Assembly (NCBI GenBank): GCA_039704465.1
Contig: JASFAU010000006.1
Coordinates: 1 to 64,000 of the forward strand
Direction of reading: 5' to 3'
DNA from: Plasmodiophora brassicae
Taxonomy: Eukaryota > Endomyxa > Phytomyxea > Plasmodiophorida > Plasmodiophoridae
DNA length: 64,000 bases
In this document: positions 1 through 64,000 of the stretch, in pieces
Layout: every line of letters starts with the position of its first letter
How positions within the stretch are numbered: the first letter of the stretch is position 1
The notes under the pieces: model-generated
The model's database searches: none
Told to the model about the DNA's origin: nothing
What the model saw: the letters and a program-made list of their open reading frames with translations, nothing else
Program-made: the position numbers and the translations under genes

Positions 1-22
1 AACCTAAGCCTAAAAAACCCTA
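1..22. repeat. Telomeric repeat remnant (CCCTAA-type, C-rich strand)
   Basis: The first 22 bases are a run of CCTAAG, CCTAAA and CCCTAA words, readable as imperfect CCCTAA units. The C-rich strand reads 5' to 3' inward, as expected for a left chromosome end. It abuts the truncated retroelement with only an AG shared at the join. The tract is very short and at the edge of the window, so its true length and exact repeat unit cannot be judged. Confidence 0.7.
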
Positions 23-1053
23 AGACGGTCTTCCATCAGACGGATGGTATTGCCATGGGCTGCAATGCCGCAGTCTATTGCGCGAACATCTACCTGAAGG
101 ACTTCGACCACCGCTTCGTGAGATGCTTCAAATACTACCGCCGATATATTGACGACATATTCGCTGTGTACATCTACGGCATCGACGCCTTGGAACGCAC
201 AGCATCAGCAATGGGCGAGTACATAGCCGGCATCACGGTTAACTTCAATTACTCCTACGACTCGGTCGACTTCCTGGACTTGACCGTCTACAAACTACGC
301 GGCCGAGCAGCGTTCAAGACCTATCAGAAGCCGAACAACTGTTACCAGTACATCCCGCCCAGCTCGTTCCACAACCCGGCCTGCATCTCGGGGTATATCC
401 GCGGGGAGTGCATCCGGTATGTACGCACGAACACATGCCTTCAAGATCGACTGGCGATGATCCTACTGTTCCGACGACGCCTTTTGGCCCGCAGCTTCAG
501 TACTGCTTTTGTCGACAACATCATCATGCGAGTCAACCCGCACGCACGAGATGAATATCTGAGGCCAAGAGTTCGTGAACGAGATGACAAAGTCATGACG
601 CTATCAATCCCGTTCAACATGTCCCCAACGACCACGGCGTTCAGAGACATGATTCGCACGTTGAACAACATGCCGACCTGTCAAGCGATCAAGCTTCAAT
701 TCAGGATTGCGTTCCAACGCAATCCAAACATTCTGGCCCTGTCATCCACATCAAACATCAGCGACAACCAGGCCACGTACTTAGCCATCCACAACAAGCG
801 CCAGCGTTTGCGCTAATCTTCAAACTCCGCCACGGTGTCCGCACGCAAATTGTTTCATAAACAACACCGCCTTCAGCGATTCGCGTCAGACGCCGGTTCA
901 GCGAGACGCCGCAGTGCTGCTGACGAACAGCTTGCGAAGCTGCAGAAAGGCAAAACGGACACCACAACATCATCTACCGTAAGCATCCACCGCAGTAGCC
1001 GAACTGCTGACGGTGTTAACAGGCACCTACGTTGCGCACCACCTTCCAAACTA
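23..1053 (+). mobile_element. Penelope-like element, copy 1 (5'-truncated, telomere-capped)
   Basis: From 23 onward the sequence matches 3081-4110 almost base for base. It begins inside the reverse transcriptase gene, just before the DGIAMG motif, and runs through the 3' untranslated region to CCTTCCAAACTAA at about 1053, where copy 2 starts. One visible difference lies near 391-406: GGG versus GTA, plus an extra G in copy 1. The 5' truncation point is fused to telomeric repeats. The 3' end faces the chromosome interior, the polarity expected when the chromosome's 3' end primes reverse transcription. Confidence 0.85.
25..816 (+). CDS. Penelope-type reverse transcriptase, C-terminal fragment (copy 1)
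   Basis: The frame is open from the truncation point to a stop at 816. It carries the PLE RT signatures TDGIAMG and the catalytic YRRYIDD, followed by a thumb region and a C-terminal tail ending in RQRLR. RT motifs before DGIAMG are missing because of the 5' truncation, so the fragment cannot encode an active enzyme. Unlike copy 2 it reads through 403-406 (GGGG) without a frame break and so preserves the intended C-terminus. No GIY-YIG endonuclease follows the RT, which places it with the endonuclease-deficient PLEs. Confidence 0.85.
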   Translation, partial: TVFHQTDGIAMGCNAAVYCANIYLKDFDHRFVRCFKYYRRYIDDIFAVYIYGIDALERTASAMGEYIAGITVNFNYSYDSVDFLDLTVYKLRGRAAFKTYQKPNNCYQYIPPSSFHNPACISGYIRGECIRYVRTNTCLQDRLAMILLFRRRLLARSFSTAFVDNIIMRVNPHARDEYLRPRVRERDDKVMTLSIPFNMSPTTTAFRDMIRTLNNMPTCQAIKLQFRIAFQRNPNILALSSTSNISDNQATYLAIHNKRQRLR

Positions 1054-1082
1054 AGCTTCTACAGCGACGTATCCTGGCGAAC

Positions 1083-1976
1083 ATGAACCACCTCTTCCCG
1101 CAGGAGGCACTCGAAGAGCTTCCCTGGCTGGCGTACAAACCGATCCAACGTCTACTGGACCGACAATGCCAGACACAGGTCAAGCTACAGTGCAATATCA
1201 ACCAGTTGGGAACGAGGCTTGCCGATATGGAAGAGTATTCCATGGATAATCCACCACCAAAGGCAATCATGGACCGATACAAGAAATCGATCCCCGCCAA
1301 GATTAGCGACCGCGAAACGCTAGGAAAAGGCTTCGAGTTCATCATGGCCTGCGAGAAACACAATCTTACGGCACGCCTCGATCAAGCTAGAGCAAAACTG
1401 ACGGAGGCGAAGGAAGAACACGAAGCCGAACTGAAAGCGAACATCGAAGCCATGGAGAATATCTGGGAGGATCGACCGGCTGCTGCGCGACGCGCGATGC
1501 TCGTGGACGACGACGACGATCACGACCCGCTCCAAGACTTCCGCAACCCTGTGGATCCACTCTACAAATGGATTCCCATCATTCGAGCAACTATCCGCAA
1601 CCACTATACTGTGCTCTTCAAGCAACAGGCCGACCAACACGCACGAGCCAAGGAAGCCAAGCGTGCCAAGTTCCAAGCCCGTCAAGCGCAGCTAGACGAA
1701 CCAGTCATGCTAAGCAAACGGGACTTGCAGAAGATGATCCCGTCGAAGAAGGACATCGAACGACTGGTCAATGAAAAGGTGGCGAAGATGCGACCGGGAA
1801 AAGGCAGCCGCCGTCAGGACGCCCAGGCTGGCGGCGGGCACGCATCTGGGCAACAACGTCAACCCCGAAGCGAAAGCCAGAGGCAACCGCACGGAACGCA
1901 ACAGCGAGGAAGAGGACGTGGACGAGGACGCGGACGAGGACGCGGAAGAGGACGCGGCCGAGCCGTACAGCAGTAA
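1083..1976 (+). CDS. PLE ORF1 protein (coiled coil, Arg-Gly-rich tail)
   Basis: About 297 residues from the ATG at 1083; the frame is also open upstream into copy 1 but lacks an earlier ATG. The N-terminal two thirds are charged and helical, with a coiled-coil-like stretch near residues 105-140 and an Asp-rich run near residue 155. The last 25 or so residues are almost pure Arg-Gly dipeptides. RG/RGG tails commonly bind RNA and G-quadruplexes, so an RNP-forming or telomere-targeting role is an inference. The stop overlaps the RT start in TAATG (1974-1978), suggesting termination-reinitiation. No named domain is recognised. Confidence 0.7.
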   Translation: MNHLFPQEALEELPWLAYKPIQRLLDRQCQTQVKLQCNINQLGTRLADMEEYSMDNPPPKAIMDRYKKSIPAKISDRETLGKGFEFIMACEKHNLTARLDQARAKLTEAKEEHEAELKANIEAMENIWEDRPAAARRAMLVDDDDDHDPLQDFRNPVDPLYKWIPIIRATIRNHYTVLFKQQADQHARAKEAKRAKFQARQAQLDEPVMLSKRDLQKMIPSKKDIERLVNEKVAKMRPGKGSRRQDAQAGGGHASGQQRQPRSESQRQPHGTQQRGRGRGRGRGRGRGRGRGRAVQQ

Positions 1977-3873
1977 TGCGGAAGATGCGACGGGACGTCT
2001 ACGTACATCGCAAGTTCCCGTCCATCCATGCAGCTAAACTACGCCGAATCCAGTACTTACCGTCGTTTGCCAACTTCAGCTTTCATAACCTACTGCCGCC
2101 GCCACTTGCCGATGACCTGCCGGATCTAAAGTTCCTTGGGTTAGGTCCCAGATTCTGCCCAAGGCCAGCAGCACCACCCGTGGCGACGTACGTCTGTAGC
2201 ATCGGCCAGTTCACGCGACGCATCAGAGTGTATGACTTCTTCCACAACGTGTGCAACATTGCCCAAAATGACGATTACGATCCACGACTACAAGCACGTA
2301 ACACGTGGCTTCCGCCGGAGAACACCGCCGGATGCCACACGGTCATCGAGTACATTAACAACAAATCCAGCGCCATCCTCAGCAACCACGTCCTAACAAG
2401 TCCGGATCGTATTACGCGGGCGATGCGCAGGCTCAGCAACGACCCACGTGTCAAGATCGTGCTGTCGGACAAAAACATGGGCATCGTCGTCCTACCAATC
2501 GAGACGTACGACGACATGGTCTGGGCGCATCTAAGTGATGGTGAGCATTACGCACACGTCGGTCCGGTTAACTGTGAACAGTGGGTCGACATTCTGAACA
2601 CATTACGTATCCGATCGGCGACTCTTATGTTCCAAGCTAAACACCTCGGTCTACTCACCAATCAAGCCAAGAACTTCCTCAATCAAGGTGACGAATCACT
2701 TCCAAAGTTCCATGTTCTTCCAAAGCTGCACAAGCGAACGCCACCAGGTGTTCCCATCCCGTCTCGTCCAATTGTCGGCGCCGTCAAATGGATCACCACA
2801 AATTGGGCGATCTTTCTAGCGACAAAGCTAGAAGCAGTCACTGTTGAACACTCCCTGAGAGACTCGACGGAACTCGTGATCGACTTCGAAAGGACTCCGC
2901 TTAACGACCAGGACCTGCTGGTTACAGGGGACGTGACCTCCCTCTACACAATGATGTCACTAGAACGTCTCTACCGAGTCGTTCGTCAAGAGCTCAGGCA
3001 GATCCACTCCGACCAGATCGCCGAGTTCATGGTAACCGTTCTGGAAGTCATTTGTAAGTCGAACTACTTTCTCTACGGCGAGACGGTCTTCCATCAGACG
3101 GATGGTATTGCCATGGGCTGCAATGCCGCAGTCTATTGCGCGAACATCTACCTGAAGGACTTCGACCACCGCTTCGTGAGATGCTTCAAATACTACCGCC
3201 GATATATTGACGACATATTCGCTGTGTACATCTACGGCATCGACGCCTTGGAACGCACAGCATCAGCAATGGGCGAGTACATAGCCGGCATCACGGTTAA
3301 CTTCAATTACTCCTACGACTCGGTCGACTTCCTGGACTTGACCGTCTACAAACTACGCGGCCGAGCAGCGTTCAAGACCTATCAGAAGCCGAACAACTGT
3401 TACCAGTACATCCCGCCCAGCTCGTTCCACAACCCGGCCTGCATCTCGGTATATATCCGCGGGAGTGCATCCGGTATGTACGCACGAACACATGCCTTCA
3501 AGATCGACTGGCGATGATCCTACTGTTCCGACGACGCCTTTTGGCCCGCAGCTTCAGTACTGCTTTTGTCGACAACATCATCATGCGAGTCAACCCGCAC
3601 GCACGAGATGAATATCTGAGGCCAAGAGTTCGTGAACGAGATGACAAAGTCATGACGCTATCAATCCCGTTCAACATGTCCCCAACGACCACGGCGTTCA
3701 GAGACATGATTCGCACGTTGAACAACATGCCGACCTGTCAAGCGATCAAGCTTCAATTCAGGATTGCGTTCCAACGCAATCCAAACATTCTGGCCCTGTC
3801 ATCCACATCAAACATCAGCGACAACCAGGCCACGTACTTAGCCATCCACAACAAGCGCCAGCGTTTGCGCTAA
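1976..3873 (+). CDS. Penelope-type reverse transcriptase (copy 2, one frameshift)
   Basis: Starts at the ATG that overlaps the ORF1 stop. Visible PLE RT motifs in order: LPKLHK near residue 245, SRPIVG, the GDVTSLYT block near residue 320, TDGIAMG near residue 377, and YRRYIDD (catalytic Asp pair) near residue 403. At 3461-3463 there are three Gs where copy 1 has four. This shifts the frame to a stop at 3517; the original frame resumes at 3514 and ends at 3873. The catalytic core is intact and about 120 C-terminal residues are displaced. No GIY-YIG domain follows. The break may be real or a homopolymer sequencing error. Confidence 0.85.
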
Positions 3874-3976
3874 TCTTCAAACTCCGCCACGGTGTCCGCA
3901 CGCAAATTGTTTCATAAACAACACCGCCTTCAGCGATTCGCGTCAGACGCCGGTTCAGCGAGACGCCGCAGTGCTG

Positions 3977-4005
3977 CTGACGAACAGCTTGCGAAGCTGC
4001 AGAAA
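3977..4005 (+). ncRNA. Hammerhead-ribozyme-like core in the PLE 3' region (candidate)
   Basis: Both PLE copies (920-948 and 3977-4005) carry CTGACGA, then a perfect hairpin CAGCTT-GCG-AAGCTG, then GAAA. This is the conserved core order of a hammerhead ribozyme (CUGANGA, stem II, GAAA), a motif known from PLEs. The base next to each core box does not pair, and I could not find a convincing stem III or a GUC-type cleavage site. The assignment is tentative. Confidence 0.3.
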
Positions 4006-4110
4006 GGCAAAACGGACACCACAACATCATCTACCGTAAGCATCCACCGCAGTAGCCGAACTGCTGACGGTGTTAACAGGCACCTACGTTGCGCACCACC
4101 TTCCAAACTA

Positions 4111-7100
4111 ACCCTCGAATCGACAGGCAACCGGCACACGTACTGAAAGGCCAGGAGAAATGCTATCAGGTGCACCTGGTTTCAGAGCAATATGGAATTT
4201 CCCGAAGGCGAACAGCACGCAGATGCACAGCAGTTCTCAGCGGACGCCGTCACCGCCGCCGACCAACTGTCAACAGCCGCGTCTCGAATCGACAGGCAAC
4301 CGGCACACGTACTGAAAGGGCGTTGGAAATGCTGTCCGATGCACCTGGTTTCAGAGCAATATGGAATTTCCCGAAGGCGAACAGCACGCAGATGCACAGC
4401 AGTTCTCAGCGGACGCCGTCGCCGCCGCCGACCAACTGTCAACAGCCGCGTCTCGAATCGACTGGCAACCGGCACACGTACTGAAAGGGCGTTGGAAATG
4501 CTTTCCGATGCACCTGGTTTCTGAGCAATATGGAATTTCCCGAAGGCGAACAGCACGCAGATGCACAGCAGTTCTCAGCGGACGCCGTCACCGCCGCCGA
4601 CCAACTGTCAACAGCCGCGTCTCGAATCGACAGGCAACCGGCACACGTACTGAAAGGGCGTTGGAAATGCTGTCCGATGCTCCTGGTTTCAGAGCAATAT
4701 GGAATTTCCCGACGGCGAACAGCACGCAGATGCACAGCAGTTCTCAGCGGACGCCGTCACCGCCGCCGACCAACTGTCAACAGCCGCGTCTCGAATCGAC
4801 AGGCAACCGGCACACGTACTGAAAGGGCGTTGGAAATGCTGTCCGATGCTCCTGGTTTCAGAGCAATATGGAATTTCCCGACGGCGAACAGCACGCAGAT
4901 GCACAGCAGTTCTCAGCGGACGCCGTCACCGCCGCCGACCAACTGTCAAGCCGCGTCTCGAATCGACAGGCAACCGGCACACGTACTGAAAGGGCGTTGG
5001 AAATGCTGTCCGATGCACCTGGTTTCAGAGCAATATGGAATTTCCCGAAGGCGAACAGCACGCAGATGCACAGCAGTTCTCAGCGGACGCCGTCACCGCC
5101 GCCGACCAACTGTCAACAGCCGCGTCTCGAATCGACAGGCAACCGGCACACGTACTGAAAGGGCAGGAGAAATGCTATCAGCTGCACCTGGTTTCAGAGC
5201 AATATGGAATTTCCCGACGGCGAACAGCACGCAGATGCACAGCAGTTCTCAGCGGACGCCGTCACCGCCGCCGACCAACTGTCAACAGCCGCGTCTCGAA
5301 TCGACAGGCAACCGGCACACGTACTGAAAGGGCGTTGGAAATGCTGTCCGATGCTCCTGGTTTCAGAGCAATATGGAATTTACCGAAGGCGAACAGCACG
5401 CAGATGCACAGCAGTTCTCAGCGGACGCCGTCACCGCCGCCGACCAACTGTCAACAGCCGCGTCTCGAATCGACAGGCAACCGGCACACGTACTGAAAGG
5501 GCGTTGGAAATGCTGTCCGATGCACCTGGTTTCAGAGCAATATGGAATTTCCCGAAGGCGAACAGCACGCAGATGCACAGCAGTTCTCAGCGGACGCCGT
5601 CACCGCCGCCGACCAACTGTCAACAGCCGCGTCTCGAATCGACAGGCAACCGGCACACGTACTGAAAGGGCAGGAGAAATGCTATCAGCTGCACCTGGTT
5701 TCAGAGCAATATGGAATTTCCCGACGGCGAACAGCACGCAGATGCACAGCAGTTCTCAGCGGACGCCGTCACCGCCGCCGACCAACTGTCAACAGCCGCG
5801 TCTCGAATCGACAGGCAACCGGCACACGTACTGAAAGGGCGTTGGAAATGCTGTCCGATGCTCCTGGTTTCAGAGCAATATGGAATTTCCCGACGGCGAA
5901 CAGCACGCAGATGCACAGCAGTTCTCAGCGGACGCCGTCACCGCCGCCGACCAACTGTCAACAGCCGCGTCTCGAATCGACAGGCAACCGGCACACGTAC
6001 TGAAAGGGCGTTGGAAATGCTGTCCGATGCACCTGGTTTCAGAGCAATATGGAATTTCCCGAAGGCGAACAGCACGCAGATGCACAGCAGTTCTCAGCGG
6101 ACGCCGTCACCGCCGCCGACCAACTGTCAACAGCCGCGTCTCGAATCGACAGGCAACCGGCACACGTACTGAAAGGGCAGGAGAAATGCTATCAGCTGCA
6201 CCTGGTTTCAGAGCAATATGGAATTTCCCGACGGCGAACAGCACGCAGATGCACAGCAGTTCTCAGCGGACGCCGTCACCGCCGCCGACCAACTGTCAAC
6301 AGCCGCGTCTCGAATCGACAGGCAACCGGCACACGTACTGAAAGGGCGTTGGAAATGCTGTCCGATGCTCCTGGTTTCAGAGCAATATGGAATTTCCCGA
6401 CGGCGAACAGCACGCAGATGCACAGCAGTTCTCAGCGGACGCCGTCACCGCACGCCGCCGACCAACTGTCAACAGCCGCGTCTCGAATCGACAGGCAACC
6501 GGCACACGTACTGAAAGGGCGTTGGAAATGCTGTCCGATGCACCTGGTTTCAGAGCAATATGGAATTTCCCGAAGGCGAACAGCACGCAGATGCACAGCA
6601 GTTCTCAGCGGACGCCGTCACCGCCGCCGACCAACTGTCAACAGCCGCGTCTCGAATCGACAGGCAACCGGCACACGTACTGAAAGGGCAGGAGAAATGC
6701 TATCAGCTGCACCTGGTTTCAGAGCAATATGGAATTTCCCGACGGCGAACAGCACGCAGATGCACAGCAGTTCTCAGCGGACGCCGTCACCGCCGCCGAC
6801 CAACTGTCAACAGCCGCGTCTCGAATCGACAGGCAACCGGCACACGTACTGAAAGGGCGTTGGAAATGCTGTCCGATGCTCCTGGTTTCAGAGCAATATG
6901 GAATTTACCGAAGGCGAACAGCACGCAGATGCACAGCAGTTCTCAGCGGACGCCGTCACCGCCGCCGACCAACTGTCAACAGCCGCGTCTCGAATCGACA
7001 GGCAACCGGCACACGTACTGAAAGGGCGTTGGAAATGCTGTCCGATGCACCTGGTTTCAGAGCAATATGGAATTTCCCGAAGGCGAACAGCACGCAGATG

Positions 7101-10100
7101 CACAGCAGTTCTCAGCGGACGCCGTCACCGCCGCCGACCAACTGTCAACAGCCGCGTCTCGAATCGACAGGCAACCGGCACACGTACTGAAAGGGCAGGA
7201 GAAATGCTATCAGCTGCACCTGGTTTCAGAGCAATATGGAATTTCCCGACGGCGAACAGCACGCAGATGCACAGCAGTTCTCAGCGGACGCCGTCACCGC
7301 CGCCGACCAACTGTCAACAGCCGCGTCTCGAATCGACAGGCAACCGGCACACGTACTGAAAGGGCGTTGGAAATGCTGTCCGATGCTCCTGGTTTCAGAG
7401 CAATATGGAATTTCCCGACGGCGAACAGCACGCAGATGCACAGCAGTTCTCAGCGGACGCCGTCACCGCCGCCGACCAACTGTCAACAGCCGCGTCTCGA
7501 ATCGACAGGCAACCGGCACACGTACTGAAAGGGCGTTGGAAATGCTGTCCGATGCACCTGGTTTCAGAGCAATATGGAATTTCCCGAAGGCGAACAGCAC
7601 GCAGATGCACAGCAGTTCTCAGCGGACGCCGTCACCGCCGCCGACCAACTGTCAACAGCCGCGTCTCGAATCGACAGGCAACCGGCACACGTACTGAAAG
7701 GGCAGGAGAAATGCTATCAGCTGCACCTGGTTTCAGAGCAATATGGAATTTCCCGACGGCGAACAGCACGCAGATGCACAGCAGTTCTCAGCGGACGCCG
7801 TCACCGCCGCCGACCAACTGTCAACAGCCGCGTCTCGAATCGACAGGCAACCGGCACACGTACTGAAAGGGCGTTGGAAATGCTGTCCGATGCTCCTGGT
7901 TTCAGAGCAATATGGAATTTACCGAAGGCGAACAGCACGCAGATGCACAGCAGTTCTCAGCGGACGCCGTCACCGCCGCCGACCAACTGTCAACAGCCGC
8001 GTCTCGAATCGACAGGCAACCGGCACACGTACTGAAAGGGCGTTGGAAATGCTGTCCGATGCACCTGGTTTCAGAGCAATATGGAATTTCCCGAAGGCGA
8101 ACAGCACGCAGATGCACAGCAGTTCTCAGCGGACGCCGTCACCGCCGCCGACCAACTGTCAACAGCCGCGTCTCGAATCGACAGGCAACCGGCACACGTA
8201 CTGAAAGGGCAGGAGAAATGCTATCAGCTGCACCTGGTTTCAGAGCAATATGGAATTTCCCGACGGCGAACAGCACGCAGATGCACAGCAGTTCTCAGCG
8301 GACGCCGTCACCGCCGCCGACCAACTGTCAACAGCCGCGTCTCGAATCGACAGGCAACCGGCACACGTACTGAAAGGCCAGGAGAAATGCTATCAGGTGC
8401 ACCTGGTTTCAGAGCAATATGGAATTTCCCGAAGGCGAACAGCACGCAGATGCAGCAGTTCTCAGCGGACGCCGTCACCGCCGCCGACCAACTGTCAACA
8501 GCCGCGTCTCGAATCGACAGGCAACCGGCACACGTACTGAAAGGGCGTTGGAAATGCTGTCCGATGCACCTGGTTTCAGAGCAATATGGAATTTCCCGAA
8601 GGCGAACAGCACGCAGATGCACAGCAGTTCTCAGCGGACGCCGTCGCCGCCGCCGACCAACTGTCAACAGCCGCGTCTCGAATCGACTGGCAACCGGCAC
8701 ACGTACTGAAAGGGCGTTGGAAATGCTTTCCGATGCACCTGGTTTCTGAGCAATATGGAATTTCCCGAAGGCGAACAGCACGCAGATGCACAGCAGTTCT
8801 CAGCGGACGCCGTCACCGCCGCCGACCAACTGTCAACAGCCGCGTCTCGAATCGACAGGCAACCGGCACACGTACTGAAAGGGCGTTGGAAATGCTGTCC
8901 GATGCTCCTGGTTTCAGAGCAATATGGAATTTCCCGACGGCGAACAGCACGCAGATGCACAGCAGTTCTCAGCGGACGCCGTCACCGCCGCCGACCAACT
9001 GTCAACAGCCGCGTCTCGAATCGACAGGCAACCGGCACACGTACTGAAAGGGCGTTGGAAATGCTGTCCGATGCTCCTGGTTTCAGAGCAATATGGAATT
9101 TCCCGACGGCGAACAGCACGCAGATGCACAGCAGTTCTCAGCGGACGCCGTCACCGCCGCCGACCAACTGTCAACAGCCGCGTCTCGAATCGACAGGCAA
9201 CCGGCACACGTACTGAAAGGGCGTTGGAAATGCTGTCCGATGCTCCTGGTTTCAGAGCAATATGGAATTTCCCGACGGCGAACAGCACGCAGATGCACAG
9301 CAGTTCTCAGCGGACGCCGTCACCGCCGCCGACCAACTGTCAACAGCCGCGTCTCGAATCGACAGGCAACCGGCACACGTACTGAAAGGGCGTTGGAAAT
9401 GCTGTCCGATGCTCCTGGTTTCAGAGCAATATGGAATTTCCCGACGGCGAACAGCACGCAGATGCACAGCAGTTCTCAGCGGACGCCGTCACCGCCGCCG
9501 ACCAACTGTCAACAGCCGCGTCTCGAATCGACAGGCAACCGGCACACGTACTGAAAGGGCGTTGGAAATGCTGTCCGATGCTCCTGGTTTCAGAGCAATA
9601 TGGAATTTCCCGACGGCGAACAGCACGCAGATGCACAGCAGTTCTCAGCGGACGCCGTCACCGCCGCCGACCAACTGTCAACAGCCGCGTCTCGAATCGA
9701 CAGGCAACCGGCACACGTACTGAAAGGGCGTTGGAAATGCTGTCCGATGCACCTGGTTTCAGAGCAATATGGAATTTCCCGAAGGCGAACAGCACGCAGA
9801 TGCACAGCAGTTCTCAGCGGACGCCGTCACCGCCGCCGACCAACTGTCAACAGCCGCGTCTCGAATCGACAGGCAACCGGCACACGTACTGAAAGGGCAG
9901 GAGAAATGCTATCAGCTGCACCTGGTTTCAGAGCAATATGGAATTTCCCGACGGCGAACAGCACGCAGATGCACAGCAGTTCTCAGCGGACGCCGTCACC
10001 GCCGCCGACCAACTGTCAACAGCCGCGTCTCGAATCGACAGGCAACCGGCACACGTACTGAAAGGGCGTTGGAAATGCTGTCCGATGCTCCTGGTTTCAG

Positions 10101-13032
10101 AGCAATATGGAATTTACCGAAGGCGAACAGCACGCAGATGCACAGCAGTTCTCAGCGGACGCCGTCACCGCCGCCGACCAACTGTCAACAGCCGCGTCTC
10201 GAATCGACAGGCAACCGGCACACGTACTGAAAGGGCGTTGGAAATGCTGTCCGATGCACCTGGTTTCAGAGCAATATGGAATTTCCCGAAGGCGAACAGC
10301 ACGCAGATGCACAGCAGTTCTCAGCGGACGCCGTCACCGCCGCCGACCAACTGTCAACAGCCGCGTCTCGAATCGACAGGCAACCGGCACACGTACTGAA
10401 AGGGCAGGAGAAATGCTATCAGCTGCACCTGGTTTCAGAGCAATATGGAATTTCCCGACGGCGAACAGCACGCAGATGCACAGCAGTTCTCAGCGGACGC
10501 CGTCACCGCCGCCGACCAACTGTCAACAGCCGCGTCTCGAATCGACAGGCAACCGGCACACGTACTGAAAGGCCAGGAGAAATGCTATCAGGTGCACCTG
10601 GTTTCAGAGCAATATGGAATTTCCCGAAGGCGAACAGCACGCAGATGCACAGCAGTTCTCAGCGGACGCCGTCACCGCCGCCGACCAACTGTCAACAGCC
10701 GCGTCTCGAATCGACAGGCAACCGGCACACGTACTGAAAGGGCGTTGGAAATGCTGTCCGATGCACCTGGTTTCAGAGCAATATGGAATTTCCCGAAGGC
10801 GAACAGCACGCAGATGCACAGCAGTTCTCAGCGGACGCCGTCGCCGCCGCCGACCAACTGTCAACAGCCGCGTCTCGAATCGACTGGCAACCGGCACACG
10901 TACTGAAAGGGCGTTGGAAATGCTTTCCGATGCACCTGGTTTCTGAGCAATATGGAATTTCCCGAAGGCGAACAGCACGCAGATGCACAGCAGTTCTCAG
11001 CGGACGCCGTCACCGCCGCCGACCAACTGTCAACAGCCGCGTCTCGAATCGACAGGCAACCGGCACACGTACTGAAAGGGCGTTGGAAATGCTGTCCGAT
11101 GCTCCTGGTTTCAGAGCAATATGGAATTTCCCGACGGCGAACAGCACGCAGATGCACAGCAGTTCTCAGCGGACGCCGTCACCGCCGCCGACCAACTGTC
11201 AACAGCCGCGTCTCGAATCGACAGGCAACCGGCACACGTACTGAAAGGGCGTTGGAAATGCTGTCCGATGCTCCTGGTTTCAGAGCAATATGGAATTTCC
11301 CGACGGCGAACAGCACGCAGATGCACAGCAGTTCTCAGCGGACGCCGTCACCGCCGCCGACCAACTGTCAACAGCCGCGTCTCGAATCGACAGGCAACCG
11401 GCACACGTACTGAAAGGGCGTTGGAAATGCTGTCCGATGCTCCTGGTTCAGAGCAATATGGAATTTCCCGACGGCGAACAGCACGCAGATGCACAGCAGT
11501 TCTCAGCGGACGCCGTCACCGCCGCCGACCAACTGTCAACAGCCGCGTCTCGAATCGACAGGCAACCGGCACACGTACTGAAAGGGCGTTGGAAATGCTG
11601 TCCGATGCTCCTGGTTTCAGAGCAATATGGAATTTCCCGACGGCGAACAGCACGCAGATGCACAGCAGTTCTCAGCGGACGCCGTCACCGCCGCCGACCA
11701 ACTGTCAACAGCCGCGTCTCGAATCGACAGGCAACCGGCACACGTACTGAAAGGGCGTTGGAAATGCTGTCCGATGCTCCTGGTTTCAGAGCAATATGGA
11801 ATTTCCCGACGGCGAACAGCACGCAGATGCACAGCAGTTCTCAGCGGACGCCGTCACCGCCGCCGACCAACTGTCAACAGCCGCGTCTCGAATCGACAGG
11901 CAACCGGCACACGTACTGAAAGGGCGTTGGAAATGCTGTCCGATGCTCCTGGTTTCAGAGCAATATGGAATTTCCCGACGGTGAACAGCACGCAGATGCA
12001 CAGCAGTTCTCAGCGGACGCCGTCACCGCCGCCGACCAACTGTCAACAGCCGCGTCTCGAATCGACAGGCAACCGGCACACGTACTGAAAGGGCGTTGGA
12101 AATGCTGTCCGATGCTCCTGGGTTCAGAGCAATATGGAATTTCCCGAAGGCGAACAGCACGCAGATGCACAGCAGTTCTCAGCGGACGCCGTCACCGCCG
12201 CCGACCAACTGTCAACAGCCGCGTCTCGAATCGACAGGCAACCGGCACACGTACTGAAAGGGCGTTGGAAATGCTGTCCGATGCTCCTGGTTTCAGAGCA
12301 ATATGGAATTTCCCGACGGTGAACAGCACGCAGATGCACAGCAGTTCTCAGCGGACGCCGTCACCGCCGCCGACCAACTGTCAACAGCCGCGTCTCGAAT
12401 CGACAGGCAACCGGCACACGTACTGAAAGGGCGTTGGAAATGCTGTCGATGCTCCTGGTTTCAGAGCAATATGGAATTTCCCGACGGCGAACAGCACGCA
12501 GATGCACAGCAGTTCTCAGCGGACGCCGTCACCGCCGCCGACCAACTGTCAACAGCCGCGTCTCGAATCGACAGGCAACCGGCACACGTACTGAAAGGGC
12601 GTTGGAAATGCTGTCCGATGCTCCTGGTTTCAGAGCAATATGGAATTTCCCGACGGCGAACAGCACGCAGATGCACAGCAGTTCTCAGCGGACGCCGTCA
12701 CCGCCGCCGACCAACTGTCAACAGCCGCGTCTCGAATCGACAGGCAACCGGCACACGTACTGAAAGGGCGTTGGAAATGCTGTCCGATGCTCCTGGTTTC
12801 AGAGCAATATGGAATTTCCCGACGGTGAACTGCACGCAGATGCACAGCAGTTCTCAGCGGACGCCGTCACCGCCGCCGACCAACTGTCAACAGCCGCGTC
12901 TCGAATCGACAGGCAACCGGCACACGTACTGAAAGGGCGTTGGAAATGCTGTCCGATGCTCCTGGGTTCAGAGCAATATGGAATTTCCCGAAGGCGAACA
13001 GCACGCAGATGCACAGCAGTTCTCAGCGGACG
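4111..13032. repeat. 169-bp subtelomeric satellite array, left block
   Basis: Tandem units of 169 bp, recognisable by TCTCGAATCGACAGGCAACC and GAGCAATATGGAATTTCCCG. Successive units start at 4192, 4361, 4530, 4699, 4868, 5035 and so on, with rare 167- or 173-bp units (for example the 4-bp insertion near 6450). About 53 units are present. Between about 5035 and 8250 variants recur every third unit (507 bp), a higher-order repeat. A variant block with AGGCCAGGAGAAATG and GGTGCACC recurs near 4169, 8395 and 10591. The array ends at the GGACG target duplication of the outer LTR element. Confidence 0.97.
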
Positions 13033-13229
13033 TGTGCTAACGCCGCCGCTGCCCACTACGGGGGCGGTCGGTCGCAAGAGTCGGCGCCTGGTGATATAAC
13101 GAACTGATGTATTTGGACAGGATCGTCACAGCAAGGGCCGCTGCGGGGTCGAGTACGGTCATGATCATGTGACCGGGTGGCAGCAGCATCTGAGCAGCAT
13201 CATCTGAGTACTGGTACTCTGGATGAACA
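13033..13229 (-). repeat. 3' LTR of the outer element (197 bp)
   Basis: Direct repeat of 23709-23905 with TG...CA ends. In element orientation this is the 3' LTR. It adjoins GGACG on its left, one half of the target-site duplication. Confidence 0.93.
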
Positions 13230-13238
13230 CTCCCCGTG

Positions 13239-13382
13239 TTAGAAATCTGCTAACAGTCGTGAGCAGAGCGGGTCTCCTTCGGCTTGTCGTTCGAGGAAGG
13301 CCCTGACGATATCAGGAACATCGGCCGCCATGACCGAGTAAGGTTCCCATGAATTGTCGGTGGCATCGAATCCGATCCAGTT
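13239..13382 (-). CDS. Outer element: severed chromodomain C-terminus
   Basis: Read on the minus strand from 13382 this encodes WIGFDATDNSWEP followed by a ...DVPDIVRAFLERQ helix, then a stop at 13239-13241. It is the second half of a chromodomain. Removing the nested element and one copy of its CAGTT duplication rejoins it in frame with the integrase at 18923 (…LLIN|WIGFD…). The nested insertion therefore cut the outer element's chromodomain in two. Confidence 0.8.
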   Translation of the reverse strand, partial: NWIGFDATDNSWEPYSVMAADVPDIVRAFLERQAEGDPLCSRLLADF

Positions 13383-13469
13383 TGTGATAACTGAATAAAT
13401 CCCGAACCCCGCGACGGACTTCGCCAGTCCGTCAAAGCGTTCGTTGCATCAGCTTGCCTGATCGTGACA
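13383..13469 (+). repeat. 5' LTR of the nested chromovirus (87 bp)
   Basis: Begins TGTGATAACTG and ends GATCGTGACA, identical to 18831-18917. It contains an 8-bp perfect inverted repeat, GACGGACT then AGTCCGTC (13413-13433), separated by TCGCC. Confidence 0.93.
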
Positions 13470-13481
13470 TTTTGACGGACT
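13426..13481 (+). promoter_or_regulatory. Self-priming pair: LTR AGTCCGTCAAA and primer-binding site TTTGACGGACT
   Basis: The PBS TTTGACGGACT (13471-13481), one base after the 5' LTR, is the exact reverse complement of AGTCCGTCAAA inside the LTR (13426-13436). In Tf1 and related elements the first 11 nt of the mRNA fold back onto the PBS and are cleaved to prime minus-strand synthesis. The match length and PBS position are the same here, predicting transcription initiation at about 13426. No tRNA-type PBS beginning TGG is present. Confidence 0.75.
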
Positions 13482-13506
13482 AACCAACGGTCACCGCCGT
13501 CCCGCC

Positions 13507-13615
13507 CGCCCCGTTCCGCCCGCTCCGTTCCGCCCGCTCCGTTCCGCCCGCTCCGTTCCGCCCGCTCCGTTCCGCCCGCTCCGTTCCGCCCGCTCCGTTC
13601 CGCCCGCTCCGTTCC
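13507..13615. repeat. 14-bp minisatellite in the nested element leader
   Basis: About seven to eight tandem copies of CCGTTCCGCCCGCT between the PBS and gag. The strand is pyrimidine/GC-skewed and produces spurious open frames in both directions. Confidence 0.9.
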
Positions 13616-13654
13616 TGCCGTCCCGTTTCCTGTCCGTCTACCGGTGTGTTCGCG

Positions 13655-14685
13655 ATGACAACGAGCGAGGACCAGATCGCCGCACTGGCAGATCAAGTGC
13701 GGGACCTCACGCTCACTGTCAGCGACATGCTGCACCAGCTGAAAGCTATGCAGTCCGTAGTGGCCGACCGGGTCGAAGATGCCGTTGGGACAGCGATAAA
13801 TCGCTCGCTGCCCGACAAGATGCCGCCGAGCGAGCCGTCGCCGACATCCCGACACATCGTCGACCACCAGATCCACCTGCCCCGCTTTACCGGGCGTATT
13901 CGCGACAGTTCCACGAACTCCCGCGACTTTCTGAAGTGTCTGTCAAGACGCTGCAGCTCCCGTCATCGACGACCCGCCTTCCGCCGGCGGCGCACAGCGC
14001 CCTTCTTAGATCGCTGGAAGGCCCGGCGTTGGAAGTCTATTTCGGGCTGCCGGACGACGCCACGATGGCCGACCTGTCCTACGCGATGTCAAAATGGTTT
14101 CCGGTGCCGACGTTCGAACAGCTGGAGGAGTGCTTCGACAACCTCACCCAGACCGAACCTGTCGAAGAGCATGTGTTGATGTTCAACAATTTGTATCAAG
14201 CGCTTCAGCGCGCGGATGCAACCTTCAAGATGAGTTCGGCCCGGCGCGCGTCGAAGTTCCGGAAGTCGCTGCATACTGCCTTGTCGGAAAAACTGTTCGA
14301 GGACATGATCACCGACTTCGACGAGATGGTCAAAAAGGCGAAACACCTCTGCCCGCGCTACCCCGTTCCGAAGGTTGTCGCCGCCGATGCCCGTGAGCGT
14401 GCCCGCAAGGACGGCCTCTGCTTCTACTGCAAAGAAGATGGCCACCGGATCGCGGATTGCCCGAAACGGCCGCCGGTTGCACCGGGAAATGTCAAGGGTG
14501 ACCGCCAACGGGTTCGCCGGCCACCCAGTAAACTCTGCATTGTCATCCGAACCCGACCCTGTTCAAATAAGCGATCTCATGTTTCTCCACGCCCGCTCTG
14601 TCCCGCATCTCGTACTTCCGATGACCATATACACCGGGTCCGAAAGTATCTCGACAACGGCCTTGATCGACTGTGGCGCGACTAG
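13655..14685 (+). CDS. gag: Nested chromovirus Gag (capsid and nucleocapsid)
   Basis: Starts at the ATG at 13655 with a short coiled-coil-like N-terminus (AALADQVRDLTLTVSDMLHQ), then a Ty3-type capsid region (…LEGPALEVYFGLPDDATM…). A CCHC zinc knuckle, CFYCKEDGHRIADC, lies near 14420. The frame changes once near 13905: the first part reads to FTGRIRDS and the capsid continues in another frame as FHELPRLSEVSV. The nucleocapsid frame stays open to 14685 but protease coding lies in a third frame, so a gag-pol frameshift or an indel lies near 14490-14530. Confidence 0.75.
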
Positions 14686-15163
14686 CAACTTTATCGACTG
14701 GTCCTTCGCGCGGCTCCACGTTCTGCCTACCCGCCCGACGCATCGTCCGATACCTGTCCGCGTTGTCGACGGCCGCCAGCTCGCACCTATATCACAGGAG
14801 ACTCAGCCGTTGAGAACGACGGTGGACGCCCAGTTCTCGTGTGAGATCGTCCTGAATCTGATCAATTCGCCGACCTATCCCGTCATCCTGGGTCTGCCCT
14901 GGCTAGCCCAGACTAATCCAGATGTGGATTGGCGCCGGCGGCTCGTCGTCGCCGCGCCAGTGCCCCCTCGCCGTCAACGTCAACGCCGACAACTGTGGCG
15001 GATCCTGGCCATGCAGAAGCTGAGACAACCGAGGCAAGCGTGGCTGCGCCACACGACGACTGCCGTTATCCGGCCCTGGACGCCTCTAGTGCAGCTCCGC
15101 TCATCGCCCAGGCGCCTGTTAACACAAAACAACATCCAGATCCAACTTCCGCACAAGACCTGA
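14495..15163 (+). CDS. pro: Nested chromovirus aspartic protease region
   Basis: A retropepsin-like domain begins near 14590, with the catalytic motif ALIDCGATSNFID (D-[CS]-G-A) and, about 80 residues later, the conserved VILGLPWL flap-end motif and NPDVDW. It follows the Gag zinc knuckle in a different frame. After about 14935 the frame degrades into a low-complexity Pro/Ala linker leading to RT. Confidence 0.75.
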   Translation, partial: RVTANGFAGHPVNSALSSEPDPVQISDLMFLHARSVPHLVLPMTIYTGSESISTTALIDCGATSNFIDWSFARLHVLPTRPTHRPIPVRVVDGRQLAPISQETQPLRTTVDAQFSCEIVLNLINSPTYPVILGLPWLAQTNPDVDWRRRLVVAAPVPPRRQRQRRQLWRILAMQKLRQPRQAWLRHTTTAVIRPWTPLVQLRSSPRRLLTQNNIQIQLPHKT

Positions 15164-15395
15164 TCGTGACACCATTGCCGCCTGCGGCCAACGATGAACG
15201 CCGGGTGGCAGAGTCCTTGGCGACAGCCGCAATTGAGACTCAGGACAAAGCCGCTGGCGACCTGGAAACGGCTGACACCGGTAACACCCCTGCGAACTGC
15301 CTCGAGCTCGAATCGTTCCCCGACCAGACAGGCTGGCTAACGTCGCCGGCGCGGGAGCAGCGACACAGGCGGGGAGCCGGTCGACGTCTACCAGA

Positions 15396-16592
15396 TTGTC
15401 GTTTGGACGACGGTTCCAGGGCACGCCAGGTGGTCAGCCTGTTCATGTGCATCCATCCATCGTGGCGGCCGCTTGGGCGCTTGCCTTCGTCACTATGTGC
15501 CGCGAACCCGCACGCGTCGACCTTCGTGCTTATCTAAACACGTCATCTGACGACGCCTGTCCGATCGCCCCGCCGAACGCCGGCCCTGACGTTCTAGCCG
15601 GAGATGCTCCACAGTCGTCGTGCGACGTACGGCCCACGGATTCTAATCAAGGCGACGGGACGCGGATCGACCACGTTCCCTTGCCGGCACCAAGCACTGA
15701 AGAACCTCTGGCGGCCAACGTTCCCATCCATCTAGTCGACGCCGAACCGTTCCTGGACGCACTCATGGACGACGCTCAGTGCTACCTCATCCATTATACG
15801 TGGACCGAGGACACCGAGTCAGAGCAGACGAAGATACCTGAAAAATACCAGGATTTTGCCGACGTGTTCGACGAGGCCACCGCCACATCCTTACCGCCGC
15901 ACCGCGCCTCTGACTGCTCGATCGACCTGAAACCGGGGACGGAGCCTCCATTCTGTCGCCTCTACGGCTTGTCTCCCCGCGAACAGGTAGCCCTCAAGAA
16001 GTATTTGGAAGATAACCTCCAGTCGAACTTCATACGGCCGTCGCGTTCATCTGCCGGCGCGCCGATCCTTTTCGCGAAGAAGAAGGATGGTTCGTTACGG
16101 CTTTGCGTTGATTACCGAGGCCTGAACTCGGTCACCGTGAAGAACCGTTACCCACTTCCGCTCATCGACCAGCTGCTTTCGACACTCGGTCAAGCAACGG
16201 TCTTCTCCAAGATCGACCTTCGAAGTGCGTACAACCAGATCCGCATTCGCGAAGGTGACGAATGGAAGACAGCATTCCGGACACCGTACGGACTGTTCGA
16301 GTACCTGGTTATGCCCTTCGGGCTTGCCAACGCCCCGGCATCCTTTCAAGCCTTCATGAACGAGACATTCAGCGACTTCATTGACCGTTTCGTTGTTGTT
16401 TACCTTGACGACATCTTGATTTTCTCCAAGAATGCTGAGGAACATGAACAGCACGTGCGTTTGGTGCTCGAACGTCTACGCTCCGCGCGCCTGACGGCCA
16501 AACTGTCTAAGTGCTTGTTCGACGCACCGGAGGTCGAATTCCTCGGCTACTTAGTGTCCAGGACGGCCTCCGGTTGGATCCCAGCCGAGTAG
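15396..16592 (+). CDS. Nested chromovirus reverse transcriptase
   Basis: A linker (about 140 residues) precedes the RT core, which starts near 15827 ([15 protein letters not shown]). Motifs in order: [56 protein letters not shown], and the catalytic [11 protein letters not shown]. The protein would end at 16592, but the true frame leaves near 16560 where a G appears to be missing (GTGTCCAGGACGG); the thumb and RNase H continue in another frame. Confidence 0.85.
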
Positions 16593-17250
16593 ACACAATA
16601 CTCGCGTGGGCCCCGCCGCGTGACCTCCACGGGCTGCAAGTCTTCCTTGGGTTCGCCAACTTCTACCGAAAGTTCATCCCGCATTTCGCGGAGATCGCAC
16701 TTCCCTTGACGAACCTTACTCGCGGGGAAACCGAATTTATCTGGAACGAGACTGCTTCGACCGCCTTCGCAACTCTGAAGAGCGCGTTCACACGCGCTCC
16801 GGTCCTCGCCCACTTCGATCCTAGCGTGCCGTGCGAGATTGAAACGGATGCCTCCGACTTCGCCATTGCCATGGTCCTCTCACAACGGGGCCGTGACGGG
16901 GACTTACACCCTCTGGCGTTCTTTTCGAGGAAACTGGACCCCGCTGAGATCGATATGCGGTCTACGACAAAGAGCTCCTGGCCGTTGTTGCGTCCTTCGA
17001 GAAATGGCGCCAGTTCCTGGATTCGGATGAACATCAGACACTTGTGCACAGCGACCACCGCAACCTCAAGTACTTCATGACGACCCACAAGCTTAATCCG
17101 CGCCAAATCCGATGGTCCCAACTGCTTAGCGGCTTCGACTTCATGATTCAGCACCGACCGGGCCGCTTGCACGGTAAACCTGACGCCTTGACGCGCCGCC
17201 CGGAGTACGTCCCGACGGCGTCTGAAGAAGGCATCCTGCAACAATCTCTC
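16511..17250 (+). CDS. Nested chromovirus RT thumb and RNase H
   Basis: Continues RT with [15 protein letters not shown], then an RNase H domain with catalytic [20 protein letters not shown], the [16 protein letters not shown] helix and [12 protein letters not shown] second missing base near 16953 (GATATGCG where GATTATGCG is expected) moves the frame between the two halves. Confidence 0.8.
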
Positions 17251-17289
17251 CAACTGCTCCCGCTTCATCGCCTAGTTCCGTCCCCCGTG

Positions 17290-18817
17290 GTGGACGCGTT
17301 CACCGTCCACGCGGAGGCGGCTCCGTCCGAGCCTCTCCTAGACCGTATCCGACGACACCAAGCGAGTGATCCGTTCGTCGCCAAGATTGCCGGTCTGCTC
17401 GACCGACCTCAAGGTAGGAAGTATTGCCTGAGAGACGGCCTCCTGTACAAAGACGCTCCTTGGTCGTCTCCGGAGACGAATGCAAGATCGAGATCCTCCG
17501 GCAACTCCACGATAATAGGGCCTCTGGTCACTTTGGTATCCGCAAAACGCTTGGGCTTGTCCAGCGTGAATTTTGGTGGCCTGGCATGAGGGCCTTCGTC
17601 AAACTGTACGTCTCATCCTGCGACATTTGTCAGAGAAGCAAGTCTCCGCGCCACAAACCGTCCGGGCTCCTGCTGCCTCTTCCCTTGCCGAGTTCTCTGT
17701 GGTCATCGATCTCAATGGATCTAATTGTCAAGCTTCCAGTTTCCGACGGCTACGATTCGGTCCTCGTCGTCGTCGACCGGTTTTCGAAAATGGCCCACTT
17801 CATTCCGTGCAAGGAGACCCTCACAGCGGTCGAGCTGTCCGACCTGTTTTTGCAGCAGATATTCCGCCTGCATGGCCTACCGGACGACATCGTCTCCGAC
17901 CGGGGGCCCCAGTTCGTGTCGGCCTTCTGGAAGCACTTACTGGACCGTCTTGGTATCCAACAACGGAACTTGTCTTCATCCCGGCACCCGGAATCCGACG
18001 GCCAGACGGAACGCGTGAACCAGATCCTCGAACAATACTTACGCTGCTATGTTAGCTACATGCAGGACGACTGGCTGCAACTTCTGCCTATGGCCGAGTT
18101 CGCGTACAACAACGCCGACCATTCGGCCACCGGCATGTCGCCGTTTTTCGCCAACTACGGGTTTCATCCAAGGGTGACGGAGCCTCGACCCAGGAATGGC
18201 CAAGTCTGTAACCCAGCCGCCGATGAGCGTGCCGAATTCTTGAGAAGGTTCGCCGCTACTTGAAGGGCCAACTGCAACGGGCGGTCGACGCTATGAAGCG
18301 CTCTGCGGATCGCCGTCGCCGCGAACCACCACCACTGCAGGTGGGCGATCTCGTCATGCTCAGGCGTGGAACCTTATCGACTGGCCGCCCGTGCGGGAAA
18401 CTGGATGACCGTCTGCTGGGACCCTTCCAAGTTGTTCGCACAGTTAACCCCGTCGCATACGAAGTGAAGCTGCCTCCTACCTCGCGCCTACATAACGTCT
18501 TCCATGTGTCACAGCTGGAACCGTATACGCCTAATGTCCTTCCACATCGCCAACAGCCACCGCCGCCGCCCATTGTATTGGAAGATGACGACCAGCCCCT
18601 GTTCATCGTTAAGTCGATCTTGGATTCCCGATACCGGTCGGGGCGGTTGCAATATCTCATAGATTGGGAAGGATACTCCCCGTCCGATCGCACCTGGGAA
18701 CCCGCGGGCAATCTCCATGGGACAGGAGGCCTGGACCAAGCGATTGCTGAATTTCATGCTCGATATCCCGATAAACCTGGCCCTCGCTCCCGAAACCGGC
18801 GGAGACCCAATCGCTAG
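17290..18817 (+). CDS. Nested chromovirus integrase with C-terminal chromodomain
   Basis: The His-His-Cys-Cys zinc domain includes GHFGIRKT and CDICQRSK. The catalytic core has D at [10 protein letters not shown] at VSDRGPQF and E at [11 protein letters not shown] (D-D-E). A GPF/Y-like module (LLGPFQVV…[10 protein letters not shown]) follows, then a chromodomain near 18590-18710 (YLIDWEGY…TWEP) and an Arg-rich tail ending at 18817. Two frame changes occur, near 17455 and near 18240. Chromodomains of this group steer integration toward histone-marked chromatin. Confidence 0.85.
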
Positions 18818-18830
18818 AAGAGGACTATTC

Positions 18831-18917
18831 TGTGATAACTGAATAAATCCCGAACCCCGCGACGGACTTCGCCAGTCCGTCAAAGCGTTCGTTGCATCAG
18901 CTTGCCTGATCGTGACA
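18831..18917 (+). repeat. 3' LTR of the nested chromovirus (87 bp)
   Basis: Identical by eye to 13383-13469 and followed by CAGTT (18918-18922), the second half of the target duplication. Confidence 0.93.
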
Positions 18918-18922
18918 CAGTT

Positions 18923-20425
18923 GATCAGTAGTTCAGTGTCACCTGACGTAGAGTTGACTCGAATGTCCTCGACTGCGTTGACTTGGTAAGCCACGCCGGT
19001 GAGCGCGATGTTGTGCTTCAGGGAAGAGGTGACATTCAAGTGCGCATCTGCATAGAACATTAAGCGCTGGGCGTGTACATCTGAGATACGATCAGTCAAG
19101 AGATCTCGAACTCGATACACCCAGTCGTTGATGGTGTCGATAATCTGGGCAGGTCCAGTCCAGTTGTACTCGGACTTGGAGTGCTTGCCATGGTTGGCCA
19201 CGAGAACATAGTCGCCCGTCGTGAAGTTGATCTCGCGAACATTGCGTCGGCGACGCCGGGCGCGTTGCTTGAGATCACGTAGATGGGTGCGTGTACGTGC
19301 CACTGCTTTGTGCATGTCCTCGAGAGAATCGATAAGTTCCGTCGTCATTTCCTTGAGACGGTCAGGGGTCAACGGTACGTCGATAACCGCGTCGATGCGT
19401 TTGTTGAAGATAATCGAGATAGGTGTCGAGGGTGGCAAACCCGTAAACATCGTGACAGGCGCGTAGCCCACACTTGATCGAACAGTGTGATTTACCGTCA
19501 TGTTGATCAGCGGAAGGACATACGGCCAATCCTGGAATGGAAGATTTAGCTCGGAGAGGAGGGACTTCAGCAGAAAGAGAAGCCGCTTGTTGACAACCTC
19601 AACCGTGCCGTTCGCCCAAGGTGTGTAGGCAGTTGTGAAATGATGGTTGCAGTGTAACCGGCTATTAAGCTCGGCGATAACCGCGTTTTTGAAGTGTGTG
19701 CCGCGGTCAGAGACATGTTGGAAAACAATGCCGAAACGTTTGAACCAATCCAGAAGAGATTCGGCGACAACGCTGTGATCCGCGAATTGACAAGGAATTA
19801 ACTCGACGAATGCCGTGGCGTCGTCCTTCAGAACCAGAACATAACGAAGTTGATGAGAATCGCCTGGACGAGGTTTGGATAAGAACAGAAAGTCATAGTG
19901 GATGACCTTATTGGGCTTGTCCGCATGCATAGCCGTGCCAAAAGGTCGGGGAATCATCGAATCTTTGTTGCGTAGGCAGTGTAAGCATTTGTCCACAAAT
20001 GCACGAACAAAGGAATCCAGATCAGGCCACCAGAAGAGTTGTGCGATGCTCGAAATAGTCGATGCAGCAGGTTGATGACCAGACAGTCCCATATGTGAAA
20101 TCACTGCGATGCGTAGCTGCAGTGCATGTGATGGTACCCAGAGTTGATTGTCTGGAGTACGCCAGCCAGATTCCGGGCTAAGGTGGAGAGACATGTCCCC
20201 TTCGAGTTGGAGAATATCGGAAACGGCAGATAGGTCGTGTTGGCGAATGTAGTCGGTCTGAGCGTTACTAATCTCGTCGACAGACGGCCAGATAAACTCA
20301 TCGGTCATCTTGTAATCGTCGAAGTCAAGATTAATTGCCATATGACGAATAGAACGGAACGATGGAGGGAAAATGAGGAGAGTGGTTGCAGGGCGACGCC
20401 CCACCGCGTGGCGAGGTCGGCCCAA
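18923..20425 (-). CDS. Outer element integrase (chromodomain cut by nested insertion)
   Basis: Read on the minus strand from about 20380. The zinc domain includes HMGLSGHQPA and CLHCLRNK. The core has D at HYDFLFLSKP, D at SDRGTHFKN and E in WANGTVEVVNK. A GPF-like module (YNWTGPAQIIDTINDWVYRV) and the first half of a chromodomain (VEDIRVN…DTELLIN) follow. The frame is then interrupted at 18922 by the nested element; its remainder is at 13239-13382. The WANGTVEVVN form of the core resembles gypsy lineages described in oomycetes and early-diverging fungi. Confidence 0.85.
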
Positions 20426-21926
20426 ACGTTGTCCTCCCCAGCAATGTGCTCAATGTGAAAATCTAGGTCGATAATCTGAAGTCGCCAGCGCTCCAAGCGA
20501 TCGCCGGTCGTCCGACTAATTCGTGCAACCGAGGCTGGGTTCAGAATGAAAACCAAATTACGGTGGTCTGTGAAGATTCGAAGTGCCAGCTTTGACATAG
20601 AGATGAAGTGTCTGAGGCGATAGCAGCCTTCAATGATGGCGTAGGCCTCCTTCTCAATGGTCGCCCACTTCAATTGAGAACCACGGAATGTCCCCGAGAT
20701 GAACGACAAAGGTTCGTGGTGTTGCTCACCGTACGGGAGATCAATATCTTCCGGAGGGATCTGCGACAGGAAAACAGACCAGAAACGGTCACTCGCATCC
20801 GGAAAGAGACACATGATCCATTCGTCCTTGGTGTGCGCCAGCGTCATGGCCTCCGATAGTCGATGCTTCAGAGAATTGAAACTGGTGAGATGGTCAGTGG
20901 TCCAGCCGATGTCGGCTAAACGAACTCGACGTAGGTGTGATTTCTTCAGACTGCTGACAGAACGAGAAGCGGACAGAAGTAGATCCTGTAGCGGATGAAC
21001 ATGTGCCGCGAATTGAGGGATAACAGAACGGACCCAATTGAGGCCCGAGAGGAACTGTTGGAGATCAGCAGCCGTGATAGGAGTTGATAGATCGTGCAAG
21101 GCGTTGAGATACGAGCGATCGAACGACACTCCATCAGCGGATATAACGCGACCGCACCATGTCACTGAAGTGAGATATAACTGGCAGCGATCAGGGTTGA
21201 GTTTAACTCCAAACTCGTCGAAAGCGTTGAGAAGAGATTCGAGTGTGTCCATGTAGGCTCCGAATCCAGATACGTAGCCGAGGATATCGTCGATCCAGAG
21301 TAGGGCGCAGATATATAGAAGTTTCCCCAACACCTGTTGCATTCCCGCCTGGAACGCAAACACGCAATCAGCGATTCCCTGGATGATGCGCCTGGGTGTA
21401 AACGTGGCGATGTGCGTCATGAACGAGCAGGCCTCCTGCGAATCAGGTGCAACGGAAATTGCCAATAGCCTTTAAAGGCATCGAACAGCATGAAGATGGT
21501 CGCGGAACGTAGGTAGGTCAGGATGATGTCGATGTGAGGCATCGGCCATGCAATGCGTTCGGTCTGTTTGTTGACGGCTTCATTGATGTCGACGGTCAGC
21601 CGATGGCCGCGAACCTCCGTGTCCTTCTTGTCGACGACCAGACACGGCGACGCGTACCTGCTGTGCGGATTGCGGTACACAAAATCGTTTTCCGCCAAGG
21701 TTCCTACGTGATCATCCATGAATTTTTGATGTTCGAGGGTATACCTTCGTGTTCGGCAACGAACAGGACGAGCATCTGCTTTGAAGTGTAGTTTCAGTGG
21801 ACTTACTTTCGCAGGTGGATCACGGCCAAGCTTCGTTCGCCATATGTCTTTGTGTCGATTGACAGTTGTGCGTAGACGCGGGACTTGATCGTTAGGGAAA
21901 CCGGAGTCAGTTGCACGTTGTATCAT
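20305..21926 (-). CDS. Outer element reverse transcriptase and RNase H
   Basis: The first part (21926-21417) has the RT N-terminus up to MLFDAFKGYWQFP. One base appears missing near 21459, after which the frame continues from 21465 to 20305. The catalytic motif is LLWIDDILGY (W-I-D-D in place of the usual Y-x-D-D). RNase H follows with FPDASD, the SGTFRGSQLKWATIEKEAY helix and FTDHRNLVF. The RT frame begins two bases out of phase with gag-protease, 3 bp after its stop, so expression would need a -1 shift or reinitiation at ATG 21926. Confidence 0.82.
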
Positions 21927-21931
21927 CCGGT

Positions 21932-23665
21932 CTATTGCCCTGTCCCGTCTGTATCGGAGTGTTCTCCGATTTCGACATCATAGTCGTCACCCGGATCATT
22001 GGTGTCCAATTGGGGCTCATGATCGCGAGTTGTTCCACTTACCTCCGGGTGTCTTACCGCTCTCATCGTGATCCCTTGACCACCTGGGGCGTGACGTTCC
22101 GGGGTCGGATCCGCTTCGATGATGATAGGACCATTTGCCTCGATTAACATCTCCTTCAGTTGTGTAGCTGGATTGATACCCAACGCGTCCAGTTCCGGGG
22201 CTCCTAAAAGGACAATGTCATCAGATAGGTCTTCGCGACATACGTTGATTTCCCGCCCGCGTAGATGTGCAGGTTTGCCATGCGAAGGTGGGACAATGGT
22301 GATGTCCACGATCGCTGTGGCGACAATTGTTGTCGTAGCCCCGATCGTTGCAAGTTTCGCCTCCGTTGGATGGTCGAACACTTTGACTGGGACATGCTGG
22401 ATGGCTTGAATCCGTAGCAGTTGCGATTGCGAAATGACGGTCTTCGTCGCACCACTATCGGCTTCGAATGGAAGGTCGAGCGAGTTCTGGAAGCGAAGTC
22501 TCATAGGGGACGGTGTTGACGGCGACGGCGGGCCCATGCGCTTTGCCGTGTCTGCGTTGCCCTTACTCTCCTCCTTCTCTTTGCGCTCTTTCTGGAACTT
22601 TTCAATGGCAGCTTTGCGTTCTCCTTGAGTTGCCTTCGGGCACACTTGGACCCAGTGCTGCTCCTTGCAGATTAGGCAACCTGCCTTTGGAGGATCCTTA
22701 CCTTCGAAACGTTTTCGGATGTGCTCGGGGATGTCCCTCGATTCGTCTTTCGTTTGCGATGTGGACGATTGAGCTGTCTTCAGTCCGATCGGATTTGTCG
22801 GATGCTTGCCGCCATTCCTATTCGGAGCAACAACGTCCTTACCTTTCTTACCTGCAGGTGGGGACATGGTCTGCGCTGGAGACTTCTTCTTCTCAGCTTG
22901 CAGCCGGAAGTGTTTGTCCTGCTCTTTGGCAAGACGGTCGACGAGGTCGAAGAATTTGAGCTCGTCCTTCTCAGCGTCCCTGCACCCTCCGAACTCGATC
23001 GCGCGTTCGACTAGAACCGCAAGGTCAGTGGGACGGATACCTCCGCGTAATACCTTGATCTTGCGCTTGGTTCCTTTCGTTCCTTTGGCGTATGTGTCTT
23101 GTAGCCCATAGTCGTCGATTAGCTCATCGAACTTGGCGAAGAAAGACGTGACACGTTCCTCAATACTCTTGATTGACAGGTTCATGACCACTGTCTTCGT
23201 GAGAAGCGCCTTGATGTCTGTCGAACTCTCGACATCAGCCTCCCTGCGTTGGACTGACCTCAAGTAGCTCATGATGTCGCCATCCGTGATCGTGCTGGCG
23301 GGTTGACGTAGGCGATATTTCGACATCCCTCTGAGGACGTCCTCGGTAATGCATGACTTCACCGTTGGCGGATGAATATCCTCCTTGTAGATCAGTCGGC
23401 GCTCGTTAACGATCTCGACGTGTTTCCTATATTTCTTGAGGAAATCGTTAATTCCGTCCTTGGCCGTAAGGCTCAGGGTACGTAGGATGGGCGGTTTCAA
23501 AGGCATAAAGATCGGGCTCTTACCGTGCAGGTTTGTTGACTGAAGCCCTCGATCGATTTCGTCATCTGTCGACGATTCATGCTCCTTGGCCTCGGCGTCG
23601 GAGTTGGTCCTGGCGTCGTCCTCCATCTGTAGACGAACGGGCGCTCTGCGGCCACCTCCTGCCAT
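21932..23665 (-). CDS. gag: Outer element Gag-protease polyprotein
   Basis: 577 residues from ATG 23665, uninterrupted. An acidic N-terminus is followed by a helical capsid-like region (SPIFMPLKPPILRTLSLTAK…), a Lys-rich basic stretch and a zinc knuckle CLICKEQHWVQVC (CX2CX3HX4C, one residue shorter than the canonical form) near residue 327. The retropepsin motif FEADSGATKTVIS lies near residue 402 and LLGAPELDALGI about 85 residues later. Gag and protease share one frame here, unlike in the nested element. Confidence 0.82.
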   Translation of the reverse strand: MAGGGRRAPVRLQMEDDARTNSDAEAKEHESSTDDEIDRGLQSTNLHGKSPIFMPLKPPILRTLSLTAKDGINDFLKKYRKHVEIVNERRLIYKEDIHPPTVKSCITEDVLRGMSKYRLRQPASTITDGDIMSYLRSVQRREADVESSTDIKALLTKTVVMNLSIKSIEERVTSFFAKFDELIDDYGLQDTYAKGTKGTKRKIKVLRGGIRPTDLAVLVERAIEFGGCRDAEKDELKFFDLVDRLAKEQDKHFRLQAEKKKSPAQTMSPPAGKKGKDVVAPNRNGGKHPTNPIGLKTAQSSTSQTKDESRDIPEHIRKRFEGKDPPKAGCLICKEQHWVQVCPKATQGERKAAIEKFQKERKEKEESKGNADTAKRMGPPSPSTPSPMRLRFQNSLDLPFEADSGATKTVISQSQLLRIQAIQHVPVKVFDHPTEAKLATIGATTTIVATAIVDITIVPPSHGKPAHLRGREINVCREDLSDDIVLLGAPELDALGINPATQLKEMLIEANGPIIIEADPTPERHAPGGQGITMRAVRHPEVSGTTRDHEPQLDTNDPGDDYDVEIGEHSDTDGTGQ

Positions 23666-23708
23666 TAAGTGAGTTCGTTTGCTTGGGGCTCTTTGCGCAA
23701 GAAGCTTC

Positions 23709-23905
23709 TGTGCTAACGCCGCCGCTGCCCACTACGGGGGCGGTCGGTCGCAAGAGTCGGCGCCTGGTGATATAACGAACTGATGTATTTGGACAGGATC
23801 GTCACAGCAAGGGCCGCTGCGGGGTCGAGTACGGTCATGATCATGTGACCGGGTGGCAGCAGCATCTGAGCAGCATCATCTGAGTACTGGTACTCTGGAT
23901 GAACA
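23709..23905 (-). repeat. 5' LTR of the outer element (197 bp)
   Basis: Identical by eye to 13033-13229. In element orientation it is the 5' LTR. GGACG follows at 23906-23910 and rejoins the satellite in register. Confidence 0.93.
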
Positions 23906-26900
23906 GGACGCCGTCACCGCCGCCGACCAACTGTCAACAGCCGCGTCTCGAATCGACAGGCAACCGGCACACGTACTGAAAGGGCGTTGGAAATGCTGTC
24001 CGATGCTCCTGGTTTCAGAGCAATATGGAATTTCCCGACGGTGAACAGCACGCAGATGCACAGCAGTTCTCAGCGGACGCCGTCACCGCCGCCGACCAAC
24101 TGTCAACAGCCGCGTCTCGAATCGACAGGCAACCGGCACACGTACTGAAAGGGCGTTGGAAATGCTGTCCGATGCTCCTGGTTTCAGAGCAATATGGAAT
24201 TTCCCGACGGCGAACAGCACGCAGATGCACAGCAGTTCTCAGCGGACGCCGTCACCGCCGCCGACCAACTGTCAACAGCCGCGTCTCGAATCGACAGGCA
24301 ACCGGCACACGTACTGAAAGGGCGTTGGAAATGCTGTCCGATGCTCCTGGTTTCAGAGCAATATGGAATTTCCCGACGGCGAACAGCACGCAGATGCACA
24401 GCAGTTCTCAGCGGACGCCGTCACCGCCGCCGACCAACTGTCAACAGCCGCGTCTCGAATCGACAGGCAACCGGCACACGTACTGAAAGGGCGTTGGAAA
24501 TGCTGTCCGATGCTCCTGGTTTCAGAGCAATATGGAATTTCCCGACGGCGAACAGCACGCAGATGCACAGCAGTTCTCAGCGGACGCCGTCACCGCCGCC
24601 GACCAACTGTCAACAGCCGCGTCTCGAATCGACAGGCAACCGGCACACGTACTGAAAGGGCGTTGGAAATGCTGTCCGATGCTCCTGGTTTCAGAGCAAT
24701 ATGGAATTTCCCGACGGTGAACTGCACGCAGATGCACAGCAGTTCTCAGCGGACGCCGTCACCGCCGCCGACCAACTGTCAACAGCCGCGTCTCGAATCG
24801 ACAGGCAACCGGCACACGTACTGAAAGGGCGTTGGAAATGCTGTCCGATGCTCCTGGTTTCAGAGCAATATGGAATTTCCCGACGGTGAACAGCACGCAG
24901 ATGCACAGCAGTTCTCAGCGGACGCCGTCACCGCCGCCGACCAACTGTCAACAGCCGCGTCTCGAATCGACAGGCAACCGGCACACGTACTGAAAGGGCG
25001 TTGGAAATGCTGTCCGATGCTCCTGGTTTCAGAGCAATATGGAATTTCCCGACGGCGAACAGCACGCAGATGCACAGCAGTTCTCAGCGGACGCCGTCAC
25101 CGCCGCCGACCAACTGTCAACAGCCGCGTCTCGAATCGACAGGCAACCGGCACACGTACTGAAAGGGCGTTGGAAATGCTGTCCGATGCTCCTGGTTTCA
25201 GAGCAATATGGAATTTCCCGACGGCGAACAGCACGCAGATGCACAGCAGTTCTCAGCGGACGCCGTCACCGCCGCCGACCAACTGTCAACAGCCGCGTCT
25301 CGAATCGACAGGCAACCGGCACACGTACTGAAAGGGCGTTGGAAATGCTGTCCGATGCTCCTGGTTTCAGAGCAATATGGAATTTCCCGACGGTGAACTG
25401 CACGCAGATGCACAGCAGTTCTCAGCGGACGCCGTCACCGCCGCCGACCAACTGTCAACAGCCGCGTCTCGAATCGACAGGCAACCGGCACACGTACTGA
25501 AAGGGCGTTGGAAATGCTGTCCGATGCTCCTGGGTTCAGAGCAATATGGAATTTCCCGAAGGCGAACAGCACGCAGATGCACAGCAGTTCTCAGCGGACG
25601 CCGTCACCGCCGCCGACCAACTGTCAACAGCCGCGTCTCGAATCGACAGGCAACCGGCACACGTACTGAAAGGGCGTTGGAAATGCTGTCCGATGCTCCT
25701 GGTTTCAGAGCAATATGGAATTTCCCGACGGTGAACAGCACGCAGATGCACAGCAGTTCTCAGCGGACGCCGTCACCGCCGCCGACCAACTGTCAACAGC
25801 CGCGTCTCGAATCGACAGGCAACCGGCACACGTACTGAAAGGGCGTTGGAAATGCTGTCCGATGCTCCTGGTTTCAGAGCAATATGGAATTTCCCGACGG
25901 CGAACAGCACGCAGATGCACAGCAGTTCTCAGCGGACGCCGTCACCGCCGCCGACCAACTGTCAACAGCCGCGTCTCGAATCGACAGGCAACCGGCACAC
26001 GTACTGAAAGGGCGTTGGAAATGCTGTCCGATGCTCCTGGTTTCAGAGCAATATGGAATTTCCCGACGGCGAACAGCACGCAGATGCACAGCAGTTCTCA
26101 GCGGACGCCGTCACCGCCGCCGACCAACTGTCAACAGCCGCGTCTCGAATCGACAGGCAACCGGCACACGTACTGAAAGGGCGTTGGAAATGCTGTCCGA
26201 TGCTCCTGGTTTCAGAGCAATATGGAATTTCCCGACGGCGAACAGCACGCAGATGCACAGCAGTTCTCAGCGGACGCCGTCACCGCCGCCGACCAACTGT
26301 CAACAGCCGCGTCTCGAATCGACAGGCAACCGGCACACGTACTGAAAGGGCGTTGGAAATGCTGTCCGATGCTCCTGGTTTCAGAGCAATATGGAATTTC
26401 CCGACGGCGAACAGCACGCAGATGCACAGCAGTTCTCAGCGGACGCCGTCACCGCCGCCGACCAACTGTCAACAGCCGCGTCTCGAATCGACAGGCAACC
26501 GGCACACGTACTGAAAGGGCGTTGGAAATGCTGTCCGATGCTCCTGGTTTCAGAGCAATATGGAATTTCCCGACGGTGAACAGCACGCAGATGCACAGCA
26601 GTTCTCAGCGGACGCCGTCACCGCCGCCGACCAACTGTCAACAGCCGCGTCTCGAATCGACAGGCAACCGGCACACGTACTGAAAGGGCGTTGGAAATGC
26701 TGTCCGATGCTCCTGGGTTCAGAGCAATATGGAATTTCCCGAAGGCGAACAGCACGCAGATGCACAGCAGTTCTCAGCGGACGCCGTCACCGCCGCCGAC
26801 CAACTGTCAACAGCCGCGTCTCGAATCGACAGGCAACCGGCACACGTACTGAAAGGGCGTTGGAAATGCTGTCCGATGCTCCTGGTTTCAGAGCAATATG

Positions 26901-28964
26901 GAATTTCCCGACGGTGAACAGCACGCAGATGCACAGCAGTTCTCAGCGGACGCCGTCACCGCCGCCGACCAACTGTCAACAGCCGCGTCTCGAATCGACA
27001 GGCAACCGGCACACGTACTGAAAGGGCGTTGGAAATGCTGTCCGATGCTCCTGGTTTCAGAGCAATATGGAATTTCCCGACGGCGAACAGCACGCAGATG
27101 CACAGCAGTTCTCAGCGGACGCCGTCACCGCCGCCGACCAACTGTCAACAGCCGCGTCTCGAATCGACAGGCAACCGGCACACGTACTGAAAGGGCGTTG
27201 GAAATGCTGTCCGATGCTCCTGGTTTCAGAGCAATATGGAATTTCCCGACGGCGAACAGCACGCAGATGCACAGCAGTTCTCAGCGGACGCCGTCACCGC
27301 CGCCGACCAACTGTCAACAGCCGCGTCTCGAATCGACAGGCAACCGGCACACGTACTGAAAGGGCGTTGGAAATGCTGTCCGATGCTCCTGGTTTCAGAG
27401 CAATATGGAATTTCCCGACGGTGAACTGCACGCAGATGCACACAGTTCTCAGCGGACGCCGTCACCGCCGCCGACCAACTGTCAACAGCCGCGTCTCGAA
27501 TCGACAGGCAACCGGCACACGTACTGAAAGGGCGTTGGAAATGCTGTCCGATGCTCCTGGGTTCAGAGCAATATGGAATTTCCCGAAGGCGAACAGCACG
27601 CAGATGCACAGCAGTTCTCAGCGGACGCCGTCACCGCCGCCGACCAACTGTCAACAGCCGCGTCTCGAATCGACAGGCAACCGGCACACGTACTGAAAGG
27701 GCGTTGGAAATGCTGTCCGATGCTCCTGGTTTCAGAGCAATATGGAATTTCCCGACGGTGAACAGCACGCAGATGCACAGCAGTTCTCAGCGGACGCCGT
27801 CACCGCCGCCGACCAACTGTCAACAGCCGCGTCTCGAATCGACAGGCAACCGGCACACGTACTGAAAGGGCGTTGGAAATGCTGTCCGATGCTCCTGGTT
27901 TCAGAGCAATATGGAATTTCCCGACGGCGAACAGCACGCAGATGCACAGCAGTTTCTCAGCGGACGCCGTCACCGCCGCCGACCAACTGTCAACAGCCGC
28001 GTCTCGAATCGACAGGCAACCGGCACACGTACTGAAAGGGCGTTGGAAATGCTGTCCGATGCTCCTGGTTTCAGAGCAATATGGAATTTCCCGACGGCGA
28101 ACAGCACGCAGATGCACAGCAGTTCTCAGCGGACGCCGTCACCGCCGCCGACCAACTGTCAACAGCCGCGTCTCGAATCGACAGGCAACCGGCACACGTA
28201 CTGAAAGGGCGTTGGAAATGCTGTCCGATGCTCCTGGGTTCAGAGCAATATGGAATTTCCCGAAGGCGAACAGCACGCAGATGCACAGCAGTTCTCAGCG
28301 GACGCCGTCACCGCCGCCGACCAACTGTCAACAGCCGCGTCTCGAATCGACAGGCAACCGGCACACGTACTGAAAGGGCGTTGGAAATGCTGTCCGATGC
28401 TCCTGGTTTCAGAGCAATATGGAATTTCCCGACGGCGAACAGCACGCAGATGCACAGCAGTTCTCAGCGGACGCCGTCACCGCCGCCGACCAACTGTCAA
28501 CAGCCGCGTCTCGAATCGACAGGCAACCGGCACACGTACTGAAAGGGCGTTGGAAATGCTGTCCGATGCTCCTGGTTTCAGAGCAATATGGAATTTCCCG
28601 ACGGCGAACAGCACGCAGATGCACAGCAGTTCTCAGCGGACGCCGTCACCGCCGCCGACCAACTGTCAACAGCCGCGTCTCGAATCGACAGGCAACCGGC
28701 ACACGTACTGAAAGGGCGTTGGAAATGCTGTCCGATGCTCCTGGTTTCAGAGCAATATGGAATTTCCCGAACGCCGTCACCGCCGCCGACCAACTGTCAA
28801 CAGCCGCGTCTCGAATCGACAGGCAACCGGCACACGTACTGAAAGGGCGTTGGAAATGCTGTCCGATGCTCCTGGTTTCAGAGCAATATGGAATTTACCG
28901 AAGGCGAACAGCACGCAGATGCACAGCAGTTCTCAGCGGACGCCGTCACCGCCGCCGACCAACT
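23906..28964. repeat. 169-bp subtelomeric satellite array, right block
   Basis: Continuation of the left array, about 30 units, mostly one homogeneous monomer type (CCGATGCTCCTGG variant) without the clear 507-bp periodicity of the left block. Minor damage: a 2-bp deletion near 27440, an extra T near 27955, and a unit lacking about 84 bp near 28768. The array stops mid-unit at AACT/AGATCT (28964/28965). Confidence 0.97.
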
Positions 28965-29736
28965 AGATCTCCAGTGCGATCGGAGGGCGCTGACGATGCA
29001 AAGGCAACATAGAAATCACAGGATGAACAGCACGCATGTAGCGTCGCCTGGGTAACAGTGTATGGCAACCAACACGGCCATAAAGAAGGTACATCTTAGG
29101 GAACGAGGCCGGTCGGCTGGGTGCGGTTGTGCAGCTTCAGGGTCAAATCACCAGCAGCGCAGGAGGGTCACTGGGCACGGATGGCATGAACACCTGGACA
29201 CCGAATTCCGAGCGGGTACATCAGGACGGCGGCGTAAACCGACGCAATGCATGACGACGTCCGCACGCACGCCAGACGTGGATGTAGTACAAACGGAAAC
29301 GCGGTTCACCTGTCAGGGACCTTAGCCATGAGTCACACCGGCTAAACGAAGTGCTGCTGGCGCCGACGCATCGTGCCCAGACCCTGACTGAAATGCGGAA
29401 GGGCTGAAGCGGGCGCTCTAGCCATGGTTGATCATCAGGGCGCAGGTTTGCTGGAGAACGAGACGCCAGGCGATGCCATCCATGATTCGCAGGCAGTGTC
29501 AAAAGAGTCCATACGCGGCATTTTGCGCACTCCCACGGAGTTCAGTTCTGACTTAGTGAAATCAGCAAATCTGCCCAAGCGGGCTACATTCTCGGTGATA
29601 CGAAAAGAACGGTGGCACATGTGCCAAATGAAACAGCCCAGCTGCCTCTGATTTTTCCTGCTCTTTCCAACGGTACCGTTGTGCTCAGCTGATGGTGGCC
29701 CAAACTCGCAAACAACCCCTTGTAACTCCGTGGCCA
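28965..29736. other. Non-repeat spacer between satellite and integrase relic
   Basis: No convincing gene is visible. Short frames on both strands lack recognisable motifs. This is the first single-copy-looking sequence inward of the telomere. Confidence 0.5.
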
Positions 29737-30099
29737 GATTTTATTCCCTGCAAGGAGTCCACCACGGCGGAACAGCTGGCGGACCTGTTCATCAGCAACG
29801 TCTTCCGCCTTCATGGTCTCCCAGATGACGTTACATCTGACCGAGGACCCCAATTTGTGTCCAAATTCTGGCGACAGCTCCTGGATCGCCTCGGCACCCG
29901 TCGAAACCTGTCTTCAGCTCGGCATCCGGCCGAGAGTGATGGCCAGACCGAACGGGTGAACCAAGTCGTGGAGCAGTACTTGCGGTGCTACGTCAACTAT
30001 CAGCAAGACGACTGGGCGCAACGTCTTCCCATCGCAGAGTTCGCATATAACAACGCCAGCCACAGCGCCACCGGTACATCCCTTTTCATGGCCAACTAG
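29737..30099 (+). pseudogene. Ty3/gypsy integrase relic
   Basis: An isolated piece of integrase core starting DFIPCKESTTAEQLAD, with VTSDRGPQF (second catalytic Asp) and [11 protein letters not shown] (catalytic Glu), ending in a stop after TSLFMAN at 30099. It is related to, but clearly different from, the nested element's integrase. No LTR, RT or chromodomain accompanies it, and one residue is inserted or lost around GTRRNLSSARHPAESD. It is a fragment of an older insertion. Confidence 0.8.
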
Positions 30100-30477
30100 C
30101 GCGAATCGCGGCCATCGTATCTGCGCGTGACAACACGCCCCCGTGAGTCAACCGTCTACCCGCACGATGTCCAAGTTCCGGTTGCGCGTGCGCCTGGTCA
30201 GCGTAGCGGGGCACGTCTCACTCGCAGAAAAGGCATTTGCTTCAGACACGCCGCCCCCACGTACGACTCTGCAGGTACCGATGGAAGGCACCGGATCGGC
30301 TGCGGCGGTAGGCGATGCAACGCCATCGCCATCATTCCCGAACGGGCGCCCAGCTGGAGGGTCGTGGCCGAGACAGCCGACGACGCCAACGAGATCGAGG
30401 AGACCGTCGCGCCCAGCGTCCAGCAGAGCAACACTTCCGGTCGTCACGTATCCCATGTCGATCACGACCCCGTTGCC

Positions 30478-31646
30478 ATGCCTGTCCGGCCGCTGTACCG
30501 CAAGCACATGTACGACCATGACGGGGACCACGCTGACGACCATATCGAGGTGCCCTGGTATCGCAACGTGCTGACGCTGCGTTTCGTCGCCATGTTCCTC
30601 CTGACCGCCTTCTACTTCTTCGTGGAGCTCATCTTTGGGATGCTAACGGGGTCCCTGGCGCTGGTCGCCGACGCCATGCACATGTTCAGCGACCTGATCG
30701 CGCTGCTCGTCGGGCACTACGCCATGAAGGCGGCCCGGAAGCCGACCTCGTACCGGTGCACGTACGGGCAGGTCCGCATGGAGGTGATCGCTCGCTGATG
30801 AACGCCACGTTCATGCTCAGCATCTGTCTGACCATGGTCCTCGACGCGATCAACAAGTTCCTGGAAGGGCAGGGTGACCAGCGCCTGGCCGCCAATGCCG
30901 ACCTGCTCATCATCGTCTGCGTCGTCGGCCTGGCGCTCAGCATCTTCGGCATGGTCCTGTTCGGCCACGGGCCCGCCGGCGCGGATGACGCACACGCGCA
31001 CGACGATGGGCATTCGCATTCGCGCTCGCTGATGTCGCGGTGCCTTCCGGCGAACCTGAACCTACGCGGCGTTGTCGTCCATGTCATCGGCGACGCTCTG
31101 ACGAACATCGCCCGTGATCGTCAGCTCGCTGACCATCAAATACTGCCAGCGCGACTGGCGCCTGTGGGCGGATCCCGTCTCGACGATCGCCATCTCGGTC
31201 ATCATCGTCGTGACGACGGTGCTGCTAGTCAAGGAGGCCAGCATCATCCTCCTGCAGCAGACGTCCGACTACATCCGCCCCGGCAGCTCATCTGTGACAT
31301 GCTGAAGGTCGACGGCGTCCACGAGGTCCACGAGTTGCACATCTGGGCGCTGACGACGTCCAAGTTCGTTGCATCGGTCCACGTCTGCATCGGGGCCGAC
31401 GCCGACTTCGACCTGATCTGCGACAGGCTCAAGTTCGTTCTGCACGCGTTCGACATCCACTCGTCGACGATCCAGCCGGAGCGTCTGCAGCCGGGCGCCG
31501 ACATCCGTCGGGACAACGCGCACATGGTGTCCGGGAACCCGTGCTCGGAGCCCATCTGCTCCGACGGGCAGGCCTGCCTCGACAGCATGTGCTGTGTGCG
31601 ACCCGACCAGGTCATCTCCAAGGTCGCCAAGAAGCATCGCGACTGA
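30478..31646 (+). pseudogene. Cation diffusion facilitator (ZnT-like zinc transporter) with three frame breaks
   Basis: Encodes a CDF transporter. A His/Asp-rich N-terminus leads to membrane helices (FVAMFLLTAFYFFVELIFG), the zinc-site helix LVADAMHMFSD (HxxxD), a His-rich loop (DDAHAHDDGHSHS), the second site HVIGDALTNI (HxxxD) and a cytosolic domain (VHEVHELHIWAL). The conserved protein jumps frame near 30791 (one base short), near 31111 (one extra C in GCCCGTG) and near 31282 (one base short). Product: vesicular or Golgi zinc importer by family. The frame is open upstream to 30127 without ATG, so an upstream exon is possible. The breaks mean decay or sequence error. Confidence 0.75.
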
Positions 31647-32282
31647 TGCTGCCCACGTGTATTATTCTACCGATACACATACACGATCTATGCTGACGTC
31701 AAGTCGGGAGTGACGCTGCCTAGGTTCGTGTCCTGTGTTGGCAGGTTGAAGATTTCCCTGCGCATGAACCAACGATGTCGATCACGTAGGCGTACAATGA
31801 CGGTAATCGTGTATGGTTGGCGAAGAACAACGGCGGGACGGAGTACATGGGCAACATATGCATATTCAATGTCGCCGGAAGCTACAGCGGCGAGAGAAGA
31901 TTCGCGTCCAGGATCCTCAGAGCATTGTGAGCACTGGTCCCTGCAGTGCAATTCGATTACGTTCCTTATCGAGATACTACCAGTCCGTACAGAAAACGTC
32001 CGCTCTGGACCTGCATGACTGGAGGCGCATGCACTTTGTGCTAACCAGCTGTGTCGACATCCGACAGCCCGTATCTGCTCTGTACCGCGCGTGGCTCAAC
32101 TCGTCGCCAAGTCGACGGAGACGGACCAATGGGATAGGTACGGCGACCATTCGAGGAGAGGATTGGGGAGGCACAGCGAGCGAGACCGCTAGTTTTGTAT
32201 GCTAAATTAACTTGTCATTCATGTGGCCGGCGAACGCTCAGCTGCCGCAGAGGAAGTCGATCAGCTTCCGTAGCTGGGTAGC
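31647..32282. other. Intergenic spacer
   Basis: No gene supported. Short overlapping frames on both strands have no recognisable motif. Confidence 0.4.
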
Positions 32283-32657
32283 GTGATCGTCACCAACGAC
32301 GATGCCGAACGCGTCGTTATACCACCGACTCAAATCGCCATGCTGGACAAGCTGCAGCGCGAACCAGGCTCGAAACGCGCACAGCCGCCGCCGATCGTGC
32401 CCGTGCCGCTGACGACGTCGGCACAAGGCGTGGACACATCAGGAGCCGACCGTGCTGCCGCCGCCGCCGACGACAGCAACAACTTCATGGACATGACGTC
32501 ACTCGACGTCATTGCCCGCAGCCGCAGGACGACCGACGACGACGACAACGAATCGGGGAGCCCGACGACCTTCAACACTGCAGGTGCTGGAGGCACGACG
32601 CACCGACGGAAACGCAGGCCGCGCAGGCGTCTTAGGGACTTCTGTAATGTATTATGA
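32283..32657 (+). CDS. Hypothetical protein, low complexity
   Basis: An open frame of up to 124 residues, rich in Pro, Ala, Asp and Thr, ending in an Arg-rich RRKRRPRRRLRD segment. No domain recognised and the start is not an ATG. It lies in the likely 3' flank of the minus-strand LINE, so it could be part of that element's untranslated tail or a terminal exon of an unknown gene. Confidence 0.25.
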   Translation: MIVTNDDAERVVIPPTQIAMLDKLQREPGSKRAQPPPIVPVPLTTSAQGVDTSGADRAAAAADDSNNFMDMTSLDVIARSRRTTDDDDNESGSPTTFNTAGAGGTTHRRKRRPRRRLRDFCNVL

Positions 32658-32689
32658 ATACATGGCTAATGCGTCTGAGAGATCGGCGT

Positions 32690-35600
32690 TTACGGGCAGG
32701 GGGCTTGGTATCGAATGACAGGAGCGGCGGAGTGCGCCGCATTCACGGCGGGCGCCATGACTGCGCGCGAGTCGCGACGCTCTAAGTCGGCCGCACCGTG
32801 CCCATCTAGTGGCGACGGGACGCGGCCGGGCGGCGATGCAGGCGACGGCGCGTCGTTGGAGGGCGACATGCATGCTTCATGCTCCGGTCCAGCATTGACT
32901 TCCGTCGACCGACCGACGGCGTTAGCAATACAGCGAAGGACGATGGCCGTCATCATCATCGTCGGCGTGTGATGGTGGACGCGTCGACGAGCTCGGGCGG
33001 CGGCGTCTCTGCCTGGATCGGCGGTATCATCGTCGGGCATGATGGCGGCCTCCTCAGGGTCGCCGTTCGCAATGCTGCCCCCGGCAGGGTCGGCGACGTC
33101 GTGTTCGCGATCGGCCGGCACGGGATCGTCACGGGGGCGACCGGGTGGTCCTGCGTCCGCACCGCCCAGGAACCCGACCAGTGCAGGGTCGTCGAGGACA
33201 TGTTCGGCGACTTCAACGGCGACTCGCGCGTTCTCGTTGTCCTCATCGTCGCTGATCTCGTTCCATAGCGTCGCGTCCAGGCCAGCAAGCGCAGCGACGC
33301 CCTGAGCGGAGATGGCGAGCGACTCGCCGCGGATGCAGCGGGCGGCAACGGCGCGGATGAACGTACCGAGGACGGCTACCCAGCGCCGCTGGCGATCGCT
33401 CAGCCTGAACGTCGGGTCGCGCGGGTCCGGCATCCGGCGCGGTCGTAGACGGTCGTCTTCTCTGGCGGGCGGCGCCGTCAGGCGTGCGTAATTGTTGAGC
33501 TGGATGGCGACGTAGTCGATGGCGACACCCGTGTCCGCCCTGTTGAAGTGCAAGGCACGGATGCGCCAGTCGATGACTGGCCTGAGCAGGCGCGACGATT
33601 CAGTGCAACGGGCAGCAATGTGATACCTCGAGAGGTTCTTGTCGTTGCACGCCCGGCACTGGGCGTTCGAGCCCAGTATGCGGTTCGTGACCCATGAAGC
33701 CACCGCATATGCGTCGTCGCCCGAGTGGTACGCCGCCGGAAACGGGAGGTTATACGGCTGCAGCTGCAGGCGCATCAGCTTGCAGGACGCATCAGCGGCA
33801 GCCCACGTGTGGAGCTCGAGCGCTTGCAGCAATGCATCCTCTCGATCGGGCAGGCGTGGGCGCTTCCGCGTCGGGCGGCCGGCTTCGGCGTCGGCGAGTT
33901 CTTCACGGGCGCGTTGCTCTCGGGCGTCATGGCCGTTCCTGTAGATGGCGGTTGCGTCCGCGTAGACCTTGCAGCCCTTCAGCATCATGTTGAATCGGCT
34001 GCGCGGGTTGCTGAGCGCCCAACGTGTGACGCGGACCAGGAACGGGACGCGGTTGCCATCCTTGATCTGCTCCGACCACGTGATCTGCTTGAACGCGAAC
34101 CGGGCGCGCAGCTTGGCTTGGCGGGCAGCGGCGGGCACGAGTCCCGCGTACCGGAGCATCAGGGACGAGCCGATGCGGCGGCGGTATCCCCCGAAGAACA
34201 GGGCGGCGGCCGACTTCTGCAGCTGGTCGAGCTTCTTCAGTAGGCCGACGTGGCTGTTGCTGATGGCGAGTCCATACTCGGCGCGCGAACGGATCCAGGC
34301 GCCGACGACGCGCGTCTTCCGGACGATCGACAGGTGCTTCGTGCTGAACACGCCCGAGTGCATGATCCCGATCATGGCCTTCTCGGCTTTGGCTGTCCGC
34401 GAGGCGAGCTGGGCTCGATGATCGAGGCGACCATCCTTCATGACGACGCCCAGGAAGCACACCGGCTTGTCAAGCTCGTGCTCCTCGACGACGCGGTTGC
34501 CGCCGATGGTCAGGGCTGCCGGCTGCGCGGCGGGCGACGTCCTCGGCCTGGAGACGATCGATTTCGTCGCGTTCCACTCGAGTTCGTGCCGCTGCGCGTA
34601 CTCCTGACAGAGGTCCATCATGGCCTGGGCCATCTGGTCGGTGAAGGCGTGCAGCAGGGTGTCGTCGGCGTAGGACTGGCAGGGCACCGGCATGTGGTCG
34701 AACATCGGGCCCTCGTCGCCGAACCGCGACACGATCAGGTACGGCAGGTCGTCGATCAGGACGTTGAATAAGTCAGGGGAGCCAATCGCGCCCTGGAATA
34801 GGCCGACGAGCGCGGCGATCCGCTCGGACAGCTGCCCGTCCAGAGCAATGATGAAATGGCAGCCATCAAACAAGGCCTGCAGAACGGCGATGATATGTGC
34901 GGGTACGCCTCGTCTGCGTAGCTTCGAGTAGACATGAATGCGGCGGGCGCTGTCGTACGCCTTCCTCATGTCGAGGAGGACCTCGATCAGCGGCTTGCGT
35001 CGTGACGCCCAGTGGGTGGTCAGCTCGTCGGCCACCCATACGGCTTCGGGGACACCGATGCCTCGCCGAAATCCAAACTGCAAGAAGTGCATCTGCAGCC
35101 ACCCCTTCAGGTGCATGTGCGTGATCAGACACGTCTCATATGCCTTCCGGAGGTGGGACTGCAGCGCAACGCCTCGCCAGTTCGACGGGTCGGCGGGATC
35201 GGTGTTCCGTTTGTGCACGGGCACAACGAGCGCCGACCGCCAGTCAGACGGCACGAGCTGCACAGTGTACAAGCAGGTGAACATGCAGGATATCCAGGGG
35301 CCGGCGGCACCCGGGTCACACTTCAGGAGGTCCATCGGTATGTTGTCCGGGCCGACCCCCTTCATCCACTCATGCCGCTTGATGATGGCGGTGACGACAG
35401 CGGGGCCGAACGCATGGCGCTCCTCGTCGTCCAGGTCGGTGGAGAGACGCGGGGAACGCCGGCGCGGGCCGTCGTCCACGCCCGGCTTCTCGAAGACCGC
35501 TTTCCAATGGTCGGCGAATTCCTCGATGGACGGGCGCTGGCTGGGCTGCAGCTGCGACGTGGCCGCAAAGACGCGTCGCATCGAGCTGAGGTAGAAGCGC

Positions 35601-36160
35601 AGGTCGCAGCGCTGCAGCGCCTGCCAGTCGGGACGCATCGTTGCCGTGCGACCTCGCTTGGACCGGGAGCTGGGCCAACAGGCGATGTCCTCGAGAACGG
35701 CGCGAAGGACGTCAGTGGTGTGGCGGTACAGGCTGTCGACGGCGTCCTGCAGGGCTGCGGTAGGGTGGTCAGCGATCTCGTCGAAATCACGGGTGGCATC
35801 CAGCCACAGGGCACGTAGATAGTTGTAGGCCGGGGCCAGCAGGACCGACAGGGCTGGGCGATCGTCCGGGTCAGCGAACATCCTGCGCGCCCAGGAGTAG
35901 CGGTTCGGGTCAATGCGTTCCGGCACGACGTGATCGCTTGCGACAACCAGCATGCGATGCGCCGTGCTGATCGGTGCGTCGACCACGCTGAGGCGCGCAG
36001 AGTCGAGACCGCGGGTCAAGGCGAGATCGACGACGGAGCGTCCGTTGCCGTTGGGCACCACGAATGAGTAGATCCGTTTGACAGGTGACAACCCGTGAAG
36101 CATGAAGAAATCCGCACCAAAAATAGGCGCATGTGCTGGAAGCCCGATTCCGGGGCGCAC
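32690..36160 (-). CDS. LINE ORF2-type protein (endonuclease tail, reverse transcriptase, zinc knuckle)
   Basis: A 1,156-residue frame without interruption. The first 75 residues match the end of an APE endonuclease (GRSVVDLALT… ASDH). RT motifs follow: NIPMDLLKCD, LDMRKAYDS, FQGAIGSPDLFN and catalytic SYADDTLL near residue 510. A C-terminal CCHC-like finger CRACNDKNLSRYHIAARC lies near residue 860, followed by an acidic low-complexity tail. The first codon shown is GTG and an in-frame stop lies just upstream near 36207, consistent with truncation rather than a true start. The intact 3.4-kb frame implies a recent insertion or constraint. Confidence 0.82.
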   Translation of the reverse strand: MRPGIGLPAHAPIFGADFFMLHGLSPVKRIYSFVVPNGNGRSVVDLALTRGLDSARLSVVDAPISTAHRMLVVASDHVVPERIDPNRYSWARRMFADPDDRPALSVLLAPAYNYLRALWLDATRDFDEIADHPTAALQDAVDSLYRHTTDVLRAVLEDIACWPSSRSKRGRTATMRPDWQALQRCDLRFYLSSMRRVFAATSQLQPSQRPSIEEFADHWKAVFEKPGVDDGPRRRSPRLSTDLDDEERHAFGPAVVTAIIKRHEWMKGVGPDNIPMDLLKCDPGAAGPWISCMFTCLYTVQLVPSDWRSALVVPVHKRNTDPADPSNWRGVALQSHLRKAYETCLITHMHLKGWLQMHFLQFGFRRGIGVPEAVWVADELTTHWASRRKPLIEVLLDMRKAYDSARRIHVYSKLRRRGVPAHIIAVLQALFDGCHFIIALDGQLSERIAALVGLFQGAIGSPDLFNVLIDDLPYLIVSRFGDEGPMFDHMPVPCQSYADDTLLHAFTDQMAQAMMDLCQEYAQRHELEWNATKSIVSRPRTSPAAQPAALTIGGNRVVEEHELDKPVCFLGVVMKDGRLDHRAQLASRTAKAEKAMIGIMHSGVFSTKHLSIVRKTRVVGAWIRSRAEYGLAISNSHVGLLKKLDQLQKSAAALFFGGYRRRIGSSLMLRYAGLVPAAARQAKLRARFAFKQITWSEQIKDGNRVPFLVRVTRWALSNPRSRFNMMLKGCKVYADATAIYRNGHDAREQRAREELADAEAGRPTRKRPRLPDREDALLQALELHTWAAADASCKLMRLQLQPYNLPFPAAYHSGDDAYAVASWVTNRILGSNAQCRACNDKNLSRYHIAARCTESSRLLRPVIDWRIRALHFNRADTGVAIDYVAIQLNNYARLTAPPAREDDRLRPRRMPDPRDPTFRLSDRQRRWVAVLGTFIRAVAARCIRGESLAISAQGVAALAGLDATLWNEISDDEDNENARVAVEVAEHVLDDPALVGFLGGADAGPPGRPRDDPVPADREHDVADPAGGSIANGDPEEAAIMPDDDTADPGRDAAARARRRVHHHTPTMMMTAIVLRCIANAVGRSTEVNAGPEHEACMSPSNDAPSPASPPGRVPSPLDGHGAADLERRDSRAVMAPAVNAAHSAAPVIRYQAPCP

Positions 36161-36230
36161 GCGTGTCTGCGGATTGCGGAGGCTGCTTTCCCAGCGTCAT
36201 CGGCGAACTGCCATTTATATGTATTGTAAA
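32690..36230 (-). mobile_element. Non-LTR retrotransposon (LINE), 5'-truncated
   Basis: A minus-strand LINE whose single ORF retains only the end of an APE-type endonuclease domain. The 5' boundary falls between about 36200 and 36230, where a tandem repeat begins. 5' truncation is typical of target-primed reverse transcription. The 3' boundary near 32650 is not resolved; no poly(A) tail or clear target duplication was found. Confidence 0.75.
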
Positions 36231-36637
36231 TGGGCGTCCTGCGGGGCTCCTGCGGGGCCGCGGGGCTCACGACACTCAGTTACATCAGTGGTGGAGCAGC
36301 CCGAATTTATGAGCGCCTGCTCGGATTGGGCTCGCCAACACGCGCCCGTGTCAAGCGACGCGACCATGGGCGTCCTGCGGGGCTCCTGCGGGGCCGCGGG
36401 GCTCACGACACTCAGTTACATCAGTGGTGGAGCAGCCCGAATTTATGAGCGCCTGCTCGGATTGGGCTCGCCAACACGCGCCCGTGTCAAGCGACGCGAC
36501 CATGGGCGTCCTGCGGGGCTCCTGCGGGGCCGCGGGCTCACGACACTCAGTTACATCAGTGGTGGAGCAGCCCGAATTTATGAGCGCCTGCTCGGATTGG
36601 GCTCGCCAACACGCGCCTGTGTCAAGCGACGCGACCA
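36231..36637. repeat. Three 136-bp tandem repeats
   Basis: Near-perfect copies start at 36231, 36367 and 36503, each beginning TGGGCGTCCTGCGGGG and ending near GTGTCAAGCGACGCGACC. The third lacks one G. They lie directly upstream of the truncated LINE in its orientation. Either they are a LINE 5'-region monomer array or an unrelated minisatellite at the insertion site. Confidence 0.93.
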
Positions 36638-36704
36638 CTCCAACTGGGTGTCTCTGTACCGGGGACCACTGGCACCACGGCACGACCGGAGGGTTGCACG
36701 ACAC

Positions 36705-36895
36705 AACAGACGACGGACTGACTGCAACAACGTTACGGGTGCCCCGGCACGACCGGAAGGTCGCACGCACGACACAGCAGACGTCGGGACTGACTGTAAC
36801 AATCTTGCGGGTGCCACGGGTACCCCGGCACGCGTACGACCGGAAGGTCGCACCGGCGACACAACATGCAGGCGACGGGGCTGGGTGCAACAAAC
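36705..36895. repeat. Degenerate tandem repeat, about 75-90 bp unit
   Basis: Two to three imperfect copies share GGACTGACTG(C/T)AACAA, CGGGTGCC, CCCCGGCACG and GACCGGAAGGTCGCAC. Length varies by short insertions. It sits between the 136-bp repeats and the recombinase gene. Confidence 0.7.
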
Positions 36896-36916
36896 TGAAA
36901 GCGAGTGGTTTCCACG

Positions 36917-38647
36917 ATGCTGGGTGTTAACGTTGGCGCAGTTGCACTTCTGAGCGATCGCGAGCGGGCCGACAGGATGGCAAGCGAGGAGCAACATGGA
37001 CGTCTGATCTCTGTGTCCAAGGACGAGATCAAGGTCAACGTCGACGCGCAGCTGCCGCCGTCACGCCCGAAGCAGTTGGCCGCGTTCAAGTGTGGGCGCT
37101 CACACTTCAACACGTTCCTAAAGAACGAGCGAGCCCAGGGTCTAACTGGCAATACTGGTTGATCATCAGTGGGAACTCATTACATGATGCGCAGGACGAC
37201 ACGATCTGCCCAGCGAGTACGACTCGATCAGATGCCGCGACATCATGTTCGAGAAAGGGCGAGCGCTCTTCGAGCGGTATTTTGCGTACTGCGCCGAACA
37301 GCACGGCAAGTACAAGCCGGGAACGCTCAAGAACTACATCAGCCAGCTGCATGTAGACTTGGTCTACCGCACGCAGGACGTCGCCCAGCTGTGCCCCTGC
37401 CTCCATGGCGATTGGTCGAAACGAGTCGACACGGTGGTCAAGGCGATCACCGTTGCCAGGCATCATGGGGGCCTGAGCGTCGCCTCGCACGCGGCCGCAT
37501 TTACCGAAGAGGACTGGATACTAATGTCGACCGCGCTCGCCGACGACGACACACCGAGGTCCCAAACTCTGCTGTAAGTCCACCTAACTGTCTGCTGCGC
37601 TGGATACGTCAAACTGGTGATCTGATCAATGGGCAGAGCGGCACTGAATTTCGCAGTTCTCCTCATGGGCCGGACGTCCGATGTTGGCGGAGCCAAACAA
37701 ACGAAGACGTCTGTGCGGATGGCCAGGGGCCTTATGCAGTTCGGCTTGATGCGAGTCAAGGGACGTCAGGCCCAGTACATTGGGATCGCCGAGGCCATGG
37801 ACAATCCCATGCGCAGTACCCTCAACGCCTGGGCACACCACCTACGGACAGTGGTGCCTTGGCGTCGTCAGGCGTTGAGGAGCCATTTCTCTTCAGAGGT
37901 GCCGGGTCAGATCCGAAGGCTTTGTTCAAGGAGGTCATCAGTCGTGCTGTCGCGGTACTTGCAGCGAACGGCCGATCGCATCTGTTGTCGCCAGGGATCA
38001 CTGCGCATAGCCTTCGCAACTGCGCTTTCAACATCGCGCTGGAACACCCCGATGTGCCGCCGGCGGCAGTGTCCATGCACGGCGGGTGGGCCGACGCTAC
38101 GTGGTCGCGCAGCAACGCTGGCACAGGTCCGGAGGTCGTGTACCATGTGTTCAAGCACACGCAGAACGACATGGTCGCGCGTGCCATCCGGCGCTGTGCC
38201 GACCTCCGGTTCGGTGGCCTGCATCCGACGCTCCCGCCATTCGACCCTGCCTGGTCGGACGACCAACCTCTGCGAATGGCGTATGCCTTCGCAGAGGTAT
38301 GGTTCGTGGAGAACGCCGACTATATCGACCCGTCGTTGGTTCGCGCCGCATCAGCGTCTGTCCTGATGTGGTTCTCGTATTGGGAGGAACGTCTGGGCAG
38401 CGACTGTCTGCGTTGCAGGCAGGTTCTCGACACGGCGTCGCTTGCCGGATTCGGTCGCGAAACGGTCATCAGAATCGGCAACCAGATCCGAGAAACCTGG
38501 ATGGCGTCTCAGGTATCAACCCGCTATATGTCTGGTCGGCTATGTCTGATCATGACAAACAGGTCGGTGCGGTGGAAACGACTTTGGCTGATCCGGACCG
38601 ACCTGTGCCGATCCACCAGTACAATCAGGTTGGGGAATGCTTCATAG
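36917..38647 (+). CDS. Tyrosine recombinase, Crypton-like, intron-containing
   Basis: The N-terminal core-binding region (…FKCGRSHFNTFLKNERAQG) continues across an intron at about 37158-37194 into YDSIRCRDIMFEKGRALFERYF. A second intron (about 37574-37635, GTAAGT…GGGCAG) joins QTLL to AALNFAVLLMGRTSDVGG, which carries the first catalytic Arg. The C-terminal boxes are HSLRNCAFNIAL (HxxR) and MHGGW, then a candidate Tyr in VVYHVFKHTQ. One base appears missing near 37830. Cryptons encode such recombinases, often with introns. The C-terminus may splice differently and end at 38658. A domesticated gene is the alternative. Confidence 0.6.
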
Positions 38648-38659
38648 ATCTACTTTAGT

Positions 38660-40410
38660 TAGGGCGAATGCGTATTTTGACTCGTCATCGTCCACTGTCT
38701 TAGGCTGTTGCAGAACGTGATTCTGCCGAACAGGAATATGCACGTGTAGAGCATGAGGTCCAGGACGAAATCACTGGCCTGTTCACGGAACTCTATTCGC
38801 GCCATGGAGTCTCGTAGGTGAAACGCTTGGTCGTCGAATCGGCTTCCTGTGTTTACAATTGCGTATCCTCCAGGCCCTTGTCAGCCATTTCTAGCCTGTC
38901 CACTATGACCGACGTTCCAATCCACCAGTCCAACCAGGTGTGTCAATGCGCAGCATAGCTCATGCATTGAGGGCGATTGTTGAAGTGTCTCATGCCATCC
39001 ACTGCTCGTAGGCTGTTGTGGGACGCTATACTGCCCCACTCGCTTCTGGTGTTGTCAATGATCAGTCTCGGCCGGGTGAATCCGACATTTCGCATGGGCA
39101 CCCCGGGACATCTCGAGTGGCCGGAGCAATCAAAGGCGGTTTCAACCCCGTAATATTGGCTATTGGGATCCAACTTCTATTATCGAAGTGGAGGCGCATG
39201 CGGAGCCGAAACTTGGACGATAACCAGCTCATGTTGACAAGTAGCAGAAAATCCCCAGGGTCCGTTTCTGCAATCAGCGCCGTCCTTGCTTCCGCCGCTG
39301 GACTTGCGCTTGGGAGCATGTTCATCAACGTGACTTTGCCGAGACCTCAACTAGAAGGTAGACTATTCGACAGAAATTCTGGCAACTCCTACAAGGCGTT
39401 ATGCACACACATCGTGGTCACTATCTGTTTCATCAGCGCCATTATAATGGTCTAGCTATACAGGGCGAGGCCTTGCCTGTGACCTCTCGAGCTTGTCGAT
39501 AGGAGGACGTCCCCCTCCCCTGCCAACGCTGTTGTTCGTTAGGCCGTTTAGCTGTGCTGATTTCGCGCTTATTGTCGAGCGTATCCCGTTCCATTAATTG
39601 GAAGGAACGGCGGATGGGACGTGCGCAGTCACCGCCTGCCGGCATCTAGCCTGACGACATGGTAGAGAAGTGACCTGACATAGTCACGGTCCGGCAAGGG
39701 GGACTCCCCCGAGAACCTTATGCGTATCAATAAATACAGGCAACAGCCGACGACGCCGCCTCGTCGAAATCCGATTTAGAGCAACACTTTATCCAGCTGA
39801 CAACGATCGATGCCACGCGTGATCTACCGCTCAATGATAGTTAGAAGATGTCAACTGACAGCCACCGTCCTCCTGCATGATTACGCGCGGTCGACGACGC
39901 GGTGGTCGCCACAATACCGTCCAATCGAGTTGATCCTAATTCCAGCACCGTTTTATTCAGTCAACAAGTACGGGTCGGTGTCGCACCGCGTCACGTCGAG
40001 CTAATCGCCAAACAGCGACCGCGTAGACCATAGGCCGTCTCGAACGGGCTCGTTATCGTGCGCCAGTTCAGCGGCTGGAGCTGTCGGAAATTCAGCGAGG
40101 TCGTCTGGTTGCTCAGGTCCATCACGCTTAATTGCATGATCTGGTGGCCCACAAGACCAGGTTCAGCAGCGAAGATCCAGGTGACGACTTCGTTACAGGT
40201 CAGCGTCGTCAGCGATTCCGCGTACGTCAGGAAGCGCGCCCGAGTCTTATCCAGTCCGGTGCATACAATCAGCGGGCCCGCGTTCAGGCGACTTGCGAGC
40301 GCACCTCCTGTGGATCCTAGCGCCGGTGCATCGTTCCTGCAACTACACCAGATGCCGGAACAATGTAAGGTCGGCTATCTGTAACCTTCCTGCATCCAAT
40401 TCCCGGCTGC
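38660..40410. other. Gene-poor spacer
   Basis: Lower-complexity, more AT-rich sequence than its flanks. A plus-strand frame at 39018-39455 (145 residues, two hydrophobic stretches) shows no family motif and is not supported. Nothing else is recognised. Confidence 0.4.
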
Positions 40411-40860
40411 TGTGACTATTGGACGTATTGTGAGATCTTGTTTCTGAACACTGAACTGATGCTGATAGAGACTTGACCCGCAATCATTTGCGGTCGATTC
40501 CTGCCGAGATCAGGCAACTGACGATAATTACTAGATAGACGGCGTCGGGGCACGGGATGCAGTGTGATGCAGCTATAGCTGTGAGTATTGGCCGTATTCT
40601 GAGACACCGTTTCTGGTCGCTGAACTGATGCTGATAGGGACTCGTCTCGCAATCAGTACTTGCAGTCGATTTCTGCCGAGTCGGGCAATAATTGACCTCG
40701 ATGGAGTGTGTGAGTACTGCCCGCATTGGATGAGACCGCTCTGATCACTGACACAGTGCTGAGAGGGACCGTACTACACTAATCTGCAATCGAATCCTGC
40801 CGGGATCGGGCAGTTGACGTCGTTGAAAATGCTGTGAGTAGTGTCCATGTTGGATGCTAT
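40411..40860. repeat. Diverged tandem repeat, about 125-170 bp unit
   Basis: Four imperfect copies begin with TGTGA(C/G)TA(T/C)T…ATTGTGAGA-like sequence at about 40411, 40580, 40709 and 40833. They share GAACTGATGCTGATAG, a CGCAATCA block, and CTGCCGAG(A)TC(A/G)GGCA. Much older than the satellite array by divergence. Confidence 0.7.
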
Positions 40861-41065
40861 ATATCGGGATCGTTATTGACATATATGGTATCCAGTCTGG
40901 TCACGTGCCGCAATCCTAACAACCGTTCGGGACGACTTCCATAACACGAGAACGCTGTTAGAATAATGATCGTGTAGGTGAAACGGTATAGGTAAAGTAC
41001 ACGGTAGGTGTGATGCTTCCGCCGGTTGGTCGGTACGTATGTGAACATGTACGCGTGTGGCAATG

Positions 41066-43657
41066 TCATACAATTGGAGTTGATGCCAACAGGTCGACAA
41101 CACGGTCCGCCCCAGTATGGACAGCACGATCGCGAGGGGTCAGCCCATTGATGTCCCGTGCATTCGCATCAGTGCCACTCTGAAGTAGAAGGTACTGTAC
41201 AGCGAGAGCGTGGTCCTGTTCGCACGCCACGTGCAGGGCCGTGCTTCCATCGGACGGATCCGTGTACGCCAGGTTCGCGCCTTGACCCAGCAGAATGACC
41301 ATTTCACGAACGAGGCCACGACTGCTGCATTCCAATAGCTGGGTCAACAGGACGACAGGATCAGCAATGCGTTGACAGGCAAATCCACAGCGGTGCATAC
41401 CCGTCGGTCGACAATATCCTGCTCGTGCTCGACCGGGCGGACGACGAATTCCCTGTTGATGTACTTCCGCCTAATGAACATCTCCTTGCGGTGCCGGGCG
41501 ACGTCCGGCGACGGTTTGGTGCCGTCATCTGGGGGCAGCAGAGCCTCCCACGTGTCATTAAACCGATCGTTGCCGATAGCGATAAGCAGTTGCAGGATAT
41601 CGATGGGAATGTCGTCCAGTGTCAGGGAGCGAACCTTGGAGATGTGCGATCCCAGGGACCGGTGTATACCGCTGCATTCGATGCAGATGGAGATGCCATG
41701 GTTGATGGCGGCCCACTCCGGCTGCGGATCCCCACAGTCGGCGCACGTCGAATTCGCCGACATGATCAACGCCATGACATTGCTTCTTCGTTCCTGGCGA
41801 ACGCGTTCGGACGCGAATGGTAATTGTCGTGCGGACGGCGATGCCGGCCCTCGGCTGCTGAGCATGAATTCAGTGCAGTTCTGGATGCAGTCGATCCAGG
41901 ACGTTGCAGCGTCCTGCGACTCGGCTTGCAGGACATAGACGCGACGGTTCGGCGAAATAATCTCGAAGCAGTATGGCGGTGACTCGACCAGGCGGACCGT
42001 ACAGATCAAGATGTTGGTGACGAACTCGGGAACCAGATCCCGCCTGACAGTCGGGTTTGGTGAAGCACTTGTCCTGCCGCTGCTCACATCAACGGGACGG
42101 TAGCTGGACAAACGGGCGTCAGCTCACGTTATCATGTGGTACCGAACATCCATGGACTTACTAGAACAGCTGACCGTCTTCTAGAACGAACCTAAGCCAA
42201 AGTATACTGGTCAGGTCTACCTAGAAACGAACGCAGTACGTGGTGCACACCATCGACGCTTCCAATCCTTCTTCAAACTGGACGACTGTTTCAGCAGGTA
42301 CCCTTGCTTGGATATCGTCATGCGAGACGCACGTCGTTCGCCTGCAGAGTCGGATGAGCTTAGATAGACCAGGCGAGCTCTGGTGCAGTCGCACCTGTGG
42401 ACTGGCGCCGATACCGGACACCTGGCGTTGATCCTTCATGAGGTGACGTGCTGTGTGCCCGTTCGTCGCGGGACGGGGTCGACGCTAACCGAGCCTCTAG
42501 TTGGCGTCGGGCTATACAGAGTTCGGCTTGCGCTTCATTGAGCGATGCCATGCGCCTTTCGATTGCCACCTGGGTCTGTTTCGCGCCTGGATTCATCGAC
42601 AGGGACAGCTCGTGACCAGAGTGGAAGAATGACAACAGCGCATACTGAGACGCGCATAGGCCTTCGAGGAGCTCCAGCTTGCCGCCAGATACAGCCTTGT
42701 TCACGTCGGATACCTAAACGGCAACGCGTTCACGATAAGGGTTCGAGACGTACATGCGCGTCGTACGCAATCGAAAGCAGCCAGTTGGAACTTGGCATCG
42801 AGAGCGGCCAGGTCCGGTCTCGATCGCGCAAACTTGCCCGATGACGCATGCGTCAACGACCGGATCACACTGGCGTCCAGCTCGTCCCACATCCTGTACA
42901 GCGTTTGCACCTGGGCAGTCGTCTTGGTCAGCGTCGACCGGTACGCTCGTAGACGCTGCATGAGCGTGTTGTCAATGGAGAAGCAGAGTATGTCGAGGAA
43001 GACCTGCAGCTCTTTGAGGATTTCGCCCAAGGCTCGGAAGCTGCCGCTGAACGACAGCATGTCGCCTGTGGACGATTCGATCTCGACATCACGCCAGTCG
43101 GCACACAGCTGCATTGCCAGAGCATTGGCAGCGATAGCCATGTCGCGCCCGGCCGAACAGAATGTCGTCCCGAGACGATCGATGGATTTCAGGTGCCGAT
43201 CAAGGGCGCGCAATCGTGTCTCGCGTTCGGCGAGGTCCGACCAGAAGAAGGGCGACGGTGGCCCATACTGAAGCAGGGTGCCCGGCGGATCCTGGAGCCC
43301 GTTTGCCGACCGCTGCAAGACAGGATCGGACGCATTCGCATCGGCGTTCTCGTCAGGCGCGTCCGGCGCATCGATGTGTCCCCGAGCGACATGCAGCTGG
43401 GCGCGCAGGTCGCCGACCTGCTTCGACAGCGAACGGTTGCGCTCTAGGACACGATGCAATTCGTCGTCGCGTGCCTCGATGACGCGATGCTGTTCGGCGA
43501 TCTTGTCGCGCGCGCGAACAACGCACAGGACCAGCTCGTCGCGCGTCATGCCTTCGAGGTCCGCGCTCAGCGACGGCGTCGTCGACGACGACGACCCGGG
43601 CTGATTGCCGGCCGAGACGGCTGCCCGAACAGCCGCCGACGACAACGACTGCGACAT
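41066..43657 (-). CDS. ACAP-type ArfGAP (coiled coil-BAR-PH-ArfGAP-ankyrin)
   Basis: Six exons splice to a complete 759-residue frame: 43657-42767, 42713-42422, 42341-42251, 42191-42162 (30-bp microexon), 42103-41401 and 41338-41066. A coiled coil (residues about 25-90) precedes a BAR domain. The PH domain (GYLLKQSSSLKKDWKRRW, FVLEDGQLFYY) is partly encoded by the microexon. The ArfGAP zinc finger is CADCGDPQPEWAAINHGISIC with the finger Arg region IHRSLGSHISKVRSL. Two ankyrin repeats end the protein. It would stimulate GTP hydrolysis by Arf proteins on curved, phosphoinositide-rich endosomal membranes. The N-terminal coiled coil is not part of the usual ACAP plan. An upstream in-frame start at 43750 is possible. 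Confidence 0.88.
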
Positions 43658-43910
43658 GGTGCTCTGGTCGGCGATGCACCGTACCGGCAGCGCGACGTGC
43701 TCAGGCACGCCTATTTCCGGAAACTGACGTCCGGCAATTGCGGGCGGCACGCGAATTTAGAATGCTGGCGGAGCCCGGCAGCACCATTCCGCAGATCATA
43801 CCGGTTGCAGTAGGGCAACGTTCACGACAGGGTACGCTGCCCCCAGCATCGTGACCGTGCCTCAAACACATGGCGAAGGAGACATGACAATACTGTCTAC
43901 ATTACTCATT

Positions 43911-45017
43911 TTACAGTCGGCTCTGGATGGCAGCAGGGGGCGGATTGAGAACGGGGCCCAGGAATGCCAGCAGGGCTGGCAATGGGTAACGTCGGTAGAC
44001 GGCAATGATGACGCCAATATAAAGGAAGACGATGACAGGGACCGGGATGTGCACCATTCTGGCCTCGCCGTGTCTCAGCATCGATTCGAACCGGTTGCGG
44101 AAGTCGTGTGGTACGACACGAAGCAATGAGGCGCGGACGATAACGAGAGCCGATTCCCATGCGCTGGCATCGACGCCAATCTCATCGCTAGGTTCCGAGA
44201 TTGCTGCCTCATCTCGGCCATCACCACCAGGACCTAGAGACGGCAACTCGACCCGCTGCAACAGATCCGGGTGCTGTCTGTAGAAGTCAACAAAGTCGCT
44301 TATGGACGCTGCCCCAAGAGCATTAGCGTCCGAGCCAGTGCCAGCAAGTTCACCGAACGATGCGCTGGATATTCTCAATGCATCGCTGAGCGCCTGGCTA
44401 CAGATCAGTGCAGACCTGTTGCCGGCAGGTTGTGGTACCGCTGGCATGTGGATGCCAAAATGGCGCTGCATGGTCAATCTGAACTTGTACCCATCAACCA
44501 CCTGAATCTGTCGGGCACAGCACGGCATAATACCTGACGATCAGGTCGAACACTTGGACTAAGTTGTAATCCTGGCCAATCATGCCTTCAAGTGCCGATA
44601 CGAAGTTCTGCCGTTCTTCATTGGACAACGTGGGCCTTAGAACCTGTGCAGCAATCAGAAAGGTCCGCCCGAAGAAGACCCGCATGTGCATACGAGTGGA
44701 TGGCGGGATGGGGTCAGGAATCGAGCGATCGGCAACAATCGCGCCTTATACGGGCCGATGTGCAGCGCCGTATCAGCCGTAACAACACCGGCGATATGGT
44801 CATAAGGTTGACGCGTGACACTGCGAAAGAACGAGTAGAACGCGCCGGGTGTCGACACGAGAATCAGGTCACCAGGTTGAAGAGCGGCAACGCAAGCGGC
44901 TGCCCGCCGCTCCTCGGGCGTCAGATCGTCATCGGCCTTGTTGATGGATAGACTCTCAGGAGCAACGACCTTCACAACGGCCTGCGTAATCCGATCGAGG
45001 TCGGGCAACTGCACCAT
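43911..45017 (-). CDS. YiiX/C92-like permuted papain-fold amidase with C-terminal membrane segment
   Basis: Three exons (45017-44694, 44643-44519, 44478-43911) give 338 residues; the second intron would be only 40 nt. The fold's signatures are LQPGDLILV, the catalytic-His strand YDHIAGVVTADTALHIGP, the substrate-side DYNLVQVFDLI and the nucleophile-Cys segment LICSQALSDAL. The C-terminus has a hydrophobic stretch (VHIPVPVIVFLYIGVIIAVY) followed by LPALLAFLGPVL, suggesting membrane anchoring. Family members hydrolyse amide bonds in lipids or peptidoglycan; the substrate here is unknown. The BAR-ArfGAP gene begins just downstream on the same strand. Confidence 0.6.
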
Positions 45018-45290
45018 GATGATTGACGAACGCCGCGGGCACCTTGCACGTAGCCGCCACGCAGTCGCACTGGCGTCCGCTGCAGCGTCTGCGTGGCGCG
45101 TGCGCACCGGGACTGCAGTCCGTACTCCGTACCCAGTAGCCGCACCGCACGCCAATATCGAATAAACATCGATTGCACCTCAGCTTATTCCCTGGACTAC
45201 CTTGCCGTATGGACAGGCAGTGCATGCTCAGGCTGGATCGTCAGGTGGTGGACCCTAGGAGCAGATCGAACACTACATTTTATGGGCGTC

Positions 45291-46082
45291 TTAATCCGGT
45301 CTTGTTATTGCCTCCAGCGAAATCCATGCGGTCATAGCGGTTCGCACGCGAAAGCATGGCAGGACTTCATGAAGCATCCAACGGGAGGCGAACAGGACGA
45401 GGCGATTGGGTTGCGGTTCGACCAGACGATGACGACCATTCGACAGGTGCAGTTTCAGACAGCCGCCGTCCAACTCAGGATCCCATTGGCGCCGGTCAGC
45501 CTCACTGTCCTCGGATGGCAAATACAAAACAGCAGTGATCGTGCGATGGGAGCAGCGCGTTGCCGTACTATCCAGATGCGCCCGGTATCGAGAGCCGTTG
45601 CCGTCGTATCGCGCCAGCTGGATTTCGGGTTCGGGCACAGACATCCCTGTCACCGACCCGATTTCCTGAGCCAAATTGTCGAGAAGCTTACCAACGTTCA
45701 TAATGGCATCTGGAATGGTCGGATCGTCGCGCCTCAAGAACGTCATGCTGTCTCCACGAATACTCCCATCGACCCAAGTCGACCACGCCGTATTCATGGA
45801 CGCCGGTGCCAGGTCTACACCTGATGCAGACATCGTATCGGCGTACTTGCCATCGCGTAGAAATCCGTCGACGACCGCGAATCCATGGTCATGTAATTCG
45901 CGAAGCGTGTCAACTGTGATTAGCGTTAGGCGCGAGGTATGCAGCAGAGGTGGGAGGCCAGGAGGCGGTGTGTTGTCCGATGCGGAACAGCAATCGGGCA
46001 GATCCGGATCGTCTGTCGGCGAGGCTTGCAGGCGTCGCAGGACGTCGAGCTTGAAAGCGGGTGGCAACTTGGCGAGATCCAT
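45291..46082 (-). CDS. 2-oxoglutarate/Fe(II) oxygenase, prolyl-4-hydroxylase/EGLN-like
   Basis: 263 residues from ATG 46082, intronless; the frame is open further upstream without a better start. The double-stranded beta-helix shows the iron triad H-x-D in YRAHLDST and the distal His in WMLHEVLPCFRVRTAMT, whose Arg binds 2-oxoglutarate. Flanking motifs ITAVLYLPS, DGGCLKLHL and PNRLVLFAS are typical of the prolyl-4-hydroxylase class. No signal peptide is obvious, favouring a cytosolic or nuclear EGLN-type enzyme over an ER collagen hydroxylase. The substrate is not known. Confidence 0.8.
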   Translation of the reverse strand: MDLAKLPPAFKLDVLRRLQASPTDDPDLPDCCSASDNTPPPGLPPLLHTSRLTLITVDTLRELHDHGFAVVDGFLRDGKYADTMSASGVDLAPASMNTAWSTWVDGSIRGDSMTFLRRDDPTIPDAIMNVGKLLDNLAQEIGSVTGMSVPEPEIQLARYDGNGSRYRAHLDSTATRCSHRTITAVLYLPSEDSEADRRQWDPELDGGCLKLHLSNGRHRLVEPQPNRLVLFASRWMLHEVLPCFRVRTAMTAWISLEAITRPD

Positions 46083-46571
46083 GGTGGGTTGGTTGATGGA
46101 CAACAGGCCAGGCAGGACGGACTCCGAAGAACGCGGAAGCACCGCACTGGGCCCACAGGCCACACGCGACTCAGACAGACGGCCGCAGATACACAACCGC
46201 ACGGGCTGGGTCCGGCCAATGCCACGCGTCGTCGCTGTCGCCGCCTGCGTCTTGATCGCTGCAGTTCTGTATCGGACCACGTCAGCGTCGAATTCGTTCG
46301 TATGCGACCGCCATCTTCCACTGCAGTCGTGCCGCATGGCTAAACGGTGATTCAGGCCGGTCTCCCCGCCCCCATGGATCTTCTCGCTAAATTCCTGCTT
46401 CGGCCTACCAAATTCCTGCGTCATCCCGTTATGTTTACCAAGCCCATGGTCCATGTCTGCGTCGGGTAACACTGGCAGGAGTGGATCGTTTAAGTCACCT
46501 GCTGCTGCAGGGTGTTTCCAGTGCTCGAACCGCGATGGACAGGCTGCCTCAGAGCGCACCGCCACAGTCAA

Positions 46572-47630
46572 CCAGAAACGTCACTAAGGTTTGTATTAGT
46601 CCCACGTATGTCTCGCTTCTCTGAAATCGGATGCCACTACAGGCTAGCCTGACGTTGTCCACCATGAATGTCCTGCCACCTTTTCGTCGATCAGGGACGG
46701 ATGTCTGTGCTAGCGTACGTTGCTTATCGATATGGTTTTTGTTTACTATTATTTCAGGGCAACAGTTCCTCCTACTTCGCCTCCATATTCGATGCCAACT
46801 TCAAGGAACCGATTCGCGGACCGGACCCACTACCATCGATCAAAGCAGATCCTAGCTGGCGTCTGAAGGCTGTGGCACTAACGCTGATAGCGGTGGGCGC
46901 TGTCGCCCGCGCCCCGAAACCCAACCTGAAAATGATCAATGCCATGAAGAGGTTGATATATTGCGGACTGTTAATCTTCGCCATCCGGTATGCTGCCTCA
47001 CCAGTTGGCGCTCGTTTCCGCGCTGGAAGCGTTTGGCGAACAACGCCGTCCTTTCTATCCCGTATATCTGCACAGTAATGTTTTTCTGGACTGCCTCTGC
47101 TAGCAATGCTCTCTTCCGTCGTATTCGAGTGAAGATAAAACTTCTGGTACCGTCCAAACGTCTGTGTGCCTACGAGCGTATAACTCCTCCAAGCACAATT
47201 TCGTTGATTCCCTACAAGTAGAGGCGTTAATAATGAACTCTCGCGTGCATGCATGATGTGGACTATGTCAGAGACGTCGATCGCCGGCCACTTGCAGTCT
47301 GTTGTCCTGGAACGCGAGGAAGGTTCGCCGCTGTGCATACTTGATACCCAGGCTCGTCACCAAAGTGTGAACAAGTGGTAACCACGGCTGGTACCAGATG
47401 TGAGCAGCAGCGCAGCCACGTGCCCTCAACCCATCGTCCTCGCGACATACAGTCGGGTAGGATGCAGGAGAGTTGCCAGTTGACGGCGCCTAAGCCCAAC
47501 CTAACATGACGAAACGCAAACCAGCTATAGATGAAGCAAGTAAGAGTACAGTACATGGAATGCATTGTGACATTAGACGCCAATATGACGTGCACGTTCT
47601 CTTGAAGGCCGTATTTCTGGTCACGGCCAG
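46572..47630. other. Spacer with an unsupported short membrane-protein frame
   Basis: A plus-strand frame at 46668-47078 has two hydrophobic stretches (LKAVALTLIAVGAVA and LIYCGLLIFAIRYAA) and GNSSSYFASIFDANFKEPIR. A minus-strand frame overlaps it. Neither has a family motif I recognise. A small unknown membrane protein on the plus strand is possible. Confidence 0.3.
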
Positions 47631-48928
47631 CTATTTGGCGACGCGGACGCGAGTCTTGAAATCTTCAATCGTCAGGCGAAGTCCCTTCTCGAGTGGAACC
47701 TGAGGCTCCCAGGAAAGGCTCTGTTTGGCGCGTGTGATATCCGGTTTGCGGCGAGTGGGGTCATCAGATGGCAGCGGCTTGAAGACAACCGGCACGGCCG
47801 GATTGATCATGCCTTGGATCTTCTCTGCCAGCTCCTTGATTGTGTACTCGCCAGGATTCCCTGCATAGCAGGAGCGTCAGCGGTGCATGGTGCTTCAACA
47901 GCGGGTGCGCACGTTACCGAGATTGACTGGGCCCACATCGCTGCCCTGCATTAACCTAATGAGGCCGTCGACAAGGTCGTCGACGTAGCAGAATGACCTC
48001 GTCTGAGAACCGTCGCCATAGACAGTCAGCGGGGTTCCCTTCAGCGCCTGGACGATGAAGTTCGAGACCACGCGCCCATCGTTCTCCAGCATCCGCGGGC
48101 CGTACGTGTTGAAAATTCGGGCGACTGTCCACGTCGCCGGTCAGACGATATGTGTTTCTTGTCGAAAAGGGATACGTTCGCGTACCGCGAATGTCCGTTT
48201 GGTGAAGACGATGATACTCGAAGCAGATCGTTTCGGCGACACGTTTGCCTTCATCGTAACAGGACCGGATGCCGATAGTGTTGACGTTGCCGAAGTAGGT
48301 TTCAACCTGAGGATGTACCTGTGGGTCGCCGTATATTTCGGACGTCGATGCAAGCAGGATACGAGCCTGGCAAATCACGCGAGTCAGTAGGGCGCCACTC
48401 GTAGAACGATAATACAAATGGGGCATGCCTTGACGCGTTTCGCCAGTCCGCACATGTTCAGCGTACCTTGGAACGCCGTCTTCACGGTCTTGATGGGATT
48501 GTGCTGATAGAAGACGGGCGATGCCGGGCACGCTAGATGGTATATCTGATCGACCTGAGTGCCGAAGTCAGGGGCATTGCGCATTTGTGGGTGACGGGCT
48601 GCCGTACTTCGACAGTGAGTGGCAGGCAGACGTCGTGGCGGATGAATTCGAAACGCGGGTTGCCGAACCACTTGAGCAGGTTCCGCTTGTCGCCCGAGAA
48701 GCAGTTGTCAACGGCAATAACTTCATTGTTGGGATCCTCCATGAGTCGGTCGGTCTGAGCAACGACGTCGAATGGGTACCAGTGCCCAGGTCATCGACGA
48801 GGACGATGGCAATTCACCAGATGCGACCCGATGAACCCGCACGCGCCGGTAATCAGGATTCGGTTTGTGGCACGCACCGTGTCGCCCACGTTCTTGACGA
48901 CCTCATTGTGGTTGGCGGCGACGACCAT
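47631..48928 (-). CDS. UXS1: UDP-glucuronic acid decarboxylase (UDP-xylose synthase)
   Basis: Six exons splice to an intact 333-residue protein: 48928-48818, 48754-48608, 48554-48429, 48366-48186, 48124-47918 and 47860-47631. The NAD-binding GxxGxxG is [15 protein letters not shown]. Diagnostic UXS segments follow: [20 protein letters not shown], the catalytic Ser/Tyr/Lys pattern in [11 protein letters not shown] and RSCYDEGKR, and [11 protein letters not shown]. The third intron appears to start with GC (AAG/GCATGC). It converts UDP-glucuronate to UDP-xylose for glycan synthesis. There is no N-terminal membrane anchor, so the cytosolic form is likely. Confidence 0.92.
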
Positions 48929-49257
48929 CGCAACTTCAGCGACGACTGACGCGAACAACTCTGGCCGCAGTCAGTGCCGACCAAAAAATAGGCCCGGCGG
49001 CAGGAGGTGGCCCCGCTCTCTGCGAGGTGGCATCGCGCTGTTCGTCACCCCCCTCGTTGATCATGGCCAAAATGGTTACCTACCCCTGTCGCCGGCCAGC
49101 ACCCGTGGCACTGATCTGGAATGCGATACGCGGGGTTGCCTGCTGCTTTCCACCGACCTGGCCATTGCGCCGTCGCACGTCTGTCCGTATTCATTTATTT
49201 GATGAATATTATGTGGACCAGGGGACGTGCCTACAGGGGCGTGTAGGGGCACGGCCA
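48929..49257. other. Short intergenic spacer
   Basis: No gene or repeat recognised between the 5' end of the UDP-xylose synthase gene and the 3' end of the 5-phosphatase gene. Confidence 0.5.
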
Positions 49258-52200
49258 TCACCCGGCCCAGGACAGTCTCATGACGCCTGTCAGATTGCCC
49301 AGCAGCGTGGTCCCGTTGGAGAGGGCGCACTCGAACTGGACGTTGCTCTGCTGATTGGTGAAGTTCTCCAGCTGCCCGGCTCCTGCGCCTGACACGACGC
49401 TGCCGCTGCCGTGCGCTGAACCAACGGCCGACGTGGTCGACTGCCTGATGGATCCCCTTGGAGACGGCGCCCCCGAGAAGCTGCGTCTGGACGTGACGTT
49501 GCCTTGCGATTCGGCACTGTCCGTCCTGAGCAGTGACGGCCGTGCCAAGGGCCCTGCCTCGGCAGTCGACCCGCGAGCACTCGGCCGTATCTGCATATGC
49601 GATACGCGACGCGGCACGGGATGGTCTGGCTGAGGAACGGTCGCCGTCAGCGAATGACGAATCGGCGTGCTGGCGCCGCCCGCTGGTACAGGATGCGCTG
49701 GTACGGGCACAGGCGACGCGGTAGGGGCGTCTGCCTCCAGGGCCTCGTCAACGTCGCTGACGGATGGCGAATGATGCGAGGAGGGATACGAGCCCTGCTG
49801 CTGGTGCTGCTGTGCGCTGCTCGGTGACAGTGTGATGGAGATACGGGACGGGGGCGGCGGTGTGGATGGGGACGAGGACGCCGGTGCGGGTGCAGGCAGT
49901 GCTGCCAGGGCCGGCACGCTTGCTGACGGTGTGGTAAACTGGTGGAATGTGATGGTGCCCTGCGCGACGATACCACCCGTAACGTGGATGAGCTCAACGG
50001 AAACAATGTGCTGTTTCAGACGCGCCAGGTTGTTGTGTTTCAGGCGGATGATCGGGAACTGTGGGATGGCCATCCAGGCCTCGATGGCCTCCTTCTCCGC
50101 CGCCGTCGTCGCCGTGGCCAGCATCGCCTGACAGCTGGCCGCATCCGTGATCGCCTGCACGATCGGCACCGAAGTCGTGAAGCAGTCAGACCGGTATCGC
50201 ACGTGGTACTGGATCGGGTCGGCCGGGTCGGAGTTCAGCGCCAGGGCCAGCTCGGTGAACAGCAATTCGACGCGTCCTCGATGTGGGTCCTTGGATTCCT
50301 CGAAATGGAAGACGCGGCATTGGAAGACGGAGGCGATGGGCTTGTGGTCGCTGGTCGCCACCTGGTCGCAGATCTTCAGGTCCATCTGCTCCAGGCCGTC
50401 GCCGTAGGACTTCCACAGGATCCGATCGCACCAGGCCGGTGACCGCTCCGGATTGTATTTGATCCCTGCGTGGCGCTCCACCTGGCCTGTGGCTTAGCGA
50501 CGTCAGCTGAGCGGCACGCCCTGGCGGGCATACCTTGAACGATGGCGGGAAATCGTACGACCCTTCGGCCCATCCGGCCAGGATCTCCTTCTTCTGCAGG
50601 TCACGGGCCAACTGGTCGAACCCGAACAGGATCTGGAATCGGCGCGCATGCACGAGGCATTCGATCTCGTGGAACTCGTGGATGGACGGCGACTTCTGGG
50701 CGGCCTGTGCCCCGTAGTCCAGCCGGTAGTTCAGATCGCCCAGCAACCAGACATGATGGAACTGGCTGGCCAGATCCGTCTGCTTATTGCCGACTTTGAC
50801 TGCCGGTACGAACCCGTTAGCGGTCACGAACGTGCAACGGTCCGGGGGGGCAATGCGGCACTGACTCTTTGTGATGATGTCGCGAACGTCCTGGTTCCGC
50901 TGGCTGTGCTTGGTCTGGTGGGCGGCCAGGTGGCAGTTGATGAAGCAGAGCGCGGTCTGGAAGAGGCGCAGGGATATGGCCACGCCGCCCTTGTTGCCGA
51001 GGACGTGTCCGATGCCGGTGGCCTCCTTCTGGGAGGATACGTTGGAGACATGCGGGGCGAGGTCGCTGCGCACGAAGACGGCCAGGCGTATCTGCCAAAG
51101 GGAGCTGTACTCGACCAGCTTGTAGTTGGCGCCAACGTGCTCCGACAGCGTGTTGACCCAGTCCTCTTTGCACGCGGCGCCGGACCCCTTCGCCGGTGTG
51201 TACTGGCATTCCTGGGCCCCGATCACGTATAGGCCTAGGGCGGCAAGCCAAGGCGTCGTTAGCCAGCGCGCGTATGGGTATGCAGTGGTGTACGGGCACC
51301 TGGTTGCTCCTGCAAGTCGATGATGGAGTTCTCGAAGCGGCGAGGGCCACGTCCACTGCTGGCGTTGCTGGACGCCTTGCGAGTCGCGAAGCGCTTCTTC
51401 GTGGGCCGCACCTTCAGCTCGTTCAGGCTGTCGAGAATAGTAGGGTCGACATCGGCCTCGGCGCCGACAGACAACGACGCCATCGATTCGGCGACGACGT
51501 CTTCGAGTTTCGACGAGGGCGGTGACGTCTCGGGCGACTCGGCAATGGGATAGTTCTCCATCAGGGACGTTTTCGGCGAGCCGTTGTACTGGTCGCCCAT
51601 CGTCCCGTCTACCGATACGCTGGACTTCAACGTATCGTTCGGTTCGACGTGTCGGACGATCCAGGTAGCCAGGTTCCCGGGCGGGCACTCATTGCCAACA
51701 TTCTAAACACAGCGGACGTCGTCGGTCAGTACGCGGGTGTCGTTGGAGTGTGTCGCGTCGCCTCCGTACCCAGGTGGCAACGTAGATCGGGATATCGTGG
51801 TACATTGGCGTTTCGGTCGGCAGATTCGACACCGCTGCCAGGTACGTCTGCCGGCTGGACGTGAACGCCGCCCCCGTCATGGATATGTGCCCTGCCATAT
51901 CGAATTCGGGTCCGGTCAGTGACTGACCATATGTAATGCAGAGGCACACGTGAGACCTGCCGACAGGGTCGCATCGTGCATAGCGACCTTGACGTGGGCG
52001 TACCCCGAGCCGGCAACCTGTTTCTCTTCGGCGTTCAGCAACGGGAACCACCCGTGCAACCCGTCACGGTTGCGGTGCCGGGCCAGGTCGACGCGAATGC
52101 AACCGAGGAAATCTGGGCAGCAATGAATCGATGCCTGACGCTGGCACATGCGTGTCATCCCCCACCATTCTTGGACCACTGGTCCCTGTCGAACAGCTCG

Positions 52201-53133
52201 ATGAATATATGGTCGGTCGGATGCACATTCAGACTAGGTGACGACGGAGGGTCAGTGGCGATGTACCAACTGCTGGTAGCGTTCGTACAATGTGAACTGT
52301 TCAGCGAACACGGGGTTCCGATCCCGTTCGTGCACGATCGTGCTGTACACGATCTCTTCCGTCTTCGCCTTTCCTCGTTGCCAGGGCGAAACGGCGTCCC
52401 TGGACATGACCCTGACGACGGCGAATGGATCCGACAGGCCATCTATCGACACGCGGTGGTCAACAAATGGGAATACGCTCAACACTGACGGGACGCACTG
52501 GCATCGGTGGACAGGACATCCCAGGCCTCGGTGACGGCAACGTGGACGGTGAGTTTGCTCTGCCAGTAGTATTTCCGAGCACGCTGGCTGGTGGGGCCCA
52601 GGCTCTGCGCATTAATGACCGCTATGCACTCGTCAACGTCGTCGTCGCTGCCCAGCTTCACGTATAGCATCGACTTGGTTGTCCTGTAGGACGCACAGGC
52701 ATGCATTCAGCCATGGTTGCAGAGAGGCGCTAGGTTCACCGTCATATCTTGTACCTGATGCAGAGCGTGTGCTTCATGGGCGTATCGGGCAACATGGCGG
52801 CGCATTCGTAGATCGGGATGGTGCGCAGGGCCCGCCGCCCTTTCGTCCTGTCCTTCTTGGCCTTATAGATCCAGATGGACGCCCGGCTGATGATCAGGTA
52901 CCGGGATGCGCCGCTGAACGTGCACGGTCGCTCGAAGACGATCTCGCTGTCGTGGTCCACCAGCTCCTGCAGGAGCTCATCCAGCTTGACCTTCTCGGTG
53001 GCCTGCTGCCGACGAGCACCTGTTCAGTTGTGTGCGCACAGAGAAGCCCCTGGAGGCAGTCGTCCACCTTTGGCTTTGATTTTGACGCAGAGGACTCGTC
53101 GTCAAGATCGACTAGGTCGAGGCTGCTGGCCGA
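49258..53133 (-). CDS. Inositol polyphosphate 5-phosphatase with N-terminal PH and C2 domains
   Basis: A multi-exon gene; the first exon is unresolved beyond about 53133. The N-terminal PH-like region (IVFERPCTFSGASRYLIISRA… to MLYVKLGS) is followed by a C2 domain (SIDGLSDPFAVVRV, DHIFIELFDRDQWSKN, GCIRVDL). The catalytic domain then has VATW|NVGN (split by an intron at 51703-51769), YVIGAQECQYT, LGNKGGVAI, NCHLAAH, WLLGDLNYRLD, RSPAWCDRIL and TSDHKPI. A Ser/Pro-rich tail ends at 49258. Resolved exons are 51702-51300, 51234-50534 and 50486-49258. It removes the 5-phosphate from PI(4,5)P2 or PI(3,4,5)P3. Joins inside the C2 region near 52490 need transcripts. Confidence 0.82.
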
Positions 53134-53476
53134 CTAGAGTTGCGCCAGGCAGTTAGTACAAGCCAGTCCTCGAGGAGCACACTGTCGTCGCGTACGTGAA
53201 CGGAGGTGGATCCCCGGATGGTGCTGTTCGATGGGGACAGACGTTTACGGAACAAGGACAACATGCTGTTGCCGCTCGTAGGTACTCGTCTCGGTCGGTA
53301 AGCGAAGGAAGCGGCGTCGCCCGATGGACGACGCCCAAGCAGGCAGATATGAGGAGGAGTGTGCCCAACGATCTCCTTCGGAATCTGATAACCCGTCTGC
53401 AGGGCGCGACCGTACCGTGCGAAAAGTGAACACTCGCTATACTATGTAGGGTGAAACAGGGGAATGTGTACACGTC

Positions 53477-54197
53477 TCACAGTTGCGCAGCAATGGCATG
53501 GCCATTTGACTTCGACGCAGGTCTTGATAATGGTCGATCGCGATAATCCTCACAAGCTATTGCTATGTAGATAGTCCACGTTCTATCCAAAAGAGCAGCT
53601 ACTTGTCTGCGGCACTCTTTGATATCGTACCACAGCAAATCGTTGGATTCCGTCTGCGAGGTGAATTCCACGTCCCAGCTGGTAGCCACATGGAACCGGG
53701 CACGGTCCCGAGAACACCAGACGTTGAACGCTAGCCCGTCCCACAATCATACGAGCTGGCCTCAAGCACCAGCTGGGAGACGAACTTCAGGTACCTGACG
53801 AAGGAAGTGCACCCTTTGGCGGCCTCATCATCGAGGACGCAGCGAAATGGTTGTGAGTTCGGGTGCGCACGGTGCTCATGCGCTGTCACGTACCTTGCAG
53901 TGTCGCCCACGGCTAGTGCTTGTCTGCTTGAGGACACTTGTTCACGCCGGGCTATGCCGTTCGGTCCACGCCTTGCTCCACAACTCTGGAAGCATCGCCT
54001 TCGTCCATAGCGGGACTAGCGTAAGTCACGATTGCGTCGAGGGTCGCCGCCCACATCTCGATAAACGCACAGTACGTACTCCTTGTCGCACAAGTGCCCA
54101 GAAATGAGGAGTGCTCCAGATGCAATCTGGTTCTGCAATGGTCAACAGTCCAATGGGGATGCACGTGATTACCTCTAGCCACCATCGGCCCTACCAC
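53477..54197 (-). CDS. Hypothetical protein, probably multi-exon
   Basis: Three successive minus-strand frames look like exons of one protein. 54197-53952 contains YCAFIEMWAATLDAIVTYASPAMDEGD; 53937-53731 contains RCVLDDEAAKGCTSFVRYLKFVSQLVLE; 53746-53477 contains RFHVATSWDVEFTSQTESNDLLWYDIKE. They are compact and well composed but match no family I recognise. It lies between the 5-phosphatase and EFHB genes, on the same strand as both. Confidence 0.4.
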
Positions 54198-54278
54198 GAC
54201 CCCGGAACGTCAGTGCCTGCCACGTTCACATGCGTGACGAAACAGCTATGCGTCAAGCAGCACAACATGTATAGTTGA

Positions 54279-55687
54279 TCAAAGCGCAATCATGACGTTC
54301 ATGACTTTGTTAAACGCGGCCTGATAGGTCAGGATCGTGGGAGGTTGGCCGCAGCGCGCGATCTCTTCCCGAATTTGTATGAACTGGTCGTCGGTCACGG
54401 CCAGACCCGATGCATCGAACAGGTTGCGAAGCGATTCGACGCTGCGCGTTTCTGTGAAATCGCTCTCTCGGATGCCACTGAACGAGAATTTGGGCGGGTA
54501 CAGCAGCTCATGTGCCACCGGTCCATCCCCATAATTCTGACCAGCCAACAGTTTCAGAGCACTGGCAGTCTGAATGTTGTTCACCCGCCTACGATGGTGC
54601 TGGCCAGTGATCGGTGCGTTGGCGGCTGTTTCGATTTCCGTATGGAGGGCGTGCCCGCTGGCACGATCGCATTCGTGTCGACAGGCGTGACGATCTTCCC
54701 GCGACCGAGGTCTGACGCTGTCGCGCGATCCCCAACGCTCCATTCCCCGGTGATGCACTCTTTGGCGCCCCACTCGGCATTGCCGGGCGCCTTCGTCGAC
54801 GGTACGTACTGCTCCGGCGCAGATCGAAGAGCCACTCTGCAGGAACCCTCGCTGAGTCTGACGCGTCATCAGATCAGCGAGCGGCTTACGGCGGTTGCTT
54901 CGCCCGCCCGACAACATGCTGATGGGCGGCTTTGTGGTCCTCGCGTCGACGCATGCCAATCAGGAGCGGGCGTTTCGGGGCGAGCAGGTCTGCCGCATTG
55001 CTTGACGGCGTTGCTGTTGGGGGTAGCGGAGGCGCCCCGAATCGATACGACCCAGGGTCGATCGCCATCTTTCGCCAGTCGTCACGCCGACGTTGCTGTC
55101 GGATTCGGTCTACGGATCCGCCGTCGACGCTGTTGCTGGACTCGCCGGCGCTCTTCCTGTAGAAGGTCGGCGCTGGTGCCGGTTCCGCCGCCGCCGGGTA
55201 CAAGCTCGTGCGCACGTCATCTCCTTTCTGCGACGTGACGCCGAACTGGAACCCGGCCTCGAGCGTTTGTGGAGGCAGAACATGGCCACGAGTGAAAGCG
55301 CGTCCCAGTGGTTCCTGCAAGTCGTCCGCCGTTGACGTTGCAGGCTGCCAGACGCTCGACGACAATGCGTACCTTCTGGCGGGACGCGTAGATGGCCTCC
55401 TTGCGCTCCAGGAAGTACTGGGCGATCTCGCTGGTCTCTGCCGTGTGTAGTAGGTTGTAGGCATTGTCGCCCGAGTTGTTCGATACGGCACCGAATCGTT
55501 GGTCGGCGGCACCAGGTCGCGACTGACGTCGTGATGCTCGATACCGGGCGATGCTGTCCGGCGTGGGCGGACGCTCGATGCGTAACGCGGCGCCCACCGT
55601 ATCGTGGTCGGCCGCTTTTGCGATGGCGATGCCAGCCGCCCGCACGGACGGTATGTTGTCCCGGATCGAGGGGCGACAGGAGGACAT
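54279..55687 (-). CDS. EFHB: EFHB/CFAP21-like ciliary EF-hand protein
   Basis: Minus-strand, several exons. Family features in order: ADQRFGAV… then YASRQK joined across an intron to EPLGRAFTRGH, FQFGVTSQKGDDVRTSLYP, DPGSYRFGAPPLP, DLGRGKIVTPVDTN, AGTPSIRK, and the C-terminal NYGDGPVAHELLYPP… FTETRSVESLRNLFDASGL with a degenerate EF-hand helix. This order matches EFHB, an axonemal microtubule-inner protein (Chlamydomonas FAP21). Human EFHB is longer, so N-terminal exons may lie upstream. Canonical EF-hand calcium ligands are not evident. Its presence implies a motile cilium or flagellum in the life cycle. Confidence 0.8.
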
Positions 55688-55795
55688 TGCGCTGGCGTTG
55701 CTGTGTACCGACCCGCCTATGTCTACCGACTTGATTCAGTGCATCACCGCTGCATACTGGGCGATCGATGCAAGCGTACCCTATCTGCGCTAATA

Positions 55796-56294
55796 TCACG
55801 CCTCGAAATTGTGCTGAACTACGCGCCAGGGGTGGATTCCACGACCTGGGACCCGCTTACGAAGACCACGGTACGTTTCGTCGTCGAACGGGATCGGCAC
55901 TTTAGAAAACGTCGGGCTTCGATCTGCCGTCGTCTGCAGCAGCAGTAGCGGCATCGGCACGAACGTCATCATTATCGTGCGGCGTCGGCGCTCTGGCGCT
56001 GTCCGAACTGCAGTCTGCCAGTCGCGCAAACGGGCACACCGCCGGTGCCGGGGCTGCCCCTGTAGGTACAGAGCAGCACGCTTCGCGGAGGTGGGTGTGC
56101 AGGTCCTGAAGGAGGCCTGTCAACAGCCATCGGATCGACACCCTGTTGTCCCGTTCCGGGCCTGGTTGCACTTCTACGTGCGGGTCCCCAGTTCGGAGAC
56201 CGGGACGCGCTGTTGTGCGGGCGGTGGCAGCCGGGGCAATTTTGTGGCTGAGCGGCCAACGCGGCCAATCGCCCCGGCCATCGCGGGCACACAT
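55796..56294 (-). CDS. Hypothetical minus-strand exon(s) upstream of EFHB
   Basis: Open frames on the minus strand contain IRWLLTGLLQDLHTHLREACC and TFSKVPIPFDDETYRGL. They could be N-terminal exons of EFHB or a short separate gene. No motif decides this. Confidence 0.3.
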
Positions 56295-56317
56295 CTCATT
56301 GCCGCCCGGGATCGACC

Positions 56318-58400
56318 ATGGCTACCGGCAGGGCGCCGACCGGTGTGCCGTTCGGCGGCATGACGCTCATCACGGACGAGTCGTACCGGAACAGCATGGA
56401 CCGGGCCTGGTTCGATGACGGGTCCGAGGACGACGAGGACTACGTCGATACGCCGGAGCAAGAACGACCCGCTAGCCCGCCCGAGACATTCGACCATGGA
56501 CCTCCCGTTGCCGTCCGAACGCGATCAAACGTATCTCTTATCGACACCAGCATCGACGACCTTGAAGGTTGCAATCCACCGTTGGGGCATTGCGATTGGC
56601 CATCTGCTGAGAATGAACGTCATAGCGCCGCTGACGGAGTGTTGCACGTCAGAAGATGATGATGGCGATGCAGCTCGACACGACTACCTTGCGCTCCTGT
56701 CCAATGACGTGGCCAGCGACAATGACGACAGATCGTTTTCCCTGTCGTCCGACGCGGACAGCGAGGACGACGACGGGCCCCGGTCGATCTCTCGCAAGGA
56801 ATGCCTTGACCTGCAGTCCGATGAGCACGCTGGCACAGGTAACTCTGGCCCCCTATATCGAGGTACCGCACGCGCTGACCACCTACTTGTAGAAACATCA
56901 ACGGCAAAGGCGAGTGCGACCGGCGGGTTCGTGATGCCTGAGGATCAGCGGGCTTCGGTGCGGGAACAGTTGACCTCGCTGTTCCAGACCATCATCCAGG
57001 TCCACCACTTGGCTCGTACCAACGAACGCAAATTTGAACCCGTTACCCGCCTGACCAGCCTGCTCATGAATCGCCTGCTCGACGAACGCAACCGTCATCG
57101 ACAGGCGGCAGCGCGAACTGGTGCCGACCTGCCAGGCAGACCGTCGCCCATTATAACGCGTTCGGCGTGGCTGTCTGCCCTGCCATCCGATATTCGTATT
57201 GCGCGCCCTGCAACGGTCGATCTGCCGCTGGTGGCCATCTGGGCCGGCCAGGGGTCATCCTGGTCGAATCTGACGCAGTGTGTGTCCGCCCTGGACGCTG
57301 AGGGGCATCTCGACCGGCGGTTGCTGCCACCGGACCTGGAAATCGTCATGCCATGCCGGGCCCAGTTTACACCGCCCGAGGATAAGCTCCTGTACCTAGG
57401 CCTCCGTAAGTTTGGTCGCTCGTTGCAACCGCAGCCGAGGCAGACACTGTCTCCTGACTGGCCGCGTATCGTCGGGCGCTTCCTGCCTGGTCGCACCGTC
57501 GAACAGGCGCGGCTGCGGTACAAGTTCCTGTGCAAGAAGACCGTCATCAAGAAGGATGATTTTGTACGATAGCGCCGCTCGCCTTCGCCGCCATCGTTGC
57601 TGAATGCTGCTATAGGGTACAACCAACGCTGCTCTGACGCCCGAAGAGTTCGAACTGGCGGCCAAGGTTTGCCGCCCTTTGTTGATATGTCGAGACACAA
57701 TAGCTGATGTCGATGCAGGGCGTTGCAATGTACGGTAACGCCTGGAGCCGAATCGTCAAGGAGTTCCTGCCCGGACGGGATCGCAAGTTTGTCAGAAGGT
57801 ACGTCTGCTTGGCAGGAAGTTCGCCGATGACCGCTCAAGGTATCGCAAGGCATTACCTGAAGATGATGAAGGATCGCGAACATGACGCTGCTAAAATCGT
57901 GTCGAGCGCATTCGCTAGCGGTCAGGCTGACGACGATGGTGACGACCTTTTCGACGCGCCTCTGCCGCCCCTCGAGCTCAGCTTACCACATGAGCCGTCG
58001 TGGGCGGCCGCTTTGGACCCCGCTGTAGAACCCGTCCCACCGCCAGTCGCCCCTGAGATAAGAAGCACACCGCCCGTTCCTACGTGGGGTCCTTCGACGC
58101 CTTCAAGGCCGCCTACAAGGCCGTCGACCAAGGAGAGCGACAGCCCGCTACACCTGTTCGACAAAGCGTTGGATAAGGAAATCCTGCTAATGGCAAAGAA
58201 ATACGGTGGGTTGTATGCCAGTTCTAGTCGGCACTCGGCTCACCATGGTTGGCGCTGCAGGGTCCGATGTACGACGATGGCCGGATGGTCCTGATTCGGT
58301 CTTGGGTAGGCCCGGCCTGACACGCCAGGTCATTAAAGATCGACTGAAGCATCTGGGACGCGTCTGGCTCCAGCGGAAGTCGGCTACCAGGGTACCCTAG
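56318..58400 (+). CDS. GON4L-like SANT/Myb-domain nuclear protein
   Basis: Plus-strand, multi-exon, starting at or near the ATG at 56318. The N-terminal part is acidic (DDGSEDDEDYVDTPEQE and DDNDRSFSLSSDADSEDDDG-like runs). A middle segment MPEDQRASVREQLTSLFQTIIQ precedes a SANT repeat: FTPPEDKLLYLGLRKFGR…DWPRIVGRFLPGRTVEQARLRYKFLCKK (57360-57545). A second SANT-like piece (MYGNAWSRIVKEFLPGRDRKFVRR) lies near 57730. The layout resembles GON-4-like transcriptional regulators. Splice joins after 57570 are uncertain and the end at 58400 rests on the last open frame (VIKDRLKHLGRVWLQRK). Confidence 0.6.
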
Positions 58401-58468
58401 GTTGCGGGCCGGTCGCCGGTATGGTTCAGTCAGTTATATTATTTCGCATGAATACAACAGCTCGCCAT

Positions 58469-60020
58469 CTACAGTATACGCATTAGCTTGAGGAGCATCC
58501 AGAACACGATGGCGACGAATGCGACGATCGTTGGATGCCGGGTGAGATCGGCGTGCACAGCGGCGAAATTCAGGCTGCGTACGTTAGCGGCCAGGACGCG
58601 CAGGTCCAGGGGCGACCATTGCCTCCCAACGTCGTCCACTACTGGAGTATTTGGACGGCCGGTCACCTCAGTGGCATCCGCGGGTTTGTAGGACGTTCCC
58701 GTTATCCGTTCCGCGTACCGGGCGACAATGCCGATCTGCATTGGCCAGTCAATTCACGAATGACATTGGAGAACCGTTGGGAGTACTTTGAGAATGTCCT
58801 CTGTCTGCGGTCGCTTGTGCAGATCTTCGGTGAGCAGCAATTGCAGCAGGTCTTTGACCTCGGAGCTACATGGAACGTGGTCGGGGTCAGTTGCCCCACC
58901 AGCCGACGAGATCGCCAGCGTCGCGGACGACCTGTATTCTGGCGGGACCGCCTGCGGGAACACGCTCTCCAGTGTGTCCTGGTAGGCGGAGCGCAGGAGC
59001 AGGAGCTCGTAGAGCGTACACCCCAGAGCCCACACGTCCGACGTCGCGTTGTACTTCTCTCCTCGCTGCAACTCTGGTGACAGGAACCCGGGCGTGCCGC
59101 AGATTGTCCCACGATAGCTTTGGTCCAGGGACAGCCCGCCAATGTTGCTTGACAGGCCAAAGTCGCCCAGTTTCGCATTGCCGTGAATGTCGAGGAACAC
59201 CTGGTGGCCAGAACAATGAGCGGAGACAATGGCCAGAGGAACATGCGTCACCAATGACATTGCTGGGTTTGATGTCGCGATGCATGAACGAGCGACTGTG
59301 GATGGCGTGAAGTCCAAGTGTGATCTGAGTGAACCAGAGCATGATCTTCTCTTCGGGCAATCGCTGTCGCTTCTTGAGCGCCGTATTCATCTCCCTAGCA
59401 ATACCACCGTCCGTCAGGCAATGGATCGGGGGCAGCGTCTCGCGCAATCGGCTGCCTGTATAGGTCACCACCGGGACAATGCTCCTACGTCGCGCCGCAT
59501 CAGTGTCAGCGTATCGCGTCTGCGTGGCATTATTGTGTGATACCATGACCAAGACGACATTCAGACCCTCCGTCCAGTAGTCTGTAAGCGCTGTGTCAGA
59601 GCGCGTTCGCTCACCATGCCACCGACTTCCAGTCACCTTCGTAGCGCACCACCTGTCGTCAATATCAACCATGCGGATGTGTTCATCGTCAGCGCAGAAT
59701 GTCTTACCCAAGGGCATTGCAATATCCTCAAGGCAACCATCTGAGTACAGTACACCTGTCACTGGATGGCAACCGCGTCCCTGCAACAGTGGACGTACCT
59801 CTCGCAGCGCCTCAATCAACTGGTCCTTGTCCCGGCAGCGCACCTCCTTCATGACGTATGTGTTCACATCACTGGGATCCGTTTTCTGCACGAGGAACGT
59901 CGTCCCGAACGCCCCTGCAGAGGCGCGCATCTCTAAGTCGTCGTTTGCGCGTTGCCAGCGGCAGGGTCGGACCTTCGCCGAGCTTGCCGAGCTTCTTGTA
60001 TTTACCTGCCTGGGATGCAC
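58469..60020 (-). CDS. NEK-like Ser/Thr protein kinase with C-terminal hydrophobic tail
   Basis: A minus-strand multi-exon gene. The glycine loop YKKLGKLGEG is joined across an intron to AFGTTFLVQ, then YVMKEV (VAIK-type Lys), PEEKIMLWFTQITLGLHAIHSR, HRDIKPSN joined across an intron to VFLDIHGNAKLGDFGLSS, GTPGFLSPEL (APE) and SDVWALGCTLYELL. The WFTQI…LHAIH and KLGDFG context is typical of NEK kinases. A further exon ends in a roughly 18-residue hydrophobic segment (IVAFVAIVFWMLLKLM) at the very C-terminus, suggesting tail anchoring. The first exon is not resolved; the region between the Lys and the catalytic loop contains at least two introns. Confidence 0.72.
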
Positions 60021-60474
60021 GCACGCTTAGCCATTTGGACAGGTCGCAGGCGACGGACGCCCAGGCTGTTTCCGCAGATCACCTTGGACTGCGTCCGCTG
60101 TTCGTCGCTGGCCGGTGCCGGCGCTGCTGGATGATTCGGAGACGGCCGCCGCTGCTCCTTCGGCATCGAAACGCCACGAGTCCACGACACGACGATGGGG
60201 ATTCCGGTGGCCGCCCGGGTACCCGACAACAGCACCCTGTGTGAATTGCTCGTCACATGCCCGGTGTTGTATGTAGCCACCGTACGTACACATTATCGAC
60301 GCTGCCTCCGCCTACAGCAGATGAATTACATACGTGCGTCACTACTCGGGCAGGTACCTACAGGCGCTGGGAGGGCAATCGACGCGGAGGCGAAACGCAC
60401 GGGGCGCGCGCGCGCCACTTCGAGTGCGATCAGCTGCGTGATCGCCTTGATTTGGAGGTTGTGCGCGGTCCCCG

Positions 60475-61140
60475 ATGTGGATATCCCTTGGTCGGCGCCT
60501 GGCCCGACGCGTGCTGTCGACGAATGCAGGTCAGGCCCCGGTGCGGCCGGTCGCCATCACCGGTGTGATGGCCGTCGCCGACGCACCCAGCGGCGCGTTC
60601 AGGCACGACATGGCGGTGCGTGTCGCGCCTCGCCCTGTCCGCGCATCTCACGAATCTCATATCGATGCACCAGGAACCGGAATTAACGGAAGGCGTCGCG
60701 TCGCCGCAGGACGTCGCCCGTCTGAAACGCATGTTCAGCTACGCGAACGCGTCGCAACCGGAGCTGAACGATCTGGCCATACGGCAGATGGTGGCCCATT
60801 TCCAGCGCCGCCCGGGTGATACGGGCAGCTCCGAGGTGCAGAGTACGTCCCGCTGCGAAACCCACCTTCCGCTGCTGCCATTCATGCGGTGCGTTCCCGT
60901 GCAGTCGGTATATTCACGGCGCGTATCCACTACCTGAACGCGCACTGCAAGGCGCACAGGAAGGATCACAGTTCGGCGCGGCGCCTGCAGGCCCTGGTCC
61001 AGAAGCGCCGCGACCTGCTCAAGTACCTGAAGCGCACCGACTTCCCGCGCTACATGCGCGTCATCGACGAGCTCGGCCTGCGTGACACGGCCCGCGCCTT
61101 CCCGACCGACCGCGTCGACAAGTACAAGGACCACGATTGA
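60475..61140 (+). CDS. MRPS15: Mitochondrial ribosomal protein uS15m
   Basis: Three exons (60475-60615, 60674-60842, 60905-61140) give an intact 181-residue protein. An Arg/Ser-rich, acid-free N-terminus (MWISLGRRLARRVLSTNAG) is a typical mitochondrial presequence. The S15 fold follows: GDTGSSEVQ, IHYLNAHCKAHRKDH, RRLQALVQKRRDLLKYLKRT and YMRVIDELGLRD, the bacterial-type uS15 signature. It binds small-subunit rRNA in the mitochondrial ribosome. Introns are 58 and 62 nt. Confidence 0.9.
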
Positions 61141-61253
61141 GCCGCGGGCCGGGGCGGGGGTGCTGTACGTCCCTGGCGTGTTGCGACCAACGTAGTTACC
61201 TACGTATACAATACGTACCTATCGGCTCGGCCAGCACACACACACACGCACGC

Positions 61254-61260
61254 TATAATA
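61254..61260 (+). promoter_or_regulatory. TATA-like element upstream of the carbamoyltransferase gene
   Basis: TATAATA about 67 bases before the ATG at 61327, just after a short CACACA run. Position fits a core promoter, but a single match has little weight. Confidence 0.25.
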
Positions 61261-61326
61261 GGGGCCCCGGGAACAACCGGCCGAATTTCCGACCCGAACG
61301 CAACTCGACCACTACCGGCCACTACC

Positions 61327-62569
61327 ATGTTCCGATTCCGCCATCCATGTCGACGCTTCGGGTTCGCGCCGCCCGACATCCCGCCCCGCGTTAACCGTCG
61401 GCCGGCGCCGTCAGCGGCGCGCCCGGCAGCGGTCGGGGCCCGCGCGCCGGCACAGATCCTGACGATGAGCGACATCCCGAGCGCGGATACCAAGTCGATC
61501 CTGCGTCGGGCGGTCGAGATGAAGACCACGCCGGACCTGTTCCAGCAGGCGTACCACCACCGTGTGGTTGCGTTCGTGACCGACGCGCCGTCGATCCGCA
61601 CCGAGCTGTCGTTCCAGGCGGCCCTGATGCAGCTGGGCGCCCATGCCATGCGCTTCAACCTGGAGTACTACGCCAACGATATCCACGGGGCGACACTGCC
61701 GGAGGTGGGCGACATTTGCGGCACGTACGCCGACCTGGTCGTCTGCGGCATGCAGGAGAACCGCGACCTGATGACGTTCCGCGACAACTGCCCGAAGCCC
61801 ATTGTCAACGCGGAGGATTCGCGGGCGAACCCGTGCCAAAGTCGGTGCTGTCGGCGGCTCACTGATCGGTGGGCCCAAATCTGTCGCTGAGTGTGTCTGT
61901 GTGTGTGTACGTGAAGCGCTGGCCGACCTGATGACGACCGAGGAGCGCAAGGGCGACCTGGCGGGCCTGAAGATCGCCTGCCTGGGCGACGTCACGCGGA
62001 ACTCGGCGCAGGACCTGATGCGGGCGGGGTGCGCCCTCAGCATGCAGGTTATGATGGCGGCTAACCCGTCGCAACCGTCCGACTACCCTGAGAACGTGCC
62101 GCAGGCCCTGCGCGACGTATGCTGGCGTGTGCTGTTCGACGCCCGCCCGCCGCCCTGGATCTCACACTATGGGTGGACGTAGGAATCCGAGGCACTGTCA
62201 GCGCAAGGCCCTGGATGCGCCGTCTATGTGGACAGTGTGGAGGCAGCCGTTCGCGAGGCGGACGTGATCTACGTCGAGAAATGGGTCACGTACGACCCGT
62301 CGGAGAGCACGGAGGGGGCGACGGAGACATGGGCGAATGGGTCGACCCCGATGCTCAAGGCGGAACCTCGTATGACGCTGCAGGAAGTGGAGTCGATGAT
62401 CGACACGGCGGCGCCCGATGTGCTGTTCATGCACTGCCTCCCGTCCAGGCGCCTCCTGGGGTCGGCCGCCCCCCAAATTGAAGGGTCGGATTCGATCTTC
62501 CGGTCGCAAGTCGTCAACCGTCTTTACGTAGGTGCACTGGGTGTGACGACGCACTGCCCATTGGCCTGA
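61327..62569 (+). CDS. Ornithine-carbamoyltransferase-like protein, mitochondrial, with altered motifs
   Basis: Three exons (61327-61840, 61917-62116, 62183-62569) give an intact 366-residue frame. The first 45 residues are Arg/Pro/Ala-rich without acids until DIPP, a plausible mitochondrial presequence. Carbamoyl-phosphate motifs are present in altered form: SIRT (family STRT) and NPCQ (family HPCQ, His replaced by Asn). HCLP, the ornithine-carbamoyltransferase signature, is intact in VLFMHCLPSRR. The ornithine-binding SMG motif expected after DVIYVEKW is not seen (TYDPSE). The first intron contains a TGTG tract. It may be a diverged paralogue with changed activity. Confidence 0.82.
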
Positions 62570-62859
62570 TGGTTTCGTGCGCGTTTAGGTGCAGAAATCG
62601 CTCCTGGTCCATATGCTGGCGGCCCGTTCTATGACGTGACGTGCTTGTGCATGCGGTGTGCAATAAACATATATGTAGACCATGCCCGAACGTCGACCCT
62701 GTTGGTTGTTGCCCGTCCTGTTCCCCGAGGAATCACGACCTGGGCCTGCAGGTGCGCCCTGCTAAGGATGGCGTAACGATGTCCGTCTACCCATGCCTTT
62801 GAGCCTGCTGGGGCAGTGCTGGCAGAGCGCACCGGGCCGCTGTCGTCGTGTGTCGTTGG

Positions 62860-64000
62860 ATGGCGCGTGTTCGACGTCGGGTGCCGCCGGCGCGTGAGCG
62901 CCTGGAAAATGGTGCGGGCGACGGCGTCGTCTCATGCGCATTTGCCAGAGCGAGGAAGTGGCCGATGACCTGGACGTGGGGGCGCGCGGCATGTGCCATG
63001 CGGCGTCGCACATGGTGCCGGCATGGCAGCACGTTGCTGCCGCGCCCGTCGCCCGCCGACCCGAAGCTGTTCACGCCGGGCCCGCTGACCACATCGGTCA
63101 GCGTCAAACAGGCCATGATGCGAGACGGTAATCAAGTTGGCAACGTGAGCGCGGCTCCGCACCCTGCCTGAAACCGACTGTTGCTGCCCAGTTGGCTCCC
63201 GTGATGCGTCGTTCCTAGACGTTATTGCCACTGTCCGCAAGCGAATACTGGAGGTGGCCGGCGTCAGTCCCGCCGAATACACCTGCGTCATCATGCAGGG
63301 GTCAGGTACGATCCTCCTGTGACCTCGTCTGTGGCGCACGGGGCTGATTCCCCCTGTCTGCAGGGACGTTCGGCGTCGAGTCCGTTCTAACGTCGGCCGT
63401 CCCTCGCGAGTCGGGCAAGTTGCTGATCATGTCGAATGGCGTGTACGGTCGTCGCATGGCGCAGATCGCCCGTGTGTATGGCATCGCGCACCGCGTCGTC
63501 GAGAAGCCAGAAGACGATGCGTTTGTCGGGATCGATATCGATTCCGCCATGGAAGCGGATCCGTCCATCACGCATGTCGCCGTTGTGCACTCGGAGACGA
63601 CCAGCGGCCTGCTGAACGACATCGACGAGATCGGCGGCGCTGTCAAATGGCGCAACGCCCAGTTCATCGTCGATGCGATGTCGTCGTTCGCCGGCGTGCC
63701 CGTCGACATGAAGAACATCGACTACCTCGTGTCGTCGTCGAACAAGTGTCTGGAATCCGTGCCCGGGTTCTCGTTCGTCATTGCACGACGCGAATCACTG
63801 GAGCAGGCCGCTGGTAACGCCAGAACGCTGTCCCTGGACCTGCCCGCTCAGAACGCCGGCCTGGACGCCAATGGGCAGTTCCGGTTCACACCGCCGACAC
63901 ATGCATTGCTGGCCATGCGGCAAGCCCTGGACGAGCTCGAGATTGAGGGGGGCGTCGAGGCGCGCCACCAGCGATACAAGAGCCTGCAGAGGATCATTGT
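62860..64000 (+). CDS. phnW: 2-aminoethylphosphonate-pyruvate transaminase (partial, runs off the window)
   Basis: Exons 62860-63127, 63192-63305 and 63364 onward splice in frame. The Arg-rich N-terminus from ATG 62860 (MARVRRRVPPARERL) suggests an organelle presequence. Class V aminotransferase/PhnW features: KLFTPGPLTTSVSVKQAMMRD, GSRDASFLDVI, VIMQGSGTFGVES, GKLLIMSNGVYGRR, HSETTSGLLN, the PLP-phase Asp in FIVDAMSSF and the PLP-binding Lys in SSSNKCLE. The enzyme converts 2-aminoethylphosphonate and pyruvate to phosphonoacetaldehyde and alanine. The C-terminus is beyond 64000. Confidence 0.9.

Follow-up and report, generated by a model that had tools for sequence, protein, structure and literature searches.

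This chromosome end of a protist, probably the clubroot parasite Plasmodiophora brassicae, carries two head-to-tail copies of an endonuclease-deficient Penelope-like element (PLE), and we consider it likely (probability about 0.72) that such copies stem from a retroelement that adds to chromosome ends. The arrangement agrees with the model published for Athena-type PLEs, which are endonuclease-deficient, and such a mechanism is known from other organisms. Within the window (the whole 64,000-nt stretch analysed, on contig C6), positions 1 to 13,032 are organised as follows, where RT denotes reverse transcriptase.

1..23, no strand: telomeric C-strand repeat, chromosome-end cap; the repeat recurs at 12 further contig ends
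23..1053, + strand: PLE copy A, 5'-truncated within the RT gene (about element positions 2028-3057; 99.7% identical to copy B over 1,031 alignment columns)
24..816, + strand: C-terminal portion of the copy A RT frame including the stop (open reading frame)
1054..4110, + strand: PLE copy B, at least 3,057 bp (borders +/- 3 bases)
1083..1976, + strand: ORF1 of copy B, 297 aa with an RG-rich tail at its end (open reading frame)
1976..3873, + strand: ORF2 of copy B, putative PLE-type RT (frame open as far as 3517 and once more over 3301-3873)
3874..4110, + strand: 3' untranslated region of copy B; portions of the last ~190 nt occur alone away from ends
4109..4113, no strand: TAACC linking the element core to the satellite, the most telomere-like letters among the four PLE 3' junctions
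4114..13032, + strand: 169-bp subtelomeric satellite array, present at other chromosome ends too

This order of telomere, truncated PLE, second PLE and satellite is the one given in an earlier note on the same DNA. That note also called the second PLE nearly complete, which holds in part: copy B is the longest copy detected genome-wide, while its RT frame is interrupted in the present assembly and its 5' end at 1054/1055 is not necessarily where the full element begins. The ATG of ORF2 overlaps the stop of ORF1, and the core 3' end of the copy reads ...CCTTCCAAAC at 4108.

Long copies and the origin of their terminal position

Genome-wide, we find four PLE copies longer than 1 kb, arranged as one head-to-tail pair at each of two contig ends (C6 and C12). 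All four are terminal and have their 5' end outward, i.e., the polarity (3' ends toward the centromere, 5' ends toward the telomere) and the chromosome-end placement proposed from the window are found for every long copy. Variable 5' truncations capped by telomere had been predicted as well and are seen for both outer copies (2/2): their truncation points are unlike, and the caps measure 23 bases on C6 and 80 bases on C12. The four long copies start at element positions of about 1, 457, 1936 and 2028 and share the precise 3' terminus ...CCTTCCAAAC. With the 4.11-kb zones at 40 contig ends covering 0.65% of the nuclear genome, the chance of two such terminal loci is about 4e-5. Orientation by itself is weak evidence (1/16 if the four copies are independent), because the PLE is found on two chromosome ends only.

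The 3' junctions revise the earlier picture. On C6, one 3' end joins the 5' end of the other copy and one joins satellite after TAACC; on C12, one joins the truncated end of the other copy and one subtelomeric gene-family sequence. That is, none of the four flanks read (0/4) holds a recognisable telomeric tract, the best being TAACC. The prediction that 3' ends adjoin telomeric repeats is thus not supported, and priming by the G-rich chromosome 3' overhang is not borne out, since no PLE 3' end joins such a tract.

Satellite and gene-family DNA in place of telomere at the 3' flanks also speaks for another origin, namely that ordinary retrotransposition, relying on a break or on the endonuclease of a different element, put partial PLE tandems into subtelomeres, and that the chromosomes later broke within these tandems and were healed by telomerase. 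Their place at the end would then be secondary. According to the excerpted text of PMC11167929, PLEs usually occur as head-to-tail partial tandems, endonuclease-bearing PLEs included, so pairing alone is not diagnostic; moreover, a short stub at C5:211219 shows a 40-bp flanking repeat. Against this origin, it would be a coincidence for two independent breaks to have hit just the two long arrays found, no long copy being found internally, and GIY-YIG is not found in the genome, though LINE-borne APE endonucleases occur there. We regard it as rather unlikely.

Differences among the four long copies amount to a single two-base substitution plus four short indels, so the underlying events look recent. 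Near-identity of all four also favours a gain of PLE blocks through recombination or break-induced replication between subtelomeres, with one original retrotransposition only, and block duplication is indeed seen for another element: at the right end of C3, one LINE/LINE junction is present twice, i.e., a LINE stub has the same junction as the copy next to it. However, the 5' ends and all four 3' junctions of the long PLE copies differ and the flanks are unrelated; the copies are thus unlike one duplicated block, and we judge such a gain improbable. For the C12 pair, we found no empty site; its flank is a diverged family with a best other long match of 71%. An assembly artefact, i.e., collapsed repeats fused with telomere reads, might be suspected from the mere 23 telomeric bases at C6, the inter-copy indels and the interrupted RT frame, but is very improbable given that C12 repeats the arrangement with an 80-base telomere and different junctions.

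Reverse transcriptase, telomeres and related elements

The RT scores against PF00078 with E-values of 0.001-0.008, which is under the profile cut-off. An intact homologue, P0001 (632 aa), is 98% identical to the window RT, and for both the Pfam match is to RVT_1 only, with no telomerase RNA-binding domain. Among 88 homologues found, precomputed Pfam domains list GIY-YIG for 2 and for none of the 38 closest. Residues D319, D412 and D413 of P0001, which we take to be the catalytic acidic residues by RT motifs, are invariant in 25 aligned RTs (25/88 homologues). We class the RT as PLE-like on sequence motifs and GIY-YIG-bearing relatives rather than on a labelled reference; the tree took in 82 of the 88 homologues, none of them a named reference. 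A search of solved structures returned Drt3a as best match (E 0.025). The NCBIfam matches are Drt2, Drt3a, Drt4 and group II intron RT for P0001 and Drt2, Drt3a, group II intron RT and retron St85 RT for P0002, all far under cut-off.

The claim of an RT without GIY-YIG domain stands: the ORF2 stop is followed by 237 bp up to the element end, which leaves no room for an endonuclease in either copy, and PF01541 (GIY-YIG) has no genome match at E<=1e-3 (3 candidates scored). For ORF1, no homologue was found at E<=1e-3 among 8,000 candidates scored. Of 83 pattern matches on viral contigs none was confirmed as a relative, and no relatives were found on plasmids. We also find no hammerhead ribozyme in the element (at gathering score) or in window positions 1-4500 (Rfam, E<=5) and no terminal repeat or pseudo-LTRs in the element self-comparison at E<=1e-3. 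A conserved RNA fold of the 3' region was rejected as evidence (single-sequence z of -0.37; covariation term of the alignment fold only -0.49).

Of the 40 nuclear contig ends viewed, 13 are capped by the variable CCTAAAA/CCCTAAAA repeat seen at the window end, with the doubtful right end of C4 left out; the excerpted text of PMC6823432 gives T4AG3 for P. brassicae. The telomerase RNA-binding domain has two genome matches over cut-off, one with two TGA inside, and the TERT domain is located on C16, separate from the PLE. A separate APE-type LINE carries telomeric letters at 9/9 3' ends, all terminal and with the 5' end outward, and is apparently telomere-specific. Another LINE family from these subtelomeres served as a control; it shows mixed orientation and internal copies. 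In this genome, retroelements of two or more kinds are chained together at chromosome ends.

Coprina is the name used for endonuclease-deficient PLEs of fungi and protists. Athena of bdelloid rotifers was reportedly described by Gladyshev and Arkhipova in 2007. In the excerpts of the cited papers used here, Athena elements are endonuclease-deficient telomere-associated PLEs (PMC3846280, PMC5537684); they have in common with the present PLE an RT without GIY-YIG, the end location, 5' truncation and telomere on the truncated 5' end. One head-to-tail chain made of two consecutive Athena copies and an adjacent subtelomeric LINE (Hebe) is reported (PMC2861651). In contrast to the present PLE with at most TAACC, the 3' end of most Athena copies holds a short telomeric stretch (PMC5537684), and GIY-YIG PLEs co-exist in A. 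vaga (PMC3846280), whereas GIY-YIG was not found in the present genome. Endonuclease-deficient PLEs of fungi and protists are described as a distinct clade, and protist and fungal genomes as holding only such PLEs (PMC3846280); these elements and the present PLE are alike in the lack of an endonuclease, the protist host and no endonuclease-bearing PLE being found.

Again as far as the excerpts go, canonical GIY-YIG Penelope/Poseidon elements (PMC11167929) share the RT type and partial tandems with the present PLE, which, unlike them, is without endonuclease, hammerhead (E<=5) and detected terminal repeat. Zepp, Gil elements and MoTeR (PMC5537684) have the telomere location in common with it but are LINEs, i.e., they resemble the second element (LINE) of the genome and not the PLE. 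Still, Gil elements form one-direction head-to-tail arrays with some 5' truncations (PMC5537684), as does the PLE.

Internal 3'-end pieces and the proposed mechanism

Internal copies in both orientations with target duplications, which the earlier note counted against its reading, are found in part: short 3'-end pieces of the PLE lineage lie in both orientations at at least 17 loci away from ends, yet no internal copy longer than 1 kb was found in the genome. Inverted pairs occupy nine of these loci. Beside them, a target duplication is clear for one of eight single stubs, i.e., the 40-bp flanking direct repeat at C5:211219, while the other seven share flanking strings of 5-9 bases only. Duplication is the simplest but not the sole reading of this repeat, since the locus is a tandem array with truncated units. 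Among the inverted pairs, both arms extend to the element 3' end in 1/9 only (C8), whose palindrome may have an imperfect 10-12-base repeat (judged by eye). For the 12 of 17 loci that were fetched, the furthest-5' arm starts at element position 2866-2901 in 11 and at 2981 for the one on C4, with approximate ends for diverged copies. The stubs may also be a SINE-like family having the PLE tail in common.

In the terminal-addition model that we prefer, the RT would copy the element RNA by extending an exposed DNA 3' end where a tip is broken or eroded. The element 3' end faces the centromere because cDNA would grow outward, and synthesis would often halt early and leave the observed 5' truncations. 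The new end may then be extended by a second copy, giving a head-to-tail pair (the order is our reading), or capped by telomerase, of which the join is observed. The primer would not need to be telomeric, as the 3' ends mostly join non-telomeric DNA. The RT may sometimes prime on internal breaks and leave only short 3'-end stubs there; the stubs would fit an RT that can prime on whatever free DNA 3' end it meets, also at internal breaks.

A broader and doubtful extension, which we think unlikely to hold in full, takes the endonuclease-free RT for a general end-filler with two stub routes at internal double-strand breaks. A tip would offer one free 3' end, such that copies are added in one direction, while an internal double-strand break would present two facing 3' ends, from which only the last ~170 nt of the RNA would be copied. 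Priming of both break ends would explain inverted pairs with their 3' sides outward, and single stubs would leave a fill-in duplication behind. Its weak points are the clear duplication in only 1/8 single stubs and the complete arms in only 1/9 pairs. If true, the genome would preserve traces of breaks that a telomeric retroelement had repaired.

PLE RTs and telomerase have a common ancestor according to PMC3846280, and how a retroelement RT could serve chromosome ends is naturally modelled on endonuclease-free PLEs. Near-identical terminal PLEs, a telomerase gene, a terminal LINE and no GIY-YIG PLE found, all in a compact 25-Mb genome, make the terminal-addition model testable among isolates, and the 3' stubs away from ends would reveal how such an RT behaves at ordinary breaks.

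Long PLE copies at chromosome ends

The genome-wide DNA search with the Penelope-like element (PLE) yielded at least 33 matches. Among the matches found, four are longer than 1 kb. They form two pairs, one at the left end of C6 (the outer end of the window) and one at that of C12.

Long PLE copies with adjoining sequence and 3' flank
Window 1-23: variable telomeric C-strand repeat
Window 23-1053: PLE fragment (first C6 copy); 3' flank, the 5' end of another PLE copy
Window 1054-4110: longer copy of the same PLE (second C6 copy); 3' flank, satellite after TAACC
Window 4114-13032: 169-bp satellite array
C12 left end, 81-2669: PLE (first C12 copy); 3' flank, the truncated end of another PLE copy
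C12 left end, 2670-3795: PLE (second C12 copy); 3' flank, diverged subtelomeric gene-family sequence

All four copies point their 5' ends toward the telomere, and each begins at its own element position (about 1, 457, 1936 and 2028). Telomere repeats are joined to both outer copies (C6, C12). The single polarity claimed in an earlier note holds for every copy above 1 kb, and the telomere-capped 5' truncation for the two outer copies. The 3' end is precise, and the four 3' flanks are all different. Divergence among the copies amounts to one two-base substitution and four short indels.

The element spans at least 3,057 bp. ORF1 encodes 297 aa with an RG-rich tail, and its stop overlaps the ATG of ORF2, a PLE-type reverse transcriptase (RT) whose frame is interrupted in the window copy of this assembly. 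The closest database relative of ORF2 is P0001, an intact protein of 632 aa (98% identical), followed by 37 relatives with 34-47% identity. Judged by precomputed domains, GIY-YIG is missing from all 38 of these proteins; across the full set of 88 relatives, 2 have it. Only 237 bp remain 3' of ORF2 and a whole-genome search for PF01541 gave no match, in agreement with the earlier reading of an RT without GIY-YIG. Searches of the PLE for a hammerhead and for terminal repeats found none. A telomerase RNA-binding domain gave two matches over the cut-off on C16, one of them with two internal TGA.

PLE pieces away from chromosome ends

Among the other 29 of the at least 33 matches, 26 are 3'-end pieces, spread over 17 loci, and three, from two loci, are older remnants of coding sequence. 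Chromosome interiors also hold diverged coding relatives, in either orientation. Of the 17 loci, C7:18071 is closest to a contig end, at 18 kb; the others are at least 58 kb away. Pieces of the current family are found at C5:211219 (100% identity) and C4:371840 (99%); a piece of 45 bases at C5:1391094 shows 96%, the remainder 77-93%. A preferred length near 170 nt is observed (e.g., L050 270-438, L052 251-549, L056, L062). The furthest-5' arm begins at element position 2866-2901 in 11 of the 12 loci fetched, and conservation among ten aligned sequences is good over a core of about 145 nt. The conserved 3' core contains GTAAGC ... CTGAC ... TTAACAG (window 3926-4110; alignment A2), which looks like a short retained intron.

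The 17 loci divide into eight with a single piece and nine with an inverted pair. Given match coordinates and strands, the 3' sides face outward in all nine pairs, four of which were fetched and read. Seven pairs have the same layout, probably as members of a single amplified family. Both arms extend to the PLE 3' end in the C8 pair only, a 297-bp palindrome. Over 169 bp the single piece at C5:211219 shows no difference from the terminal copies, and it sits between perfect direct repeats of 40 bp; no clear flanking duplication was found at the other seven single pieces.

Telomeres, satellite and a terminal LINE

The assembly comprises 25.34 Mb in 21 contigs, including one of 114,743 bases with 23% GC in its first 10 kb. 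For the P. brassicae e3 genome, 25.1 Mb in 20 nuclear contigs plus one mitochondrial contig (114,663 bp), telomeres at both ends of 13 contigs and a T4AG3 telomere type are reported (PMC6823432). Here, 13 of 40 nuclear contig ends are telomere-capped (C4 right end left out of the count), with the PLE directly beneath the telomere at two of the 13. Over 12 capped ends, T number varies strongly between units: TTTTAGG accounts for 34 of 104 counted units, compared to 12 for the published TTTTAGGG. Homopolymer errors in the assembly are a possible source of this variation.

The 169-bp satellite is common to many subtelomeres (C6, C10, C14, C17, C18 left; C5, C12, C13, C16 right) and is directly capped by telomere at the right ends of C12, C13 and C16. 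In the window, an insert at 13033-23905 splits the array. It is bounded by identical 197-bp direct repeats (13033-13229, 23709-23905), encloses a second identical pair of 87 bp (13383-13469, 18831-18917) and, judged by these repeats, probably represents nested young LTR retroelements.

These subtelomeres also harbor a LINE that carries an APE endonuclease and an RT. A search with the final 905 bases of a single copy gave nine matches of at least 92% identity and two weak fragments.

LINE copies of at least 92% identity
Left ends of C14, C3, C9, C16, C17, C13; right ends of C5, C3 (loci L021, L011, L016, L023, L024, L020, L069, L070, L068)

All nine have the 3' end no more than 9.6 kb away from a contig end and the 5' end outward, and the C14 left copy is 5'-truncated and telomere-capped. 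Each 3' end reads CTAAAACCCTAA, with A runs of varying length, up to the flanking DNA; these letters may come from telomere at the target site or form a constant element end. The C3 right stub repeats the junction of a neighbouring copy, such that eight of nine junctions look independent. Another LINE family, used as control, shows mixed orientation and internal copies. The nine-copy LINE is probably telomere-targeted. PLE and LINE have polarity and truncation in common, while telomeric letters at the 3' junction are seen in the LINE only. A second, distant PLE-like RT occurs at two loci, each about 36-40 kb inside a chromosome end and with the 5' side outward (C18:38565, L064 970-2052; C13:1132370); at C18 it is followed by LINE sequence.

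Priming model and relation to known elements

In the published model for endonuclease-deficient PLEs, an exposed terminus, be it a break or a deprotected telomere, provides the 3' end that primes reverse transcription, and telomere is then added on the truncated 5' end (PMC3846280). Our PLE data fit this model: terminal position, orientation, truncation, telomere joins and the precise 3' end are seen directly, and the searches found no endonuclease. We infer primer, order of events and activity: the exposed chromosome 3' end would prime the PLE RT, with telomere added afterwards on the truncated 5' end. The 3' joins of the PLE copies do not support the G-rich primer proposed in the earlier note; a broken, non-telomeric end fits better. 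If both ends of an internal break were primed, outward-facing inverted stubs could result, a hypothesis backed by the one C8 pair and the one C5 duplication. For a canonical PLE protein, cleavage and extension of both target strands have been shown (PMC11167929).

Endonuclease-deficient PLEs associated with telomeres have been described in animals, fungi, protists and plants (PMC3846280). Titles and abstract beginnings of literature combining Plasmodiophora or Rhizaria with Penelope, retroelements or telomeres contain no report of this PLE, and Penelope is absent from the main text of the P. brassicae genome paper (PMC6823432).
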